Assembly (NCBI GenBank): GCA_963930775.1
Contig: OZ005693.1
Span: forward strand, 3,472,001-3,536,000
Origin: Cliona cf. orientalis
Taxonomy: Eukaryota > Porifera > Demospongiae > Clionaida > Clionaidae
Direction of reading: 5' to 3'
DNA: 64,000 nucleotides
Shown: positions 1 to 64,000 of the stretch, one piece after another
Layout: the number at the start of each line of letters is the position of its first letter
Numbering within the stretch: the stretch's first letter is position 1
Notes under the pieces: model-generated
The model's input: the letters and a program-made list of their open reading frames with translations, nothing else
Told to the model about the DNA's origin: nothing
Databases searched by the model: none
Translations under genes and position numbers: made by a program

Positions 1-882
1 AAACTGCTTTCGCTGCTCACCTTTCTCAGTCAGTAAGTCCACAAACTGTCCAGTCTTACCTCTGCGCTGTCAGATGTTTTCACATACGAGCTGGTCTGCC
101 AGAACCTGCAGGGAGGTCTCCTCGGCGCAGTTATGTGTTGAAGGGAATTCAGAGGACATCACCTGGTCCCAGTAAATCAAAGCGTCTCCCTATCACACCA
201 CACCTGCTCGAGAGGATTCACGCCCTGTGGTCAAAAGACCAATTGTCTTTCGACAAAACCATGCTTTGGGTAGCATCTTGCTTGGTTTTTTTTTCGGGTT
301 CATGCAATCAGGGGAGTTCATACATGTACATGTATGCTATTCTGTCTGCTAGCATTTCTTTTGGTTCATTTTGTTGTATTATGATATTATGTTAATACTT
401 GATCCATATTGAGGTACTCAATAAGTCATATTTCATTCTTTAGTACTCTTATGTCATCTGGGAGTGTAGTGTATACTACACTTTGGGGATGTCGCTGACA
501 TACACTCCCAGTTCTATGCAAGCATAGCTGTATCTATATGATTGCCTTCATGAATGCTCATGCAAACGGGTTCCTGTAAGCAGTACAATGTTATGTTGCT
601 GGCTGGCAATGTGCTGAATATCAATAATATTGTGTATTGGCTGTATTGGCTGCATTGGCTGTATTGGCTGCATTGCTGTATTGGCTGTATTGGCTGTATT
701 TTGGCTGCATTATTATTTGCTGGGGCCGTGCGGCCCCATCGCTGTTTGGCACTAATGGGGGAGTGGCTCCTGCAGTACTACCAATCACTCATTCCCCTTA
801 TGGGGAAGCAGTAGAGTAATACATAAGACTTAGTGCATGGGGTGGCAGCTGCTGTTGTTAAACGCCTGTAAGGAGTGTTAAG
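1..882 (+). mobile_element. Tyrosine-recombinase element, 3' part, broken
   Basis: The first 300 bases encode a stretch typical of the tyrosine recombinases of DIRS/Ngaro retroelements and Crypton transposons (residues such as RLPITPHLLERIHALW and the FDKTMLW helix). From about base 310 to 882 the sequence matches 17820-18323, the 3' tail of a second copy in this window, and similarity stops at the same base in both, which fixes the 3' end. The element starts outside the window. It is a fossil: broken, several breaks, moderately diverged from the other copy. DIRS/Ngaro versus Crypton cannot be decided without the rest of the element. Confidence 0.6.
634..710. repeat. TTGGCTGYA simple repeat
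   Basis: Seven or so copies of a 9-10 base unit (TTGGCTGTA/TTGGCTGCA) lie in the 3' tail of the tyrosine-recombinase element. The second copy has a shorter run at 18098-18145, so the array varies in length between copies. Confidence 0.85.
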
Positions 883-914
883 TTATAATTGTTAGAATTT
901 ATTTACTGTAATAG

Positions 915-3115
915 TTATTGTTGAGAGTAATATCTCTCAGCAAAGATCTGCTCATTTGGCAACACATCTTCTCTATTTCTGTTCTTGTAAACTCTTCTCA
1001 GAATATAGAGTATGATGCCATTCAATATGAAAAACACTATGACCAGCAATAAGTACCAAAATCTGCAATTGATTATCCCAACTGTTCTCCAAATTGATAG
1101 ATTCATCGTAAATGGTAGAGTGATTGCTACCCCAACCAGTGTGAACAAGATAACACTGCCATAGCCTGCTCCAAATATCAGTCCTCTCATAGAGTATAGG
1201 GAGTTTGGGCACAGATAAACTCAACTCCACCCAAACCAATACATGAGATCGAATTTAAGAAGCTTTGTAGAGCCATCCATCTGATGTCAAAATTGGAGCT
1301 AAGAATACCATGATCTTCATCTAAGAATATGCACTGAATAGTATAGCATTATGGTGTCGTGATTGTGCTATATAATTGTGTCGAGCTATTAGCACGTATG
1401 ATGCAAGCAGCATCATTCTTACTAATTGCAGTATGGCACCAAATGAAAATGTCCAAAAGCACTGTACCCACAAGAAGTATTTGTATAGCACGGGACGCAC
1501 AATAAACTCATACAGTGGTAATAGCACAATTACACTATAAAATGGCACTTGAGTGTATAAGGAATTTAAGTAGCACTGGAGAGTTGGCGTATCAATCTTT
1601 GTTAAGGCTGCAGTGAGGTTATCTCTTAAATTGTTCACCACAAATACAGCACTTAGCATTGCATAGCCAAAGAAGACAAGCATGACTAGCCATAGGAATA
1701 TTTTGGCATCTTCCACCTGCTCTGTTGTGAATGGCCCTCCATACTTGTGCTTACCCAGGTCAGACAGGAATGGAGCTCATCCTCACAGTAGGTGAAGGCA
1801 CTCCGACACCTTGGGTGCTTGTTCTTGATTGCATATTTGATCATAGTAATAAATTTGAAAGGGATTTGAGTGATAGTTTCCTTGATTAATATGTTATCTA
1901 GAGTAAATGACAGACTCAATACTATAGCAAGGCTGGCTGTAGCTACCAATTGCCAGGTTATATCATAATAGTCCTTTTGTAAGCAAGATGTTGCCAGCTC
2001 AATGGCCATTCCACCACTGAAGAAGCTCCACACATACCAGCTTATGAATGTTTGAATCTCTTCAGTTGAAGCATCATGAAGCTGATCAATACCAAATTGG
2101 ATGATGTTGGCTTGACAACCTCCATATCCAATGGCAGCTATTGCTTGAAGTACCGTGTTTATGCTAATAGAACGCAAGCAAAAAAATTAATTTCAAATCT
2201 GGTTTGCGCACTATTAGAGTCAAAATAATTCCAGGAAGTGAATTTTCTTGCGTTAATTAGATGTTGCGTTGTAATAGAACGATCAGCATAGCTTTGAGCG
2301 ACGACGAATAGTGGCTATCGATGGTATCGTACCTGTGCCCCTGGTCCCGATCATCACGAGGGTAGTCTGAGAAAGGCCTTCTGACAGCCGTGCCGCATGG
2401 TTAGCGATCGTGCTGATTGCAGTGCAGTTCCAACTAAGGTCAGTCTCGAGTGTAGTTTAGTACCCTCACGAACGACGAACGACACTTGCGATTTGGCTAA
2501 CAACGAGTCCGAGAGACAGAGCGAGGCTTCCAGAACGGTTCATTACTAAGCGGGTGTGGTTTAACCGTGCAGCACGCGGTTTGAGCATGCGCAATAGCTT
2601 CACCTTAGCACTATTGCGCTAATTGGATTCATAGAAAATAATTACAGACAGTCGCTTCCGTTCTAATAGAATACAAAAAATTCCTGGAATTGAATTTTCT
2701 TGCGGTAATTGGATCATGCGTTCTATTAGCATAAACACGGTAAATGATCTATTATGCACCTCTTATTCATAATTCCGTAGCCATCCACCAATTGTGCTAC
2801 CACTGAGCTTGTGTTCAGCATTGTGCCAATCCACATGATCCATATGCTCCAGCGTATCACACAATAGCGTCCAAGATAGACATCAGCCAGCCACCCGGCA
2901 ATTGGCAGAGTGACACCTACTGTTATGTAGACCTGCTTATTATGATTCGTGTGCACCATAATGTAGTAAAACAGACTCATGATCAGAAAGTTCCATACCA
3001 GCACTAACAGGGCACTTTTATTCTTAAGCTTCCTTACGTGTAGTTTGTAAGTAGATTTGCAGCATCCACAAAGTTGTCTGTTGATGATTATTCTGCTGTC
3101 TAGAATATCATCCAA
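915..3115 (-). pseudogene. POT1: SLC15/POT-like transporter pseudogene, subfamily 1
   Basis: Read on the minus strand, pieces cover the whole family protein: an N-terminal part with RKLKNKSALLVLVWNF and GWLADVYLGRY (3115-2746), a middle part with QANIIQFGIDQL and the central loop (2177-1741), a helix 7-9 part (1716-1321) and a C-terminal part from YSMRGLIFG to the tail RNREDVLPNEQIFAERYY (1210-915). The pieces lie in different frames and a 588 bp MITE sits inside the coding sequence. POT1 is the most diverged member: even the central loop, near-identical elsewhere, has drifted. Not functional as it stands. Confidence 0.85.
2153..2740. mobile_element. 588 bp MITE with TA duplication inside POT1
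   Basis: Both ends carry a perfect 24 bp inverted repeat beginning CCGTGTTTATGCTAATAGAA. TA flanks both sides (2151-2152 and 2741-2742), as left by Tc1/mariner-type transposases. Inside, a stretch of about 45 bp around TGAATTTTCTTGCG occurs twice in direct orientation (near 2240 and 2690). No transposase coding is visible, so it is non-autonomous. Removing it would join the two halves of the POT1 helix 3-4 region, which shows it came in after the gene. Confidence 0.9.
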
Positions 3116-3805
3116 GGCTGTAGTTACAGACTCATTTCATTAGCCATCTCGTATTAATATATTAATTGCTAGCTGTGTTATGTGCATGATTATAATTTAT
3201 TCAGCCTAGCTGTGTAGCTACTGTTTAATGTTTTCTATATAGTAATACTATAATTTGTAGATTTTTTATTCGATATGCGTGATCCCATGGAAGTGAAGAT
3301 TTCTTTATATTTTTATTAACACTTTCATTATGAAGCATAACATGTGCATGACACATATTATCATAGTAACTGTAACAGAGCAATGATATCCTTGAATTAG
3401 GTGTTACTGTAATATTATTATATTTTTCAAACATTATTCCTTGTGATTTATTTTTACTGACAATTGTGTATTTTCATTATATACTGAGTGCCTATTGATA
3501 AGACACACAGTTCATGTTGACTTTGTAGTTGATTGAGCCAGAAATGATCAATCTGGGGCGGTATTTTTTGGTAGCTCATCTGGCCAGCTATTATAGCACA
3601 TAATATTATAAGCTATCCTTTCCACCGGGCCACACATAATATTGATTATTATCCTTTGCACAATCATGTAGTTTGCTTTGACACTGAACATATTGTGTGA
3701 CATGACTGTCACATGTATCAATGATACATATGTTAACGACAATACTTTTACTATCTACCAATATTTAATTTATCAGAAGCATGCACAAAATTAACCAATG
3801 GTTTG
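3116..3805. other. Spacer POT1-POT2, no gene
   Basis: No gene seen. The stretch 3140-3760 is matched in order by broken-up DNA at 7027-9060, downstream of POT3, showing that spacer and gene were duplicated together. This copy lacks the later insertions found in the other. Confidence 0.75.
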
Positions 3806-5431
3806 TTAGTTCACTTGTGAGTAGTATCTCTCAGCGAAGATGTGTTCATTTGGCAGCACATCTTCTCTCTTTCTGTTCTTGTACCACCTTCCAGCAACAA
3901 GGAGTAGGCCACTGAATATGATCATGACAAGTAGCACTGAAAGTAGATACCAAAATTCACAGCTGATGATTCCAGTGGCCCAAGTTGATGGCTGCTCAGT
4001 GAGTGGCCAATAAATGCCATACCCAATCATCATAAATACAAATATACTACCACACCCAGTACCAATGATTAATCCTCTCATGGAGTATGGGGTTTGAGAT
4101 GCAAGAAAATCAATGCCACTAATGCTGAGCACAGTCAGTGAGATTATATCTAGAAGTTGCACAATAGCAATCCAGTGACCATTAAAACTGGAACTTAGAG
4201 CTCCTCGATCATATCTGAAGATGCACTCTGGTGTCGTTTGATTATGGTATTCAGCGTAGGTTTTTCTGGCTATCAAATCAAATACTATGATGATCATAAC
4301 TCTTACTATTTGTATTATTACCACTGATATAAACTTTTTTTGAAGTTTTATTTCTGGAACGCACTTTTGTGTAGTGGGATAAATGATCAATTCATACAGA
4401 GGTATGGCTAGTGCTGCTGCACAGAATCCGATTGTAGTTGTCAGGAATCTCTCCTTGTAACGTTCTGATATAGTTAGTTGTGTGTGTGTAAGAACGTGTG
4501 TCAGTTGCTCTATAGGTCTATGTATAAGGTGATTAACACTCACTAGCACACTTACAAGAGCAATCATAACTAGCAGTCGTAGAAATGTTTTGACATCTTC
4601 CACCTGCTCTGTTGTGAACGGTCCTCCATATTTACTCTTACCAAAGTCAATACGAGAAGGAAGCTCATCTTCACAGTAGGTGAAGGCACTTCTGCATCGA
4701 GGATGCTTGTTCTTGATGGCATACCTAATCACATTGTAGATCAATTTAAATGGATTTTGTGTCACAGGTTCCTTTACTAGACATGAACTGAAGATGAAAG
4801 ATGAGCTGATCACTATTGTAAGGCTTATGCAAGTTACTAGTTGTTCCACAATGTGATTATTATTATCCACACATGTATGAGTTATTTGAAAAAAAGCTCG
4901 GCTACTGACATATGTCCATACATACCAACGTATAAAAGCAGTAATCTCAGTTGTTGAAGCATCTTGGAGCTGGTCTAGTCCAAACTGTATAATGTTGGCC
5001 TGATATCCTCCAAAGCCTATGGCCACGATGACAAACATTGCAACTGAAATCTTTTGAAAGATTTTGTTCTCGTCATTGACCAACAGAGATACAACAGAGC
5101 TGACTGTAGCCAGGATGGAGGCAGCCCACATGATCCACATGCTCCAGTGTATCACTTTGTAGCGTCCAAAGCGAATATCAGCCAGCCACCCAGCAAAGGG
5201 TAGAGTGAAGCCCAAAGCGACTGTACCTATGCTTGCTCCCCCAGGGATTTGCACATATGCTATAAGATATTCAGATGCACTTACCATGAAGAAATTCCAT
5301 ACGAGTATTACAATCGCTCCTTTGTTTTTTAGTTTTCTAATCTGACAAGATGAATTATGGCATGATAGTCTATGATGTACCTCTTTATGAGAACTGTTCT
5401 CAGAAATAACTTCATTGAATTCATTTGCCAT
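3806..5431 (-). CDS. POT2: SLC15/POT-like transporter, intact, subfamily 1
   Basis: A 541-residue single-exon membrane protein of the proton-coupled oligopeptide transporter family (MFS fold), closest in pattern to the SLC15A3/A4 peptide-histidine transporters. Hydrophobic helices run from about residue 38 to 515. Family marks: GWLADIRFGRY at 81-91, GYQANIIQFGLDQL at 142-155, a charged cytoplasmic loop at 241-281, SQTPYSMRG at 445-453, and a conserved tail RKREDVLPNEHIFAERYY at 520-537. Helix 1 (GAIVILVWNFF) lacks the family ExxER proton motif, so ordinary peptide/proton cotransport is doubtful. The first ATG in frame is used; an intronless gene of normal family length. Substrate and membrane are unknown. 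N-glycosylation sequons (NQT at 397) lie in the last third. Confidence 0.88.
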   Translation of the reverse strand: MANEFNEVISENSSHKEVHHRLSCHNSSCQIRKLKNKGAIVILVWNFFMVSASEYLIAYVQIPGGASIGTVALGFTLPFAGWLADIRFGRYKVIHWSMWIMWAASILATVSSVVSLLVNDENKIFQKISVAMFVIVAIGFGGYQANIIQFGLDQLQDASTTEITAFIRWYVWTYVSSRAFFQITHTCVDNNNHIVEQLVTCISLTIVISSSFIFSSCLVKEPVTQNPFKLIYNVIRYAIKNKHPRCRSAFTYCEDELPSRIDFGKSKYGGPFTTEQVEDVKTFLRLLVMIALVSVLVSVNHLIHRPIEQLTHVLTHTQLTISERYKERFLTTTIGFCAAALAIPLYELIIYPTTQKCVPEIKLQKKFISVVIIQIVRVMIIIVFDLIARKTYAEYHNQTTPECIFRYDRGALSSSFNGHWIAIVQLLDIISLTVLSISGIDFLASQTPYSMRGLIIGTGCGSIFVFMMIGYGIYWPLTEQPSTWATGIISCEFWYLLSVLLVMIIFSGLLLVAGRWYKNRKREDVLPNEHIFAERYYSQVN

Positions 5432-6449
5432 TTTTTACATGATGTTTCTCCGTATCTTGGTTTCTCTTGGCTATTGCTTTCAGTAGGACATTTGCAATGA
5501 AAATGTTGTGGTCACTGATGAGTATTGAGAATTGCTGCAGCTCTTAGTGTGCTTGAATGCAGACTTTAGTATACATGGTGCCATTCATTGTACAGTTTTG
5601 GGACATGTTTACTCCTTGTCTTATTCCATTTAGTTTTAGAATTTGTCATTGTACCATTTCATTCGATTTCATGTTTAGAAATTAATACACTTATCAAGAT
5701 TTAATGGAATAGTCCATTGTTTTAATAGCCTGCTCAGCATTTGTACACCTTGCAGGTGACTGAGAGCCACACTAGGTAGCATTCTTAAATGTACTGTAGC
5801 TATGTAACCATCTGCACAACACACAAACGAAGACTCAATTGTATATTGAATAGAATCTCATTGATTTTTAATCTCTGCTACTGAGTCACATACCTTCGCT
5901 CAGTTAATATTTTCTCTAGTAATAGGAATCATAAATCCACAAAGTTATTCATTATCATGCAAAGTGTAAAATATGTACATGTATGTAATGCTTTTATTAA
6001 TTTTCTTGTTAGCCGAGTAGTAATACATGTATGTGGTTCTTTGACTGTAGCTGATCATTGTCTTCTATGGCCCATTAAATATATAGAATGGAGTTTACAC
6101 CAGTTTGGTGCCAGCATAAATTTAATGGAGTTATTTTGTGTGGTGGAATGGACACTATTGCAATAATGCCTGGATATTGCATGACGTGGGAAAATGTAAT
6201 CCTGAATGCTGTTGTCCTTAATTAATTGTATTCTTTTGCATCAAAAATCTGATGCTTGTCACCATCCGATGATAGCATTGTCAATTCTCGTGTAATCATC
6301 CCCACTAGTAGCTATATCTGGACCAGAGCTGACTTGTAAAGTATAGACCCATTGTAGGCGGTGCATTGAATCAGATGACTATAGGCTTGCTACATTTTCA
6401 GATGGTATCACTTTTACTGACTATTCTCATAGGATGAATTATAATGTGC
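5432..6449. other. Upstream of POT2, no gene
   Basis: AT-rich DNA with no convincing gene or transposon end. Any POT2 promoter should lie in its first few hundred bases (minus strand), but no TATA box or other site stands out. Confidence 0.5.
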
Positions 6450-6537
6450 ATGATAGTGAAGCATCCACAAAGTTGTCTGTTGATGGTTATTCTGCTGTCT
6501 AGAATATCATCCAAGGCTGTAGTTACAGACTCATTAC
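6450..6537 (-). pseudogene. Duplicated N-terminal fragment of POT1
   Basis: Nearly identical to 3058-3137, the POT1 start region (ALDDILDSRITINRQLCGC). It is the left end of a duplicated block that continues through spacer DNA into POT3, so the breakpoint of the POT2-to-POT3 block duplication falls inside POT1. Confidence 0.8.
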
Positions 6538-7096
6538 CCCGTGTGTCTATACAAGGGGTAAAGTCATAGGTCGTGTTGTCGTTGTTGTTGTCATTACCAC
6601 AAAAATTGCCATATCTCAAGGTCTAGGCACCTAAGCAACTAGTAAACACAATGAATCATTTGCATTTGGCGAAAGACGGGCTTCAGTGTGCTTTGAATCG
6701 AGGGACATGGCCCACTAGTGTCACAAATAGTGCCTTTTTCTTGGCCTTCGTAACCACGCCTATCGACAGTGCCCACTCAGTGTATTATGCATGCAAGCCT
6801 TGTGCATGCGCATAACATTAATATTATGGGATGGTAAAGGTCGTCAGTAATGCTAGTGGCACGTGTTTGGCTGCTAACTATCCGCAGACTGGAATGCAAA
6901 GCCCCATCGAATCAGAACAGTAAGATATCTACCTAGTCTAGATCTGGTGCAGAGAGAGTCAGTGGTTTTTTGGCTGATATCACCAGGAGCCCTATACTGA
7001 TACAACCAAGGGCTTATGGGGTCCATAAGCCTATAATCTATTCAGCCTAGCTGTGTACTGTTTAATGTTTCTGTATAGTAATACTATAATAATAAT
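6538..7096. other. Extra DNA absent from the paralogous spacer
   Basis: The paralogous spacer (about 3137-3200) goes from the POT1 fragment to the motif TTTATTCAGCCTAGCTGTGT in 60 bases; here about 490 bases intervene. No coding sequence or clean terminal repeats were recognised. Confidence 0.5.
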
Positions 7097-7460
7097 TGTA
7101 CTATGACTAGAGTAAAATTGGGATCAAAGGCACCGCCTGTAGTATATACAATGTAAACCGCTGTCTGCCCACTGTGCAAACTATGGAGTAACCACAGCCA
7201 TGGTATAACTGCCATATACCACAGCTGGTAGATAACGCGTGTATTTACTATGGGCATAGAGCCGTGGTATAACTTCCATATACCACGGTTGGTGGTCATA
7301 GTACAAGCCACTTAGACTATATCCTTATCGTGATTTGTTTGAATTGTACGCTCGAGGCGTGCATTTAAACCACTCGGCTTCGCTTCGTGGTTCGCCTCGT
7401 GGTTTAAATGCCCGCCTCTCGCGTACAATTCAAATAAACCACTCAAGGCTATAGTCTAAC
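7097..7460. mobile_element. Palindrome-rich insertion with foldback end
   Basis: Absent from the paralogous spacer at 3250. It holds two tandem imperfect palindromes, each reading like CCGTGGTATAAC..TATACCACGG (7198-7230 and 7262-7291), then a 148 bp foldback (7312-7459) whose arms of about 60 bases start TTAGACTATA and run through TTTGAATTGTACGC and GCATTTAAACCAC. Probably one or two non-autonomous DNA transposons; the duplication at the target is not clear. Confidence 0.6.
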
Positions 7461-7567
7461 TATAACTTATAGATTTTTGTTCGATACGCATGATCCCAAA
7501 TGAATTTAGCTATTAACATAATTTTTTCGTTATGAAGCATATAAACATGTGCATGACACATAGCTAT

Positions 7568-8363
7568 TATTACGGCGCAATAGACAGCAAAGAAAGCCCC
7601 CAAACAACCACCCAGCTGCCTCTACTATACTAATTTGCTAAGTACTTATCTACCTCTTGAGACCAACATGAGCAGTCTAGCCCCTGGAAACTCCAAGTTG
7701 GTGCCTCTTATTGTATCTAATGCTCACCTTGGTAAGAAAACTAGGGCACCCTCAAACCCATGCAGTTGCTACGTCGGCGAAAGAACCTGATGTTTCTCAT
7801 TCACCCAAGCTGAACGAGTCTAGTACTGGAGGCGAAAACACCCAAAGCTCTGTTGAATCTGATCCTTCTAACGGCCAGTCTACAGCCTTAGACAGTGACT
7901 CGGCACAGCAACATATTGATCTCAAGGCTTGCACTGATGTGAAGTATGAAAAGCGTGGAGGTGTGCATGGAGTGGTAGTGCAGCAACATGACAATGATCA
8001 AACGTGGACACCTGTTTGTGGCAAGAGAAGGAAGAGGATTCCACTTAGCGAGGCTCAATCGGAGAATTCCACCCCACTGCCGTCGTCCACCACCGAGTGA
8101 TGATGACTCCAGTTCAGAATCTGATATCCCACTTACCATCCCTGAAAATGCTACCGTGAACTCAAAGTGGTTGATGACACTCCTGGGATCAGTATCGCCA
8201 CCAGAAAGACACGCTATTGGACACCAATTGCTTCGAGAACTATAGGGCTCAACTAGGAACTCTGCTACTAAATCATAGTGTTTACGCTAGTTTGCATGGT
8301 CAGGATTGGCCTTATGGCTATTCATCTATGCTTTGTCAGTGTTATTCACAACAATTATTATAG
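7568..8363 (+). other. Inserted segment with coding-like remnant
   Basis: About 795 bases absent from the paralogous spacer (near 3365). They contain a 129-residue open stretch at 7711-8100 rich in Ser, Asp, Glu and Gln, ending in a basic patch (CGKRRKRIPLS), followed by a Ser/Asp-rich stretch. The insert ends in a run of eight A. It may be a retrocopied message or the first ORF of a retroelement. No domain is recognised, the fragment looks broken, and the function is unknown. Confidence 0.4.
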
Positions 8364-8462
8364 GAAAAAAAATGATATCCTTGAATTAGGTATTACTGTA
8401 GTATTGTATTTTCCAAACATTATTCCTTGGGGGTATACATATTAACAATTGTGTATTTTCAT

Positions 8463-8792
8463 CAGTGGCGGATCCAGAGGGGGATCCAGGGGTGCACTGG
8501 AACCCCCCTTTGGACTGCATCTAGCACTGAGAAGTATGTATACTGGTTAGGCTGAAAAGGAATCACCCTTTTTGGCTACAGAACTAAGAAAACTGCTGCT
8601 ATGGCTCACCTTAGAATGCTTTAGAAGAAATTCTTTCGAAACCAGATCGATTGGACTGGTAGGGCTGGTAGTTGGTATCAAAAGCGATCGAAATGGGCGT
8701 GGTTAATCCCGAAAGTGGGCGTGGCTTCTAAAATTCACGCGCGCAACGGTTAATCGGAACCCCCCCTTCTAGAAATCCTGGATCCGCCACTG
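8463..8792. mobile_element. CAGTGG-ended 330 bp MITE, 5 bp duplication
   Basis: Ends are CAGTGGCGGATCCAG and its exact reverse complement. TTCAT is repeated on both sides (8458-8462, 8793-8797), and the empty paralogous site at about 3475 has one copy. Related to the element at 33889-34220 in opposite orientation. No transposase inside. The ends recall hAT-type MITEs, though hAT normally gives 8 bp duplications. Confidence 0.92.
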
Positions 8793-9094
8793 TTCATTAT
8801 ATTATACTGAGTGCCTATTGATGAGGCACATTGTCCATGTTGACTTTGTTGTTGATCGAGCCAGAAATGATCAATTTAGGGCGGTATCTTATGGTAGCTC
8901 ATTAATGAAAATCTGGGCAGCTATTAGCACATACCTGCTATCCTTTCCACCGGGCCACACAATATAATTATTATTTCAAGATCATACCATTTGCACAATC
9001 ATGTAGTTCGTTTTGACACTGATACCTACATTAACGATAATACTATTACTAGCTACCAATGTATATTCTTCAGAAGCGTGCACAAAATGGTTTG

Positions 9095-10665
9095 TTAGTT
9101 CACTTGTGAGTAGTATCTCTCAGCAAAGAAGTGTTCATTTGGTAGCACATCTTCTCTCTTTCTGTTCTTGTACCACCTTCCAGCAATTAGGAGTAGGACA
9201 CTGAATATGATCATGACAAGTAGTACTGAAAGTAGGTACCAAAATTCACAGCTGATGATTCCAGTGGCCCAAGTTGATGGCTGCTCAGTGAGCGGCCAGT
9301 AGATACCATACCCAATCATCATAAATACGAATAATACTACTATACGCAGTACCAATTATCAGTCCTCTCATGGAGTATGGGGTTTGAGATGCAAGAAAAT
9401 CAATGCCACTAATGCCGAGCACAGTCGGTGAGATGATATCTAAAAGTTGCACAATAGCAATCCAGTGACTGTTAAAACTGGAACTCAGAGCTCCTTGATC
9501 ATATCTGAAGATACACTCTAAGGTTGTTTGATTATTGTGTTCAGCGTAGGTTTTCCTGGCTATCAAATCAAATGCTATGATGATGATAAGTCTTATTATT
9601 TGCATTATTACACCTGATAGAAATTTTTGGTATATTTTTGTTTCTGGTGTGCACTTTTGTATAGTGGGATAAACGATCAATTCATACAGAGGTATGGCTA
9701 GTGCTGCTGCACAGAATCCGATTGTAGTTGTTAGAAATCTCTCCTTGTAACATTTTGGTATAGTGGATTGTGTACGTTTAAGAACATGTATCAGTTACTC
9801 AAGTGGTCTATATGTGAGAAGCATATCGCTGACTAGCACACTTACAAGAGCAACCATAAGTAGCAGTCGTAGAAATGTTTTGACATCTTCCACCTGCTCT
9901 GTTGTGAATGGTCCTCCATATTTACTCTTACCAAAGTCAATACGAGAAGGAAGCTCATCTTCACAGTAGGTGAAGGCACTTCTACATCTTGGGTGCTTCT
10001 GCTTGATGGCATACCTAATCACTTTGTAGATCAGTTTGAATGGATTTTGTGTCATAGGTTCCTTTACTAGACATGAGCTGAAGATGAAAGATGAACTGAT
10101 CACTATTGTAAGGCTTATGCAAGTTACTAGTTGTTCCACGATGTGATTATTATTGTATGAGTAGTTTGAAAAACAGCACGGCTACTGACAACTGTCCATG
10201 CATACCAACGTATGAAAGCAGTAATCTCAGTCGTTGAAGCATCTTGGAGCTGGTCTAGTCCAAACTGGATGATGTTGGCCTGATATCCTCCAAAGCCTAT
10301 GGCCACGATGACAAACATTGCAACTGAAATTTTTTGAAAGATTTTGTTGTCGTCATTGACCAACAGAGATACAACAGAGCTGACTGTAGCCAGCATTGAG
10401 GCAATCCACATGACCCACATGCTCCAGTGTATCACCTTGTAGCGTCCAAAGCGTATATCAGCCAGCCACCCAGCAAAGGGTAGAGTGAAACCCAAAGCAA
10501 CTGTACCAACGCTTGCTCCCCCAGGGATTTTCACATATGCCATGAGATATTCAGATACGCTTATCATGAAGAAATTCCAAACAAGTATTATGATCGCTCC
10601 TTTATTCTTTAGTTTTCTAATCTGATAAGATAAAGTACAACGTGATAGTCTATGATGTACCTCTC
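9095..10665 (-). pseudogene. POT3: recent pseudogene copy of POT2
   Basis: Closely similar to POT2 along almost its full length (FGLDQLQDASTTEITAFIRWY, central loop, SQTPYSMRG, tail RYYSQVN). The frame is broken near 9340 (extra base), by a TGA near 9800 and by a deletion near 10140 after MEQLVT, so no full protein can be made. The 5' end stops matching POT2 near 10665, where the POT2-type start is missing and replaced by a rearranged sequence. Downstream DNA matches that of POT2, so this is a block duplication followed by decay. Confidence 0.9.
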
Positions 10666-10709
10666 TCTGGCTGTAATTGCTTTCAGTATGATATTTACAA
10701 GGAAAATTA

Positions 10710-10789
10710 ATTGCTGTTGGAAGGTGGTATAAGAACAGAAAAAGAGAAGATGTGCTACCAATGAACACATCTTGGCTGAGAGATACTAT
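10710..10789 (+). pseudogene. Inverted POT C-terminal fragment
   Basis: On the plus strand, opposite to every other copy, this piece matches the last ~27 codons of a subfamily 1 gene (GRWYKNRKREDVLPNEHIFAERYY region) with small changes. It abuts the damaged 5' end of POT3, so an inversion or template switch joined a gene tail head-on to POT3. Confidence 0.8.
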
Positions 10790-11420
10790 CGATATCATGC
10801 AGGAGCGCTAGCATGTGAGTGGCACTCATATTATGCGGCTCCTGTCAATTTTTAGGATGTATTATATAATCTTTCTTGCTTCACAGATCAAGCTAAGTGT
10901 TTACTGAAAATGTTTTCCTTTTAGATTTGATAGTATCAGTATTACAGTTCTCCAAGAAATATGATCACCCACGTACTGGAAAATGCCTGATAGTGCTGTG
11001 ATAGTTGCATTTGTGAGCCACTACAGTTTGCATAGTAGGTGTATCAGTGTTTGTAATAGTCTTTTGTGCTTTCATAGTTACATTAACTAGAGCATGTGTT
11101 TCCCCTGCATCATAATGAAAGTGTTTGCTTTTATCCATAAGTAAACTCATCCCAACAAATAGCATAATCTTCAATAGTTACATATAATAATACAAATTCA
11201 CTATGAGCCAATTAAGGTTTGCCCCCTCAATGATTTGCATGAGTTCAAGTATATTGCTTTCCCTCTCTGTATTCTCTAACCGTCATGTCCATTATTAGGT
11301 CCCCCCCTCCCCTCCCCCAGGATTGCACACACGCTTCATAGAATAAGGGAATCATAAATAGATATTAAGTTATTTGATAATAACTATGAGAATGAGATTA
11401 AGGAGGTATTAATAGCAGGT
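10790..11420. other. Spacer POT3-POT4, no gene
   Basis: No gene or terminal repeats seen. A short C-rich run lies near 11305. Confidence 0.5.
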
Positions 11421-11422
11421 TA

Positions 11423-11933
11423 GCCTCATACCCAAGCTCTAGGGGGAGGGGAAAGGAGCAGAAAGGAGAGCCTGGTATCAATTACGTGTGCATGCGCTTA
11501 ATTAAAGCCACGTAACTACAACAAAAGTTACGTAATTAACAATTGAAGAGTGTTGTATCTCGACAGCAAAGCTATTTTATTCAATGGTGTTGTCCAGAGT
11601 AGTTTTACGAATTCCAGCAAGCCTCATTGGGCCTCTGTCTATCAAGATCAATGCTTACCTTCTACTCCTTCGAGCAGTAAAAACATTGAATGAGGCCAAG
11701 AACGCTCAGAAAGCCATTGTAGCACAAATACGGCCCACTCGTTTCCTGAAAAACCTTCGTTGTTCGGTCCTTCTCGTAGTTCTGTTGAACGCTTGCCTGG
11801 GTTAAAGGTCAAATATATGGACAGTATACAAAAAATATCCGATTTTCCTCAGAATCTGGGGAAATTAAGTGCATGCGCATGCAACTGATACCAGGTTCTC
11901 TTTTCCCCTCCCCCTAGAGCCTGGGTACAAGGC
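11423..11933. mobile_element. 511 bp MITE with long inverted ends
   Basis: Left end starts GCCTCATACCCAAGCTCTAG and matches the reverse complement of the right end over about 65-70 bases with a small gap, including a GGGGGAGGGGAAA block and a CTGGTATCA block. TA flanks both sides (11421-11422, 11934-11935). The 73-residue open stretch inside (11584-11805) resembles nothing and is probably chance. Confidence 0.85.
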
Positions 11934-12118
11934 TATTAGTAAGTGCAGGTACTCCGGCTTGGCCGAATGTTCACTGTGCATGTATATATCAAGAAATATA
12001 GCTTCTAACTGGTATATGCAGCAGTATGCATACATAATGTATTTATTCACACACGTATGTGACTAAAACTATGGTCTTAATCCAATTTGCTGTGGCTATG
12101 ACAGTATACATATGATAT

Positions 12119-13840
12119 TCAATGAGAGTAGTATCTTTCGGTGAAGAAGTGTTCATTGGGCAATAAATCTTCTCTTTTCCGCATCTTGTATCGCTTTGCC
12201 ATCCATGCTAAAATTACGAAGAGAGAGAGATACGCAACTATTATTAGCAGTGCATACCAGAATTCACAGCTGATGGTCCCAGCACCCAAACTTGAGGTAT
12301 TTTCTTTGTGGAGCACCATTATTATTACTATCATAATGGTGATTGAACAAATTGAAATCAAGATATACTGCGCTCCCATTATTATACCCTTCATAGAGTA
12401 AGGAGCTTGAGAAAAAATGAATTCTATTAAGCCTGTAAGGAGGAAGGTTAGTGAGATATAATGAAGATATTCTGGAATGGCTAGCCATCGGTCATCTAGA
12501 CTTTGGCTTAGCAGGCCTCTATGTTAATTCATGAAATATACACTGGATAGTTGCATTGTATTCATCTTTTTTAAGTATTTATATCGGGAGATGACATCAA
12601 AAGCAATCAGTGTGGCAACACGTACAATGTGAATGCTTATTCCTATCAAGATATTCCATAGACTCTTCATCCTTCTACAGCATACACAGTGTTGAAAGAA
12701 TGGATAAATGATAAATTCATGGAATATAATCAATATAAGCATGCCAAGATGTACACTGTTGGTCAGGCTTGTTTCTGCGTAGCATTCAGCCATTGATCCA
12801 GTGAAATGCTTAACAATATATCGTTTTTCTAGCGAAATTTGCAAGTAAGTTGCTGCAACAAGTACACTTGCAATCACACCAAAGATCGATATTAGAGGGA
12901 GAAGTCTCAGAAGTGTTTTGACATCTTCCACCTGCTCTGTTGTGAATGGTCCTCCATATTTACTCTTACCAAAGTCAATACGAGACGGAAGCTCATCTTC
13001 ACAGTAGGTGAAGGCACTTCTGCATCGAGGATGCTTTGTAACAATAGCAAATTTGATGACCTTATAGATCAATTTAAAAGAATATTTTAGTGGTGGCTCC
13101 TTTATTAATGATTTACTGAAACAAATTATTAGTAGTAGTGCTAGTGTAAGACACACACAAAGTAATAACAAAAGATAGAGCTTATTTTGTGTATTAAGGC
13201 ACAAAAAGTTAAACTCTACAACAAATCCAGTAGTGATTAGAGAGTTCACATACCAAACTATGAAGGATTTTATTTCAGTTGTTGAAGCATCGTGGAGCTG
13301 ATCTAGTCCAAACTGAATGATATTGGATTGAAATACTCCAAGTCCAATGCTCATAATACACAATAGTATGAATTGAACAGTATCATATTCATTGTGGTGG
13401 TTATAATTCACGTGGAGTTGTCTAACAACCACATTTACTGTTATTGCAATCATAAGGAGCCACATTATCCAAACACTGCAATGCATCACTTTGTACCTTC
13501 CAATGAAGGCATCGGTCAGCCATCCTGCTATGGCTGTGGTAATGGTAAATGGTACAAGCCAAACATGAAATATTGGGTGGCGAACTGCTATGGATACAAG
13601 AAAATATATTATACTGGTGACTAGATAACTGATTACCAGTACCAGCACTGCTCCTTTGTTCTTAACTCTTCTTATCTGATGGCATTTTATATTGCAGCAG
13701 GCACTTAACTTATCTTTCCTAGTGATTCGCTGGTTGTTGAAACTCGCTAATGAAATACTTTTCGAAGAACTCAATAACTTGGTATTCTCCTCTGTCATAA
13801 TTTTAAGCAGTTTTAGCTCTTGGAACATGTTATTATCCAA
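12119..13840 (-). pseudogene. POT4: subfamily 2 transporter, C-terminal frame lost
   Basis: Open from the start through residue 438, carrying RRVKNKGAVLVLVISYL, GWLTDAFIGRY, QSNIIQFGLDQLHDASTTEIKSF and the central loop. The conserved start is the ATG at 13798 (MTEENT); an upstream ATG at 13840 adds 14 residues. Near 12560 the frame shifts by one base and a stop follows just before the conserved GLLSQSL segment. The last third (SQAPYSMKG, tail RKREDLLPNEHFFTERYY) continues in another frame to 12119. Only two lesions, so inactivation looks recent. A truncated eight-helix product is possible but would lack half the transport fold. Confidence 0.85.
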
Positions 13841-14002
13841 TTGCTAGCTAGCCTTCTTACATTTTTACTTATAGATTCTGAAGCATGTTATTTTGAGATA
13901 TGTTGGTTTGCTTTCAGTTTGCCTGCAATTAAGCATGTAAACATCAAGAAGTTTTGTAATCTATTACAGGGTAACACTTTGTTCCAGCTAAATAGTATTT
14001 AA

Positions 14003-14742
14003 GGTACCATTAAATTGCGTGGGCGTGAGGTGGGGATATGACACCTAAACCACATCAAAGTCATTAGTGAGGTGCATGTTGTGTAACCACGCCCTTTTAA
14101 TTGCACAGGTCTCAGGGGTGTGGCTGCTAGAGCCGGAAGTGTTCATTTAATATCCTCCATGGACCGGAAGCCGAGCGGAAGGGAGGGGCCAGGCCACGCC
14201 CAAAACAGCCCCACCCTGTTCTCCAAGGACCACCATTCTCAATCAAGTGCCTACTAACCACCGGATGTCCACCGGAAGCCCACAATCAATCCCAATTAAA
14301 ACACACAGCTTCCTCAAGGCCAAAACACACACAAACACTTGGAGGCCGTTCTGCCACACCGCCCACGCAAGAGCTCACCTCATTTCCTGTGTGGGCGGAG
14401 TAACAACACGTCATCGCAACCACATCCGCTTCAAACCATCGTCAGCTTCCGTCCAGCCGTACGGTCCCCTCCATCGCACCGGCGTACAGTGCCTCATTAA
14501 CAGACACGGCCTCACCTTTGACCTCCTGCCACGCCCCCAAAGCCTCCTCGCGGGTTCAAAGGTCACCACCGCTTCCGGGACACGCCCACCTATCGCCGAG
14601 GCCAAGTCCCAGGCGCCGATATCCAAGCACTGGCCCGTGAAGCCACGCCCAATCGGAAGCAATAAAACCTGCATTAACGCACACGCACACACTCCACACA
14701 GTGCCAGGAACACGCCCACATGCTTAATTAGGCCTAATAAGG

Positions 14743-14776
<34 letters not shown>

Positions 14777-15019
14777 TCGTTGCGGTTAATAGTTAAGAAA
14801 GAATGCTTTGATCTTGCTTTGAAGTGGGCAATTACCGGTGTTTTCTTCAGGGGCCACTTCCGGTCGCTAATTACACGCGCATAATCATCCCTGGCCGATT
14901 CTAGACACGCCCACCTTCGACCAAAAGCACTCGTATGGCCACTTCGGCCACGCCCCTTCACGATTCGCTAATTGAATTAGCCAATCCTGACGCTCACGCC
15001 CACGCACTTTAATGCTACC
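14003..15019. mobile_element. TTAA-flanked 1,017 bp MITE, copy 1
   Basis: Ends GGTACCATTAAATTGCGTGG and (right end, inverted) GGTAGCATTAAAGTGCGTGG, about 28 bases long, with TTAA on both sides (13999-14002, 15020-15023), the signature of piggyBac-type insertion. The inside is unlike the host: richer in G+C, with many CACGCCC motifs and a run of over 30 T near 14742. No transposase was recognised; long open stretches come from base composition. Copy 2 at 28981-29991 is nearly identical, so both moved recently. Confidence 0.93.
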
Positions 15020-15059
15020 TTAAAGCATCTTTAGATACAGTTAACACGTACTGGAAGGG

Positions 15060-18000
15060 GCCACTCCCCGTGGTAGGCGGTAACAAGGTGGAGTCAGTCA
15101 AGGACTGCTGCGCATGCGTGGCACCATTACTGCCTCGTGCTACTACTGAGCGAGTTACTGTGCAGTGAGTGAATTTTTGAGTCTTCTTCTACGCTTCCTA
15201 CCTGCTCATCAGCTTGTAAACATGCCCAAACCCGAGTCTACGCGTCGCTCAACCACCACTGCACGGCGAGCGGCGGGGCCTTCCACAGCAACTGTTCGGC
15301 GATCGGCCTGATCTTCCACGGCCGCGAGTACCGCTGCTGCTGGCTCCACTTCTTCCCAGCAGCTACCTCCTTCGTCCTCTACCCCTGCCGACCCTCAGCT
15401 ATCATCTGCCGGGAGTCCTTATCGGAACTCCTGGAGCTTATCCGAACCCGAGCTGCAGGCACAGCAATTAGCCGGCCAATCGGCCACCAACGCCACAACC
15501 GCTGACGCCACTGTGACGCCCAACACCGCGCGCCCCTGGAAGTACGCCACTGTAATCCGGAGCCAGGCCAACAGCAAGTTATATGCTGTATTTGTTTCTG
15601 TACATACTTATTATGTGGGTAGAGCTGGCACGCATGCACGGCCCCGCCCTGTAACGGCCCCCCTTTTGCGCACCTCAACCCCCTCATGCACATGCACATA
15701 CACACACCCTATCATGCAATTTCATTGCTGCATAAATTTGTATTGGTTGTATCATTGCTGCGTGCATTTACTCCCCATTTTGCTTTTGCTGTGTGTGTGG
15801 CTGTTCGCATTTTACCTGGCTCGGCTGATTATGACCCCAGGCAATTTCATTGCTGCATAAATGGTTGTATCATTGCTGCTTGCATTTACTCTCCATTTCG
15901 CTTTTTCTGTGTGTGTGGCTGTTCGCATTTTACCTTGCTGCATAAATTTGTATTGGTTGTGTCATTGCTGCGTGCATTTACTCCCCATTTTGCTTTTGCT
16001 GTGTGTGTGGCTGTTCGCATTTTACCTAGCTTGGTTGACTATGACCCCATTGCTGCATAAATTTATATTGGTTGTATCATTGCTGCGTGCGTTTACTCCC
16101 CATCAAGTCTGCTTTTGCTGTGTGTGTGGCTGTTCGCATTTTACCTGGCTTGGTTGATTATGACCCCATGCAACTTCATTGCTACATAGATTTGTATTGG
16201 TTGTATCATTGCTGCGTGCATTTACTCCCATCAAGTTTGCTTTGAATTTGCTGTGTGTGTGGCTGTTCGCATTTTACCTGGCTTGGTTGATTATGACCCC
16301 GTGCAACTTCATTGCTGCATAGATTTGTATTGGTTGTATCATTGCTGCATGCATTTACTCCCATCAAGTTTGCTTTTGCTGTGTGTGTGGCTGTTCGCAT
16401 TTTACCTGGCTTGGTTGATTATGACCCCGTGCAACTTCATTGCTGCATAGATTTGTATTGGTTGTATCATTGCTGCATGCATTTACTCCCATCAAGTTTG
16501 CTTTTGCTGTGTGTGTGGCTGTTCGCATTTTACCTGGCTTGGTTGATTATGACCCCATGCAACTTCATTGCTACATAGATTTGTATTGGTTGTATCATTG
16601 CTGCGTGCATTTACTCCCATCAAGTTTGCTTTGAATTTGCTGTGTGTGTGGCTGTTCGCATTTTACCTGGCTTGGTTGATTATGACCCCGTGCAACTTCA
16701 TTCCTGCATAGATTTGTATTGGTTGTATCATTGCTGCGTGCATTTACTCCCATCAAGTTTGCTTTAATTTTGCGGTGCGAGTGGCTGTTCGCATTTTACC
16801 TGGCTTGGTTGATTATGACCCCATGCAATTGACTTCTGAATCATTGCTGCATAGATTATTATTGGTTGTATCATTGCTGCGTGCATTTGCTCCCATCAAG
16901 TTTGCTTTTGCTGTGTGTGTGGCTGTTCGCATTTTACCTGGCTTGGTTGATTATGACCCCATTCAATTTCATTGCTGCATAGATTTGTATTGGTTGTATC
17001 ATTGCTGCATGCATTTACTCCCCATCAAGTTTGCTTTTGCTGTGTGTGTGGCTGTTCGCATTTTACCTGGCTTGGTTGATTATGACCCCGTGCAACTTCA
17101 TTGCTGCATAGATTTGTATTGGTTGTATCATTGTTGTGTGCATTTACTCCTATCAAGTTTGCTTTTGCTGTGTGAGTGGCTGTTCACATTTTACCTGGCT
17201 TGGTTGATTATGACCCCATGCAATTTCATTGCTGCATAGATTTGTATTAATTGTATCATTGCTGCGCATTCTACCTGGCTTGGTTGATTATGACCCCACG
17301 CAATTTCTTTGCTACATGAATTTGTATTGGTCGTATCATTGCTGCTCGCATTTACTCCCCATTTTGCTTTTGCTGTGTGTGTGGCTGTTCGCATTCGACA
17401 AAAGCATGCTTTGAGCAGCATTTTGCTTGGGAGTTTTCGGGTTCATGCGATCAGGGGAGTTCACTTGCTCCCCCTCAGGCAACCCTAGCGACTGCACATT
17501 GACAGTATCTGATGTGCAGGACTAACCATCAAATGCTAAGCATCCTTCTCAGGAAAAGTAAAACGGATCCAGTTGGCACTGGTACTTATCTGTACATTGG
17601 ACGGACTGGCACTGTAATATGCCCTGTGTCAGCGCTGTTGGCTTACCTGGCGATCCGTGCTCCGAGCCCAGGCCCACTCCTCATATTCCAGGATGGTACT
17701 CCACTTAGCAGGCAGCAACTGGTGGCTCACCTACATAGCACATTAGCGGGAATAGGCGTTGATGTTGCTAACTACTCGGGCCACAGCTTTAGGATTGGTG
17801 CAGCTTCTATATACTGCAGCAAGTGCTGGTTTCATTTTGTTCTATTATGATACTATGTTAATACTTGATTCATATTGAGGTACTCAGTAAGTCATATTTT
17901 ATTGGTTAGTACTCTTATGTCATCTGGGAGTGTAGTGTATACTACACTTTGGGGATGTCGCTGACATACACTCCCAGTTCTATGCAAGCATAGCTGTATC

Positions 18001-18323
18001 TATATTATTGCCTTCAGGAATGCTCATGCAAACAGGTTCCTGTAAGCAGTACAATGTTATGTTGCTGGCTGGCAATGTGCTGAATATCAATAATATTGTG
18101 TATTGGCTGTATTGGCTGTATTAGCTGCATTGGCTGTATTGTGGCTGCATTATTATTTGCTGGGGCCGTGCGGCCCCATGGCTGTTTGGCACTAATGGGG
18201 GAGTGGCTCCTGCAGTACTACCAACCACTCATTCCCCCTTATGGGGAAGCAGTAGAGTAATACATAAGACTTAGTGCATGGGGTGGCAGCTGCTATTGTT
18301 CAACCCTGTAATGAGTGTTAAGT
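15060..18323 (+). mobile_element. Tyrosine-recombinase element, second copy, broken
   Basis: Parts in order: a 5' leader; a coding start near 15223 with a Ser/Thr/Ala-rich N-terminal region; a minisatellite (15715-17395) where the middle of the element should be; a tyrosine-recombinase C-terminal portion (17395-17815) with RKSKTDP, GPLLIFQDG and the H-x-x-R motif GHSFRIGAA; and a 3' tail matching 310-882. DIRS/Ngaro or Crypton type. It is broken, with several breaks and most of the internal region missing. The left limit is uncertain because it abuts the TTAA MITE. Confidence 0.65.
15715..17395. repeat. 128 bp minisatellite, about 13-14 units
   Basis: The unit runs from TTGCTGCATAGATTTGTATT through GTGTGTGGCTGTTCGCATTT to GGTTGATTATGACCCC. 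Clean units recur at 16312, 16440 and 16568, so the period is 128; outer units are shorter or diverged, as expected of unequal exchange with homogenised centre units. Some units share a GAAT insert (near 16244 and 16632), suggesting a higher-order pattern. Long open stretches here simply follow from the repeat lacking stops. Confidence 0.95.
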
Positions 18324-18339
18324 AAGGAATATGTTTATA

Positions 18340-18520
18340 TACTTTGGTGGAATCCCTCTAATCTGAATACCCTTGAGACCCAGTACAATTTGCCGGATTA
18401 TCAAGGTGTCCTCTTTTTTAGGGATTATTGAAATATGTATGGTGGGTGTGTATCCCAAATAAGGATCTTAAATATTAAATCGAACCTCGATTATTCAATT
18501 GATTATCCGAACTCGAGGTG
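18340..18520. mobile_element. Possible pogo/Tigger-type terminal remnant
   Basis: Phrases such as TTTGCCGGATTATCAAGGTG and GAACCTCGATTATTC..GATTATCCGAACTCGAGG resemble ends of pogo/Tigger (Tc1/mariner) transposons. No full pair of ends or coding region is seen. Confidence 0.35.
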
Positions 18521-18869
18521 CAACGTGATAGACAGACAGAGAGATGCATGTATACACACAGAGAACGACTACCGTAACCCTCATGCATGTGCCGAGGGTT
18601 AATCATGTTGATCACCTATTATCTCTAAATTTTGATGGCGTAGGGTTAAGCCTACAGTTTGCCCTGTTATGGCTGTTAGGCGCACTTCACTATTAAACGC
18701 AGGTTTTCTTCCTGTGGAGATAAGCATATATGCGCTTAATAGCGGAAAAATACGGTTACCGTACTTCCACATGCATGGGTGATATTTTGTTGAAAAATTA
18801 CAATACTGAAACAGTCAAATCTGTAATAGTGAACTATAACTGTTGATCTTTCAAAAGTAATGGTCATTA

Positions 18870-18998
18870 TGATGAATAGTATCCCTCAGCAAAGACTACA
18901 AATTGTTTAAATAATTATTAGTATCACATATACAGAATCGGTTGTATTGTTTTTCTATGTATTCGTACAAAATGTTTGCTGCAACAAGTACACTTTGA
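18870..18998 (-). pseudogene. POT relics: gene tail motif plus helix 7 piece
   Basis: At 18876-18897 a decayed gene-tail motif (AGTATCCCTCAGCAAAGAC) and at 18935-18998 about 64 bases coding the subfamily 2 segment after the central loop (SVLVAAN..EKQYNRF). Directly after it the spacer shared by POT5, POT6, POT9 and POT10 begins, so a whole unit was deleted down to this fragment. Confidence 0.75.
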
Positions 18999-19735
18999 AA
19001 CTAAAGGCTGTTTGATGTGTCTGTTTTTAATTCCTATGAAAATATTTTTCCTTTCCTTGGTTTTGTACCATATTATAAAAATTCCTAAGTACCTCTTTCT
19101 AATGATAATGTTTATGAAGTGAGCCCAACAGTTATCTCTTGCATAAGAAAATCACTGTTACAGTACTGATGTATGTATGTATGCATAGCAATACGTTATC
19201 CCTGCATGATATGTGCTTGAAAGCTCATTGTGGTAGAAGTCATCAATATTGACTACCAGTCAATTCTAAATTTTAATGGCACAGGGTTAAGCCTACAGTT
19301 TGCCTTGGCAATTGAAAAATATAGATTATGTAGCCAACTACGTAGGATCGTGGGATAAAAGCTCTTGACTGTAACACTTTGTTAGCATTTTACTTCTGGA
19401 TGAGCAGTAACAAAAGAAGCAAAACCTTTTTTCATGCAGGGTAAACATAATATTATGCTCTAATTAGTAAATTGGAGTGGCTCAAAAGTACAGCGATTCT
19501 CTTGGTGGACTGCAATACTGATATTTTCCATACATATTTACATGTACAGTAAACTGTAAACTGTTGATCTGAGAAAAGTGAAAGATGTCATACCTTAAAC
19601 ATCAGTGATCATTATGATTGTGATAGTATCTGTATTTGAAGACTAATAATATTTGTATATGCATACATACACTAATTCACACACACATATATAACTAAAA
19701 CTATGGTTTAACACCACATGTGCTATGTATAATAT
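18999..19735. other. Repeated spacer downstream of POT5
   Basis: Begins TTTGAAACTAAAGGCTGTTT. The same DNA lies at 22434-23624, 34412-35305 and 39235-40136, each time just before a gene tail. No coding sequence; it marks the duplicated unit. Confidence 0.8.
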
Positions 19736-21423
19736 TCAATAAGAGTAGTATCTTTCAGCAAAGAAGTGCTCATTGGGCAGTAAATCTTCTCTTTTCCGCA
19801 TCTTGTATCGCTTTACCATCCATGCTAAAAGTATGAAGAGGGAGAGGTATGCAACTAGTATTAGCAGTGCATACCAAAATTCACAGCTGATAGCCCCAGT
19901 ACCCAAACTCAAGAGATCCTTTTTGTAGACCACCACTGCAATTATTACAATCATGGGGATTGAACAAATTGAAATCATGGTATACTGTGCTCCTATTATT
20001 GCACCCTTCATGGAGTAAGGGGCTTGAGAACAGATGAACTCTATTAACCCTGTAAGGAGGAAGGTGAGTGAGATGAAATGAAGATATCGAGGAATGACCA
20101 TCCACTGATTGTTTAGACTTTGGCTTAGAAGGCCACGACTTTCATAAAATATACACTGGATAGTTGCATTGTATTCGCTTTTTAAATAGTTTTGTCGGGA
20201 GATGACATCAAAAGCAATTAGTGTAGTGATACGCATAATTTGAACAATTATTCCCATCAAAATTTTCCACAAACTTGTTATTTTTCTACAGCATATACAG
20301 CGTTGAAAGAGTGGATAAATGACAAACTCATGAAATATAATCAACAGGAGTATACCAAGATTAACACTGTTGGTTAGGCTTGTTTCCTCGTAACATTTAG
20401 CAACAACTCCTCTGGAACCTAGTACATTCAATTCAGTGAATCGGTTATATTGTTTTTCTAGGTAGTAGTACAAAGTACTTGCTGCAACAAGTACACTTGC
20501 AATCGCACCAACGATTGATATTAGAGGGAGAAGTCTCAGAAGTGTTTTGACATCTTCCACCTGCTCTGTTGTGAATGGTCCTCCATATTTGCTCTTACCA
20601 AAGTCAATACGAGACGGAAGCTCATCTTCACAGTAGGTGAAGGCGCTTCTGCATCGAAGATGCTTTGTAACAACAGCAAATTTGATGATCTTATATATCA
20701 ATTTAAACGAAAATTTAGGTGGTGGCTCCTTTATTAACGATTTATTGAAACCAATGATCAGTAGTAGTGCTAGTGTAAGACACATACAAAGTATTAATGA
20801 AAGATAGAGCTTATTTTGTGTAGTGAGGCACAAAAAATTAAACTCTACAACAAATCCAGTAGTGATTAGAGAGTTGACATACCAAACTATGAAGGACTTT
20901 ATTTCAGTTGTAGAAGCATCGTGGAGCTGATCTAGTCCAAACTGAATGATATTGGATTGAAATGCTCCAATCCCAATGCTTATCAGGCAGAATAGTGAAG
21001 TTTGAACAATACGCTTATCGTAATGGTGATAAATCTTGTTTAATTGTCCAACAATAGCACTTACTGTTATTGCAATCGTAAGGAGCCATGTTATCCAAAT
21101 ACTGCAATGAATCACTTTGTACCTTCCAATGAAAGCATCAGTCAGCCATCCTGCTATGGCTGTGGTAATGGTAAAAGGAATAAGCGAAACCTGATATACT
21201 CGCTCGTAAGTTGCAGAAGTTAAAAGGAAATAGAAGATGCTTGTGACTAGATAACTAATAGCCAGTATCAATACAGCTCCTTTGTTCTTAACCCTTCTTA
21301 TCTGATAGTGTTTTACATTGCAGCAGGCACTTAACTTCTCTAACTAGTGATTTCCTGGTTATTGAAACTTGCTAATGGAGTATTTTTTGAAGAACCTGAT
21401 GAGTTGGTATTGTCCTCTGTCAT
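19736..21423 (-). pseudogene. POT5: nearly intact subfamily 2 transporter, N-terminus out of frame
   Basis: From residue VLILAISYL in helix 1 (21271) to the tail AERYYSY the frame is open for 511 codons with all family marks: GWLTDAFIGRY, QSNIIQFGLDQL, central loop, SQAPYSMKG, RKREDLLPNEHFF. The conserved start MTEDNTNSS (ATG at 21423) and the linker SFNNQEITS are present, but about one base is missing near 21340, so they are out of frame with the rest. The open part begins at a TTG, not an ATG. Probably a young pseudogene; a sequencing error at this spot would make it whole. Confidence 0.8.
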
Positions 21424-23624
21424 GATTTTAAAGCAGCTTAGCTCTTCACTGAATTGACACATGCATGAATTTTATTTTTCTTTCAACGCGTATGTCAATG
21501 GGCATTGATCTTGTTTTTTATTTGTAGGCTATGCATTTGTTATTTTAAGGTGTTTCGACTCACTTTTGTGTTATCTGCAGTTGAATACTAAAATTTTCTT
21601 AAGCAGAGTGTTTACATAATGTATCTGATTCAGTAGTTTTTGTAGCCTCGTCCATTTGCATGTAAGTGTAGTTGTTATAATAGTAAGGTGAAGTGATCAT
21701 TACAAGACTATAGTTCTTTTCGCATGCTAAATCACAGTTGTGCAATTAACACCAGAATGGCTAGTTTTGTTGTCTTTTATACACTAAACTTTGGGAATTA
21801 ATATGTTAATAATTAATAAGTTAGTATGCTGAAAAATTTTGTGAAGTATCATAGAAACTTTCGGAAGTCAATGTGGGAAAGAAGACAGTATATAGACATC
21901 AATCATATTTCGGTATCTCTCCTGTAAATCATGTTAAGGCAAGAAGCCAGAAATGGGACATTATGACGATATTCCTGCAGTATTTTCGTGTGAACCAAGT
22001 TGATTCACTGTGCATACGCCCTAAATGTAGTTCACCTAACAAACAAGCTAAGGTGTTCAGTGAATTAAGCGTACTACTTACCATTCCAATTGTATAACAT
22101 ATATGTATGTACAAGATAGTCACCTGATTCATCATGGTAACACTAGTAAAAGGAGTAAATATCCTACTTGAGAAAGCATGATTGCTATCATGATTATTGT
22201 TAGATGAAGTTTGATAAATAAATGTAGCTGAGGATGTGTGTGCACCACCTGGCATAATATGCACTACTGCAATGTTTTGTTATCTATAGTTATTATAGAT
22301 AGTTATTATATATTATAGTTACTACAATGATGGCGGCGCCCTTGTTCTTAAGCTATCACATCGATCTGGTACATCTTATCAATGATGATCGATTGACTTA
22401 ATCAGAGCAATGCTTTGGTTATAGTGTTTAAGTTGAAACTAAAGGCTGTTTGATGTGTCTGTTTTTAAACTGTCATTTCTATTGAAAACTTTTCCTTTCT
22501 TTGGTTTTGTACTATACCAATTAATGTTCCCTATGTACCTGTTTATGAGGATAATGTTTATGAAGCAAACCCCACAGTTATCACTGACATGAGAAAATCA
22601 CTGTATTGATGTATACATGTAGCAATCCATCATCTTTACATATGCTTGAAAGCTCATAGTGTTTGTGCATGATTATTGCGGTACAAGTCATCAATATTGT
22701 CAATGACCACCAGTCAACTCTAAATTTTAATGATGTAGGGGCCTATATTAGTTTCCCCTGGCAATTGAAAAAATTTAATAGTCTATGTAGCCAACTAGGA
22801 TTGTAGGATCAAAGCTTAATCTTTACTGTAGCACTTTCAGATTGTTAGCATTTTATTTCTGGATGAGTGGTAACAAAAGAAGCAAACCCTTAATTATTTT
22901 CATACAGGATAAACATAATATTAATACCGTACTCGCTCTAATTATTCAAACATTCTAATAGCCCGAACGGTAAGTTTAAGTAATTTATTTCCTTCCTAAT
23001 TCATCGAACATCTTGAATTTCAAGTTTTCTCATCCATTCTAAATCAACCGAACGGCCACGCAGTACAGCATGGAAGGAGCTCGAGACAGCTCTTCCACGT
23101 TCATCGAAGACTGTGGCTACCACATCTCGGACAGCATATAAGAGTGGAAAGGTAACACGGATACAGATGGCGATCATTTAACGTTCGCTCGAGGGCACAG
23201 CGATAGTATTACTGAGAACTCTAAAGCTGACAACGATAAACCTATAGTTGGACATTGACTACATATAGTATAAAAATTGATATACCTGCAATGTAAATTC
23301 ATGAGTGGTTCATAAGTGTGGTGATGCACTATCATCAGGTATATACTCCCCACATATATTATTATGAGTACATGACATTCTCTTGGTGGACTGCAGTACT
23401 GCACTGATACTTTCCAGCATAAATTCAAAGAAAACATTTACAGTAAACTGTAAACTGTTGATCAGAGAAAAGTGAAAGATGACATATCCTAAATATCAGT
23501 GATCATTATGATTGTGATAGTATTTGTCAGCAAATAAAAATTTGTATATGCATGCATACACTAATTCACACACATGTATACAACTAAAACTATAGTTTAA
23601 CTCCACATGTACTATGCATGATAT
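21424..23624. other. Repeated spacer POT5-POT6
   Basis: Matches 38094-40136 over its whole length and 33064-35305 in part; no gene. About 330 bases at 22933-23262 (from TACCGTACTCGCTC) are absent from the match at 39740 and are therefore an insertion of unknown type without clear terminal repeats. Confidence 0.75.
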
Positions 23625-24199
23625 TTAATAAAAGTAGTATCTTTCAGCAAAGGAGTGTTCATTGGGCAGTAAATCTTCTCTTTTTCGCATCTTGTATCGC
23701 TTTACCATTCATGCTAAAAGTATGAAAAGGGAGAGATATGCGACTATTATGCAGCTGTTATTAGCAGTGCATACCAAAATTCACAGCTGATGGTCCCAGT
23801 ACCCAAATTTGACAGATCCTTTTTGAAGCGTACCACTGCAATTATTGCAAGTGTGGGATTGAACAAATTGAAATTAAGGTATACTGCACTCCCATTAATG
23901 CACCCTTCATGGAGTAAGGGGCTTGAGAACATATAAATTCTATTAATCCCGTAAGGAGGAAGGTTAGTGAGATAAAATTGAGATATTGTGGAATGGCTAA
24001 CCATCGATTGTTTAGACTTTGGCTTAGAAGGCCACGACTTTCAAGAAATATACACTGGATAGTTGCATTATATTCACTTTTTAAATAGTTGTGTCGGGAG
24101 ATGACATCAAAAGCAATCAGTGTGGTGACACGCATAATTTGAATGATTATTCCCATCAAAATTTTCCATAAACTCGTTATTCTTCCACAGCATATACAG
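23625..24199 (-). pseudogene. POT6: C-terminal third only
   Basis: Encodes about 190 residues from the ICC segment after helix 8 to the tail ..RYYFY, with SQAPYSMKG. Two lesions are shared in kind with other decayed copies: a base lost near 23855 and an 11-base insertion (TGCAGCTGTTA type) near 23752. Everything 5' of the ICC codon cluster is gone; upstream spacer sequence (CATATTCTTTTGTTTCAGCT) joins directly. POT10 has the same junction and the same insertion. Confidence 0.85.
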
Positions 24200-24317
24200 C
24201 ATATTCTTTTGTTTCAGCTAAGCAAATCGGCCATTTCTCGATTCCCAGTACCATGAATTTGGGTAGTCCATTCCATGTTCTGCTTGTGATAGTAATGTCT
24301 ATAACCCTAAAGATTAT

Positions 24318-25747
24318 TACCGTGTGGCAGGTAATTTTTGTGGAGTGCTAATTTTCGTTATTTTTATGGTTGACTTAATTGGCAGTAACAAAATTTTTCC
24401 ACCCACAAAAATTAATGCCTATGGTGATAATTATGGCTCTCACTAAAGGTGTGCATGCATCATGCATTATGCGATATTGGATACATTTCTTAATTGGGAT
24501 AAATTGGGGAATTGTGGGGCAATGAACAGCGAGAGAGAAACGTAAAAAACACAGAGTCCATCACACAACATACGGGACACACAAACAGCTTTGACAGAAA
24601 CTGACAGAATTCGAACTCAATAGCTCAACAGGTATACGTAGCACGATATACACACGTACAGTAACAGAACTACACTGGGATGGGCCAACTTAAAACATAA
24701 TTTATTTAGGACATGTGGCCAACATATCCACGGAAAAAAAAACCCCTTAAAAAACCTCGACTGTGAGGAAAAATTGTGAGGGGAAAAAACCAACTTAAAA
24801 TAGCATCCCAGGACTAGCTATGTTGATCTTCATCCGGAGCCTCCATGGTTGAGAGCTTGCCTAGGTGGCGTGTCGTTTGCACAGGTCCTGAACTGGGGTG
24901 GGACTTGCAGGGGTAGAATAGGGAGCATGTGAGGGATGCACTATAGTCTACGTATACAACATTAATTATTATAAACTTGACAACTTGCATTTTCCATTTG
25001 AAATTTGAAATTTCCAGGTAGCAGACGTTGCTGTTCTTGCTTGAGAGAGGACTAACATCACGCCATTCCCGCTTTAAATAGGCACTCTTCTTGTACCTGG
25101 CAACTCAGGAATGCACAACATGTACATGCACCCTCACGAGCTCCGCCCCCAATTCTGCATACAGAGCCCTAGCGCTAGAGAGCTTATTTTCCGTCTAATT
25201 CATTTTGTTCAAACGACAGAAAATACACTTACATGACGATGGGCGTAGCCACAAATATTGTGGTGGCATGGCCAACACTTCCCAGTGTTAGCAAGCAACA
25301 CTGTCATCCATTGGCAACTGATAGCGTCTTCGATACTAATATTCTTCTGTCTATCTCATGCTATTTTTTCAAGTCTCTGTAGGTATGGCTTAATAACAAA
25401 GAAGATTGCGAGTGACTACATGTATCTATACAACTCTAATTATAGCTTTGGCAACACACATTAATTTTATCAATTTATATTGCTTGAGATCAGGCCTGCA
25501 GGATAATTTTACAAGACACTGCCACTACAGATTCCATGCCAGAGTTCAGTTGCTGTATAGCCTGTGTACTGTATTCTGTAGCCATGTACCATATGGCGGG
25601 TAACTTTCGTGGGTGCTAATTTTTGTGGAAAATTCGAAGAGGCCCTCAAAATTAATTTTTGTGGTTTTAAATTTTGTGGCAACCAGTCCAGGGACATGGC
25701 ACTGCACAAGCGATGATGTAATCAATACACGCGCTCGATCTCACCAT
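24318..25747. mobile_element. TACCGTATGG-ended element, interrupted and part-inverted
   Basis: Starts TACCGTGTGGCAGGTAATTT and follows the element at 41093-41549, but about 790 bases (24440-25228) of unrelated DNA are inserted and the right part (25409-25747) is present in reverse orientation compared with 41423-41737. The inverted piece includes the element's right end and neighbouring spacer. No transposase coding. Confidence 0.75.
24440..25228. other. Inserted DNA of unknown type
   Basis: Absent from the paralogous site at about 41210. Contains A-rich runs and a weak hairpin near 24750 (CCTCGACTGTGAGG). No open frame, terminal repeat or known family recognised. Confidence 0.5.
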
Positions 25748-26095
25748 CCTGGCTTAGGTTTTATTGCATGAGGCATAGCTACTTGGTTATAAATGACAAT
25801 GATGTCAGTAGCTATCTGCAGTTTAGCAGCCCCCCAATATATAATGATAATATTATGTGGGTGGTATTTTCTTGAAAAAGTACGATTATACTCATACTTT
25901 CAAATCCAAAAAGCCTGAAAACATTGACAGTATGAATAGTCAACTGTTGATCAATCTGAAAAAATAACACAAATATCAATGATCATTTTTTGTGAATAGT
26001 ATCTCCTAGCAAAGACTAATATGTTACATGTATGCATACATTAATTCACACACGTGTATACAAATAAAACTGTGATCTGATTCACATGTGCTATG

Positions 26096-27798
26096 TCAAT
26101 AAGAATAGTATCTTTCAGCAAAGAAGTGCTCATTGGGAAGTAAATCTTCTCTTTTCCGCATCTTGTATCGCTTTACCATCCATGCTAAAATTACGAAGAG
26201 GGAGAGATATGCAACTATTATTAGCAATGCGTACCAAAATTCACAGCTGATGGTATGTCCCAGTACCCAAACTCGAGAGATCCTTTTTGTAGAATACCAC
26301 TATAGCAATTATTACAACCAAGGGGATTGAACAAATTGAAATAAAGGTATACTGTGCTCCTATTATGACACCCTTCATGGAGTACGGAGCTTGAGAACAA
26401 ATGAATTCTGTTGCGCCTGTGAGGAGGAAGGTTAGTGAGATATAATGGAGATATTGAGGAATGGCCAACCATCGATAGTTTAGACTTTGGCTTAGAAGGC
26501 CACGACTTTCATGAAATATACACTGGATAGTTGCATTGTATTCACTTTTTAAATAGTTGTGTCGGGAGATGACATCAACAGCAATCAGTGTGGTGACATA
26601 CATAATTTGAATGATTATATATACCCATCAAAATTTTCCATAAACTCTTTATTCTTCCATAGCATACACAGCGATAAAAGAGTGGATAAATGATAAATTC
26701 GTGAAACACAATGAGCAGGAGTATACCAAGACTAACACTGTTAGTCAGGCTTATTTCTGTGTAACATTTAGCAATAATTCCTCTATAACCTAGTTCAGGA
26801 ACAACAGTGAATTGGTTATATTGTTTTTCTAGGTAATTGGACAAAACATTTGCTGCAACAAGTACACTTGCAATCACACCTAAGATCGATATTAGAGGGA
26901 GAAGTCTTAGACATCTTCCACCTGCTCTGTTGTGAATGGTCCTCCATATTTACTCTTACCAAAGTCATTACGAGAAGGAAGCTCATCTTCACAGTAGGTG
27001 AAGGCACTTCTGCATCGAGGATATTTTGTAACAATAGCAAATTTGATGACCTTGTAGATCAATTTAAAAGAAGATTTAGGTGGTGGCTCCTTTATTAACG
27101 ATTTGTTGAAATAAATTAACAGTAGCAGTGCTAGTGTAAGACACACACAAAGTATTAACGAAATATACAGCCTATTTTGTGTAGTGCATGAGGCACAAAA
27201 AATTGAACTCTACAACAAATCCAGTGGTGATTAGAGAGTTCACATACCAAACTATGAAGGATTTATTTCAGTTGTTGAAGCATCATGGAGCTGATCTAGT
27301 CCAAACTGAATGATATTAGATTGAAATGCTCCAAGCCCTATGTTTATCAGGCAGAATAGTGAAGTTTGAACAATAATATTATGATTATCGTAATGGTGAT
27401 AAATCTCATTTAGTTGTCCTACAACAGCACTTGTTGCTATTGCAATCATAAGGAGCCACATTATCCAAATGCTACAGCCAATTACTTGGTACCTTCCAAT
27501 GAAGGCATCAGTCAGCCATCCTGCCAATTGAGGCTGTGGTAATACCAAAATGGAATTAGCCAAACCCGATATATGGATTGGTCAACTGCAGAGATAAGGA
27601 AATAGAAGATGCCTATGACTAGATAACTCATTACCAGTACCAATACAGCTCCTTTGTTCTTGACTCTTCTTATCTGGTAGCGTTTTACATTGCAGCACGC
27701 ACTTATAATGTGACTTTTCTACTACATTCCTTGTTACTGAAACTTGCTAATGTAATGCTTTTTGAAGAATTTGATGAATTAATCTTCTCCTCCGTCAT
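26096..27798 (-). pseudogene. POT7: full-length but multiply broken subfamily 2 copy
   Basis: Aligns from MTEEKINSSNSSKS (ATG at 27798) to the stop at 26096. The frame changes at least five times: after the start linker near 27700, near 27520 and 27250, between 26880 and 26930 (codons for VKTLLRLL lost after the central loop), near 26590 and near 26250. Family marks are still readable piecewise (GWLTDAFIGRY, QSNIIQFGLDQL, central loop with one Ile to Asn change, SQAPYSMKG). Paralogous to POT11 in the duplicated block. Confidence 0.88.
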
Positions 27799-28188
27799 AA
27801 TTTTTAACAGATATAGCTCTTAATAATTGTCACCAGTGCTAATTTTGCAAGCTTTATTCGTGATTTACTTATTCTTCACTCTTGTTTATTGCTTAGAAAT
27901 TATATATAATTTGAGTGTAAAGGTTTTATTTTCAGTTTGTCTGCAATTCAACACAGTACTGGTATATTATCAGGTAGACTGTGAACAATAATATTGGTTT
28001 ATCTCTATACACAAGCATGTGGGTGTAATGATTATGAAAGTAAAGCAGTGAAAATTATAATTCTCTCACGAGTTATAGCATAACATTCTTCATTTTTAGC
28101 TAAGCGAATCGGCCATTTCTTGATTCCCAGTACCTTAAATTAGGTTCCTTCTGCTTGTGGTAGTAATATCTATAACCATAAAGATTAT

Positions 28189-28885
28189 TACCGTATGGCA
28201 AGTAATTTTCGTTTTTCGTCATTTTCGTGGTTCACTTGGCAGTCACAAAATTTTTCCACCCACGAAAATTAATGCCTACGGTGTGAGTCCATGATGATGA
28301 CTTAATTCCGGTGTTAACAAGTAATAGTAGCCACTGTCATCCAGATGATAGTGTGTTTGATACTAATACTCTTCTGTCTATTTGTCCAAGTCTCTGTAGG
28401 TATGGCTTAGCAACAAAGAAGATTACGAGCAAGATCGAGAGTGTGTATCGATTATGCACCTGTCAATGGTATGCCCCACAACCCCTACATGGGGCAAATA
28501 TGGGGACAATGTAGGAGATATGCAAAATCAAGCCTGCCCTAGGGGTGGGGCATTGTCACGCCCACAAATCAAGTGCTAATCAATAATCTTGAAGCTAAAA
28601 CAATGGGCGAAGGTCAAGAAGTAAGCTAGCTGGCGACAAAGAATAGAATATGTGGGGGCTTTGCATAGCTTGAAGTGCCCCAGGGGTGGGGACTTATTAA
28701 AATTCGAAAGGAACAATCCCCACCTTGCCCCACATCGGCCCCATGTAGGGGTAGTGGGGCATACCATTGACAGGTGCATTACATCATCGCTTGTGCAGTG
28801 CCACGCCCCTGGACTGGTTATCAAAACCACGAGAATTAATTTTGAGGGCCTTTTTAAACTTTCCACAAAATTAGCACCCACCCAC
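28189..28885. mobile_element. TACCGTATGG-ended element, copy with a MITE inside
   Basis: Begins TACCGTATGGCAAGTAATTT and follows the sequence of the copy at 41093-41549; the right end is worn (CCACAAAATTAGCACCCACC). A Harbinger-type MITE is nested in it. Confidence 0.75.
28455..28778. mobile_element. 324 bp Harbinger-type MITE
   Basis: A 40-base inverted repeat with one mismatch begins TGCACCTGTCAATGGTATGC at both ends. TTA flanks it (28452-28454, 28779-28781), the PIF/Harbinger signature, and the empty site ATTGATTACATCATTGC is preserved at 41436. Interior has GGGGTGGGGC motifs in both orientations; no coding. Confidence 0.93.
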
Positions 28886-28980
28886 CCATTTGAGCCTTGT
28901 GAAAATGCAATTGGCCATAATGGTAATGGTTATCACCAATCTAGTCCATAATCCCTGCAATCAAGAGTCCACAGTATTAA

Positions 28981-29991
28981 GGTACCATTAAATTGCGTGG
29001 GCGTGAGGTGGGGGATATGACACCTAAACCACATCAAAGTCATTAGTGAGGTGCATGCTTTGTAACCACGCCCTTTTAATTGCACAGGTCTCAGGGGTGT
29101 GGCTGCTAGAGCCGGAAGTGTTCATTTAATATCCTCCATGGACCGGAAGCCGAGCCGGAAGGGAGGGGCCAGGCCACGCCCAAAACAGCCCCACCCTGTT
29201 CCCCAAGGACCACCATTCTCAATCAAGTGCCTACTAACCACCGGATGTCCACCGGAAGCCCACAATCAATCCCAATTAAAACACACAGCTTCCTCAAGGC
29301 CAAAACACACACAAACACTTGGAGGCCGTTCTGCCACACCGCCCACGCAAGAGCTCACCTCATTTCCTGTGTGGGCGGGGCAACAACACGTCATCGCAAC
29401 CACATCCGCTTCAAACCATCGTCAGCTTCCGTCCAGCCGTGCAGGCCCCTCGATCGCACCGCCGTACAGTGCCTCATTAACAGACATGGCCTCACCTTTG
29501 ACCTCCTGCCACGCCCCCAAAGCCTCCTCGCGGGGTTCAAAGGTCACCACCGCTTCCGGGACACGCCCACCTATCGCCGAGGCCAAGTCCCAGGCGCCGA
29601 TGTCCAAGCACTGGCCCGTGAAGCCACGCCCAATCGGAAGCAATAAAACCTGCATTAACGCACACGCACACACTCCACACAGTGCCAGGAACACGCCCAC
29701 ATGCTTAATTAGGCCTATTTAGCTTTTTTTTTTTTTTTTTTTTTTTTGTCGTTGCGGTTAATAGTTAAGCAAGAATGCTTTGATCTTGCTTTGATGTGGG
29801 CAATTACCGGCCTTTTCTTCAGGGGCCACTTCCGGTCGCTAATTACACGCGCATAATCATCCCTGGCCGATTCTGGACACGCCCACCTTCGACCAAAAGC
29901 ACTCGTATGGCCTCTTCGGCCACGCCCCTTCACGATTCGCTAATTGAATTAGCCATTCCTGACGCTCACGCCCACGCAATTAAATGGTACC
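28981..29991. mobile_element. TTAA-flanked 1,011 bp MITE, copy 2
   Basis: Both ends begin GGTACCATTTAAT/GGTACCATTAAATT and extend through GCGTGGGCGTGAG; TTAA on both sides (28977-28980, 29992-29995). Same interior as 14003-15019 with few differences; the T run near 29727 is shorter by more than ten bases. This copy has the better right end (GGTACC retained). Confidence 0.93.
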
Positions 29992-29995
29992 TTAA

Positions 29996-30339
29996 GTATC
30001 TCTGTAAATATTGATAATATACTAGTATGCAAATTAGAGTTGCTCATAGATATTGTAGCAATGTACTATTATGTATTTCCACACAATTATTATATGGGTG
30101 GTATTTTCTTGAAGAACTGCAATTATGCTGATATGTTCCATGCAGTCTAAAGGAAAACACGACAGTATAACTAGTAAACTGTTGATCAATCTGAGAAAGA
30201 TGACACAAGTATCAATGATCATTATTATTGTAAATAGTACCTCTTAGCAAAGACTAATTGGTACATACATGCATACACTAATTCACACATGTGTGTACAA
30301 ATAAAACTGTGATCTAATTTCACATGTATATGTGCTATG
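29996..30339. other. 3' flank of POT8
   Basis: From about 30035 this flank is nearly identical to 48568-48856 downstream of POT13. It holds a decayed tail motif (AATAGTACCTCTTAGCAAAGAC at 30234) about 100 bases past the stop. Confidence 0.75.
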
Positions 30340-32049
30340 TCAATAAGAATAGTATCTTTCAGCAAAGAAATGTTCATTGGGCAATAAATCTTCTCTTTTC
30401 CGCATCTTATATCGCTTTACCATCCATGCTAAAATTACAAAGAGGGAGAGACATGCAACTATTATTAGCAGTGCATACCAAAATTCACAGCCGATAATCC
30501 CAGTACCCAAACTCGAGAGATCCTTTTTGTAGAACACCACTGCAGCAATTATTACAACCAAGGGGATTATACAAACTGAAATCAAGGTAAACTGTGCTCC
30601 TATTATGACACCCTTCATGGAATAAGGAGCTTGAGAACAAATAAACTCTGTTGCGCCTGTGAGGAGAAAGGTTAGTGAGATAAAATGGAGATATTGAGGA
30701 ATGGCCAACCACCGATAATTTAGACTTTGGCTTAGAAGGCCATGATTTTCATGAAATTTACACTGGATAGTTGCATTGTATTCACTTTTTAAATAGTTGT
30801 GTCGGGAGATGACATCAAAAGCAATCAGTGTGGTGACACGCATAATTTGAAAGATTATTCCCATCAAAATTTTCCATAAACTCTTTATTCTTCCACAGCA
30901 TATACAGCGATAAAAGAGTGGGTAAATAATAAATTCATGAAACACAATCAACAGGAGAATACCAAGATTAACACTGTTGGTCAGGCTTGTTTCTGCATAA
31001 CATTTAGCAACGATTTCTCTGGAACCTAGTTCATGAAGAACATTCAATTCAGTGAATCGGTTGTATTGTTTATCCAGGTGAATGTACAGAAAGTTTGCTG
31101 CAGCAAGTGCACTGGCAATCACACCAAGAATCAATATTAGGGGAAGAAGTCTCAGAAGTGTTTTGACATCTTCCACCTGCTCTGTTGTGAATGGTCCTCC
31201 ATATTTACTCTTACCAAAGTCAATGCGAGAAGGAAGCTCATCTTCACAGTAGGTGAAGGCACTTCTGCATCGAGGATGCTTTGTAACAATAGCAAATTTG
31301 ATGACCTTATAGATCAATTTAAAAGAATATTTAGGTGGTGGCTCCTTTATTAATGATTTATTAAAACTAATTATCAGTAATAGTGCTAGTGTTAAACACA
31401 CACAAAGTAGCAATGAAAGATAGAGCTTATTTTGTGTAGTGAGGCACGAAAAATTAAACTCTACAACAAATCCAGTAGTGATTAGGGAGTTCACATACCA
31501 GACTATGAAGGACTTTATTTCAGTTGTTGAAGCATCGTGGAGCTGATCTAGTCCAAACTGAATGATATTGGATTGAAATGCTCCAAGCCCAATGCTTATC
31601 AGGCAAAATAGTGAAGTTTGAACAATATGCTTATCGTAATAGTGATAAATCTTGTTTAGTTGTCCAATAGCAGCACTTACTGTTATTGCAATCATAAGGA
31701 GCCACATTATCCAAATACTGCAACGAATCACTTTGTACCTTCCAATGAAGGCATCAGTTAGCCATCCTGCTACGGCTGTGGTAATACCAAATGGAATAAC
31801 CCAAACCAGATGTACTGGTTCGTGAACTGCAGAGGTTACAAGGAAATAGAAGATGCTTGTGACTAGATAGCTGATTGCCAGTACCAGTAATGCTCCTTTG
31901 TTCTTAACCCTTCTTATCTGATAGCGTTCTACATAACAGCATATATTTAACTTGTCCTTCCTAGTGGTTCCCTGGTTGTTGAAACTTGCTAACGAAATTC
32001 TTTTTGAAGAATTTGATGAACATATCTTCTTTTCTGTCATGATTTTCAA
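30340..32049 (-). CDS. POT8: SLC15/POT-like transporter, intact, subfamily 2
   Basis: A 569-residue single-exon protein. Order: Ser-rich cytoplasmic N-terminus (SSNSSKRISLASFNNQ), YQIRRVKNKGALLVLAISYL into helix 1, GWLTDAFIGRY, QSNIIQFGLDQLHDAS, the central loop KHPRCRSAFTYCEDELP.., a Cys-rich turn (YRCICCGR) before helix 9, SQAPYSMKG and tail RKREDLLPNEHFFAERYYSY. No ExxER in helix 1. The more conserved start is the ATG at 32040 (MTEKK), three codons inside. From about residue 150 to the end it is almost identical to POT13, while the N-terminal part differs clearly, so it is a mosaic. Transport function is inferred from the family only. Confidence 0.88.
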   Translation of the reverse strand: MKIMTEKKICSSNSSKRISLASFNNQGTTRKDKLNICCYVERYQIRRVKNKGALLVLAISYLVTSIFYFLVTSAVHEPVHLVWVIPFGITTAVAGWLTDAFIGRYKVIRCSIWIMWLLMIAITVSAAIGQLNKIYHYYDKHIVQTSLFCLISIGLGAFQSNIIQFGLDQLHDASTTEIKSFIVWYVNSLITTGFVVEFNFSCLTTQNKLYLSLLLCVCLTLALLLIISFNKSLIKEPPPKYSFKLIYKVIKFAIVTKHPRCRSAFTYCEDELPSRIDFGKSKYGGPFTTEQVEDVKTLLRLLPLILILGVIASALAAANFLYIHLDKQYNRFTELNVLHELGSREIVAKCYAETSLTNSVNLGILLLIVFHEFIIYPLFYRCICCGRIKSLWKILMGIIFQIMRVTTLIAFDVISRHNYLKSEYNATIQCKFHENHGLLSQSLNYRWLAIPQYLHFISLTFLLTGATEFICSQAPYSMKGVIIGAQFTLISVCIIPLVVIIAAVVFYKKDLSSLGTGIIGCEFWYALLIIVACLSLFVILAWMVKRYKMRKREDLLPNEHFFAERYYSY

Positions 32050-32409
32050 CAGATATTGATAGCTCTTATTTGATAAATGTACAATGATTGTGAATTATTA
32101 GTCTTCACTCTTGATCTTGTTTATAGCTTATAAGTTATGCATTTTTATTAGGTGTGCAGGTTTTATTTATAGTTCGTCTGCAATTCAACACTGTAATATT
32201 ATCCAGTAGATTGTGAACAATAATATTATTGTTTTTTCTGTGTATAAACAAGCATGTGGGTGTAATGATTATGAAAGTAAAGTAGTGAAAATTATTATTC
32301 TCTCGTGAGTTATAGCATATTCTTTGTTTTTAGCTAATTTAAGCAAAGACTTAGTCAACAATTTCTAAGTTTCAGTACCATAAATTAGGGTTAAATTTAA
32401 TTCCATTCC

Positions 32410-32782
32410 ATACATACTTGGCAGTCACGAAAATTTCACACCCACGAAAATTAAATTACCCACAGTGATATTATCCGAGCGAATCCAGATGATGGGCGTG
32501 GCCAAAGCATTGAGTGCACGCAGCCAGCTGTTATTAATATTAGCAAGTAACAGTAGCCACTGCCATCCAGCAAATGGCGTCTTCGATACAATTAATAATA
32601 TTATTCTTCTCGTTCATGTCAAGTCCCTTTGTAGGTGTGGCTTAGTAATAAAGAAGAGCGCGAGCAAGATCAGAGTATGCATAACGATTACATCATCGTT
32701 AGTGCAGCGCCAACCCCTGTTCTGAGGGCCTTCTCTGATTTTTCACGATAATTAGCCTCCCCCAATTACCCGCCATATGGTA
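32410..32782. mobile_element. TACCGTATGG-ended element, worn copy upstream of POT8
   Basis: Right end ATTACCCGCCATATGGTA is clear; the left end is worn. Interior matches the copies at 41093 and 46158 (for example GTAGCCACTGCCATCCAGC). Its position upstream of POT8 matches that upstream of POT11, so it was carried by block duplication. Confidence 0.75.
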
Positions 32783-32994
32783 TGTTCAAGTCTAAAGGAA
32801 AACATTTACAGAACTTGTAAACTGTTGATCTGAGAAAACTGAAAGATGACACAAGTATCAATAATCACTATGATTATAATATAGAAACTCTCAGTAAAGA
32901 CTAATTTGTATGTATGCATACACTAATTCACACTCACGTATACATGTAGCTAAAACTGTGGTATATATAATTCCACACATACTATGTATGATAT

Positions 32995-33063
32995 TCAATG
33001 CGAGTATTATTTTTCAGCAAAGAAGTGCTCATTGGGTAGTAAATCTTCTCTTTTCCGCATCTT
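32995..33063 (-). pseudogene. POT tail fragment (last ~22 codons)
   Basis: Only the coding tail (MRKREDLLPNEHFFAEK.. with stop) remains; at CGCATCTTG it passes straight into spacer sequence (GGGAATTAACATGTTAATAA) that elsewhere lies upstream of POT5 and POT9. A deletion thus removed nearly a whole gene. The flank below it equals that of POT12. Confidence 0.85.
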
Positions 33064-35305
33064 GGGAATTAACATGTTAATAATAATTTTGTGCCGAAAA
33101 ACTATCTGAAATATCCATCAAATTGTACTATGCACTGACAAGTAATTAGCTTGTCAATGAGTAGGTTTTACTGATGGGTGTGATTCAATAATACTTATAA
33201 GTTTGTGTTCCTTATGAAGTAGTTAGAAGAATTAAGCCTTTTCTCAATTTGTTACATACATGCGTGGCCACTCATTAATATGTCTTACAACTAGAAATGT
33301 GGTGTTTTTTGCAGATGACAATTATTACGAAAAAATTGACGGTCTAAATTATTGCTTGTGTATGTGTATGGATTGATTGTACACGTGTTACCAGTATATA
33401 ATCAAACTATAATTTAGTGCACCTGGTTCAGCTATCTTCCACCACGTACAGTCATGTGCATACCTGCTTGCATACATGCTATCGTGGATTATTATGTTAT
33501 CTAATAGGACTATGGAAGAGCAGACCTTGGAAACATGGCCTAAAGTGGTCAATGTGGGAAAGAAGACAGTATAGATAGCTATAGTTCGGCATCTTTCCTG
33601 CAAATCACGTTAAGGCAAGAAGCCAGAAATGGGACATTATGACGATATTCCAGCAGTATCTCTTGTGAGCCTAGTTGCTTCACTGCATGTGTATAAGCCC
33701 TAAACGCTGCTCACCTAACAAACAAGCTAGGGTATTCAATAAAGCTTACTACTTCCAATTAACAATGCATGTATATACAAGACAGTCGTCTGATTTGTCA
33801 TGATAACACTAGCAAAAGGTCGTAGTTGAGAAAGTGTGATTCACGCGGCTGTCATTATGTTTTGATAAAAATTGGTTGTGTAGCTTAACAGTGGTGGATC
33901 CAGGATTTCGAAAGGGGGAGTTGTTACAGTAGTACACTCTTGCACACAAACGCGCGCAAAATTTTAGAAGCCAGGCCCACTTTGGGATAAAACCACGCCC
34001 ATTTTGATCGTTTTTGAGACAAACTATCAGCCCTACCAATCTGTTTTCGAACAAATTTTCTTCTAAAGCATTCTAAGGTGAGTCATAGCAGCAGTTTTCT
34101 TAGTTGTATATAGCCAGAAAGGGGGGTTCCATTTAGCTTATCATCAGTACTTCTTAGTGTTAGATGCAGCCCAAAGGGGGGTATTCTTGCACCCCCTTAC
34201 CCCTGCTGGATCTGCCACTGCTTAAGATGTGTGTATGCACCACCTGACGTAATATGCACTACTGCAATGTTTTGTAATCTATAGTTATTATAGATAGTTA
34301 CAGTTACAATGATGGCTCCCTTGCTCTTTAGCTTTCTCATCTGGTACATGTTGTCAATGATTATCAATTATTATTGACTTAATCAGAACAATTCTTTGGT
34401 TATAGTGTTCAGTTTGAAACTAAAGGCTGTTTGATGTGTCTGTTTTTTAAACTCTGTCATTTCTGATGAAAAATTTTCCTTTCTTTGTTTTTGTACCATG
34501 TAAAGTTTCCTAAGTACCTGTTTCTAATGATAATATTTATGAAGTGAGCCCCACAGTTATCTCTGACATAAGAAAATCACTGTACTGATGTATATATGTA
34601 TGTATAGCAGTGTATCATCCTTGCATGTGCTTGAAAGCTGATAGTATGTGCATTTTTATTATTGCCGTAGAATTAAGTCATCAATATTGTCAATGACCAC
34701 CAGTCAACTCTCAATTTTAATGACATGGGGTTAAGCATATATAGTTTCCCCTGGCAATTAAAAAGTAATTTTATTATATTATAGCCAACTGAATCGTAGG
34801 ATCAAAGCTCTTGACCGTTAGCACTTTACCTCTGGATGAGCAGTAACAAAAAGCGAATTCAAACCAAGTATACTCATTTTCATGCAGGGTAAACATAGAT
34901 ATGTCTATTTGATGTAAATAATAGTGTCTTCATGTTATGAAAGCACAAAAAATGCAAATATAGATTATGCCTATATATATATACCATGTAAATTGGAGTG
35001 GCTCAAAAGTATAGTGATGCACTATCATCCCTATATACATTTATGAGTACATGATATTCTCTTGGTGGACTGCAATACTGATACTTTCCAGTATAAAAGG
35101 GATTATTAACAGTAAACTGTAAACTGTTGATGTGAGAAAAGTAAAAGATTACATATCCTAAATATCAGTGATCATTATGATTGTGATAGTATCTGTCAGC
35201 GAAGAATAATTTGTACATGCATGCATACACTAATTCACACACATGTATCATGATACAACTAAAACTATTATAGTTTAACTCCACACATTCTATGTACTAT
35301 GATAT
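33064..35305. other. Repeated spacer between the tail fragment and POT9
   Basis: Matches 21797-23624 and 38643-40136, with a 430-base stretch (about 33115-33545) and a MITE (33889-34220) extra. No gene found. Confidence 0.75.
33889..34220. mobile_element. CAGTGG-ended MITE, second copy, inverted
   Basis: Ends CAGTGGTGGATCCAG and CTGGATCTGCCACTG-like (inverted). Interior is the reverse of 8463-8792 (for example CTTAGAATGCTTTAGAAGAA). CTTAA is duplicated at 33884-33888 and 34221-34225. The paralogous spacers at 22235 and 39075 are the empty site (TAGCTGAGGATGTGTG). Confidence 0.92.
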
Positions 35306-38093
35306 TCAATAAGAGTAGTATCTTTCAGCAAAGAAATGCTCATTGGGCAGTAAATCTTCTCTTTTCCGCATCTTGTATTGCTTCACTATCCACGCTAAAA
35401 TTACGAAGAGGGAGAGATATGCAACTATTATTAGTAGTGCATACCAAAATTCACAGCTGATAGTCCCAGTACCCAAACTCGAGAGATCATTTTTGTAGAG
35501 CACCACTGCAATTATAACAAGTGTGGGGATTGAACATATTGAAATCAAGGTATACTGTGCTCCTATTATTGCACCCTTCATGGAGTAAGGGGCTTGAGAA
35601 CAGATGAACTCTATTAACCCTGTAAGGAGGAAGGTTAGTGCGATAAAATGGAGATATCGAGGAATGGCCAACCACCGATTGTTTAGATTTTGGCTTAGTA
35701 AGCCATATCTTTCATGAAATATACACTGGATAGTTGCATTGTATTCGCTTTTTAAATAGTTGTGTCAGGAGATGACGTCAAAAGCAATCAATGTAGTGAT
35801 ACGCATAATTTGAACAATTATTCCCATCAAAATTTTCCATAAACTTGTTATTTTTCTACAGCATATACAGCGTTGAAAGAGTGGATAAATGATAAATTCG
35901 TGAAATATAATCAACAGGAGTATACCAAGATTAACACTGTTGGTTAGGCTTGTTTCCTCGTAACATTTAGCAACAACTCCTCTAGAACCTAGAACATTCA
36001 ATTCAGTGAATTGGTTATATTGCTTTTCTAGGTAAAAGTACAAAGTATTTGCTGCAACAAGTACACTTGCAATCACACCAAAGATAGATATTAGAGGGAG
36101 AAATCTCAGAAGTGTTTTGACATCTTCCACCTGCTCTGTTGTGAATGGTCCTCCATATTTACTCTTACCAAAGTCAATACGAGAAGGAAGCTCATCTTCA
36201 CAGTAGGTGAAGGCACTTCTGCATCGAGGATGCTTTGTAACAATGGAAAATTTGATGATCTTATAGATCAATTTAAACGAAAATTTAGGTGGTGGCTCCT
36301 TTATTAATAATTTATTGTAACCAATGATCAGTAGTAGTGCTAGTGTAAGACACACACAAAGTATTAATGAAAGACAGAGCTTATTTCGTGCAGTGAGGCA
36401 CATAAAATTAAACTCTACAACAAATCCAGTAGTGATTAGGGAGTTCACATACCAAACTATGTAGGACTTTATTTCAGTTGTTGAAGCATTGTGGAGCTGA
36501 TCTAGTCCAAACTGAATGATATTGGATTGAAATGCTCCAAGCCCAATGCTTATCAGGCAGAATAGTGAAGTTTGAACAATATGATTATCGTAATGGTAAT
36601 AAGTCTCGTTAAGTTGTCCAACAACAGCACTTACTGTTATTGCAATCATAAGGAGCCACATTGACCAAATACTACAACGAATCACTTTGTACCTTCCAAT
36701 GAAGGCATCAGTTAGCCATCCTGCCATGGCTGTGGTAACGGTAAAAGGAATAAGCAAAACCCCATATACTGGTTCGTGAACTGCAGAGGTTAGAACGAAA
36801 TAGAAGATGCTTGTGACTAGATAACTGACAGCCAGTATCAATACAGCTCCTTTGTTCTTAACCCTTCTTATCTGATAGTGTTTTACATTGCAGCAGGAAC
36901 TTTTTTTTTTTTTTTCTATAATACTTTATGCAACACATAGGTTTGCAGTGGATACATAGATAGTTAAGACAACTAATCAAGTATGTACCCAGAAACTATG
37001 TAAAAGTATAATAAAACGAAAAGAAAAGCAGACACACAAGTTAATTATGAGGCATTGAAATGCTATTTTTGAAAGATGCGAGAGTCTGCATTGTGACCTG
37101 ATCTTCGTTCAGCAAATTCCACGCTCGGATTGAGCTTGGAACAAAGGAGTGAAAATAGTAGTTTGTTCGAGCAAACGGACATTGTAGAGTGTCTGATCTT
37201 GCGAGCCTACTGGAGTGGGAGGGTTGTGTGATGAAGATGTCCTCAGGGAAATAGCAGAGGCCATGAACAATCTTGAAGACTTGTGCAAGTTTCAGGTGAA
37301 GTCGCCGCTCACTAAGTTTTGGTACATCAGTGATGCTTACCAACTGCTCATAACCCAAGTTCCACTGTCGTGAGATCAACTTGAGGGCAAACTTCTGTAC
37401 TGCTTCCAGCCTATCAGTATCGCCTTGTAGGTAGGGGTCCCAGACTTGCGATGCATATTCCAAGTGAGGGCGGACTAGGCTAATGTACAGCTGCTTAAGG
37501 GTGGCTGGATCAACATTCTCATAAAATTGCCTATACAGTAGGCCTAGAATCCTTCTTGCTTTAGTACAAAGTTCAGAAATGTGATCTGACCAAGAAAGAT
37601 TCCTGCTGAAGAGCACACCAAGGTATTTAAAGATCTCCACCTCTTCTAGCTCTGACCCACACAAGTAAAGAGACACCGATCTGGTTGTTGGACATCTTTT
37701 TTTAGAGAGGATCATAGACTTGCACTTCTGTGGATTAAGCTGTAGTAGATGATTATCAGACCATTCCTCCAGCTTAGTTACATCTGACTGGACTTCTTCA
37801 AATTTACGAGTGTCTCGGATTAATCGATGGTAAAGAATATCATCAGCATACATTACCAGAGATGAAGTTGGTGACAAGGACACCTCAGTGATGTCATCGA
37901 TATAAATGGAGAATAATAGTGGACCTAGTACTGAGCCTTGTGGAACTCCGGATGTAACTGAAGCTAAGCACGATTTAGCTCCGTTTACCACGACTTGTTG
38001 TTACTTCTCTTTACTAGTGATTTCCTGGTTATTGAAACTTGCTAATGAAATATTTTTTGAAGAACTTGATGAGTTGGTATTGTCCTCTGTCAT
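35306..38093 (-). pseudogene. POT9: subfamily 2 transporter broken by a LINE and a nonsense codon
   Basis: Start MTEDNTNSS..SKNISLASFNNQEIT (ATG at 38093) is separated from YQIRRVKNKGAV (36890) by a 1.1 kb LINE in the same orientation. From 36841 to 35306 the frame is open except for one TGA at 35772-35774, where all paralogs have an Arg codon CGA (DVISRHNYLK); this is a CpG-type C to T change. Otherwise it is very close to POT5, its block-duplication partner. Two lesions only, so loss was recent. Confidence 0.9.
36901..38000 (-). mobile_element. 5'-truncated LINE (Jockey/CR1-like) in POT9
   Basis: Minus-strand 3' end is a run of 15 A (plus-strand T, 36901-36915). An open 316-codon stretch (37041-37991) carries reverse-transcriptase motif B SGVPQGSVLGPLLFSIYIDD and the catalytic YADD, then the thumb and C-terminal region with LVRPHLEYASQVWDPY, as in Jockey/CR1-type non-LTR elements. 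Upstream domains (endonuclease, fingers, motif A) are missing by 5' truncation. Surviving part is uninterrupted, so insertion was recent. No clear target duplication. Confidence 0.93.
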
Positions 38094-40136
38094 GATTTTA
38101 AAGTGGCTTCACTCTTACTGAATAAACACATGCATTTATTTATCTTTCAACGAGTATTCCAATGGGCATGTAATTAATATAGTCACCATTGATCTTGTTT
38201 TTGATTTGTTATTTTAAGGGTTTTGATTTACTTTTGTGTTATCTGCAGTTGAATACTAAAATTTTTACTAAGCAGAGTGTTTACATAATGTACCAGTAGT
38301 TTTTGTAGCCTCGTCCCCAGTCTCCCTAATCTTTTCTTCTGTAACATTGAAAACATGGGAATGGCCTGGGAACGAGATTATAGTTTCTGTACCTAGCTAT
38401 ATTCAAAAATACTGTACTGATTAATTGAACATAATTGCTGCATTGGTATTACTATAGTTGTGATTCAGTATTGCTTATAGTTATAATACATTTGCATGTA
38501 AGTGTAGTTGTTATAATAGTAACTTAAAGGTGAAGTGATCATTACAAGACTATTATAATAGTTCTCTATTCGCATGCTAAAACACAGTTGTGTAACAAAC
38601 ACCAGAATGGCTATAGTTTCGTTATCTTTTATTCACTAAACTTTGGGAATTAGCATGTTAATAATAACTTTGAGCCGAAACATTTTCTGAAGTATCATAG
38701 GAACTTTTGGAGGTCAATGTGGGAAAAAAACATAGCATAGACATCAATTATAGTTCGGTACTAGTCTCTCCTGCAAATCATGATAAGACAAGAAGCCAGA
38801 AATGGGACATTATATGACGATATTCCAGCAGCATTTCTTGTGAACCTAGTTGCTTCACTGTGTATAGGACCTAAATGTAGCTCACCTAACAAATAAGCTA
38901 GGGTGTTCAGTGAAGCGTACTGCTGTACGATTCCAATTGTATAGCATTTATGTGTGTACAAGATAGTCATCTGATTCATCAAGGTAACACTAGCAAAAGG
39001 AGTAAATATCTACTTGAGAAAGCATGATTGCTATCATGAATATTGTTAGATGAAGTTTAATTTGATTATGTAGCCGAGGATGTGTGTGTGTACCACCTGG
39101 CATAATAATACACTACTGCAATGTTTTGTACAATGATGGTGGTTCCCTTGTTCTTAAGCTATCACATCTGGTACATCTTATCAATGATTATCAATTGACT
39201 TAATCAGAGCAATGCTTTGATTATAGTGTTCAGTTTGAAACTAAAGGCTGTTTCATGTGTTAAATTGTCATTTCTGATGAAAAATTTTCCTTTCTTTGGT
39301 TTAATTTTGTACCATACCAATTGATGTTCCTATGTACCTATTTATGAGGATAATGTTTATGAAGCAAGCCCCACAGTTATCACTTCATGACATGAGAAAA
39401 TCACTGTATTGATGTATACATGTAGCAATATTAATACATCATCCTTACATATGCTTGAAAGCTCATAGTGTTTGTGCATGATTATTGCCGTACAAAATCA
39501 TCAATATTAATTGTCAATGACCACCAGTGAACTCTAAATTTTAATGATGTAGGGTTAAGCCTATAGTTTCCCTTGGCAATTGAAAAAATTTAATAGTCTA
39601 CATAGCCAACTAGGATTGTAGGATCAAAGCTCGATCTTGACTGTAGCACTTTCAGATTGTTAGCATATTATTTCAGATTCTGGATGAGTGGTAACAAAAG
39701 AAGCAAACCCTTAATTATTTCATACAGAATAAACATAATATACTCTAATTGATGTAAATATAGTTTTTCATAGTATGAAAATTGATATACCTGCAATGTA
39801 AATTCGTGAGTGGCTCATAAGTGTGGTGATGCACTATTATCAGGTATACTCCCCACATATATTATGAGTACAAGACATGTTTTCTCTTGGTGCATGGACT
39901 GCAATACTGATACTTTCCAGCGTAAATTTAAAGAAAATATTTATAGTGAACTGTAGACTGTTGATCTGAGAAAAGTGAAAGATGACGTATCCTGAATATC
40001 AGTGATCATTTTGATTGTGATAGTATCTATCAGCAAAGAAAAATTGTATAATATTATGCATGCATACACTAATTCACACACATGTATACAATTAAAACTA
40101 TAGTTTAACTCGATCCACATGTGCTATGCACGATAT
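38094..40136. other. Repeated spacer POT9-POT10
   Basis: Collinear with 21424-23624; no gene. It lacks the 330-base insert seen there and so shows the older state. Confidence 0.75.
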
Positions 40137-40705
40137 TTAATAAGAGTAGTATCTTTCAGCAAAGAAGTGTTCATTGGGCAGTAAATCTTCTCTTTTTCAC
40201 ATCTTGTATTGCTTTACCATCCATGCTAAAAGTATGAAAAGGGAGAGATATGCGACTATTATGCAGCTGTTATTAGCAGTGCATACCAAAATTCACTGCT
40301 GATGGTCCCAGTACCCAAATTTGACAGATCCTTTTTGAAGCGTACCACTGCAATTATTGCAAGTGTGGGGATTGAACAAATTCAAGAAATCAAGGTATAC
40401 TGTACTCCCATTAATGCACCCTTCATTGAGTAAGGGGCTTGAGAACATATAAATTCTATTAATCCCGTAAGGAGGAAGGTTAGTGAGATGAAATTGGAAT
40501 GGCTAACCATCGATTGTTTAGATTTTGGCTTAGAAGGCCACGCCTTTCATTGAATATACACTGGATAGTTGCATTGTATTCATTTTTTAAATAGTTGTGT
40601 CGGGAGATGACATCAAAAGCAATCAGTGTGGTGACACGCATAATTTGAATGATTATTGCCATCAAAATTTTCCTTAAACTCGTTATTCTTCCACAGCATA
40701 TACAG
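40137..40705 (-). pseudogene. POT10: C-terminal third only, twin of POT6
   Basis: Same 5' junction (..TATACAG then CATATTCTTTG) and same 11-base insertion as POT6, so both descend from one truncated ancestor copied in a block. Further damage is its own: missing codons for the QYLHF segment near 40490 and extra bases near 40385. Confidence 0.88.
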
Positions 40706-40800
40706 CATATTCTTTGTTTTAGCTAAACAAGTCGGTCATTTCTCGATTCCCAGTACCGTGAATTTGGGTAGTCCATTCCATGTTCTGCTTGTGATAGTAA

Positions 40801-41065
40801 GGCCAAGCAAAATTGATTATTAGTTTCTCATCCAATGTTCAGGAATTTCCCCAGGCGGGAGGGTGGCTTTTTATTTTATTTTTTGTCATGAATATCATTA
40901 AATGTCATCATGAATTTCATTAAAAATGGGCGAGTCTATGACGTAATGCCTCGTGCATTTTTTTAGTGATAGTTTTAATGATATTCATGAATTAAAATGT
41001 AGTCAGGCGGAGGAAAAACTAGAGGCGGGCGGGGATGAGAAACTAATATTCAATTTTATTTGGCC
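40801..41065. mobile_element. 265 bp Harbinger-type MITE
   Basis: Inverted ends of about 33 bases with three mismatches: GGCCAAGCAAAATTGATTAT and GGCCAAATAAAATTGAATAT, both continuing TAGTTTCTCATCC. TAA flanks it (40798-40800, 41066-41068). The empty site is seen at 24296 (TAGTAATGTCTATAACC). Confidence 0.92.
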
Positions 41066-41092
41066 TAATGTATATATAACCCTAAAGATTAT

Positions 41093-41549
41093 TACCGTAT
41101 GGCAGGTAATTTTTGTGGAGTGCTAATATTCGTTATTTTTATGGTTGACTTAATTAGCAGTAACAAATTTTTTTCCCCGACAAAAATTAATGCCTACGGT
41201 GATAATTATGGTTATGTGAGTCCATGACGATGGGCGTAGCCACAAATATTGTGGTATAGCATGGCCAACACTTCCCAGTGTTAGCAAGTAACAGTTAATT
41301 GCCACTGTCATCCATTGGCAACTGATAGCGTCTTTGATACTAATATTCTTCTGTCTATCTCATGCTATTTTTTCAAGTCTCTGTAGGTATACTATGGCTT
41401 ATTAACAAAGAAGATCGCAAGTGAGATCGAGTGTGTGTATTGATTACATCATTGCTTGTGCAGTGCCACGCCCCTGGACTGGTTGCTACAAAATTTAAAA
41501 CCACGAAAATTAATTTTGAAGTTACCCGAAAGTTACCCGCCATATGGTA
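41093..41549. mobile_element. TACCGTATGG-ended element, most complete copy
   Basis: Left end TACCGTATGGCAGGTAATTT, right end AGTTACCCGCCATATGGTA inverted. About 457 bp, no transposase. Copies also at 24318, 28189, 32410 and 46158. Target duplication not clear. Confidence 0.8.
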
Positions 41550-41842
41550 TATGGCTACAGAATACAGTACACAGGCTATAGGGCAACTGAACTCTGGCAT
41601 GGAATCTGTAGTGGCAGTATCTTGTAAAATTATCCTGCAGGCCTGATCTCGAGCAATATGAATAGATAAATGTGTGTCGCCATAGCTATAATGGTCTCAT
41701 CTTAGAATGGAGTGAGTTATATAGATACACGTAGTCACCATCCTGGCTTAGGTTTTATTGCAATAGGCTAAGCTTGGTTGTAGATGGCAATAATTTCAGT
41801 AGCTCTCTGCAGTTTAGCAGTCCGCCCATTATGATGATACCG

Positions 41843-41994
41843 TAGGTCGGGTTTTAATTGCAAGTATCTATTAATTGCGAATTGCGCGTTTTTGTACGTT
41901 TCGCAATTAATAGATTCGCAAACGTATACAACGTACACGTATACTACAGTACGGTACGGGGTCGTCTATCGCAATTATTGGATTCGCAATTTGG
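41843..41994. other. Short insertion with GCAATTAATAGATTCGCAA repeats
   Basis: About 150 bases absent from 25850. Three diverged copies of a motif CGCAATTA(A/T)T(A/G)GATTCGCAA lie at 41871, 41909 and 41970. Family unknown. Confidence 0.55.
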
Positions 41995-43152
41995 CCTGGT
42001 GGTATTTTCTTGAAAAAGTACGATTATACTCATATTTTCAAATCCAAAAAGAAAACATTGACAGTATGAATAGTCAACTGTTGATCAATCTGAAAAAAAT
42101 AACACAAATATCAATGATCATTATTATTGTAAATAGTACCTCTTAGCAAAGACTAATTGGTACATGCATGCATACACTAATTCACACACCTGTGTACAAA
42201 TAAAATTGTGATCTAATTTCACATGTATATGTGCTATGTCAATAAGAATAGTATCTTTCAGCAAAGAAATGTTCATTGGGCAGTAAATCTTCTCTTTTCC
42301 GCATCTTATATCGCTTTACCATCCATGCTAAAATTACAAAGAGAGATAGACATGCAACTATTATTAGCAGTGCATATACCAAAATTCACAACCGATAATC
42401 CCAGTACCCAAACTCGAGAGATCCTTTTTGTAGAATACCACTGCAGCAATTATTACAACCAAGGGGATTATACAAACAGAAATCAAGGTAAACTGTGCTC
42501 CTATTATGACACCCTTCATGGAATAAGGAGCTTGAGAACAAATGAACTCTGTTTCGCCTGTGAGGAGAAAGGTTAGTGAGATAAAATGGAGATATTGAGG
42601 AATGGCCAACCACCGATAATTTAGACTTTGGCTTAGAAGGCCATGATTTTCATGAAATTTACACTGGATAGTTGCATTGTATTCACTTTTTAAATAGTTG
42701 TGTCGGGAGATGACATCAAAAGCAATCAGTGTGGTGACACGCATAGTTTGAAAGATTATTCCCATCAAAATTTTCCATAAACTCTTTATTCTTCCACAGC
42801 ATATACAGCCATAAAAGAGTGGGTAAATGATAAATTCGTGGAATACAATCAACAGCAGTATGAAACGCTCCAAGCCCAATGCTTATCAGGAAGAATAGTG
42901 AAGTTTGAACAATATACTTATCATAATAGCGATAAATCTTATTTAATTGTCCGACAACAGCATGCACTTACAGTTATTGCAATCATAACGAGCCACATTA
43001 TCCAAATACTGCAATGAATCACTTTGTACCTTCCAATGAAGGCATCAGTCAGATATCCTGCTATGGCTGTGGTAATTATATATACTACAACGAAAAATAT
43101 TTTTCAGAGCGACAATTTTCTTATATAGTCCGTGTCATTACATGAGGGCATG

Positions 43153-43953
43153 CTCAGGTGCATTAAGGACTGGGACCGTGGGCGCCGTGCGCAATGCGCT
43201 TAATTAGCTATTCTTATGCAAATTGTTCACGTGGACCTGATAACAATATTGTGCTACCCTCGCTAATCGAGTTATCTGTTGATAGAAAATGTCTAATAAA
43301 GGTTCGATCAACTTACAAAAACACTGTAAAGCCGTTCGCCTTCGTGAGTAAAGGTTTGCCAAGTGTACTATAGCACGATGTACAAGTTGATTTGTCATGT
43401 GACCTATGGACACGCCCACAATCATAGCCATACAGCCATGCAGTAGAGTCTAGGCAGCTTGAGGCGGTGGAGAAAACTTGCCAGAGAAGGTGGCAAACGA
43501 AGGTTATTAGTTAATTTGGATAACAAAGATGAGATGCTGCTTTTGCAAAGCGAATTGGTTACTTATCCTTCGAGTTATTTCAAGAAGATTGTTGTCTCAG
43601 CAATCGTGAGTGGACGTTTTTATTGATTATTTCTTACTTGTTAGTTCAGGCAGCCTTGCAAAAGCAGAACTAGTTAATACAATTGTAACAATCGTGTTAA
43701 GAGCAAAAAAGTCAATATCCAAGTAGTTTTTCTCCACCGCCTTTCTCGATTTCTGCTCAATTAGTGGGTGTGTTGCTGAAGCCGTAACAGTGCTGTTATT
43801 TGGTGGGCGTGGCTTGCGGTTAGAGGAGTCCTTGATCTAACTTATGGTGAAGGTTTGATGTCGGTCACACATACATTTGGGAAGATATGACACCTCAAAC
43901 ATAACACAAAAATGTCCTGCAAAATGGCTGTCCCAGTCCTTAATGCACCTGAG
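43153..43953. mobile_element. Element B, 801 bp MITE
   Basis: Perfect 24-base inverted ends starting CTCAGGTGCATTAAGGACTG. Inserted in element A at GGGCATG/GATACG, as the uninterrupted A copy at 46615 shows; TG is repeated at the ends. It also holds an internal inverted pair (GGCGGTGGAGAAAA near 43463, TTTTTCTCCACCGCC near 43727). No coding. Confidence 0.92.
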
Positions 43954-43984
43954 TGGATACGCGTCCTGGAAGCGCCCGGTTGCT

Positions 43985-44318
43985 AGCATCATAGATATTA
44001 TAGACTTACGTGCTTTGATAAGGACACCTATGAGTGATAATAAATCTTAACTGTCTAGTAGAATATTGATAACACTAACGTGAGCTTCCCTGGACATCCT
44101 AAAAGTGTGTTGACCACAAAACCACTGCTAGCCACGCTGTAGCAAACCGCTAAGTGGGTACATACTTGAGTGCTTATCTGCAATTCGCCTGGTAAAGTGC
44201 AGCTGCATATGCGCATGCAATACTATTACTTGGGCTTAATGGGACACGGATTGCCCGTGCGTATATATTGCTCACGTGAGCAGTTTCCAATCCCGTGTAC
44301 GTAAGTCTATAATAGCAT
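43985..44318. mobile_element. Element C, 334 bp MITE
   Basis: Imperfect inverted ends with shared core ATTATAGACTTACGT; GCT on both sides (43982-43984, 44319-44321). Uninterrupted A has GGTTGCTATGAACG at 46643. Near its right end is the 12-base palindrome GCTCACGTGAGC, also found at 57475. Confidence 0.85.
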
Positions 44319-44760
44319 GCTATGAACGAGCCGCACTACAAGGCTCAGGATTGGTCAGAACTGTAGGGCCGTGTGTACAAAGAAGAGTAGCCTTGACGCC
44401 TCGGGGCATAGCTACAGCTAGCGACGCATTGTCGATCGAACGATCGGCGCGAAGCGCCGCGCGTTTTGAAAGGCCTGCTAAGCAGGCGCTGGCGCTAGCC
44501 ACTGAGCCTTTACCTGTCAGTAGTCGGTAGCAACGTTCGAGCAGAGCGAGAACGTTGCCATAGCACACTTGCTTGCTTTGCCAAGGGGTGTGGCCTAGAA
44601 TGCAACCGCTTCCATCTGCGCATGCGCACGGTACCAATTAATGGACAATCTTGCCCAGGCAGGATACTGTTTGTGCATGAACTATTTACTGTTAATAGAT
44701 GATAATGCATGCTAGCCACACTATCTCATGATTGTGACATTAAATATCCTTGTAGCTATA
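44319..44760. mobile_element. Element A right part, hairpin-rich
   Basis: Adjacent short palindromes: TCGATCGAACGATCG, GGCGCGAAGCGCC, GGCCTGCTAAGCAGGC and AACGTTCGAGCAGAGCGAGAACGTT-type. G+C is well above the surroundings. The same order is kept in the second copy at 46760-46950. Non-coding by appearance. Confidence 0.75.
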
Positions 44761-46157
44761 GAATATAATAATTCTAAAGAGGAGTAAAGTTCTAACCTGC
44801 TAGGCTGACTGGCTACACAATACAGTAGCAGCTAGCTAGCGCCATACGGATAGCTAGCTATATTTGATTTCATCTACCTGATTTCACAAACGCCTGATAG
44901 CTAGCATGTATCTTTCTGATCAGAGAAGGAACATAGCAGCTTAAAGCCTACCGCGTGGGTGGGTCAAAGTGCCGCGCACTTCCGCTATACACCTTAAAGT
45001 GCTCATATCACCCAGGATGTGGTTAGGGCAATATGAGTATTGCCCGGCCGCTCTTGCGCCATGAGCTTTGACATAGAACCCATGTCCAAAGCAATATCTA
45101 TGTATGTACGAACACATTAGATCATCGATAGGTGATATGGATGTTTTTAGCGTAAAGTGCCAATTATCAACATACGGTTTCCTCCTGCGTGTGCTGTTGC
45201 TTAGGAACATCGCCTGAACTTCGAACTTGGACCATAAGGTAGGGCGTCGCCAGGGCTACAAGTACCTAAAGTCTCATGGGGCTGCCAATAAAAGTACGTT
45301 TGCAATGGCAGTTTTAGCTTATAATTGCGAATGCCAGTTATCAACAGTCGGTACGTATTATCGACACACCGTATACTTTCAATACAATCGATTATCCTCA
45401 CTTGGAGCTTTATCATCACAGTGCATGCAATCCAAGAGTAAGAAAATAAAAAATATTAGCAGGTGCATAATCATGAGCTCTAACTACTGAGGTAACTTCA
45501 TGTTCATAGGTGAGCTTGTACCAAATGGAAGAATAATCCAAACCAGATGTACTGGTTTGTGAACTGCAGAGGTTACAAGGAAATAAAAGATGCTTGTGAC
45601 TAGATAACTGATTGCCAGTACCAGTAAAGCTCCTTTGTTCTTAATCCTTCTTATCTGATAGCGTTGTACATCACAGTAAGCTTTTAATTTTTCCTTCCCA
45701 GTGGTTCCCTGGTTGTTGAAACTTGCTAATAAAATTCTTTTTGAAGAATTTGATGAATATATCTTCTTTTCTGTCATGATTTTCAACAGATATAGATAGT
45801 TCTTATTTGACAAATGTACAATGATTGTGAATTATTAGTCTTCACTCTTGATCTTGTTCATTGCTTGTAAATTATGCATTTTTATTAGGTGTGCAGGTTT
45901 TATTTATAGTTCGTCTGTACTTCAACACTGTAATATTATCCAGTAGATTGTGAACAATAATATCATTGTTTTTTTTCTGTGTATATACACAAGCATGTGG
46001 GTGTAATGATTATGAAAGTAAAGTAGTGAAAATTATCATTCTTTCGTGAGTTATAGCTAGCATATTCTTTGTTTTTAGCTAACTTAAGCAAAGTCGGCCA
46101 TTTCTAAGTTTCAGTACCATAAATTAGGATTAAATTTAATTCCATTCCATAGTGACA

Positions 46158-46530
46158 TACTTAGCAGTAACAAAAATTTTACACCCACGTAAATTAAATT
46201 GCCCATAGTGATTTTATCCGAGTGAATCCAGATGATGGGCGCAGTCAAAGCATTGAGCGCAGCCAGCTGTTATTAATATTAGCAAGTACCAGTAGCCACT
46301 GCCATCCAGCTAATGGCTTCTTCGATACAATTCATCATATTATTATCATTCTCGTTCATGTAAAGTCGATCCCTTTGTAGGTGTGGCTTAGTAACAAAGA
46401 AGAGCGCAAGCAAGATCAAAGCATGCATATCACATCATCGTTAGTGCAGTGCCAATTAAGCCCCTGTTCTGAGGGCCTTCTCTAATTTTCCACGAAAATT
46501 AGCCCTCTCCCTCCCAATTACCTGCCATAA
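46158..46530. mobile_element. TACCGTATGG-ended element upstream of POT11, worn
   Basis: Interior follows 32410-32782 closely. Its right end is split: element A copy 2 is inserted in the terminal CCATATGGTA. Confidence 0.75.
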
Positions 46531-47123
46531 TCATAATAATAATATTATATACAACGAAAAATATTTTTCAGAGCGACAATTTTCTTATATAGTCCGTGTC
46601 ATTACATGAGGGCATGGATACGCGTTTTGGAAGCGCCCGGTTGCTATGAACGAGCCGCACTACAAGGCTCAGGATTGGTCAGAACTGTAGGGCCGTGTGC
46701 ACAAAGAAGTAACGTGTGCCCAAAGAAGAGTAGCCTTAATGCCTCGGGCCATAGCTACAGCTAGCGACGCATTGTCGATCGAACGATCGGCGCGAAGCGC
46801 CGCGCGTTTCGAAAGGCCTGCTAAGCAGGCGCTGGCGCTAGCCACCGAGCCTCGAGCGAAGCGAGAGACGAGGTCTGTTCATACCTGTCAGTACTCGGTA
46901 GCAACGTTCGAAGGTTCGAGCAGAGCGAGAACGTTGCCATAGCACACTTGCTTGCTTTGCCAAGGGGTGTGGCCTCTGCAACCGCTCCCATCTGCGCATG
47001 CGCACGGTACCAATGGACAATCAGGATACTGTTTGTGCATGAACTATGTACTGTTAATAGATGATCATGCATGCTAGCCATGCTATCCCATGATTGTGAC
47101 ATTAAACATACTTGTATATATTA
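46531..47123. mobile_element. Element A, uninterrupted copy, about 590 bp
   Basis: Has the left part, the junction bases GGATACGCGTTTTGG and GGTTGCTATGAACG, and the hairpin cluster without elements B and C. Compared with the POT11 copy it has an extra stretch near 46855-46880. Flanks rejoin as TGGTATATGTTCAAG, matching the empty site at 32778. Confidence 0.85.
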
Positions 47124-47341
47124 TGGTATATGTTCAAGTCTAAAGGAAAACATTTACAGAAAGGCTTGTAAACTGTTGATCTGAGAAAACTGAAAGATGA
47201 CACAAGTATCAATAATCACTATGATTATAGTATAGTAACTCTCAATAAAGACTAATTTGTACGTATGCATGCATACACTAATTCACACTCACATATACAA
47301 CTAAAATTGTGGTATAATTCCACACATACTATGTATGATAT

Positions 47342-48567
47342 TCAATAAGAGTAGTATCTTTCAGCAAAGAAGTGTTCATTGGGCAGTAAATCTTCTCTTT
47401 TCCGCATCTTGTATCGCTTTATCACCCTGGCATGCTAAAATTACAAAAAGGGAGAGATATGCAACTATTATTAGCAGTGCATACCAGAATTCACAGCTGA
47501 TGGTCCCAGTACCCAAACTCGAGAGATCCTTTTTGAAGAGCACCACTGCAATTATTGCTATCGTTGGGGTTGAAAAAATTGAAATCAAGGTATACTGTGC
47601 TCCTATTATTGCACCCTTCATGGAGTAAGGTGCTTGAGAAGAGATAAACTCTATTAACCCTGTAAGGATCGAGGAAAGTTAGTGAGATGAAATGGAGATA
47701 TTGAGGAATGGCCAACCACCGATCATTTAGGTTTTGGCTAAGTAAGCCATATCTTTCATGAAATATACACTGGATAGTTGCATTGTATTCGCTTTTTAAA
47801 TAATTGTGTCGGGAGATGACATCAAAAGCAATTAGTGTGGTGACACGCATAATTTGAGCGATTATTCCTATCATAATTTTCCATAAACTCTTTATTCTTC
47901 CACAACATATACAGCGTTGAAAGAGTGGATAAATGATAAATTCGTGAAATATGATCAACAGGAGTATACCAAGATGAACACTGTTGGTCAGGCTTGTTTC
48001 TGCGTAACAATCTGTAATAGTTTCTCTGTAACTTGGTTCACCAACGACGTGCCATTTAGTGAATCGGTTGTATAGTTTTTCAACGTGAATGTACAAAATA
48101 TTTGCTGCAACAAGTATATATATATACTTGCGATCATGGCAAAAATCGATATTAGAGGAAGAAGTCTCAGAAGTGTTTTGACATCTTCCACCTGCTCTGT
48201 TGTGAATGGTCCTCCATATTTACTCTTACCAAAGTCAATACGAGAAGGAAGCTCATCTTCACAGTAGGTGAAGGCACTTCTGCATCGAGGATACTTTGTA
48301 ACAATAGCAAATTTGATGACCTTGTAGATCATTTTAAAGGAATATTTAGGTGGTGGCTCCTTTATTAATGATTTGTTGAAACTAATTATCAGTAACAGTG
48401 CTAGCGTTAGACACACACAAAGTAGCAATGAAAGATAAAGCCTATTTTGTGTAGTGAGACACGAAAAATTAAACTCTACAATAAATCCAGTAGTGATTAG
48501 GGAGTTGACATACCAAACTATGAAGGACTTTATTTCAGTTGTTGAAGCATCGTGGAGCTGATCTAGA
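47342..48567 (-). pseudogene. POT12: 5'-truncated, frame-broken subfamily 2 copy
   Basis: Covers from DQLHDASTTEIKSF (48567) to the tail. Frame breaks: a (TA)n expansion near 48115 replacing the LVAAN codons, extra bases near 47668 (GGATCGAGGAAAG), and changes near 47425 where KRYKMRKRE should be. The 5' end stops inside the FGLDQL codons and joins the 3' flank of POT13 (AGATATTGTAGC), so helices 1-4 are gone. Confidence 0.9.
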
Positions 48568-48856
48568 TATTGTAGCAATGTACTATTATGTATTTCCACA
48601 CAATTATTATATGGGTGGTATTTTCTTGAAGAACTGCAATTATGCTGATATGTTCCATGCAGTCTAAAGGAAAACACGACAGTATAACTAGTAAACTGTT
48701 GATCAATCTGAGAAAGATGACACAAGTATCAATGATCATTATTATTGTAAATAGTACCTCTTAGCAAAGACTAATTGGTACATACATGCATACACTAATT
48801 CACACATGTGTGTACAAATAAAACTGTGATCTAATTTCACATGTATATGTGCTATG
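48568..48856. other. 3' flank of POT13
   Basis: Nearly identical to 30035-30339. Carries the decayed tail motif AATAGTACCTCTTAGCAAAG at 48751. The left edge is the POT12 breakpoint. Confidence 0.8.
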
Positions 48857-50569
48857 TCAATAAGAATAGTATCTTTCAGCAAAGAAATGTTCATTGGGCA
48901 ATAAATCTTCTCTTTTCCGCATCTTATATCGCTTTACCATCCATGCTAAAATTACAAAGAGGGAGAGACATGCAACTATTATTAGCAGTGCATACCAAAA
49001 TTCACAACCGATAATCCCAGTACCCAAACTCGAGAGATCCTTTTTGTAGAACACCACTGCAGCAATTATTACAACCAAGGGGATTATACAAACTGAAATC
49101 AAGGTAAACTGTGCTCCTATTATGACACCCTTCATGGAATAAGGAGCTTGAGAACAAATAAACTCTGTTGCGCCTGTGAGGAGGAAGGTTAGTGAGATAA
49201 AATGGAGATATTGAGGAATGGCCAACCACCGATAATTTAGACTTTGGCTTAGAAGGCCATGATTTTCATGAAATTTACACTGGATAGTTGCATTGTATTC
49301 ACTTTTTAAATAGTTGTGTCGGGAGAAGACATCAAAAGCAATCAGTGTGGTGACACGCATAATTTGAAACATTATTCTCATCGAAATTTTCCATAAACTC
49401 TTTATTCTTCCACAGCATATACAGCGATAAAAGAGTGGGTAAATAATAAATTCATGAAACACAATCAACAGGAGAATACCAAGATTAACACTGTTGGTCA
49501 GGCTTGTTTCTGCATAACATTTAGCAACGATTTCTCTGGAACCTAGTTCATGAAGAACATTCAATTCAGTGAATCGGTTGTATTGTTTATCTAGGTGAAT
49601 GTACAGAAAGTTTGCTGCAGCAAGTGCACTGGCAATCACACCAAGAATCAATATTAGGGGAAGAAGTCTCAGAAGTGTTTTGACATCTTCCACCTGCTCT
49701 GTTGTGAATGGTCCTCCATATTTACTCTTACCAAAGTCAATGCGAGAAGGAAGCTCATCTTCACAGTAGGTGAAGGCACTTCTGCATCGAGGATGCTTTG
49801 TAACAATAGCAAATTTGATGACCTTATAGATCAATTTAAAAGAATATTTAGGTGGTGGCTCCTTTATTAATGATTTATTAAAACTAATTATCAGTAATAG
49901 TGCTAGTGTTAAACACACACAAAGTAGCAATGAAAGATAGAGCTTATTTTGTGTAGTGAGGCACGAAAAATTAAACTCTACAACAAATCCAGTAGTGATT
50001 AGGGAGTTGACATACCAAACTATGAAGGACTTTATTTCAGTTGTTGAAGCATCGTGGAGCTGATCTAGTCCAAACTGAATGATATTGGATTGAAATGCTC
50101 CAAGCCCAATGCTTATCAGGCAGAATAATGAAGTTTGAACAATATGCTTATCGTAATGGTGATAAATCTCATTTAGTTGTCCGACAACAGCACTTACTGT
50201 TATTGCAATCATAAGGAGCCACATTATCCAAATGCTGCAACGAATCACTTTGTACCTTCCAATGAAGGCATCAGTCAACCATCCTGCTATGGCTGTGGTA
50301 ATACCAAATGGAATAAGCCAAACCTGATATACCGGTTTATGAGCTGTAATGCTTGCAATAATATAAAGTATACTTGTGACTAGATAACTGATTGCCAGTA
50401 CCAGTACAGCTCCTTTGTTCTTAACTCTTCTTATCTGGTAGCGTTTTATATTGCAGCAGGCTTTTAACTTGTCTTTTCTAGTGATTACCTGGTTATTGAA
50501 ACTTGATAACGAAATACTTTTTGATGAATTGGATGAGTTAGTATTCTCTTCTATCATGATTATCCACAA
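48857..50569 (-). CDS. POT13: SLC15/POT-like transporter, intact, subfamily 2
   Basis: A 570-residue single-exon protein with all family marks in order: RRVKNKGAVLVLAISYL, GWLTDAFIGRY, QSNIIQFGLDQL, central loop, CICCGR, SQAPYSMKG, tail AERYYSY. The more conserved start is four codons in (MIEENTNSS). C-terminal three quarters differ from POT8 at only a few residues (ISMRIM against ILMGII, DVF against DVI), while residues 1-150 differ often (ILYIIASITAHKPVYQ against IFYFLVTSAVHEPVHL). The extracellular end of helix 1 to helix 2 is where the open copies differ most. Product likely a membrane carrier; substrate unknown. Confidence 0.88.
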   Translation of the reverse strand: MWIIMIEENTNSSNSSKSISLSSFNNQVITRKDKLKACCNIKRYQIRRVKNKGAVLVLAISYLVTSILYIIASITAHKPVYQVWLIPFGITTAIAGWLTDAFIGRYKVIRCSIWIMWLLMIAITVSAVVGQLNEIYHHYDKHIVQTSLFCLISIGLGAFQSNIIQFGLDQLHDASTTEIKSFIVWYVNSLITTGFVVEFNFSCLTTQNKLYLSLLLCVCLTLALLLIISFNKSLIKEPPPKYSFKLIYKVIKFAIVTKHPRCRSAFTYCEDELPSRIDFGKSKYGGPFTTEQVEDVKTLLRLLPLILILGVIASALAAANFLYIHLDKQYNRFTELNVLHELGSREIVAKCYAETSLTNSVNLGILLLIVFHEFIIYPLFYRCICCGRIKSLWKISMRIMFQIMRVTTLIAFDVFSRHNYLKSEYNATIQCKFHENHGLLSQSLNYRWLAIPQYLHFISLTFLLTGATEFICSQAPYSMKGVIIGAQFTLISVCIIPLVVIIAAVVFYKKDLSSLGTGIIGCEFWYALLIIVACLSLFVILAWMVKRYKMRKREDLLPNEHFFAERYYSY

Positions 50570-51662
50570 GTGTAGTTCTTAATTGTCATGAGCAGTATTG
50601 AATTTTACTCTGTGTAATTGCTATAGTCATCCATAACCCTGTTTTTGACTCATGAAAGTTATATTAATTTTTGAGCTGTGCTTACCTTTGACAACTATGA
50701 AAACAGAGTGCTTAAATTGTGTGTATTTTAGAAATGGTTTTTACTAACCTATCCTCAATAGTGCCTAAACATTATTGTGTGAATGTTAAAATCTCTCATT
50801 TTCAGTATCATGCATGTTTTTCATGTAGCTATCATAAACTGTAAACAAAGTTATCATAAAGATTGACCCGTACTTCATCTTTGTACATCAGTTCAAGGCT
50901 AGGTGATGGCTAATTCCTTGGAGTTACAACATGTAGTTAACAAATTAATTTCTTGGTCTCTTCATTGCTCAACCAGACTAGCAAACTGTGAATATTCTAT
51001 AGGTTGATGTTTTCATCATCAGACAGCATGTTTGCATAATGAGGCCTTAGCCTAAGTGTGTGCTTTGGAGCTATAATATTAATATATGTACCTCTATGTT
51101 CACTATCAGTATATTGCTAGCATGCAATGGAAACTGTATTATTATAATATTATAATACTACTGGTGATGAAAATCATCTGTGCTGGGCGAGCCTTCGCAA
51201 AAATCACAAAATTTCTTTGAAAGCACACAGGCATGCATGCGCACATGGGGTTGGTACCCCAATACTATTAGATGGGCCTGAGAAGCTACCACGACATTAA
51301 AAGTATCACAGATTGCTAATAATATTTATCACCTATACCATATTATTTTAATAGTAGTCTACATGCCATGACCATGAATCCGAGTCGAGTACCTGTAGCC
51401 AGGCTCACCCCGTACGCCCCGAATTAGGTAATATAAAAAATTATGTTTGTCACTTTTGATAAAATCAGAACTCCAGCTATAGCTATACCATAATCATGAT
51501 AGTAATGAATGCTAGCTATGTGTCTGTTGGAGAGTGGTCAATAATGCCATGATAATTATCTATCGCTGACTATTGCTTGTATTTTGTGTGTCCCTTAATT
51601 ATGAATAGAATTCTTTAACCTTGTACAAGGCTAATTAGCATTATAAATGAACACAAACCACA
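50570..51662. other. Spacer POT13-POT14, no gene
   Basis: Unique AT-rich DNA at the boundary between subfamilies 2 and 1. No open frame, repeat end or RNA gene was recognised. Confidence 0.5.
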
Positions 51663-53273
51663 TCAGTTAGTTTGCGAATAATATCTTTCAGCAAAGATGT
51701 GTTCATTTGGTAGCACATCTTCTCTCTTTCTGTTCTTGTACCACCTTCCAGCAATAAGGAGTACTCCACTAAAAAGGACTATAACAATTAGTGTTGAAAG
51801 CAGATACCAAAATTCACAGCTGATGACTCCAGTGCCCCAGGTGGATGACTGCTTAGTGAATGGCCAGTAGATACCATAGTCGATCATAGTGAAGATGAAC
51901 ATACTTCCGTAGCAGGCTCCGATCATAAGTCCTCTCATGGAGTATGGGGTTTGGGATGCTAGAAACTCAATGCTAGAAATACATAGAATAGTTGTTCCTA
52001 TGGTTCCAAAAGAGTATGGAATGGCCAACCAATATTTATAGGAGCTCCAAGTGAGTGAGGCAGGATAAAAGCATGACATTGTGATATTTTGTCCATGAGG
52101 ATTGATATGCATTTGTCTTGCTGTTATATCGTATATTATGAGTACGATAATTTGCATCATTTGCAGTACCATACCTGCTAATAACTTTTGATAAATTTTG
52201 AGTGAAGGATAGCACTTTCGTAAGCAGGGGTAAATAACAAACTCATGTAGAGATATCAGTACTACATTGGGAGCATAGTCGAATATAAATGTTGATAGAC
52301 TTTCAGTGTAACACTTTTTGAAAGGCAGTGTTGATATTATTTGTCGAAACGTGTCAAATAGTCTCTCATAAAATAATGTATACACCATTACTATTTCACC
52401 AGCTAATACACTAGCGGTAGAAATGACAATTAGTAATCGTAGAAATGTTTTGACATCTTCCACCTGCTCTGTTGTGAATGGTCCTCCATATTTACTCTTA
52501 CCAAAGTCAATGCGAGAAGGAAGCTCATCTTCACAGTAGGTGAAGGCACTCCTGTACCGAGGACGCTTGTGTTTGATAGCATATTTTACCACCTTATAGA
52601 TTAATGCAATAGGATTTTGTGTCACTGGTTCCTTTATTAGTAGATTTTCAAGGAATAGAGATGAAATAACGATAATTGTAACACTCGTACAGACTATTAA
52701 TTGTCCAAGAATGAAATGTTTAGAGTTGAGACATATGTTTGTGAAGTTGAAAAGAGTACCATTACAGCTATAGGTACAAACATACCATGTGATGAAAGCA
52801 GTAATCTCAGTTGTCGAAGCATCTTGGAGCTGATCTAGTCCAAACTGGATGATGTTGGCCTGATATCCTCCAAAGCTGAATGCCAATATAAAACTTATTA
52901 TGTAGGAAATAACTGTGAAGGTGTTGTGATGACCTGGAATAATCTGCTCCATTACAGAATTCACTGTAGCCAGCATTGAGGCAATCCACATGATCCACAT
53001 GCTCCAGTGTATCACCTTGTAGCGTCCAAAGCGAACATCAGCCAGCCACCCAGCAAAGGGTAGAGTGAAGCCCAAAACGACCATGGTTATCTCTAAGCCT
53101 TTAGGCTCAATTAATGCCATGAAATAGTTGTACACACTTGCTGCCAAGAAATTCCATGCTAGTACTATAATGGCTCCCTTGTTATTGAGCTTTCTTATTT
53201 GATAGTTTGACATGCAACTTGTTTTAGTCTTCTTTGTAGCTGACGGTTGTCTCAGTAGGGGTGTCCGCTCCAT
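51663..53273 (-). CDS. POT14: SLC15/POT-like transporter, intact, subfamily 1
   Basis: A 536-residue single-exon protein. It starts MERTPLLRQPS, which contains an acidic di-leucine signal (ERTPLL) of the kind that sends membrane proteins to lysosomes, as in SLC15A3/A4; POT2 lacks it. Then YQIRKLNNKGAIIVLAWNF (no ExxER), GWLADVRFGRY, GYQANIIQFGLDQL, central loop with YRSAF instead of CRSAF, SQTPYSMRG and tail RYYSQTN. Codon-level match to POT2 is high only in GWLAD to IASMLATV, FGLDQL, the central loop and the tail. It is the best candidate for a functional subfamily 1 gene besides POT2. Confidence 0.88.
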   Translation of the reverse strand: MERTPLLRQPSATKKTKTSCMSNYQIRKLNNKGAIIVLAWNFLAASVYNYFMALIEPKGLEITMVVLGFTLPFAGWLADVRFGRYKVIHWSMWIMWIASMLATVNSVMEQIIPGHHNTFTVISYIISFILAFSFGGYQANIIQFGLDQLQDASTTEITAFITWYVCTYSCNGTLFNFTNICLNSKHFILGQLIVCTSVTIIVISSLFLENLLIKEPVTQNPIALIYKVVKYAIKHKRPRYRSAFTYCEDELPSRIDFGKSKYGGPFTTEQVEDVKTFLRLLIVISTASVLAGEIVMVYTLFYERLFDTFRQIISTLPFKKCYTESLSTFIFDYAPNVVLISLHEFVIYPCLRKCYPSLKIYQKLLAGMVLQMMQIIVLIIYDITARQMHINPHGQNITMSCFYPASLTWSSYKYWLAIPYSFGTIGTTILCISSIEFLASQTPYSMRGLMIGACYGSMFIFTMIDYGIYWPFTKQSSTWGTGVISCEFWYLLSTLIVIVLFSGVLLIAGRWYKNRKREDVLPNEHIFAERYYSQTN

Positions 53274-53917
53274 TGGGTAATGTGCACGTATCTTCAGTTG
53301 ATTCTCCTATACAATAATGAAGTAGTAGCTATTCTGACTAGTAAATGATCAGAAGCTTTGCTGTGCTAGCTAGCTAGCTTGGTCAGATTGTGAATTTACT
53401 TTTCTACATAATGCTTTTAAGCTATGCATTTTGTAGTACTCAGTTTGCTGTTAGTATTGAAAATGACCAAGTTCATTCGTGCAGCAGGTAGGTTTAGAAA
53501 TGCAGGAACCCTTGCTTGCTTGTAGTATTTGTCAAATTGTTCGAGGTTTCCAGTTGTTTGCATGAATGAAGTTGAAGTATAGTGAATCAGTATACACATG
53601 TCAGCTATTTTCACTACTCTAAACATTTATATTAGGACACGTTATAGAGTTCTGTTGATACAGTATGTTGTGGGCCCTTTCGTTCTGTAGTGAGATAGGA
53701 TATCGAGTGACTCAGCAATCATTCCAATACTTGATAAGAAAAAATAATAGAAAATAAAATTAATTGTATCAAAGATTTGTTACAGTTACTAGTGAAATAC
53801 AAAATTTCTGTTGCTAACTTCTAGTGATTACTTTATCACCCATCATGCAGTTATTAAAAATTTAAATGATGATGCATATTCAGCATGCACATGCTTCAAA
53901 ACAGTATTCAGCACGTA
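53274..53917. other. Spacer POT14-POT15, no gene
   Basis: No gene or repeat recognised apart from the MITE that begins at its far end. Confidence 0.5.
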
Positions 53918-54132
53918 CCTTAGTGTCACTAAAGTTAATTACACCTTAATTTAGCGAATTTGGCGATCTTTACCCAATTCGCTAAATTAAGATGAGGCCA
54001 AATATTTTTCGAGATGTATTATTCATGACATTGTATTGTGGTACATGCAAAATCGCTAAATTAAAGTGCAGCTAAATCCTCTCTCCTGAAAATCACTAAA
54101 TTAAAGTGCAGTTAACTTTAGTGACACTAAGG
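53918..54132. mobile_element. 215 bp palindromic MITE, TA duplication
   Basis: Inverted ends CCTTAGTGTCACTAAAGTTA match perfectly over 21 bases; TA on both sides. Inside, the words CGCTAAATTAA and TTAAAGTGCAG recur in direct and inverted form, so most of it can fold on itself. Tc1/mariner-like by its TA site. Confidence 0.88.
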
Positions 54133-54321
54133 TATAATGCAATCGGTTTTATCTTCAGTGGGAGCTGGCCATTAATTTTGTTGCTTTTCATCTTTCAAAT
54201 ACACCATGCACAAAACACACTAGCTAATATGCAATTCCTGTCTGAATGTATGTGTATACTATGTCTTTCTGTATAACTCTGATCCTCTACTAACGGAAAA
54301 ATTAGTCAATTTATAGTTGTA

Positions 54322-55917
54322 TTAGTTCACTTGTGAGTAGTATCTCTCAGCGAAAATGTGTTCATTTGGCAGCACATCTTCTCTCTTTCTGTTCTTGTAC
54401 CACCTTCCAGCAATTAGGAGTAGGACACTGAATATGATCATGACAAGTAGCACTGAAAGTAGATACCAAAATTCACAGCTGATGATTCCAGTACCCCAGG
54501 AGAAATGCTGAGTGAATGGCCAGTAGATGCCATATCCAATTATAGTGAATATGAATATTATTCCATAGACAGCACCAACTGTTAGTCCTCGCATGGAGTA
54601 TGGGATTTGGGAAAAAAGAAACTCAATACCACTAATGGATACCAGAATCAGAGACAATGATTCCAAGAGTTGTGATATGAATATTAAGTAGCTGTTGAAG
54701 CTCGTGCCTAATAAGCCATACTCAATTTCATTTTCAAGTAAGAGACAAGTGATATTCCTTTCATATTGTTCCATATATTTGTTTCTGGCTGTTATATTAA
54801 GTGCCATAAGTGTAATAACTCTTGCAATTTGTAGCAGCATTCCTAGTGCAAACTTTTGATACATTTTAATTGAAGGGAAATACTTATGCAAAACTGGGTA
54901 TAGAATGAACTCGTGCTTTCTTTGCTAAATGGTGTTAAGGATTTTACGCTGTTGAATATCTGCAAGAGGTGGATGTTGGGAATTAACAGTATAAAGAATT
55001 CGCCTAACAGAATACTAGCAACCGCTGTAATCACTAACAGTCGTAGAAATGTTTTGACATCTTCCACCTGCTCTGTTGTGAATGGTCCTCCATATTTACT
55101 CTTACCAAAGTCAATACAAGAAGGGAGCTCATCTTCACAGTAGGTGAAGGCACTTCTTTGTCTTAGATACTTGTTTTTTATGGCATATCTGATGACTTTG
55201 TATACTAGTTTTAGTGGATTTTGAATCACTTGCTCCTTTATTAGAGCATTGTGGCATATGAAGGTTGATGCGATCACTATGCTAGTACTAACACACACTA
55301 TTAAATGTCCCAGTAGTAGGTACTCATGTTTCATGCATGTATGACCCATTTCTGTTATCACTCGACTGCTGAAGTATGTCCAGCAGTACCAACTAATGAA
55401 AGCAGTAATCTCAATTGTTGAAGCATCTTGGAGCTGGTCTAGTCCAAACTGAAGCACATTAGCTTGATATCCTCCAAAACCAATCGCCATCAAAACTCCT
55501 GTTGCTATTGTGACCACCTCTATAAATAATTATCTTATAGTCATTTTCAAGTGAACTTGCCACTGCAGAGTGTATTGTAGCCAACATGGCGGCTATCCAC
55601 ATAAGCCGTATGCTCCAGCATATCACCTTATATCGTCCGAATCGAATGTCGGCAAGCCATCCAGCAAATGGCATTGTGAAGAGCCAAGCAATGAGGCTAA
55701 TCTTCAATCCTTTCGGTACATATACAATCAAATGATATGGCATACTTGCTAATAGGTAATTCCATATGACTATACAAATAGCTCCTTTGCTAGTGAGCTT
55801 CCTTCGTCGATAAGTTGGTTTGTAGTTTGATATCTCAATTGCTGTACATGAGTCTCCTTCACTGCATAGTGAAGATTGTCTTGTGGGTACTAGAGCATGT
55901 CTCGATCCTCTTTCCAT
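54322..55917 (-). pseudogene. POT15: subfamily 1 copy with two breaks
   Basis: Starts MERGSRHALVPTRQSSL at 55917, with YRRRKLTSKGAICIVIWNY, GWLADIRFGRY, GYQANVLQFGLDQL, central loop, SQIPYSMRG and tail RYYSQVN. The frame breaks near 55510 (between KIIIY and VTIATG) and again near 54910, where some 25 residues ahead of HEFILYP are also lost. The rest is well kept. Most diverged N-terminal half of subfamily 1 after POT1. If the first break were a small intron the gene could still be read that far, but no GT/AG pair of usual length fits. Confidence 0.82.
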
Positions 55918-56807
55918 CTTTGTTGCACTATAATATCGATAGTCAGTATCATGTTTTGCACAATGATTTTATTATAGCGGTTGAAAATCCTAATGAAAAA
56001 CATGTGCAATAAGTCAGCAATACATAATAATTATCATAACAAGAAACCTCTTGAGACCCAGCAATAGCAGCTGAGTTACACTGGTGAGAATATAGTCACC
56101 CAGGGGTATTCCATAAGAGAACCATAACTGGTATTGAGCCACACATGGTTTTTTATTATTATTGTACATAAAATAATTATATTATTGTCTAATTTGGTGT
56201 CATGCAGCTCTATGGTACTGTTTTGACTCCAAGATTGAATTTGTTATTAATTTGAAATGTCTATAGCACCTATTGTTTGTCAGAAGATCCTGTGTGATCA
56301 TGAGATCATTTCATCAACAGCTCTCCAAAGATTGCAATAGTTAATTTCACATGCAAAATCTGGTGTGTGTTTGATGATTAACGCCAAGGGCTTATAGGCT
56401 CCTAATGGAGAAGAGTGCATGTAACTATGCACCTGAAAAATTAATTCATAATATGTAAGGTAAATATATTACCTTAGGCAGTTATTACCTTAATAGAAAA
56501 TTCATAGTGAGCTATAGGCAGCACCTTTTGCTATATTTAATAGTTACAAACCACTGTAGCACAACTGTATGGCGTTATCTATAAGGCACTGACTAGAATA
56601 TTTTTCCCAAATCTATTCAGCAGAGTAACCCAGGTTAGAAATTTGCAATAGTCACAGTGGTTTGTGAGATGGTTTATTCCCCTGTCAATCGTGAAAATAC
56701 TGTGTGAAATATTTCTATTTCACTCATGTGTGTGGTTGTAAATTGATACCTGGGAAACCTGGTGCATGCTAAACTGAATGATCAGTGAAATAGAGGAAGT
56801 CATTATT
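55918..56807. other. Upstream of POT15, no gene
   Basis: Nothing recognised. Confidence 0.45.
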
Positions 56808-56872
56808 ATGCATATTATCTCTCAGCAAAGATGTGATTACTGATTTGCTTGCTTTCTGTTATTGTATCACAT
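56808..56872 (-). pseudogene. Worn POT tail relic
   Basis: TTATCTCTCAGCAAAGATGTG followed by CTTTCTGTTATTGTATCACA recalls the tail codons of subfamily 1 (KNRKRE..HIFAERYY) with deletions. It marks the outer edge of the array on this side. Confidence 0.6.
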
Positions 56873-57471
56873 TTACATGATGTTATGATCATAGACGGTT
56901 TAGCGTGTACTAATGTCATAATGAGTATTATTATTATTTAAAGCTCTATGATGGAAGAATACTACTAGCAACATTTTTTGAAGAGTGCAACTATCTACGG
57001 CAGTCTTTTCAGGATACAAAGTTGTTCACTGCTATTTCAGTTGCCTTTGTCCATACTTGCCCCATAGGACGCTGTATAAACCACTTTCGGGACTGTATCT
57101 CGATTCGTGTGGCAGCAGCTACCAAAAACCGAAGCTCAAAGTCAAAATATGATGCCTTCGCACTAGGATAGCCACTATTAAATTTTGGAGAATATACTGC
57201 TACCGCTTAGCCAGAAACACAAAAAAACTGTCACCAGAAGTCACGTACCTCGTTGTTGGGACTAGAACACCTCAGATACTGAACTAAGGAACTTCTCGTC
57301 ACTACAAATAGTTAGAAGAAGGCCTTGCTCACGAGGATAGCTAAGTTATCAGGTTTATTTAATAGCTACTGTCAAAAGTATTAGAAAAATGTGTGATTTT
57401 TGACCATTTTTTGTGTTTTTTCACAATTTTTATGGTTTTCATGCAACACATATTGTCCCAATGGACTCTAT

Positions 57472-57535
57472 TGCTCACGTGAGCAGTTTCCAATCCCGGT
57501 TACGTAGTCTGTATGATCTATGAGCCAGTACAGAA
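57472..57535. mobile_element. Fragment related to the right end of element C
   Basis: CTATTGCTCACGTGAGCAGT and TTCCAATCCCG..TACGTA match 44267-44305. The rest of the neighbourhood (56870-57930) does not match element C and contains no gene that I can see. Confidence 0.6.
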
Positions 57536-57927
57536 GGCTGTGTGACTAGGTTAGCATTCATCATGATTTACAGCATTTCTGTAAGAATGACTTGAGAACA
57601 ATAATGCATGGTTATCATTGGCTCAGTAGATCTTTGAGTCAACAGCTATTGAATACAGATGTGTCTATTCAAATGATATTAATACATTTGCATTACATGC
57701 TTCACTCATGCATTCTGGCATATTACTATATTATGGTTAAATTCACAATGTATTATTAATCTTTGTTCAGCCTCAGAGGGTAGATATTTTGCTTTTAAGA
57801 AGTTATCTCTATATAAATATACAATTAACCACACTATGCATTTCCTGTCCTTAATTGTTTATATAATATTATGTGTATACATCATGTCTTTCCTGCATAT
57901 CAGTTCAAGTGTAATTCTAATCCTCTA

Positions 57928-59300
57928 CTAACGGATAAAATTAAAATGATGTTTATGCATGCATAAACTATAGTTAATAGCATCAGGCCGGCGTAAAGAG
58001 CACGTTTGCCCATGACGTATGGCGCATGCGCATACGTCACACGAGTATACAATTATTCTAAATAAAGCACACTTTAACTGCGCAACAACTCCTGCAAGCA
58101 AGAAGAACATCGCAGTGGAAAAATCTTTGAATCGCCTTGCCACCGAACAGTTACGAACGGCCAACGCCATGACCAGAGCCTAATAAGACAAGCTACCGCC
58201 ATGGTCAATGCAGGAGACGACCCTTCCTTCCGTATTTAAATTATCACTGACCTAGGCCTTGGGTCCATCACGGTTACACCTCAGACATCCTGTCAGTAAT
58301 GAGAAATTCTCCAATGGCTTATCACGACCCGTTTCAGTCCGGGAGATCCTGAAGGGCCCTTTCACAGCACAGTGCACGACTTGAGGTGCATGACCATGCA
58401 CTCACAGCCACCTTGGTGAACCGGATTAAAACACGACAATGCGGTACACTACAACATCATCAATTCAACCGGTACTTTTCTGTTCCTCAAATGGTCCGTA
58501 AGTTAATCATTAGAGTTCATTAACTTGTGATGTCTGCTGGCGGCATGCATGGCCATGACAGATACTTTTAGATTGTAATTCAAAGCGGCAGTGGCTAAAC
58601 TGTACATGTAGACCTGAATACATACGCCATTTTTTTTGTACTTACAGCCTGGCCAGCACCAGGTACGTACATATCTTTATAGGCAGCATGCACAACTCAG
58701 ACTCAGTGCCTCAGGTTCACATGCGGGAAGCCATCTATTTTTAGTACTCCCAGCATCTACAGTCCCGGTTCCACAAGGAATTTAATTCCATTTCCGCTGC
58801 CTGTTTATACTCCTCATGGCCATGTAGCCCGTTGTCCTACAGAATTCTCAGTCACCAATTAATTTACCATCTGGTCAAATAGACCCGATTGCATTACTAC
58901 ACAATAGGAAATGCAAACCCTTCAATCAGAGGGTTCATATTACTCTGTAATATCAAATGCCCACATGCCCACTTTGTAAGGGACAACTATTCCGAGTCGG
59001 TAAGACTTTTAGACTATCATGTCCTTGTATTCCATGACATCAGGAGGTCACGGGTGTACATCGACCTCATGTTGAAATAGCTAATCAAGCAGAGGCTTTG
59101 ACCTCCAACCACGAAGGTTCTTAATTGTGTAGAAATATGGAGTATTAATACCCCTAACATGTATTGTGTCGAGCCAAACAATCTTGTGTCAATCATGATC
59201 CCCCCACTTCCTAGCATGCAAATCACAGTATGCACACTTGGTTCGGGGGCTAAATACGACACATTCAGACAAATGCTGTCCACTTTACCTCGATTCGACT
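57928..59300. other. Gene-free DNA with coding-like scraps
   Basis: Less AT-rich than the array. Open stretches of 60-96 codons on both strands look like nothing known and are interrupted. It may be an old, worn transposable element, but no end repeats or domain were found. Confidence 0.3.
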
Positions 59301-59309
59301 TAGACATTT

Positions 59310-59580
59310 ACATGTAACATCACTGCACACACATGCAGTGATTTATTCCATTTACCATGGTCACATGGGCTGCAGTCCACAGTATTTTGCACAACATCCT
59401 GCTCCATTTTAATATGGTCACATTATGATCTGCTCTGCAGAATTATGTTATTCCGTTACATATGCAGTGACCTGCTCCGGTTAGTGTAATCACACTCTGT
59501 TATCCAATCTATCCAACATCATTGCACATAGGCAATAATGTGCCCCAATGCAATGTGGTCATACATGCTGAAGTTGATTT
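59310..59580. repeat. Diverged ~70 bp tandem repeats
   Basis: Four poor copies of a pattern CAGTGA..TGCTCCATTT..ATGGTCACAT..TGCTCTGCA with spacing of roughly 70 bases. Origin unknown. Confidence 0.5.
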
Positions 59581-59749
59581 TACGTTAAATTGGCCTTCAA
59601 GACATATCTAGATCTGTTATATTAGCGGTTAACATATTTGCTTATATAGGTTGTTGTCAGCATCATCCCATGCGTACAAAATAATCAGAACCCTCATAAA
59701 TATAAACTTATCTGACATGGATTCAGAATTAAGAACCAAAAAGTGCATG

Positions 59750-60200
59750 CACAAAACCACTCTACATACAAACAGCCCTCTGGTCAAAGACCACCTCTAG
59801 AACCCAACCAAAGACCACCAATTATGTGGAAATTAAAGACCATCACTGATCTCAACTAGAGCTCTGTAGATCAAATACCCCACGTGCACATTGCACAATC
59901 TGTAGATCTACCTTGGAATGGAATTTTGCCACAGTAATGCGCGACTGGAAAGAGAAAAGTTCTCATATTAGAAGAGGAGTGATTCATCGGGCTAAAAATA
60001 TCCCTGTGACTGGAGGTTGAAAAGTAGTTTCTTTCTTATGAATACGGGTACCAAGCAACTATTTTTCATATAAATTATGTATGGCATAATGCAATCCACT
60101 CTTGCAAAGCTCCACCTATTGCTCCACCCTCCTCTGGTGGAAGACCACCTCGTTTGGGAGACCATTTTTATTTGGATTCAAGTGCGGTCTCTCAAAAGAG
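59750..60200. mobile_element. AGACCACC-rich remnant
   Basis: AAAGACCACC words (59793-59818), then GGAAGACCACCTCGTTTGGG and GGTCTCTCAAAAGAGGGACCACTGTAGT at 60140-60213, an ending seen in many animal DNA transposons. Left end not defined. Confidence 0.35.
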
Positions 60201-60529
60201 GGACCACTGTAGTAAAAAGGATGATTGTCATGACTGAATCGGTGCATTTTGGCATTTTTACTCCTTGAGGCTCTACTAAGTCGGTAAAAATTTATTCCCA
60301 TAGTGGATAATACATTGAGGCCGCGCGCGTGACGCGGAGCAATTTTATAGTATACGGACAAAAGCTGGCTCCGTGCACTTCCGCCCATTTCTGGACATGC
60401 TCACGCGATCACGTACCTGTCAAGATAACGGAAATTAGCGTGTCACTGCACTGCGCGCTACAAAATGGAATGGATTTATACCCAAGCTAAGGTGAGAGGT
60501 CAAGGTAGTCTTGAGCTAGCCCGAGAAAC

Positions 60530-60557
60530 AAGAAAGAAAGAAAGAAAGAAAGAAAGA
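60530..60557. repeat. (GAAA)n microsatellite
   Basis: Seven perfect units of AAAG. Confidence 0.95.
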
Positions 60558-60973
60558 TTGACAAATGGCTATTTTTCTAATATCTGGTTCTGCCATGGCA
60601 TGTACAATTTTTTTGATGAACGATCTTGATCTTGATGATACAGAATTTGCTGGAGATTCTGATTTTCACAGTTAGAAATTCCACAAAATTACCTGTTCTG
60701 AGATATTTGGGTGTTTATAATGTATTACATATATGGGAGTGTTCGGGCCATCCCTACTTATAGAGTCTACCGACTCTATGATAATATGCTTCATCTGGGA
60801 GCAACTAGTAACAGCTGTACTATATCATTATAATTATGATAATTCAGTACTACATCAAATTTGCACTCGAAAATGATACCGTTAACTATATGCATAATAC
60901 ATGTACAGTATGTGTAGGTAACTACCAAGTCAATGATCTATAGTCTATTATGCATTATCATAAAACAAGAAAT

Positions 60974-60979
60974 TTTATT
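60974..60979 (-). promoter_or_regulatory. Poly(A) signal for the CCC-repeat gene
   Basis: AATAAA on the minus strand about 115 bases past the predicted stop at 61096. Confidence 0.45.
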
Positions 60980-61095
60980 AATCGAGTCCTTTGTCTTTTT
61001 ATCTTTAACAGTTGAAACTATGGCTGCATATATATAGTAGTACAGTAGAAACGAGTAAGGTACGGCTGTAAGGCTATAGATCTTTCAAGGTGCAG

Positions 61096-62010
61096 TCAAT
61101 AAAATCTTAATTGCAGACTGCACTTGCAGGTATGAAAATTAATATCATACTATTCTATACAGTATAATTAATTTGCTTACCAGACATAACAAACATTTTT
61201 CCCATGGATGTCCTGGCCTTCAAAAGAGCTTCCCTTAAAGTCACAGCAACATTCATCATAATGTGTTCCACTATCATTTAATCCACCAGAGCAATCTCGT
61301 GTATGATAATAACAGTTCCCCCTTCCCCGAGGAAATTCAATGCAGTCAGACTCTTCGCTGTATATATAGTTACATGACAGAAGACAAATTCTACAACGTA
61401 TTATCTGATACAGCATTCTTTAATACAAAATAATTATCGTGCATGCACTGGCATGCATGCAGCCGACCGGTAGCTAACTTAATATTAATTGCACTGCTTA
61501 CCATTTGAAACAACCTTCAGGCCCATCAAAAGATTTTCCACCATTTTCACAGCAGCATTTCTTATGTGTTTCTGCGGTGAAGCTAGTTCCACCAAAGCAG
61601 TTATCATAGCTAGCGTAGCATTTACCCTCCTTCTCTAGCGTTTTGCACAAATAATCATGGCTGCATAATGGAGCAAGTTTCATTATTATGTCATGACATT
61701 GTATAAATTATTCCTCACCCTATAGTATAGACCTTATATCCTATATGTATTAATTTATAAATTTAAAACAGGGGTGGAATTACCATAGAAAAATTTCCTC
61801 CCTGTCATGTAAAGTGATTGTCCAATGAGAGCAAGTTATATAGCTCCTATGCATAGTAACAAGGTTTTCCCCAGTCGAAGGTGCAGCAAGCTGTGGCTGT
61901 AGCCGTACAGCTAGCTGTGCTGCTAGATAATATTATATTGGCTTCGTGGTATAGCTATGAATTAATTTTAAATACTGAGTAGCACTGTTGACACTATTAG
62001 CTACTAGTAC

Positions 62011-62042
<32 letters not shown>

Positions 62043-62656
62043 ATGCAGTAACTGTTAATATGTTTAGCATTCCTTACCATGTAAAGCAAGTATCTGACAC
62101 TTTAAATGACCCCCAATCATAAATACAGCAGCATTTATTAAAAGATCTCATTTTTTCATTAGAGCCATGGCAATCTAGGGCGTTACTGTAGCAGATCCCT
62201 TCACCTTGAGGTAGGCTAGTAATGCAGTCAGAAGATTTGCTGCAAAATTAATAACAATAGCTACATAACTTACGAGTGTGACAGTTTCTAAATAAAATTC
62301 AGTGTCTTGCATTCAGAAATTGCAACTTGTTTATTTACCATGGGACACAACCAGCTGGCCCACTAAAAGACAATCCACCAGAGTGACAGCAACATTCATG
62401 GTGTGAGTGTACAGTAACGCTCCATTGCTGGTACCAACAGTGCGCATTAAGACAAAAGCATTGTCCTGCCTGTTGTATTTCACCTGTGAATACCAAATTA
62501 ATACTCTATCTATCTAGTTCTGATAGCTAATCACTCACCATGGTTTGCAGTCAAAGTTTGGAAATAGTTGTCAATAGACTTTTCCCCATCATGTTCTGCC
62601 AGAGCTATGGCTAGAAACACTGACAGAATCACTTCAGTGACACACATACTCTTCAT
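61096..62656 (-). CDS. Secreted protein with four 8-cysteine CCC (TB-like) repeats, six exons
   Basis: Predicted exons: 62656-62539, 62483-62339, 62239-62078, 61660-61502, 61357-61181, 61117-61096, all with GT/AG ends. Exon 1 gives MKSMCVTEVILSVFLAIALA, a signal peptide. Exons 2-5 each encode one repeat: G-x-C-[YF], Cys, then CCC, a GG-x-SF-x-G turn, C-x2-C and C-x4-C; exon joins split the Cys codon of C-x2-C as TG/C (phase 2). The spacing CCC..C-x2-C resembles fibrillin/LTBP TB domains, though the usual Trp after CCC is replaced by Ser-Phe. About 260 residues. The short last exon (LQLRFY then stop) is the least sure part; first repeat lacks the leading C-x4-C. Function unknown; extracellular. 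Confidence 0.72.
62011..62041. repeat. (AAT)n microsatellite in intron 3
   Basis: Ten AAT units in the intron between exons 3 and 4 of the CCC-repeat gene. Confidence 0.95.
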
Positions 62657-63021
62657 TCCTGAGAGATAATAATATTATACAGATATGGTGGACGCTTCCT
62701 TACTTAAATACGTATACTGTACGATGATTGTGTAGATCTACATCTGAGGGAAGCCATGCATGTTTAACTGAAACCAAATGATAATGATGGATACACTCTC
62801 GCATAGAAATTTTAGGACTGCACATACTATTATTACAGTCTCGTGGATAAAAGAAATTCTTACTCGCACTGTAACAGTTAGTATCTGATAAGTCACTAAC
62901 AACAATCATGCATGGTGTGATATTAATCAGAGTGTATGCTTTGGTCAAAATAAATGATTAATACCCAATCATAAATCTGTAGATAAGCTAAAGTTCATTG
63001 GTCTCATATATTATACGTATA
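62657..63021. other. Upstream of the CCC-repeat gene
   Basis: Presumed promoter region on the minus strand; no clear box seen. A Cys-containing open stretch (62700-62948, with DTNCYSA and RDCNNSMC) may be a worn exon. Confidence 0.35.
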
Positions 63022-63276
63022 CAGTGGCGTAAGAAGATGTTTTTGAATAGGGGGGCTTTAAAATACATTGTGCGCAAAGCACGCTAAAATTTTTTGGACC
63101 ACACATAAATGCTATCAAATCATGCCCATTTTTGTGCTAATTTGGCTTTAAAGTGGATGATATCATTCACAAAATCTCTAGCAAAAAAAAAATAGACTTC
63201 TGCTTACCACTACGCCCACTTGCCTGAAAAGATGGGGGGCTACAGCCCCCCCCCCCCCTTGCTTCTTACGCCAGTG
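63022..63276. mobile_element. CAGTGGCG-ended MITE, 5 bp duplication GTATA
   Basis: Left end CAGTGGCGTAAGAAG, right end (inverted) CACTGGCGTAAGAAGC. GTATA at 63017-63021 and 63277-63281. Contains GGGGGGCT and a run of 14 C near 63246. Different interior from the two GGATCC-type members. Confidence 0.88.
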
Positions 63277-63325
63277 GTATATACCATGTACCAGGTAGTG
63301 ACAGTTGAGTAATAAGGGTGGCAGG

Positions 63326-63763
63326 TAGGCCTCGACCAAATATTCCTCTAAACTTGCCCATTATTCAAGAACTTTATTCTTGAATATCTATCCCATTATT
63401 CAAGAGAACGTCACCTATTATTCTTAAAAAAGCTGCAAACAAAACATGAATGTGACCCGGCCGGGAATGTAGCTGCATGTAGCTATAGACTTAACATGTA
63501 ACTTTTCTCATTCTTGTACGTTCCGAGGGTCAAAGTGCTCTTGGCACTTCCATAAAGTGATCGAGGACTGTGACTGTATATCTGGATCCAGTGCTTCTTC
63601 CATTTGACCACAGGCTCTCGTCACATGGCACAAAATTTTCTATTTTAAGCACATCCTGCGCATGCACAGTACTTCCTTGAGCAGTTGAAAGCCCATTATT
63701 CAACTTTCTCAAGAAGCTGCCTATTATTCAAAAAATTATTCCCGAATATTTGGCCCAGGCCTA
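63326..63763. mobile_element. 438 bp hAT-type MITE
   Basis: Ends TAGGCCTCGACCAAATATTC and (inverted) TAGGCCTGGGCCAAATATTC. The 8 bp GTGGCAGG is duplicated (63318-63325, 63764-63771), the hAT signature. Inside, CCTATTATTC-like words recur at both ends as subterminal repeats. No transposase. Confidence 0.92.
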
Positions 63764-63846
63764 GTGGCAGGTGGCTGCTGCTAGCTAGCTAGTTGCCTGC
63801 ATTGGAAGTAACAATAACGTTCAGGCATACACGAGTGACAGTTATA

Positions 63847-63876
63847 TAGCTAGCTAGCTAGCTATAGCTAGCTAAT
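63847..63876. repeat. (AGCT)n-rich run
   Basis: Repeated TAGC/AGCT words, self-complementary; a shorter run is at 63779-63794. Confidence 0.85.
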
Positions 63877-64000
63877 TAATAGCTGCAGGACCGAAGGAAC
63901 ATAGTAAGTGTCAGTGCTAGCTAAGTAGATCTATATGCTACCAAATATTGCTACCCATTTAGGCCAGCTATCAGGTAACCTTGTGCAGTGGAAGTAACAA

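Follow-up and report, generated by a model that had tools for sequence, protein, structure and literature searches.

The closest described case to the locus reported here is regional gene conversion in clustered protocadherins, described for fugu and also reported for zebrafish and human (excerpts of PMC1852091 and PMC3966226). For RHCE and RHD, a model by Innan has conversion tolerated in one part and prevented where selection separates the copies (excerpt of PMC3966226), and in the copepod Tigriopus californicus patches of high divergence alternate with patches of low divergence between GOT1 paralogs, which has been attributed to ongoing conversion (excerpt of PMC3728101). As to scale, average tracts are mostly 200-300 bp long, and an efficient segment of ~200 bp has been suggested for yeast (excerpt of PMC3924818).

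Here we describe a cluster of transporter genes of two subfamilies, A and B, that share one short coding block at the level of DNA. We read this block as the product of repeated interlocus gene conversion, in short tracts, between A and B in a same-strand tandem cluster, a reading to which we assign a probability of roughly 0.78.

Results

SLC15-like transporter genes clustered on one strand

Within the window, which is the whole 64-kb stretch of DNA analysed, SLC15-like transporter genes formed a tandem cluster on the minus strand in which subfamily A (POT1, 2, 3, 14, 15) and subfamily B (POT4, 5, 7, 8, 9, 12, 13) were interspersed, with ~40% protein identity between the two (POT8 was 41% identical to POT2 and 39% to POT14). 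The two copies searched, POT2 and POT8, had sequence matches to chains of SLC15A4 (E=3.6e-15 and E=6.8e-19, respectively) and of SLC15A3, such that they are alike in sequence to these members of the POT/PTR2 family, but distant from them. Among the three copies tested against Pfam PTR2 (POT2, POT8, POT14), POT2 and POT14 reached the gathering cut-off and POT8 gave no match at E 0.01, and an AlphaFold model of POT8 built from 5 sequences had a mean pLDDT of 36.6, which is too low to judge a twelve-helix MFS fold. The gene frames of four copies are located as follows.

3806-5434, minus strand: POT2 gene frame, SLC15-like, subfamily A
30340-32094, minus strand: POT8 gene frame, SLC15-like, subfamily B
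48857-50578, minus strand: POT13 gene frame, subfamily B
51663-53306, minus strand: POT14 gene frame, subfamily A

Beyond the transporter genes, we observed two ~1 kb segments of GC-rich DNA outside these genes (13994-15023 and 28973-29995, 96% identical), probably a repeat element, and a dispersed repeat (365-883 and 17831-18323, 91% identical) with a TGTATTGGC-type short tandem repeat in both copies. A tandem array of ~128-base units with a longer period of 389 occupies 15713-17395, and a 319-aa open frame at 37041-38000 reads like what we take to be part of a non-LTR reverse transcriptase. From this frame and the SLC15A4-like genes we judge the DNA to be eukaryotic, with an animal, perhaps a sponge, as a guess at its source.

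One coding block is shared by all full or near-full copies

An earlier note on this DNA, made from the letters alone, had claimed that a central coding block is nearly invariant between POT2 and POT8, whose genes otherwise diverge. A BLASTN search with 4587-4710 as query located this block in all 12 full or near-full copies, each in a minus-strand gene, and nowhere else in the window. It is the central linker, which in this transporter family is placed between TM6 and TM7, and in the alignment with POT2 the SLC15A4 motif GGPFTxExVEDVK meets its end. Its copies are the following.

1701-1822, minus strand: POT1 block (A), diverged, with a one-base deletion and changed silent sites
4586-4708, minus strand: POT2 block (A), the longest A-type tract, columns 272-312, with the N-terminal edge also B-like
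9877-9998, minus strand: POT3 block (A, broken frame), with a POT1-like N-terminal edge
12915-13036, minus strand: POT4 block (B, broken frame)
20544-20665, minus strand: POT5 block (B, long open frame)
26907-27022, minus strand: POT7 block (B, broken frame), with a 10-base deletion at the C-terminal end
31160-31281, minus strand: POT8 block (B, open frame)
36114-36235, minus strand: POT9 block (B, gene broken by a stop), the least different from the POT2 block
48175-48296, minus strand: POT12 block (B, broken frame)
49677-49798, minus strand: POT13 block (B, open frame), identical to the POT8 block
52447-52570, minus strand: POT14 block (A, open frame)
55051-55157, minus strand: POT15 block (A, frame in three pieces)

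One long open frame was present in five of these 12 copies (POT2, 5, 8, 13, 14), that of POT5 being shorter at the N-terminus than its matched stretch, and the other seven (POT1, 3, 4, 7, 9, 12, 15) were split by frameshifts or stops, assuming that the assembly is right. Eleven of the 12 shared a near-identical stretch of 105-123 bases, silent positions included. Ten copies were 95.2-99.2% identical to the POT2 block, with BLASTN mismatches of 1/122 in POT9, 2/122 in POT4, POT8, POT12 and POT13, 3/116 in POT7, 3/107 in POT15, 5/122 in POT3 and POT5, and 6/124 in POT14, and POT1 was 81% identical (22/123, with a one-base gap). These counts agree with the earlier note on the near-invariance of POT2 and POT8 (the POT8 block begins at 31160, three bases from where the note had placed it), on recurrence in POT3, 4, 5, 7, 9, 12, 13 and 14 (1-6 mismatches) and on POT1 as the clearly drifted copy. 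The note had further ascribed more change to POT15, but the core of the POT15 block carries two changed codons only, and most POT15 changes lie at the N-terminal edge.

Outside the block, the claimed divergence of POT2 and POT8 was borne out by DNA identities of 27-63% in 60-base windows, the exceptions being two windows overlapping the block, a window with FGLDQL (80%) and the last short window (74%). Both of the longest exact matches between A and B, at 108 bases, lay in the block (POT3 with POT9 and with POT12), and 105 bases of the POT14 block were identical to POT8 and POT13. Truncated members near 23.6-24.2, 40.1-40.7 and 42.2-43.1 kb showed no block by BLASTN and were left out of all counts. 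One of these, the truncated B copy POT11 (42242-43091), has POT8 residues ~99-177 joined directly to 379-584, which leaves out the block along with the rest of the central region; towards the C-terminus it matches POT8 at 98-100% identity.

The length of the block is near that of a short read, as might be expected had reads of similar copies been merged over it during assembly or consensus polishing. This artefact has a probability that we put close to nil, since the 64 kb contain no N at all, individual copies retain distinct variants inside the block, and a ~1.2 kb array of 128-base units was resolved in the assembly, which suggests that long reads were used.

Silent sites are homogenised in the block beyond protein constraint

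Across the 28 A-B pairs, degenerate codons for the same residue were identical at 918/957 positions in the core of the block and at 2080/4563 outside, with Fisher p between 6.5e-6 and 2.5e-11 in 28 of 28 pairs (which are not independent of one another). POT1, left out of these totals, gave 159/195 in the core and 446/1036 outside when compared with B. At third positions, A and B differed at 38/828 sites (4.6%) in the core versus 49-71% in the 11 other 42-codon segments (10 copies), and core dS in the four A-B pairs computed was 0-0.10 versus 2.0, 3.5 or undefined (saturated) outside. Silent divergence was far lower in the block than in its flanks, and the equality of the two that the earlier note had named as refuting its claim was not observed. 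The broken POT15 shared 29/30 to 33/34 core codons with the seven B genes (lowest 30/34) and 0.43-0.50 outside.

In a count that needs no tree, taken over columns in which no more than one copy departs from a conserved degenerate residue (POT1 left out), 29/35 core columns used one codon throughout versus 28/134 outside, which upholds the earlier claim that protein selection fails to explain the silent identity. Codon steps numbered 8 in the 35 core columns versus 187 in the other 134 (permutation p=1e-5, the lowest value attainable) on a hand-written tree that orders the B copies differently from the computed trees; the tree-free count agrees.

Protein selection acting together with codon bias might be thought to produce such identity, as the 41 encoded residues hardly vary among the 11 homogenised copies and human SLC15A4 keeps GGPFTxExVEDVK. 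Codon usage, however, predicts a same-codon rate of ~0.42 where the core gave 0.96, and several of the shared core codons are non-preferred ones, with family frequencies of 0.15-0.25. Conserved motifs elsewhere reached same-codon identities of only 0.47 (LPNEH) and 0.57 (FAERYYS), ISCEFWY at 0.89 being the exception, and because most other shared motifs lack such silent identity, protein selection is insufficient. The same-residue codon test contradicts protein constraint with codon bias as the cause, and we leave this explanation practically no weight.

Runs of identical same-residue codons located the signal along the gene. The longest run lay in the block in all six tested pairs of POT2, 3, 14 or 15 with a B copy, at 18-36 codons versus permuted mean maxima of 7.4-8.1, with one pair at p=5e-4 and the other five at the floor of 5e-5, which chance does not explain. 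The longest run between POT1 and POT8 was 10 codons (p=0.04). Among A copies, it fell in the block in only one of the four pairs tested without POT1, and since it lay outside in the other three, other parts of the A genes are possibly homogenised too. These A-A runs were found at columns 97-138 and 525-559 (POT2, POT3, POT14, POT15), with p values of 0.07 for POT2-POT14, 0.003 for POT3-POT14 and 0.006 for POT2-POT15.

Two further places showed raised silent identity between A and B. These were NIIQFGLDQL-DASTTEI (columns 176-193, ~4.93-5.0 kb in POT2; 0.73 and 0.61) and the exceptional motif ISCEFWY (columns 538-544, ~3.95-3.98 kb in POT2), with excess silent identities of 0.54 for NIIQFGLDQL, 0.36 for DASTTEI and 0.81 for ISCEFWY. 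They perhaps reflect weaker or older exchange.

GC3 was 0.33-0.42 in the block and 0.34-0.39 outside (11 copies), such that GC3 is not raised in the block of these copies, which we count against conversion. Raised GC3 served as a supportive sign for fugu; in our judgement, it is a sign of GC-biased repair and no requirement for conversion.

Excess silent identity and the length of shared protein runs

The block was also the longest run of agreement between the A and B consensus proteins (41 residues), the next being 10 residues. Excess silent identity by length of A/B-identical run was -0.10 for single residues, 0.11 for 2-3, 0.12 for 4-5, 0.39 for 6-10 and 0.86 for the run of 41. Corrected for degeneracy, this trend had rho 0.31 (p=0.003) over all 93 runs and 0.29 (p=0.005) without the block, and was not significant among runs of at least 2 residues (rho 0.21, p=0.20); before correction, rho was 0.69 over the 18 runs of at least 4. 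The evidence that the length of shared DNA controls exchange is suggestive, with one 7-residue motif that already reaches an excess of 0.81 counting against length dependence.

Ends of the block and codon variants

On the codon alignment, the tract begins at column 272 in POT2 or at ~277-278 in POT3, POT14 and POT15 and runs to column 312, the codon preceding an A/B-specific Phe/Leu, and its boundary to the diverged flanks is sharp in window identities, codon alignment and codon runs. The C-terminal end falls at the same codon in all four homogenised A copies (POT2, 3, 14, 15), whereas the N-terminal ends are unequal, as seen in POT2 versus POT3. These two copies are 90% identical, being sisters upstream of the block (90% support) and neighbours that form no clade downstream. 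Columns 273-276 read CAT CCT CGA TGC in POT2, as in B, and CAC CCA AGA TGT, the POT1-like form, in POT3.

Inside the core, the arginine at column 290 (before IDFGK) is written CGC in POT14, in its neighbour POT13 and in POT8, CGT in POT2, POT3 and the remaining five B copies, and TGT stands there in POT1 and POT15. Among open-frame copies, silent core changes occur in POT2 (CCG) and in POT5, which has two AGC codons and, in common with POT4, a CCG. Core replacements are confined to the broken copies POT7, POT15 and POT1, in small numbers, and replacements at the N-terminal edge are present in the open-frame POT5 and POT14.

Tree and triplet tests

In trees of 42-codon segments from 10 copies (POT1 and POT12 left out), the branch separating A from B was missing in the block and measured 0.67-1.35 in all 11 other segments. 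The core rejected both flank topologies (AU p=0.0015; 0.007 without POT1), and the full block with 12 copies gave AU 0.007-0.009 against the flank trees (0.018 without POT1, where KH/SH p was 0.051-0.057). With six taxa, the five open-frame genes and POT1, neither flank tree was rejected by the block. As five of seven control segments also rejected at least one flank tree (AU 0.05), topological incongruence is not specific to the block. Trees that keep A and B separate were worse by 0.3 log units for the full block (AU p=0.32), by 2.8 for columns 273-312 (AU 0.037, KH 0.16) and by 5-6 for the core (AU p=0.03, KH/SH 0.075-0.08), such that the topology tests place A-B mixing inside the block at the borderline.

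In triplet tests, the strongest B-like patch of POT2 was at columns 273-276, with p=0.010 for one B parent and 0.012 for another (uncorrected, from 12 triplets run). For POT14 and POT15, in three triplets of an A sister and a B parent (p=0.10, 6e-4 and 0.24), the best patch was outside the block. Triplets with POT1 as the A reference gave B-like patches over the block in POT2 and POT3, to which we give little weight because the decay of POT1 itself adds to the B-like signal.

These data also bear on whether a single old copying from B into the ancestor of POT2, 3, 14 and 15, followed by little change and no further exchange, could have sufficed. One such event would give four A tracts that stop at the same C-terminal codon, as these do, and would be compatible with the low cost of A-B separation over the full block. 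It would, however, demand that silent sites change eight to nine times more slowly in the block than outside it, because dS is 0.10 in the core versus 0.91 (POT2-POT14) and 0.76 (POT14-POT15) outside, and the N-terminal edge of POT2 and the CGC of POT14 would require extra events or coincidences. We see only a slim chance for this scenario.

RNA folding and a possible function of the nucleic acid

The earlier note had offered two explanations for the block, namely local gene conversion or a job as DNA or RNA. Under the second, selection would keep the silent sites of the block for an extra function, such as that of an RNA hairpin, of a source or target of small RNAs, or of a site for regulation or recombination. 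The sense RNA of the POT2 block was more stable than dinucleotide shuffles (z -2.5), and compared with synonymous recodings z was -2.9 in POT2, -2.2 in POT14, -1.7 in POT9 and -1.2 in POT8. In window scans the lowest z of POT2 (-2.6) and of POT8 (-2.5) came from windows covering the block, although other POT2 and POT8 windows were similar (-2.3, -2.1) and the antisense strand of the block gave little signal (z -1.0). The diverged POT1 block forms a similar long stem (-35.1 kcal/mol), but its stability is unexceptional, with 14% of versions carrying 20 random silent changes being as stable. Translation of four copies showed that two alternative frames, another sense frame and an antisense one, also stay open over the block; at ~42 codons we judge such frames to be unremarkable.

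Further observations speak against such a function. Rfam had 0 matches at the gathering threshold in the window, and the silent core changes in POT2 and POT5 occur in copies with open frames. The blocks of the broken POT3, POT9, POT12 and POT15 are still uniform though selection should have lapsed there, unless these copies were recently broken, and selection on silent sites does not predict the subfamily-type difference between POT2 and POT3 at one edge. Of the two explanations, then, local gene conversion is favoured, with a modest RNA-fold signal speaking for a DNA or RNA job and the silent changes in open-frame copies against it, and we consider a nucleotide-level function unlikely. Somewhat less likely again is a double use of the block, in which it would encode the linker and also serve a shared RNA or DNA function that keeps 11 copies near-identical at silent sites; were this so, it could, for example, form a hairpin yielding small RNAs that silence the whole cluster, broken copies included.

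Discussion

Recurrent gene conversion between A and B is the reading that we prefer, with events that probably repeated and that would have run mostly from B to A. It is supported by the silent homogenisation with its sharp ends, by the differing N-terminal ends of POT2 and POT3, by the column-290 codon common to A and B copies, by the uniform blocks of broken copies and by the silent changes in open ones. Against it stand the borderline separation tests, the incongruence of control segments, the best patches of POT14 and POT15 outside the block, the common C-terminal end, the unraised GC3 and the RNA folding of the block windows. A break in or near the block may have been repaired from another copy. 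Because 41 consecutive linker residues are the same in both subfamilies, pairing between A and B would be possible only over the block, as the sole long near-identical DNA that they have in common, and the block would also be the sole long stretch where copying is cost-free. Tracts that spread into the flanks would be stopped by mismatch, or purged by selection on subfamily-specific helices. Every such event would erase silent changes and preserve the pairing substrate, such that the state would maintain itself.

That exchange or recent duplication occurs in this cluster follows from POT8 and POT13, which are 96% identical over 2 kb, flanking DNA included (30037-32072 and 48555-50585). Over the first 60 alignment columns, identity between the two is only 67-79%, and near-identity sets in from ~column 160. 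The pair represents either a recent duplication or a long conversion with a sharp end.

We looked for relatives in other collections, where an exact-pattern scan of viral contigs gave 0 and alignment scans of prokaryotic and viral contig collections gave 47 and 87 pattern matches, none of them confirmed. In the open-access literature, among the matches listed, we recognised no paper as describing this cluster. The locus offers a compact case of apparent conversion across subfamilies whose silent sites are mostly saturated elsewhere, and the block could test whether a motif conserved in protein keeps itself competent for recombination and so uniform in DNA. In such a family, trees, dS estimates and read mapping across the linker would mislead.

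Compared with known systems, the transporter cluster shares with the protocadherins, as these are presented in excerpts of PMC1852091 and PMC3966226, the arrangement of tandem paralogs in which one coding part is homogenised at silent sites, has a discrete boundary and sits in a diverged remainder, and the fugu authors likewise argue from silent sites (excerpt of PMC1852091). It differs in that protocadherin conversion homogenises C-terminal ectodomains, within subclusters and with raised GC3 (same excerpts of PMC1852091 and PMC3966226), whereas the transporter block is 105-123 bp long, crosses subfamilies that are ~40% identical in protein, and has no raised GC3. Its tract is shorter than the ~200 bp efficient segment of yeast (excerpt of PMC3924818), a point that we count against conversion. 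The GOT1 case, going by the portion of that source used here, concerns invertebrate paralogs as ours does, but rests on population data where ours rests on one assembly. Set beside RHCE/RHD as modelled in the excerpted source, the transporters are kept apart over nearly the whole gene and share the short linker alone. Regional conversion is the described form closest to this locus, where it would take a short form with sharp ends that crosses subfamilies.
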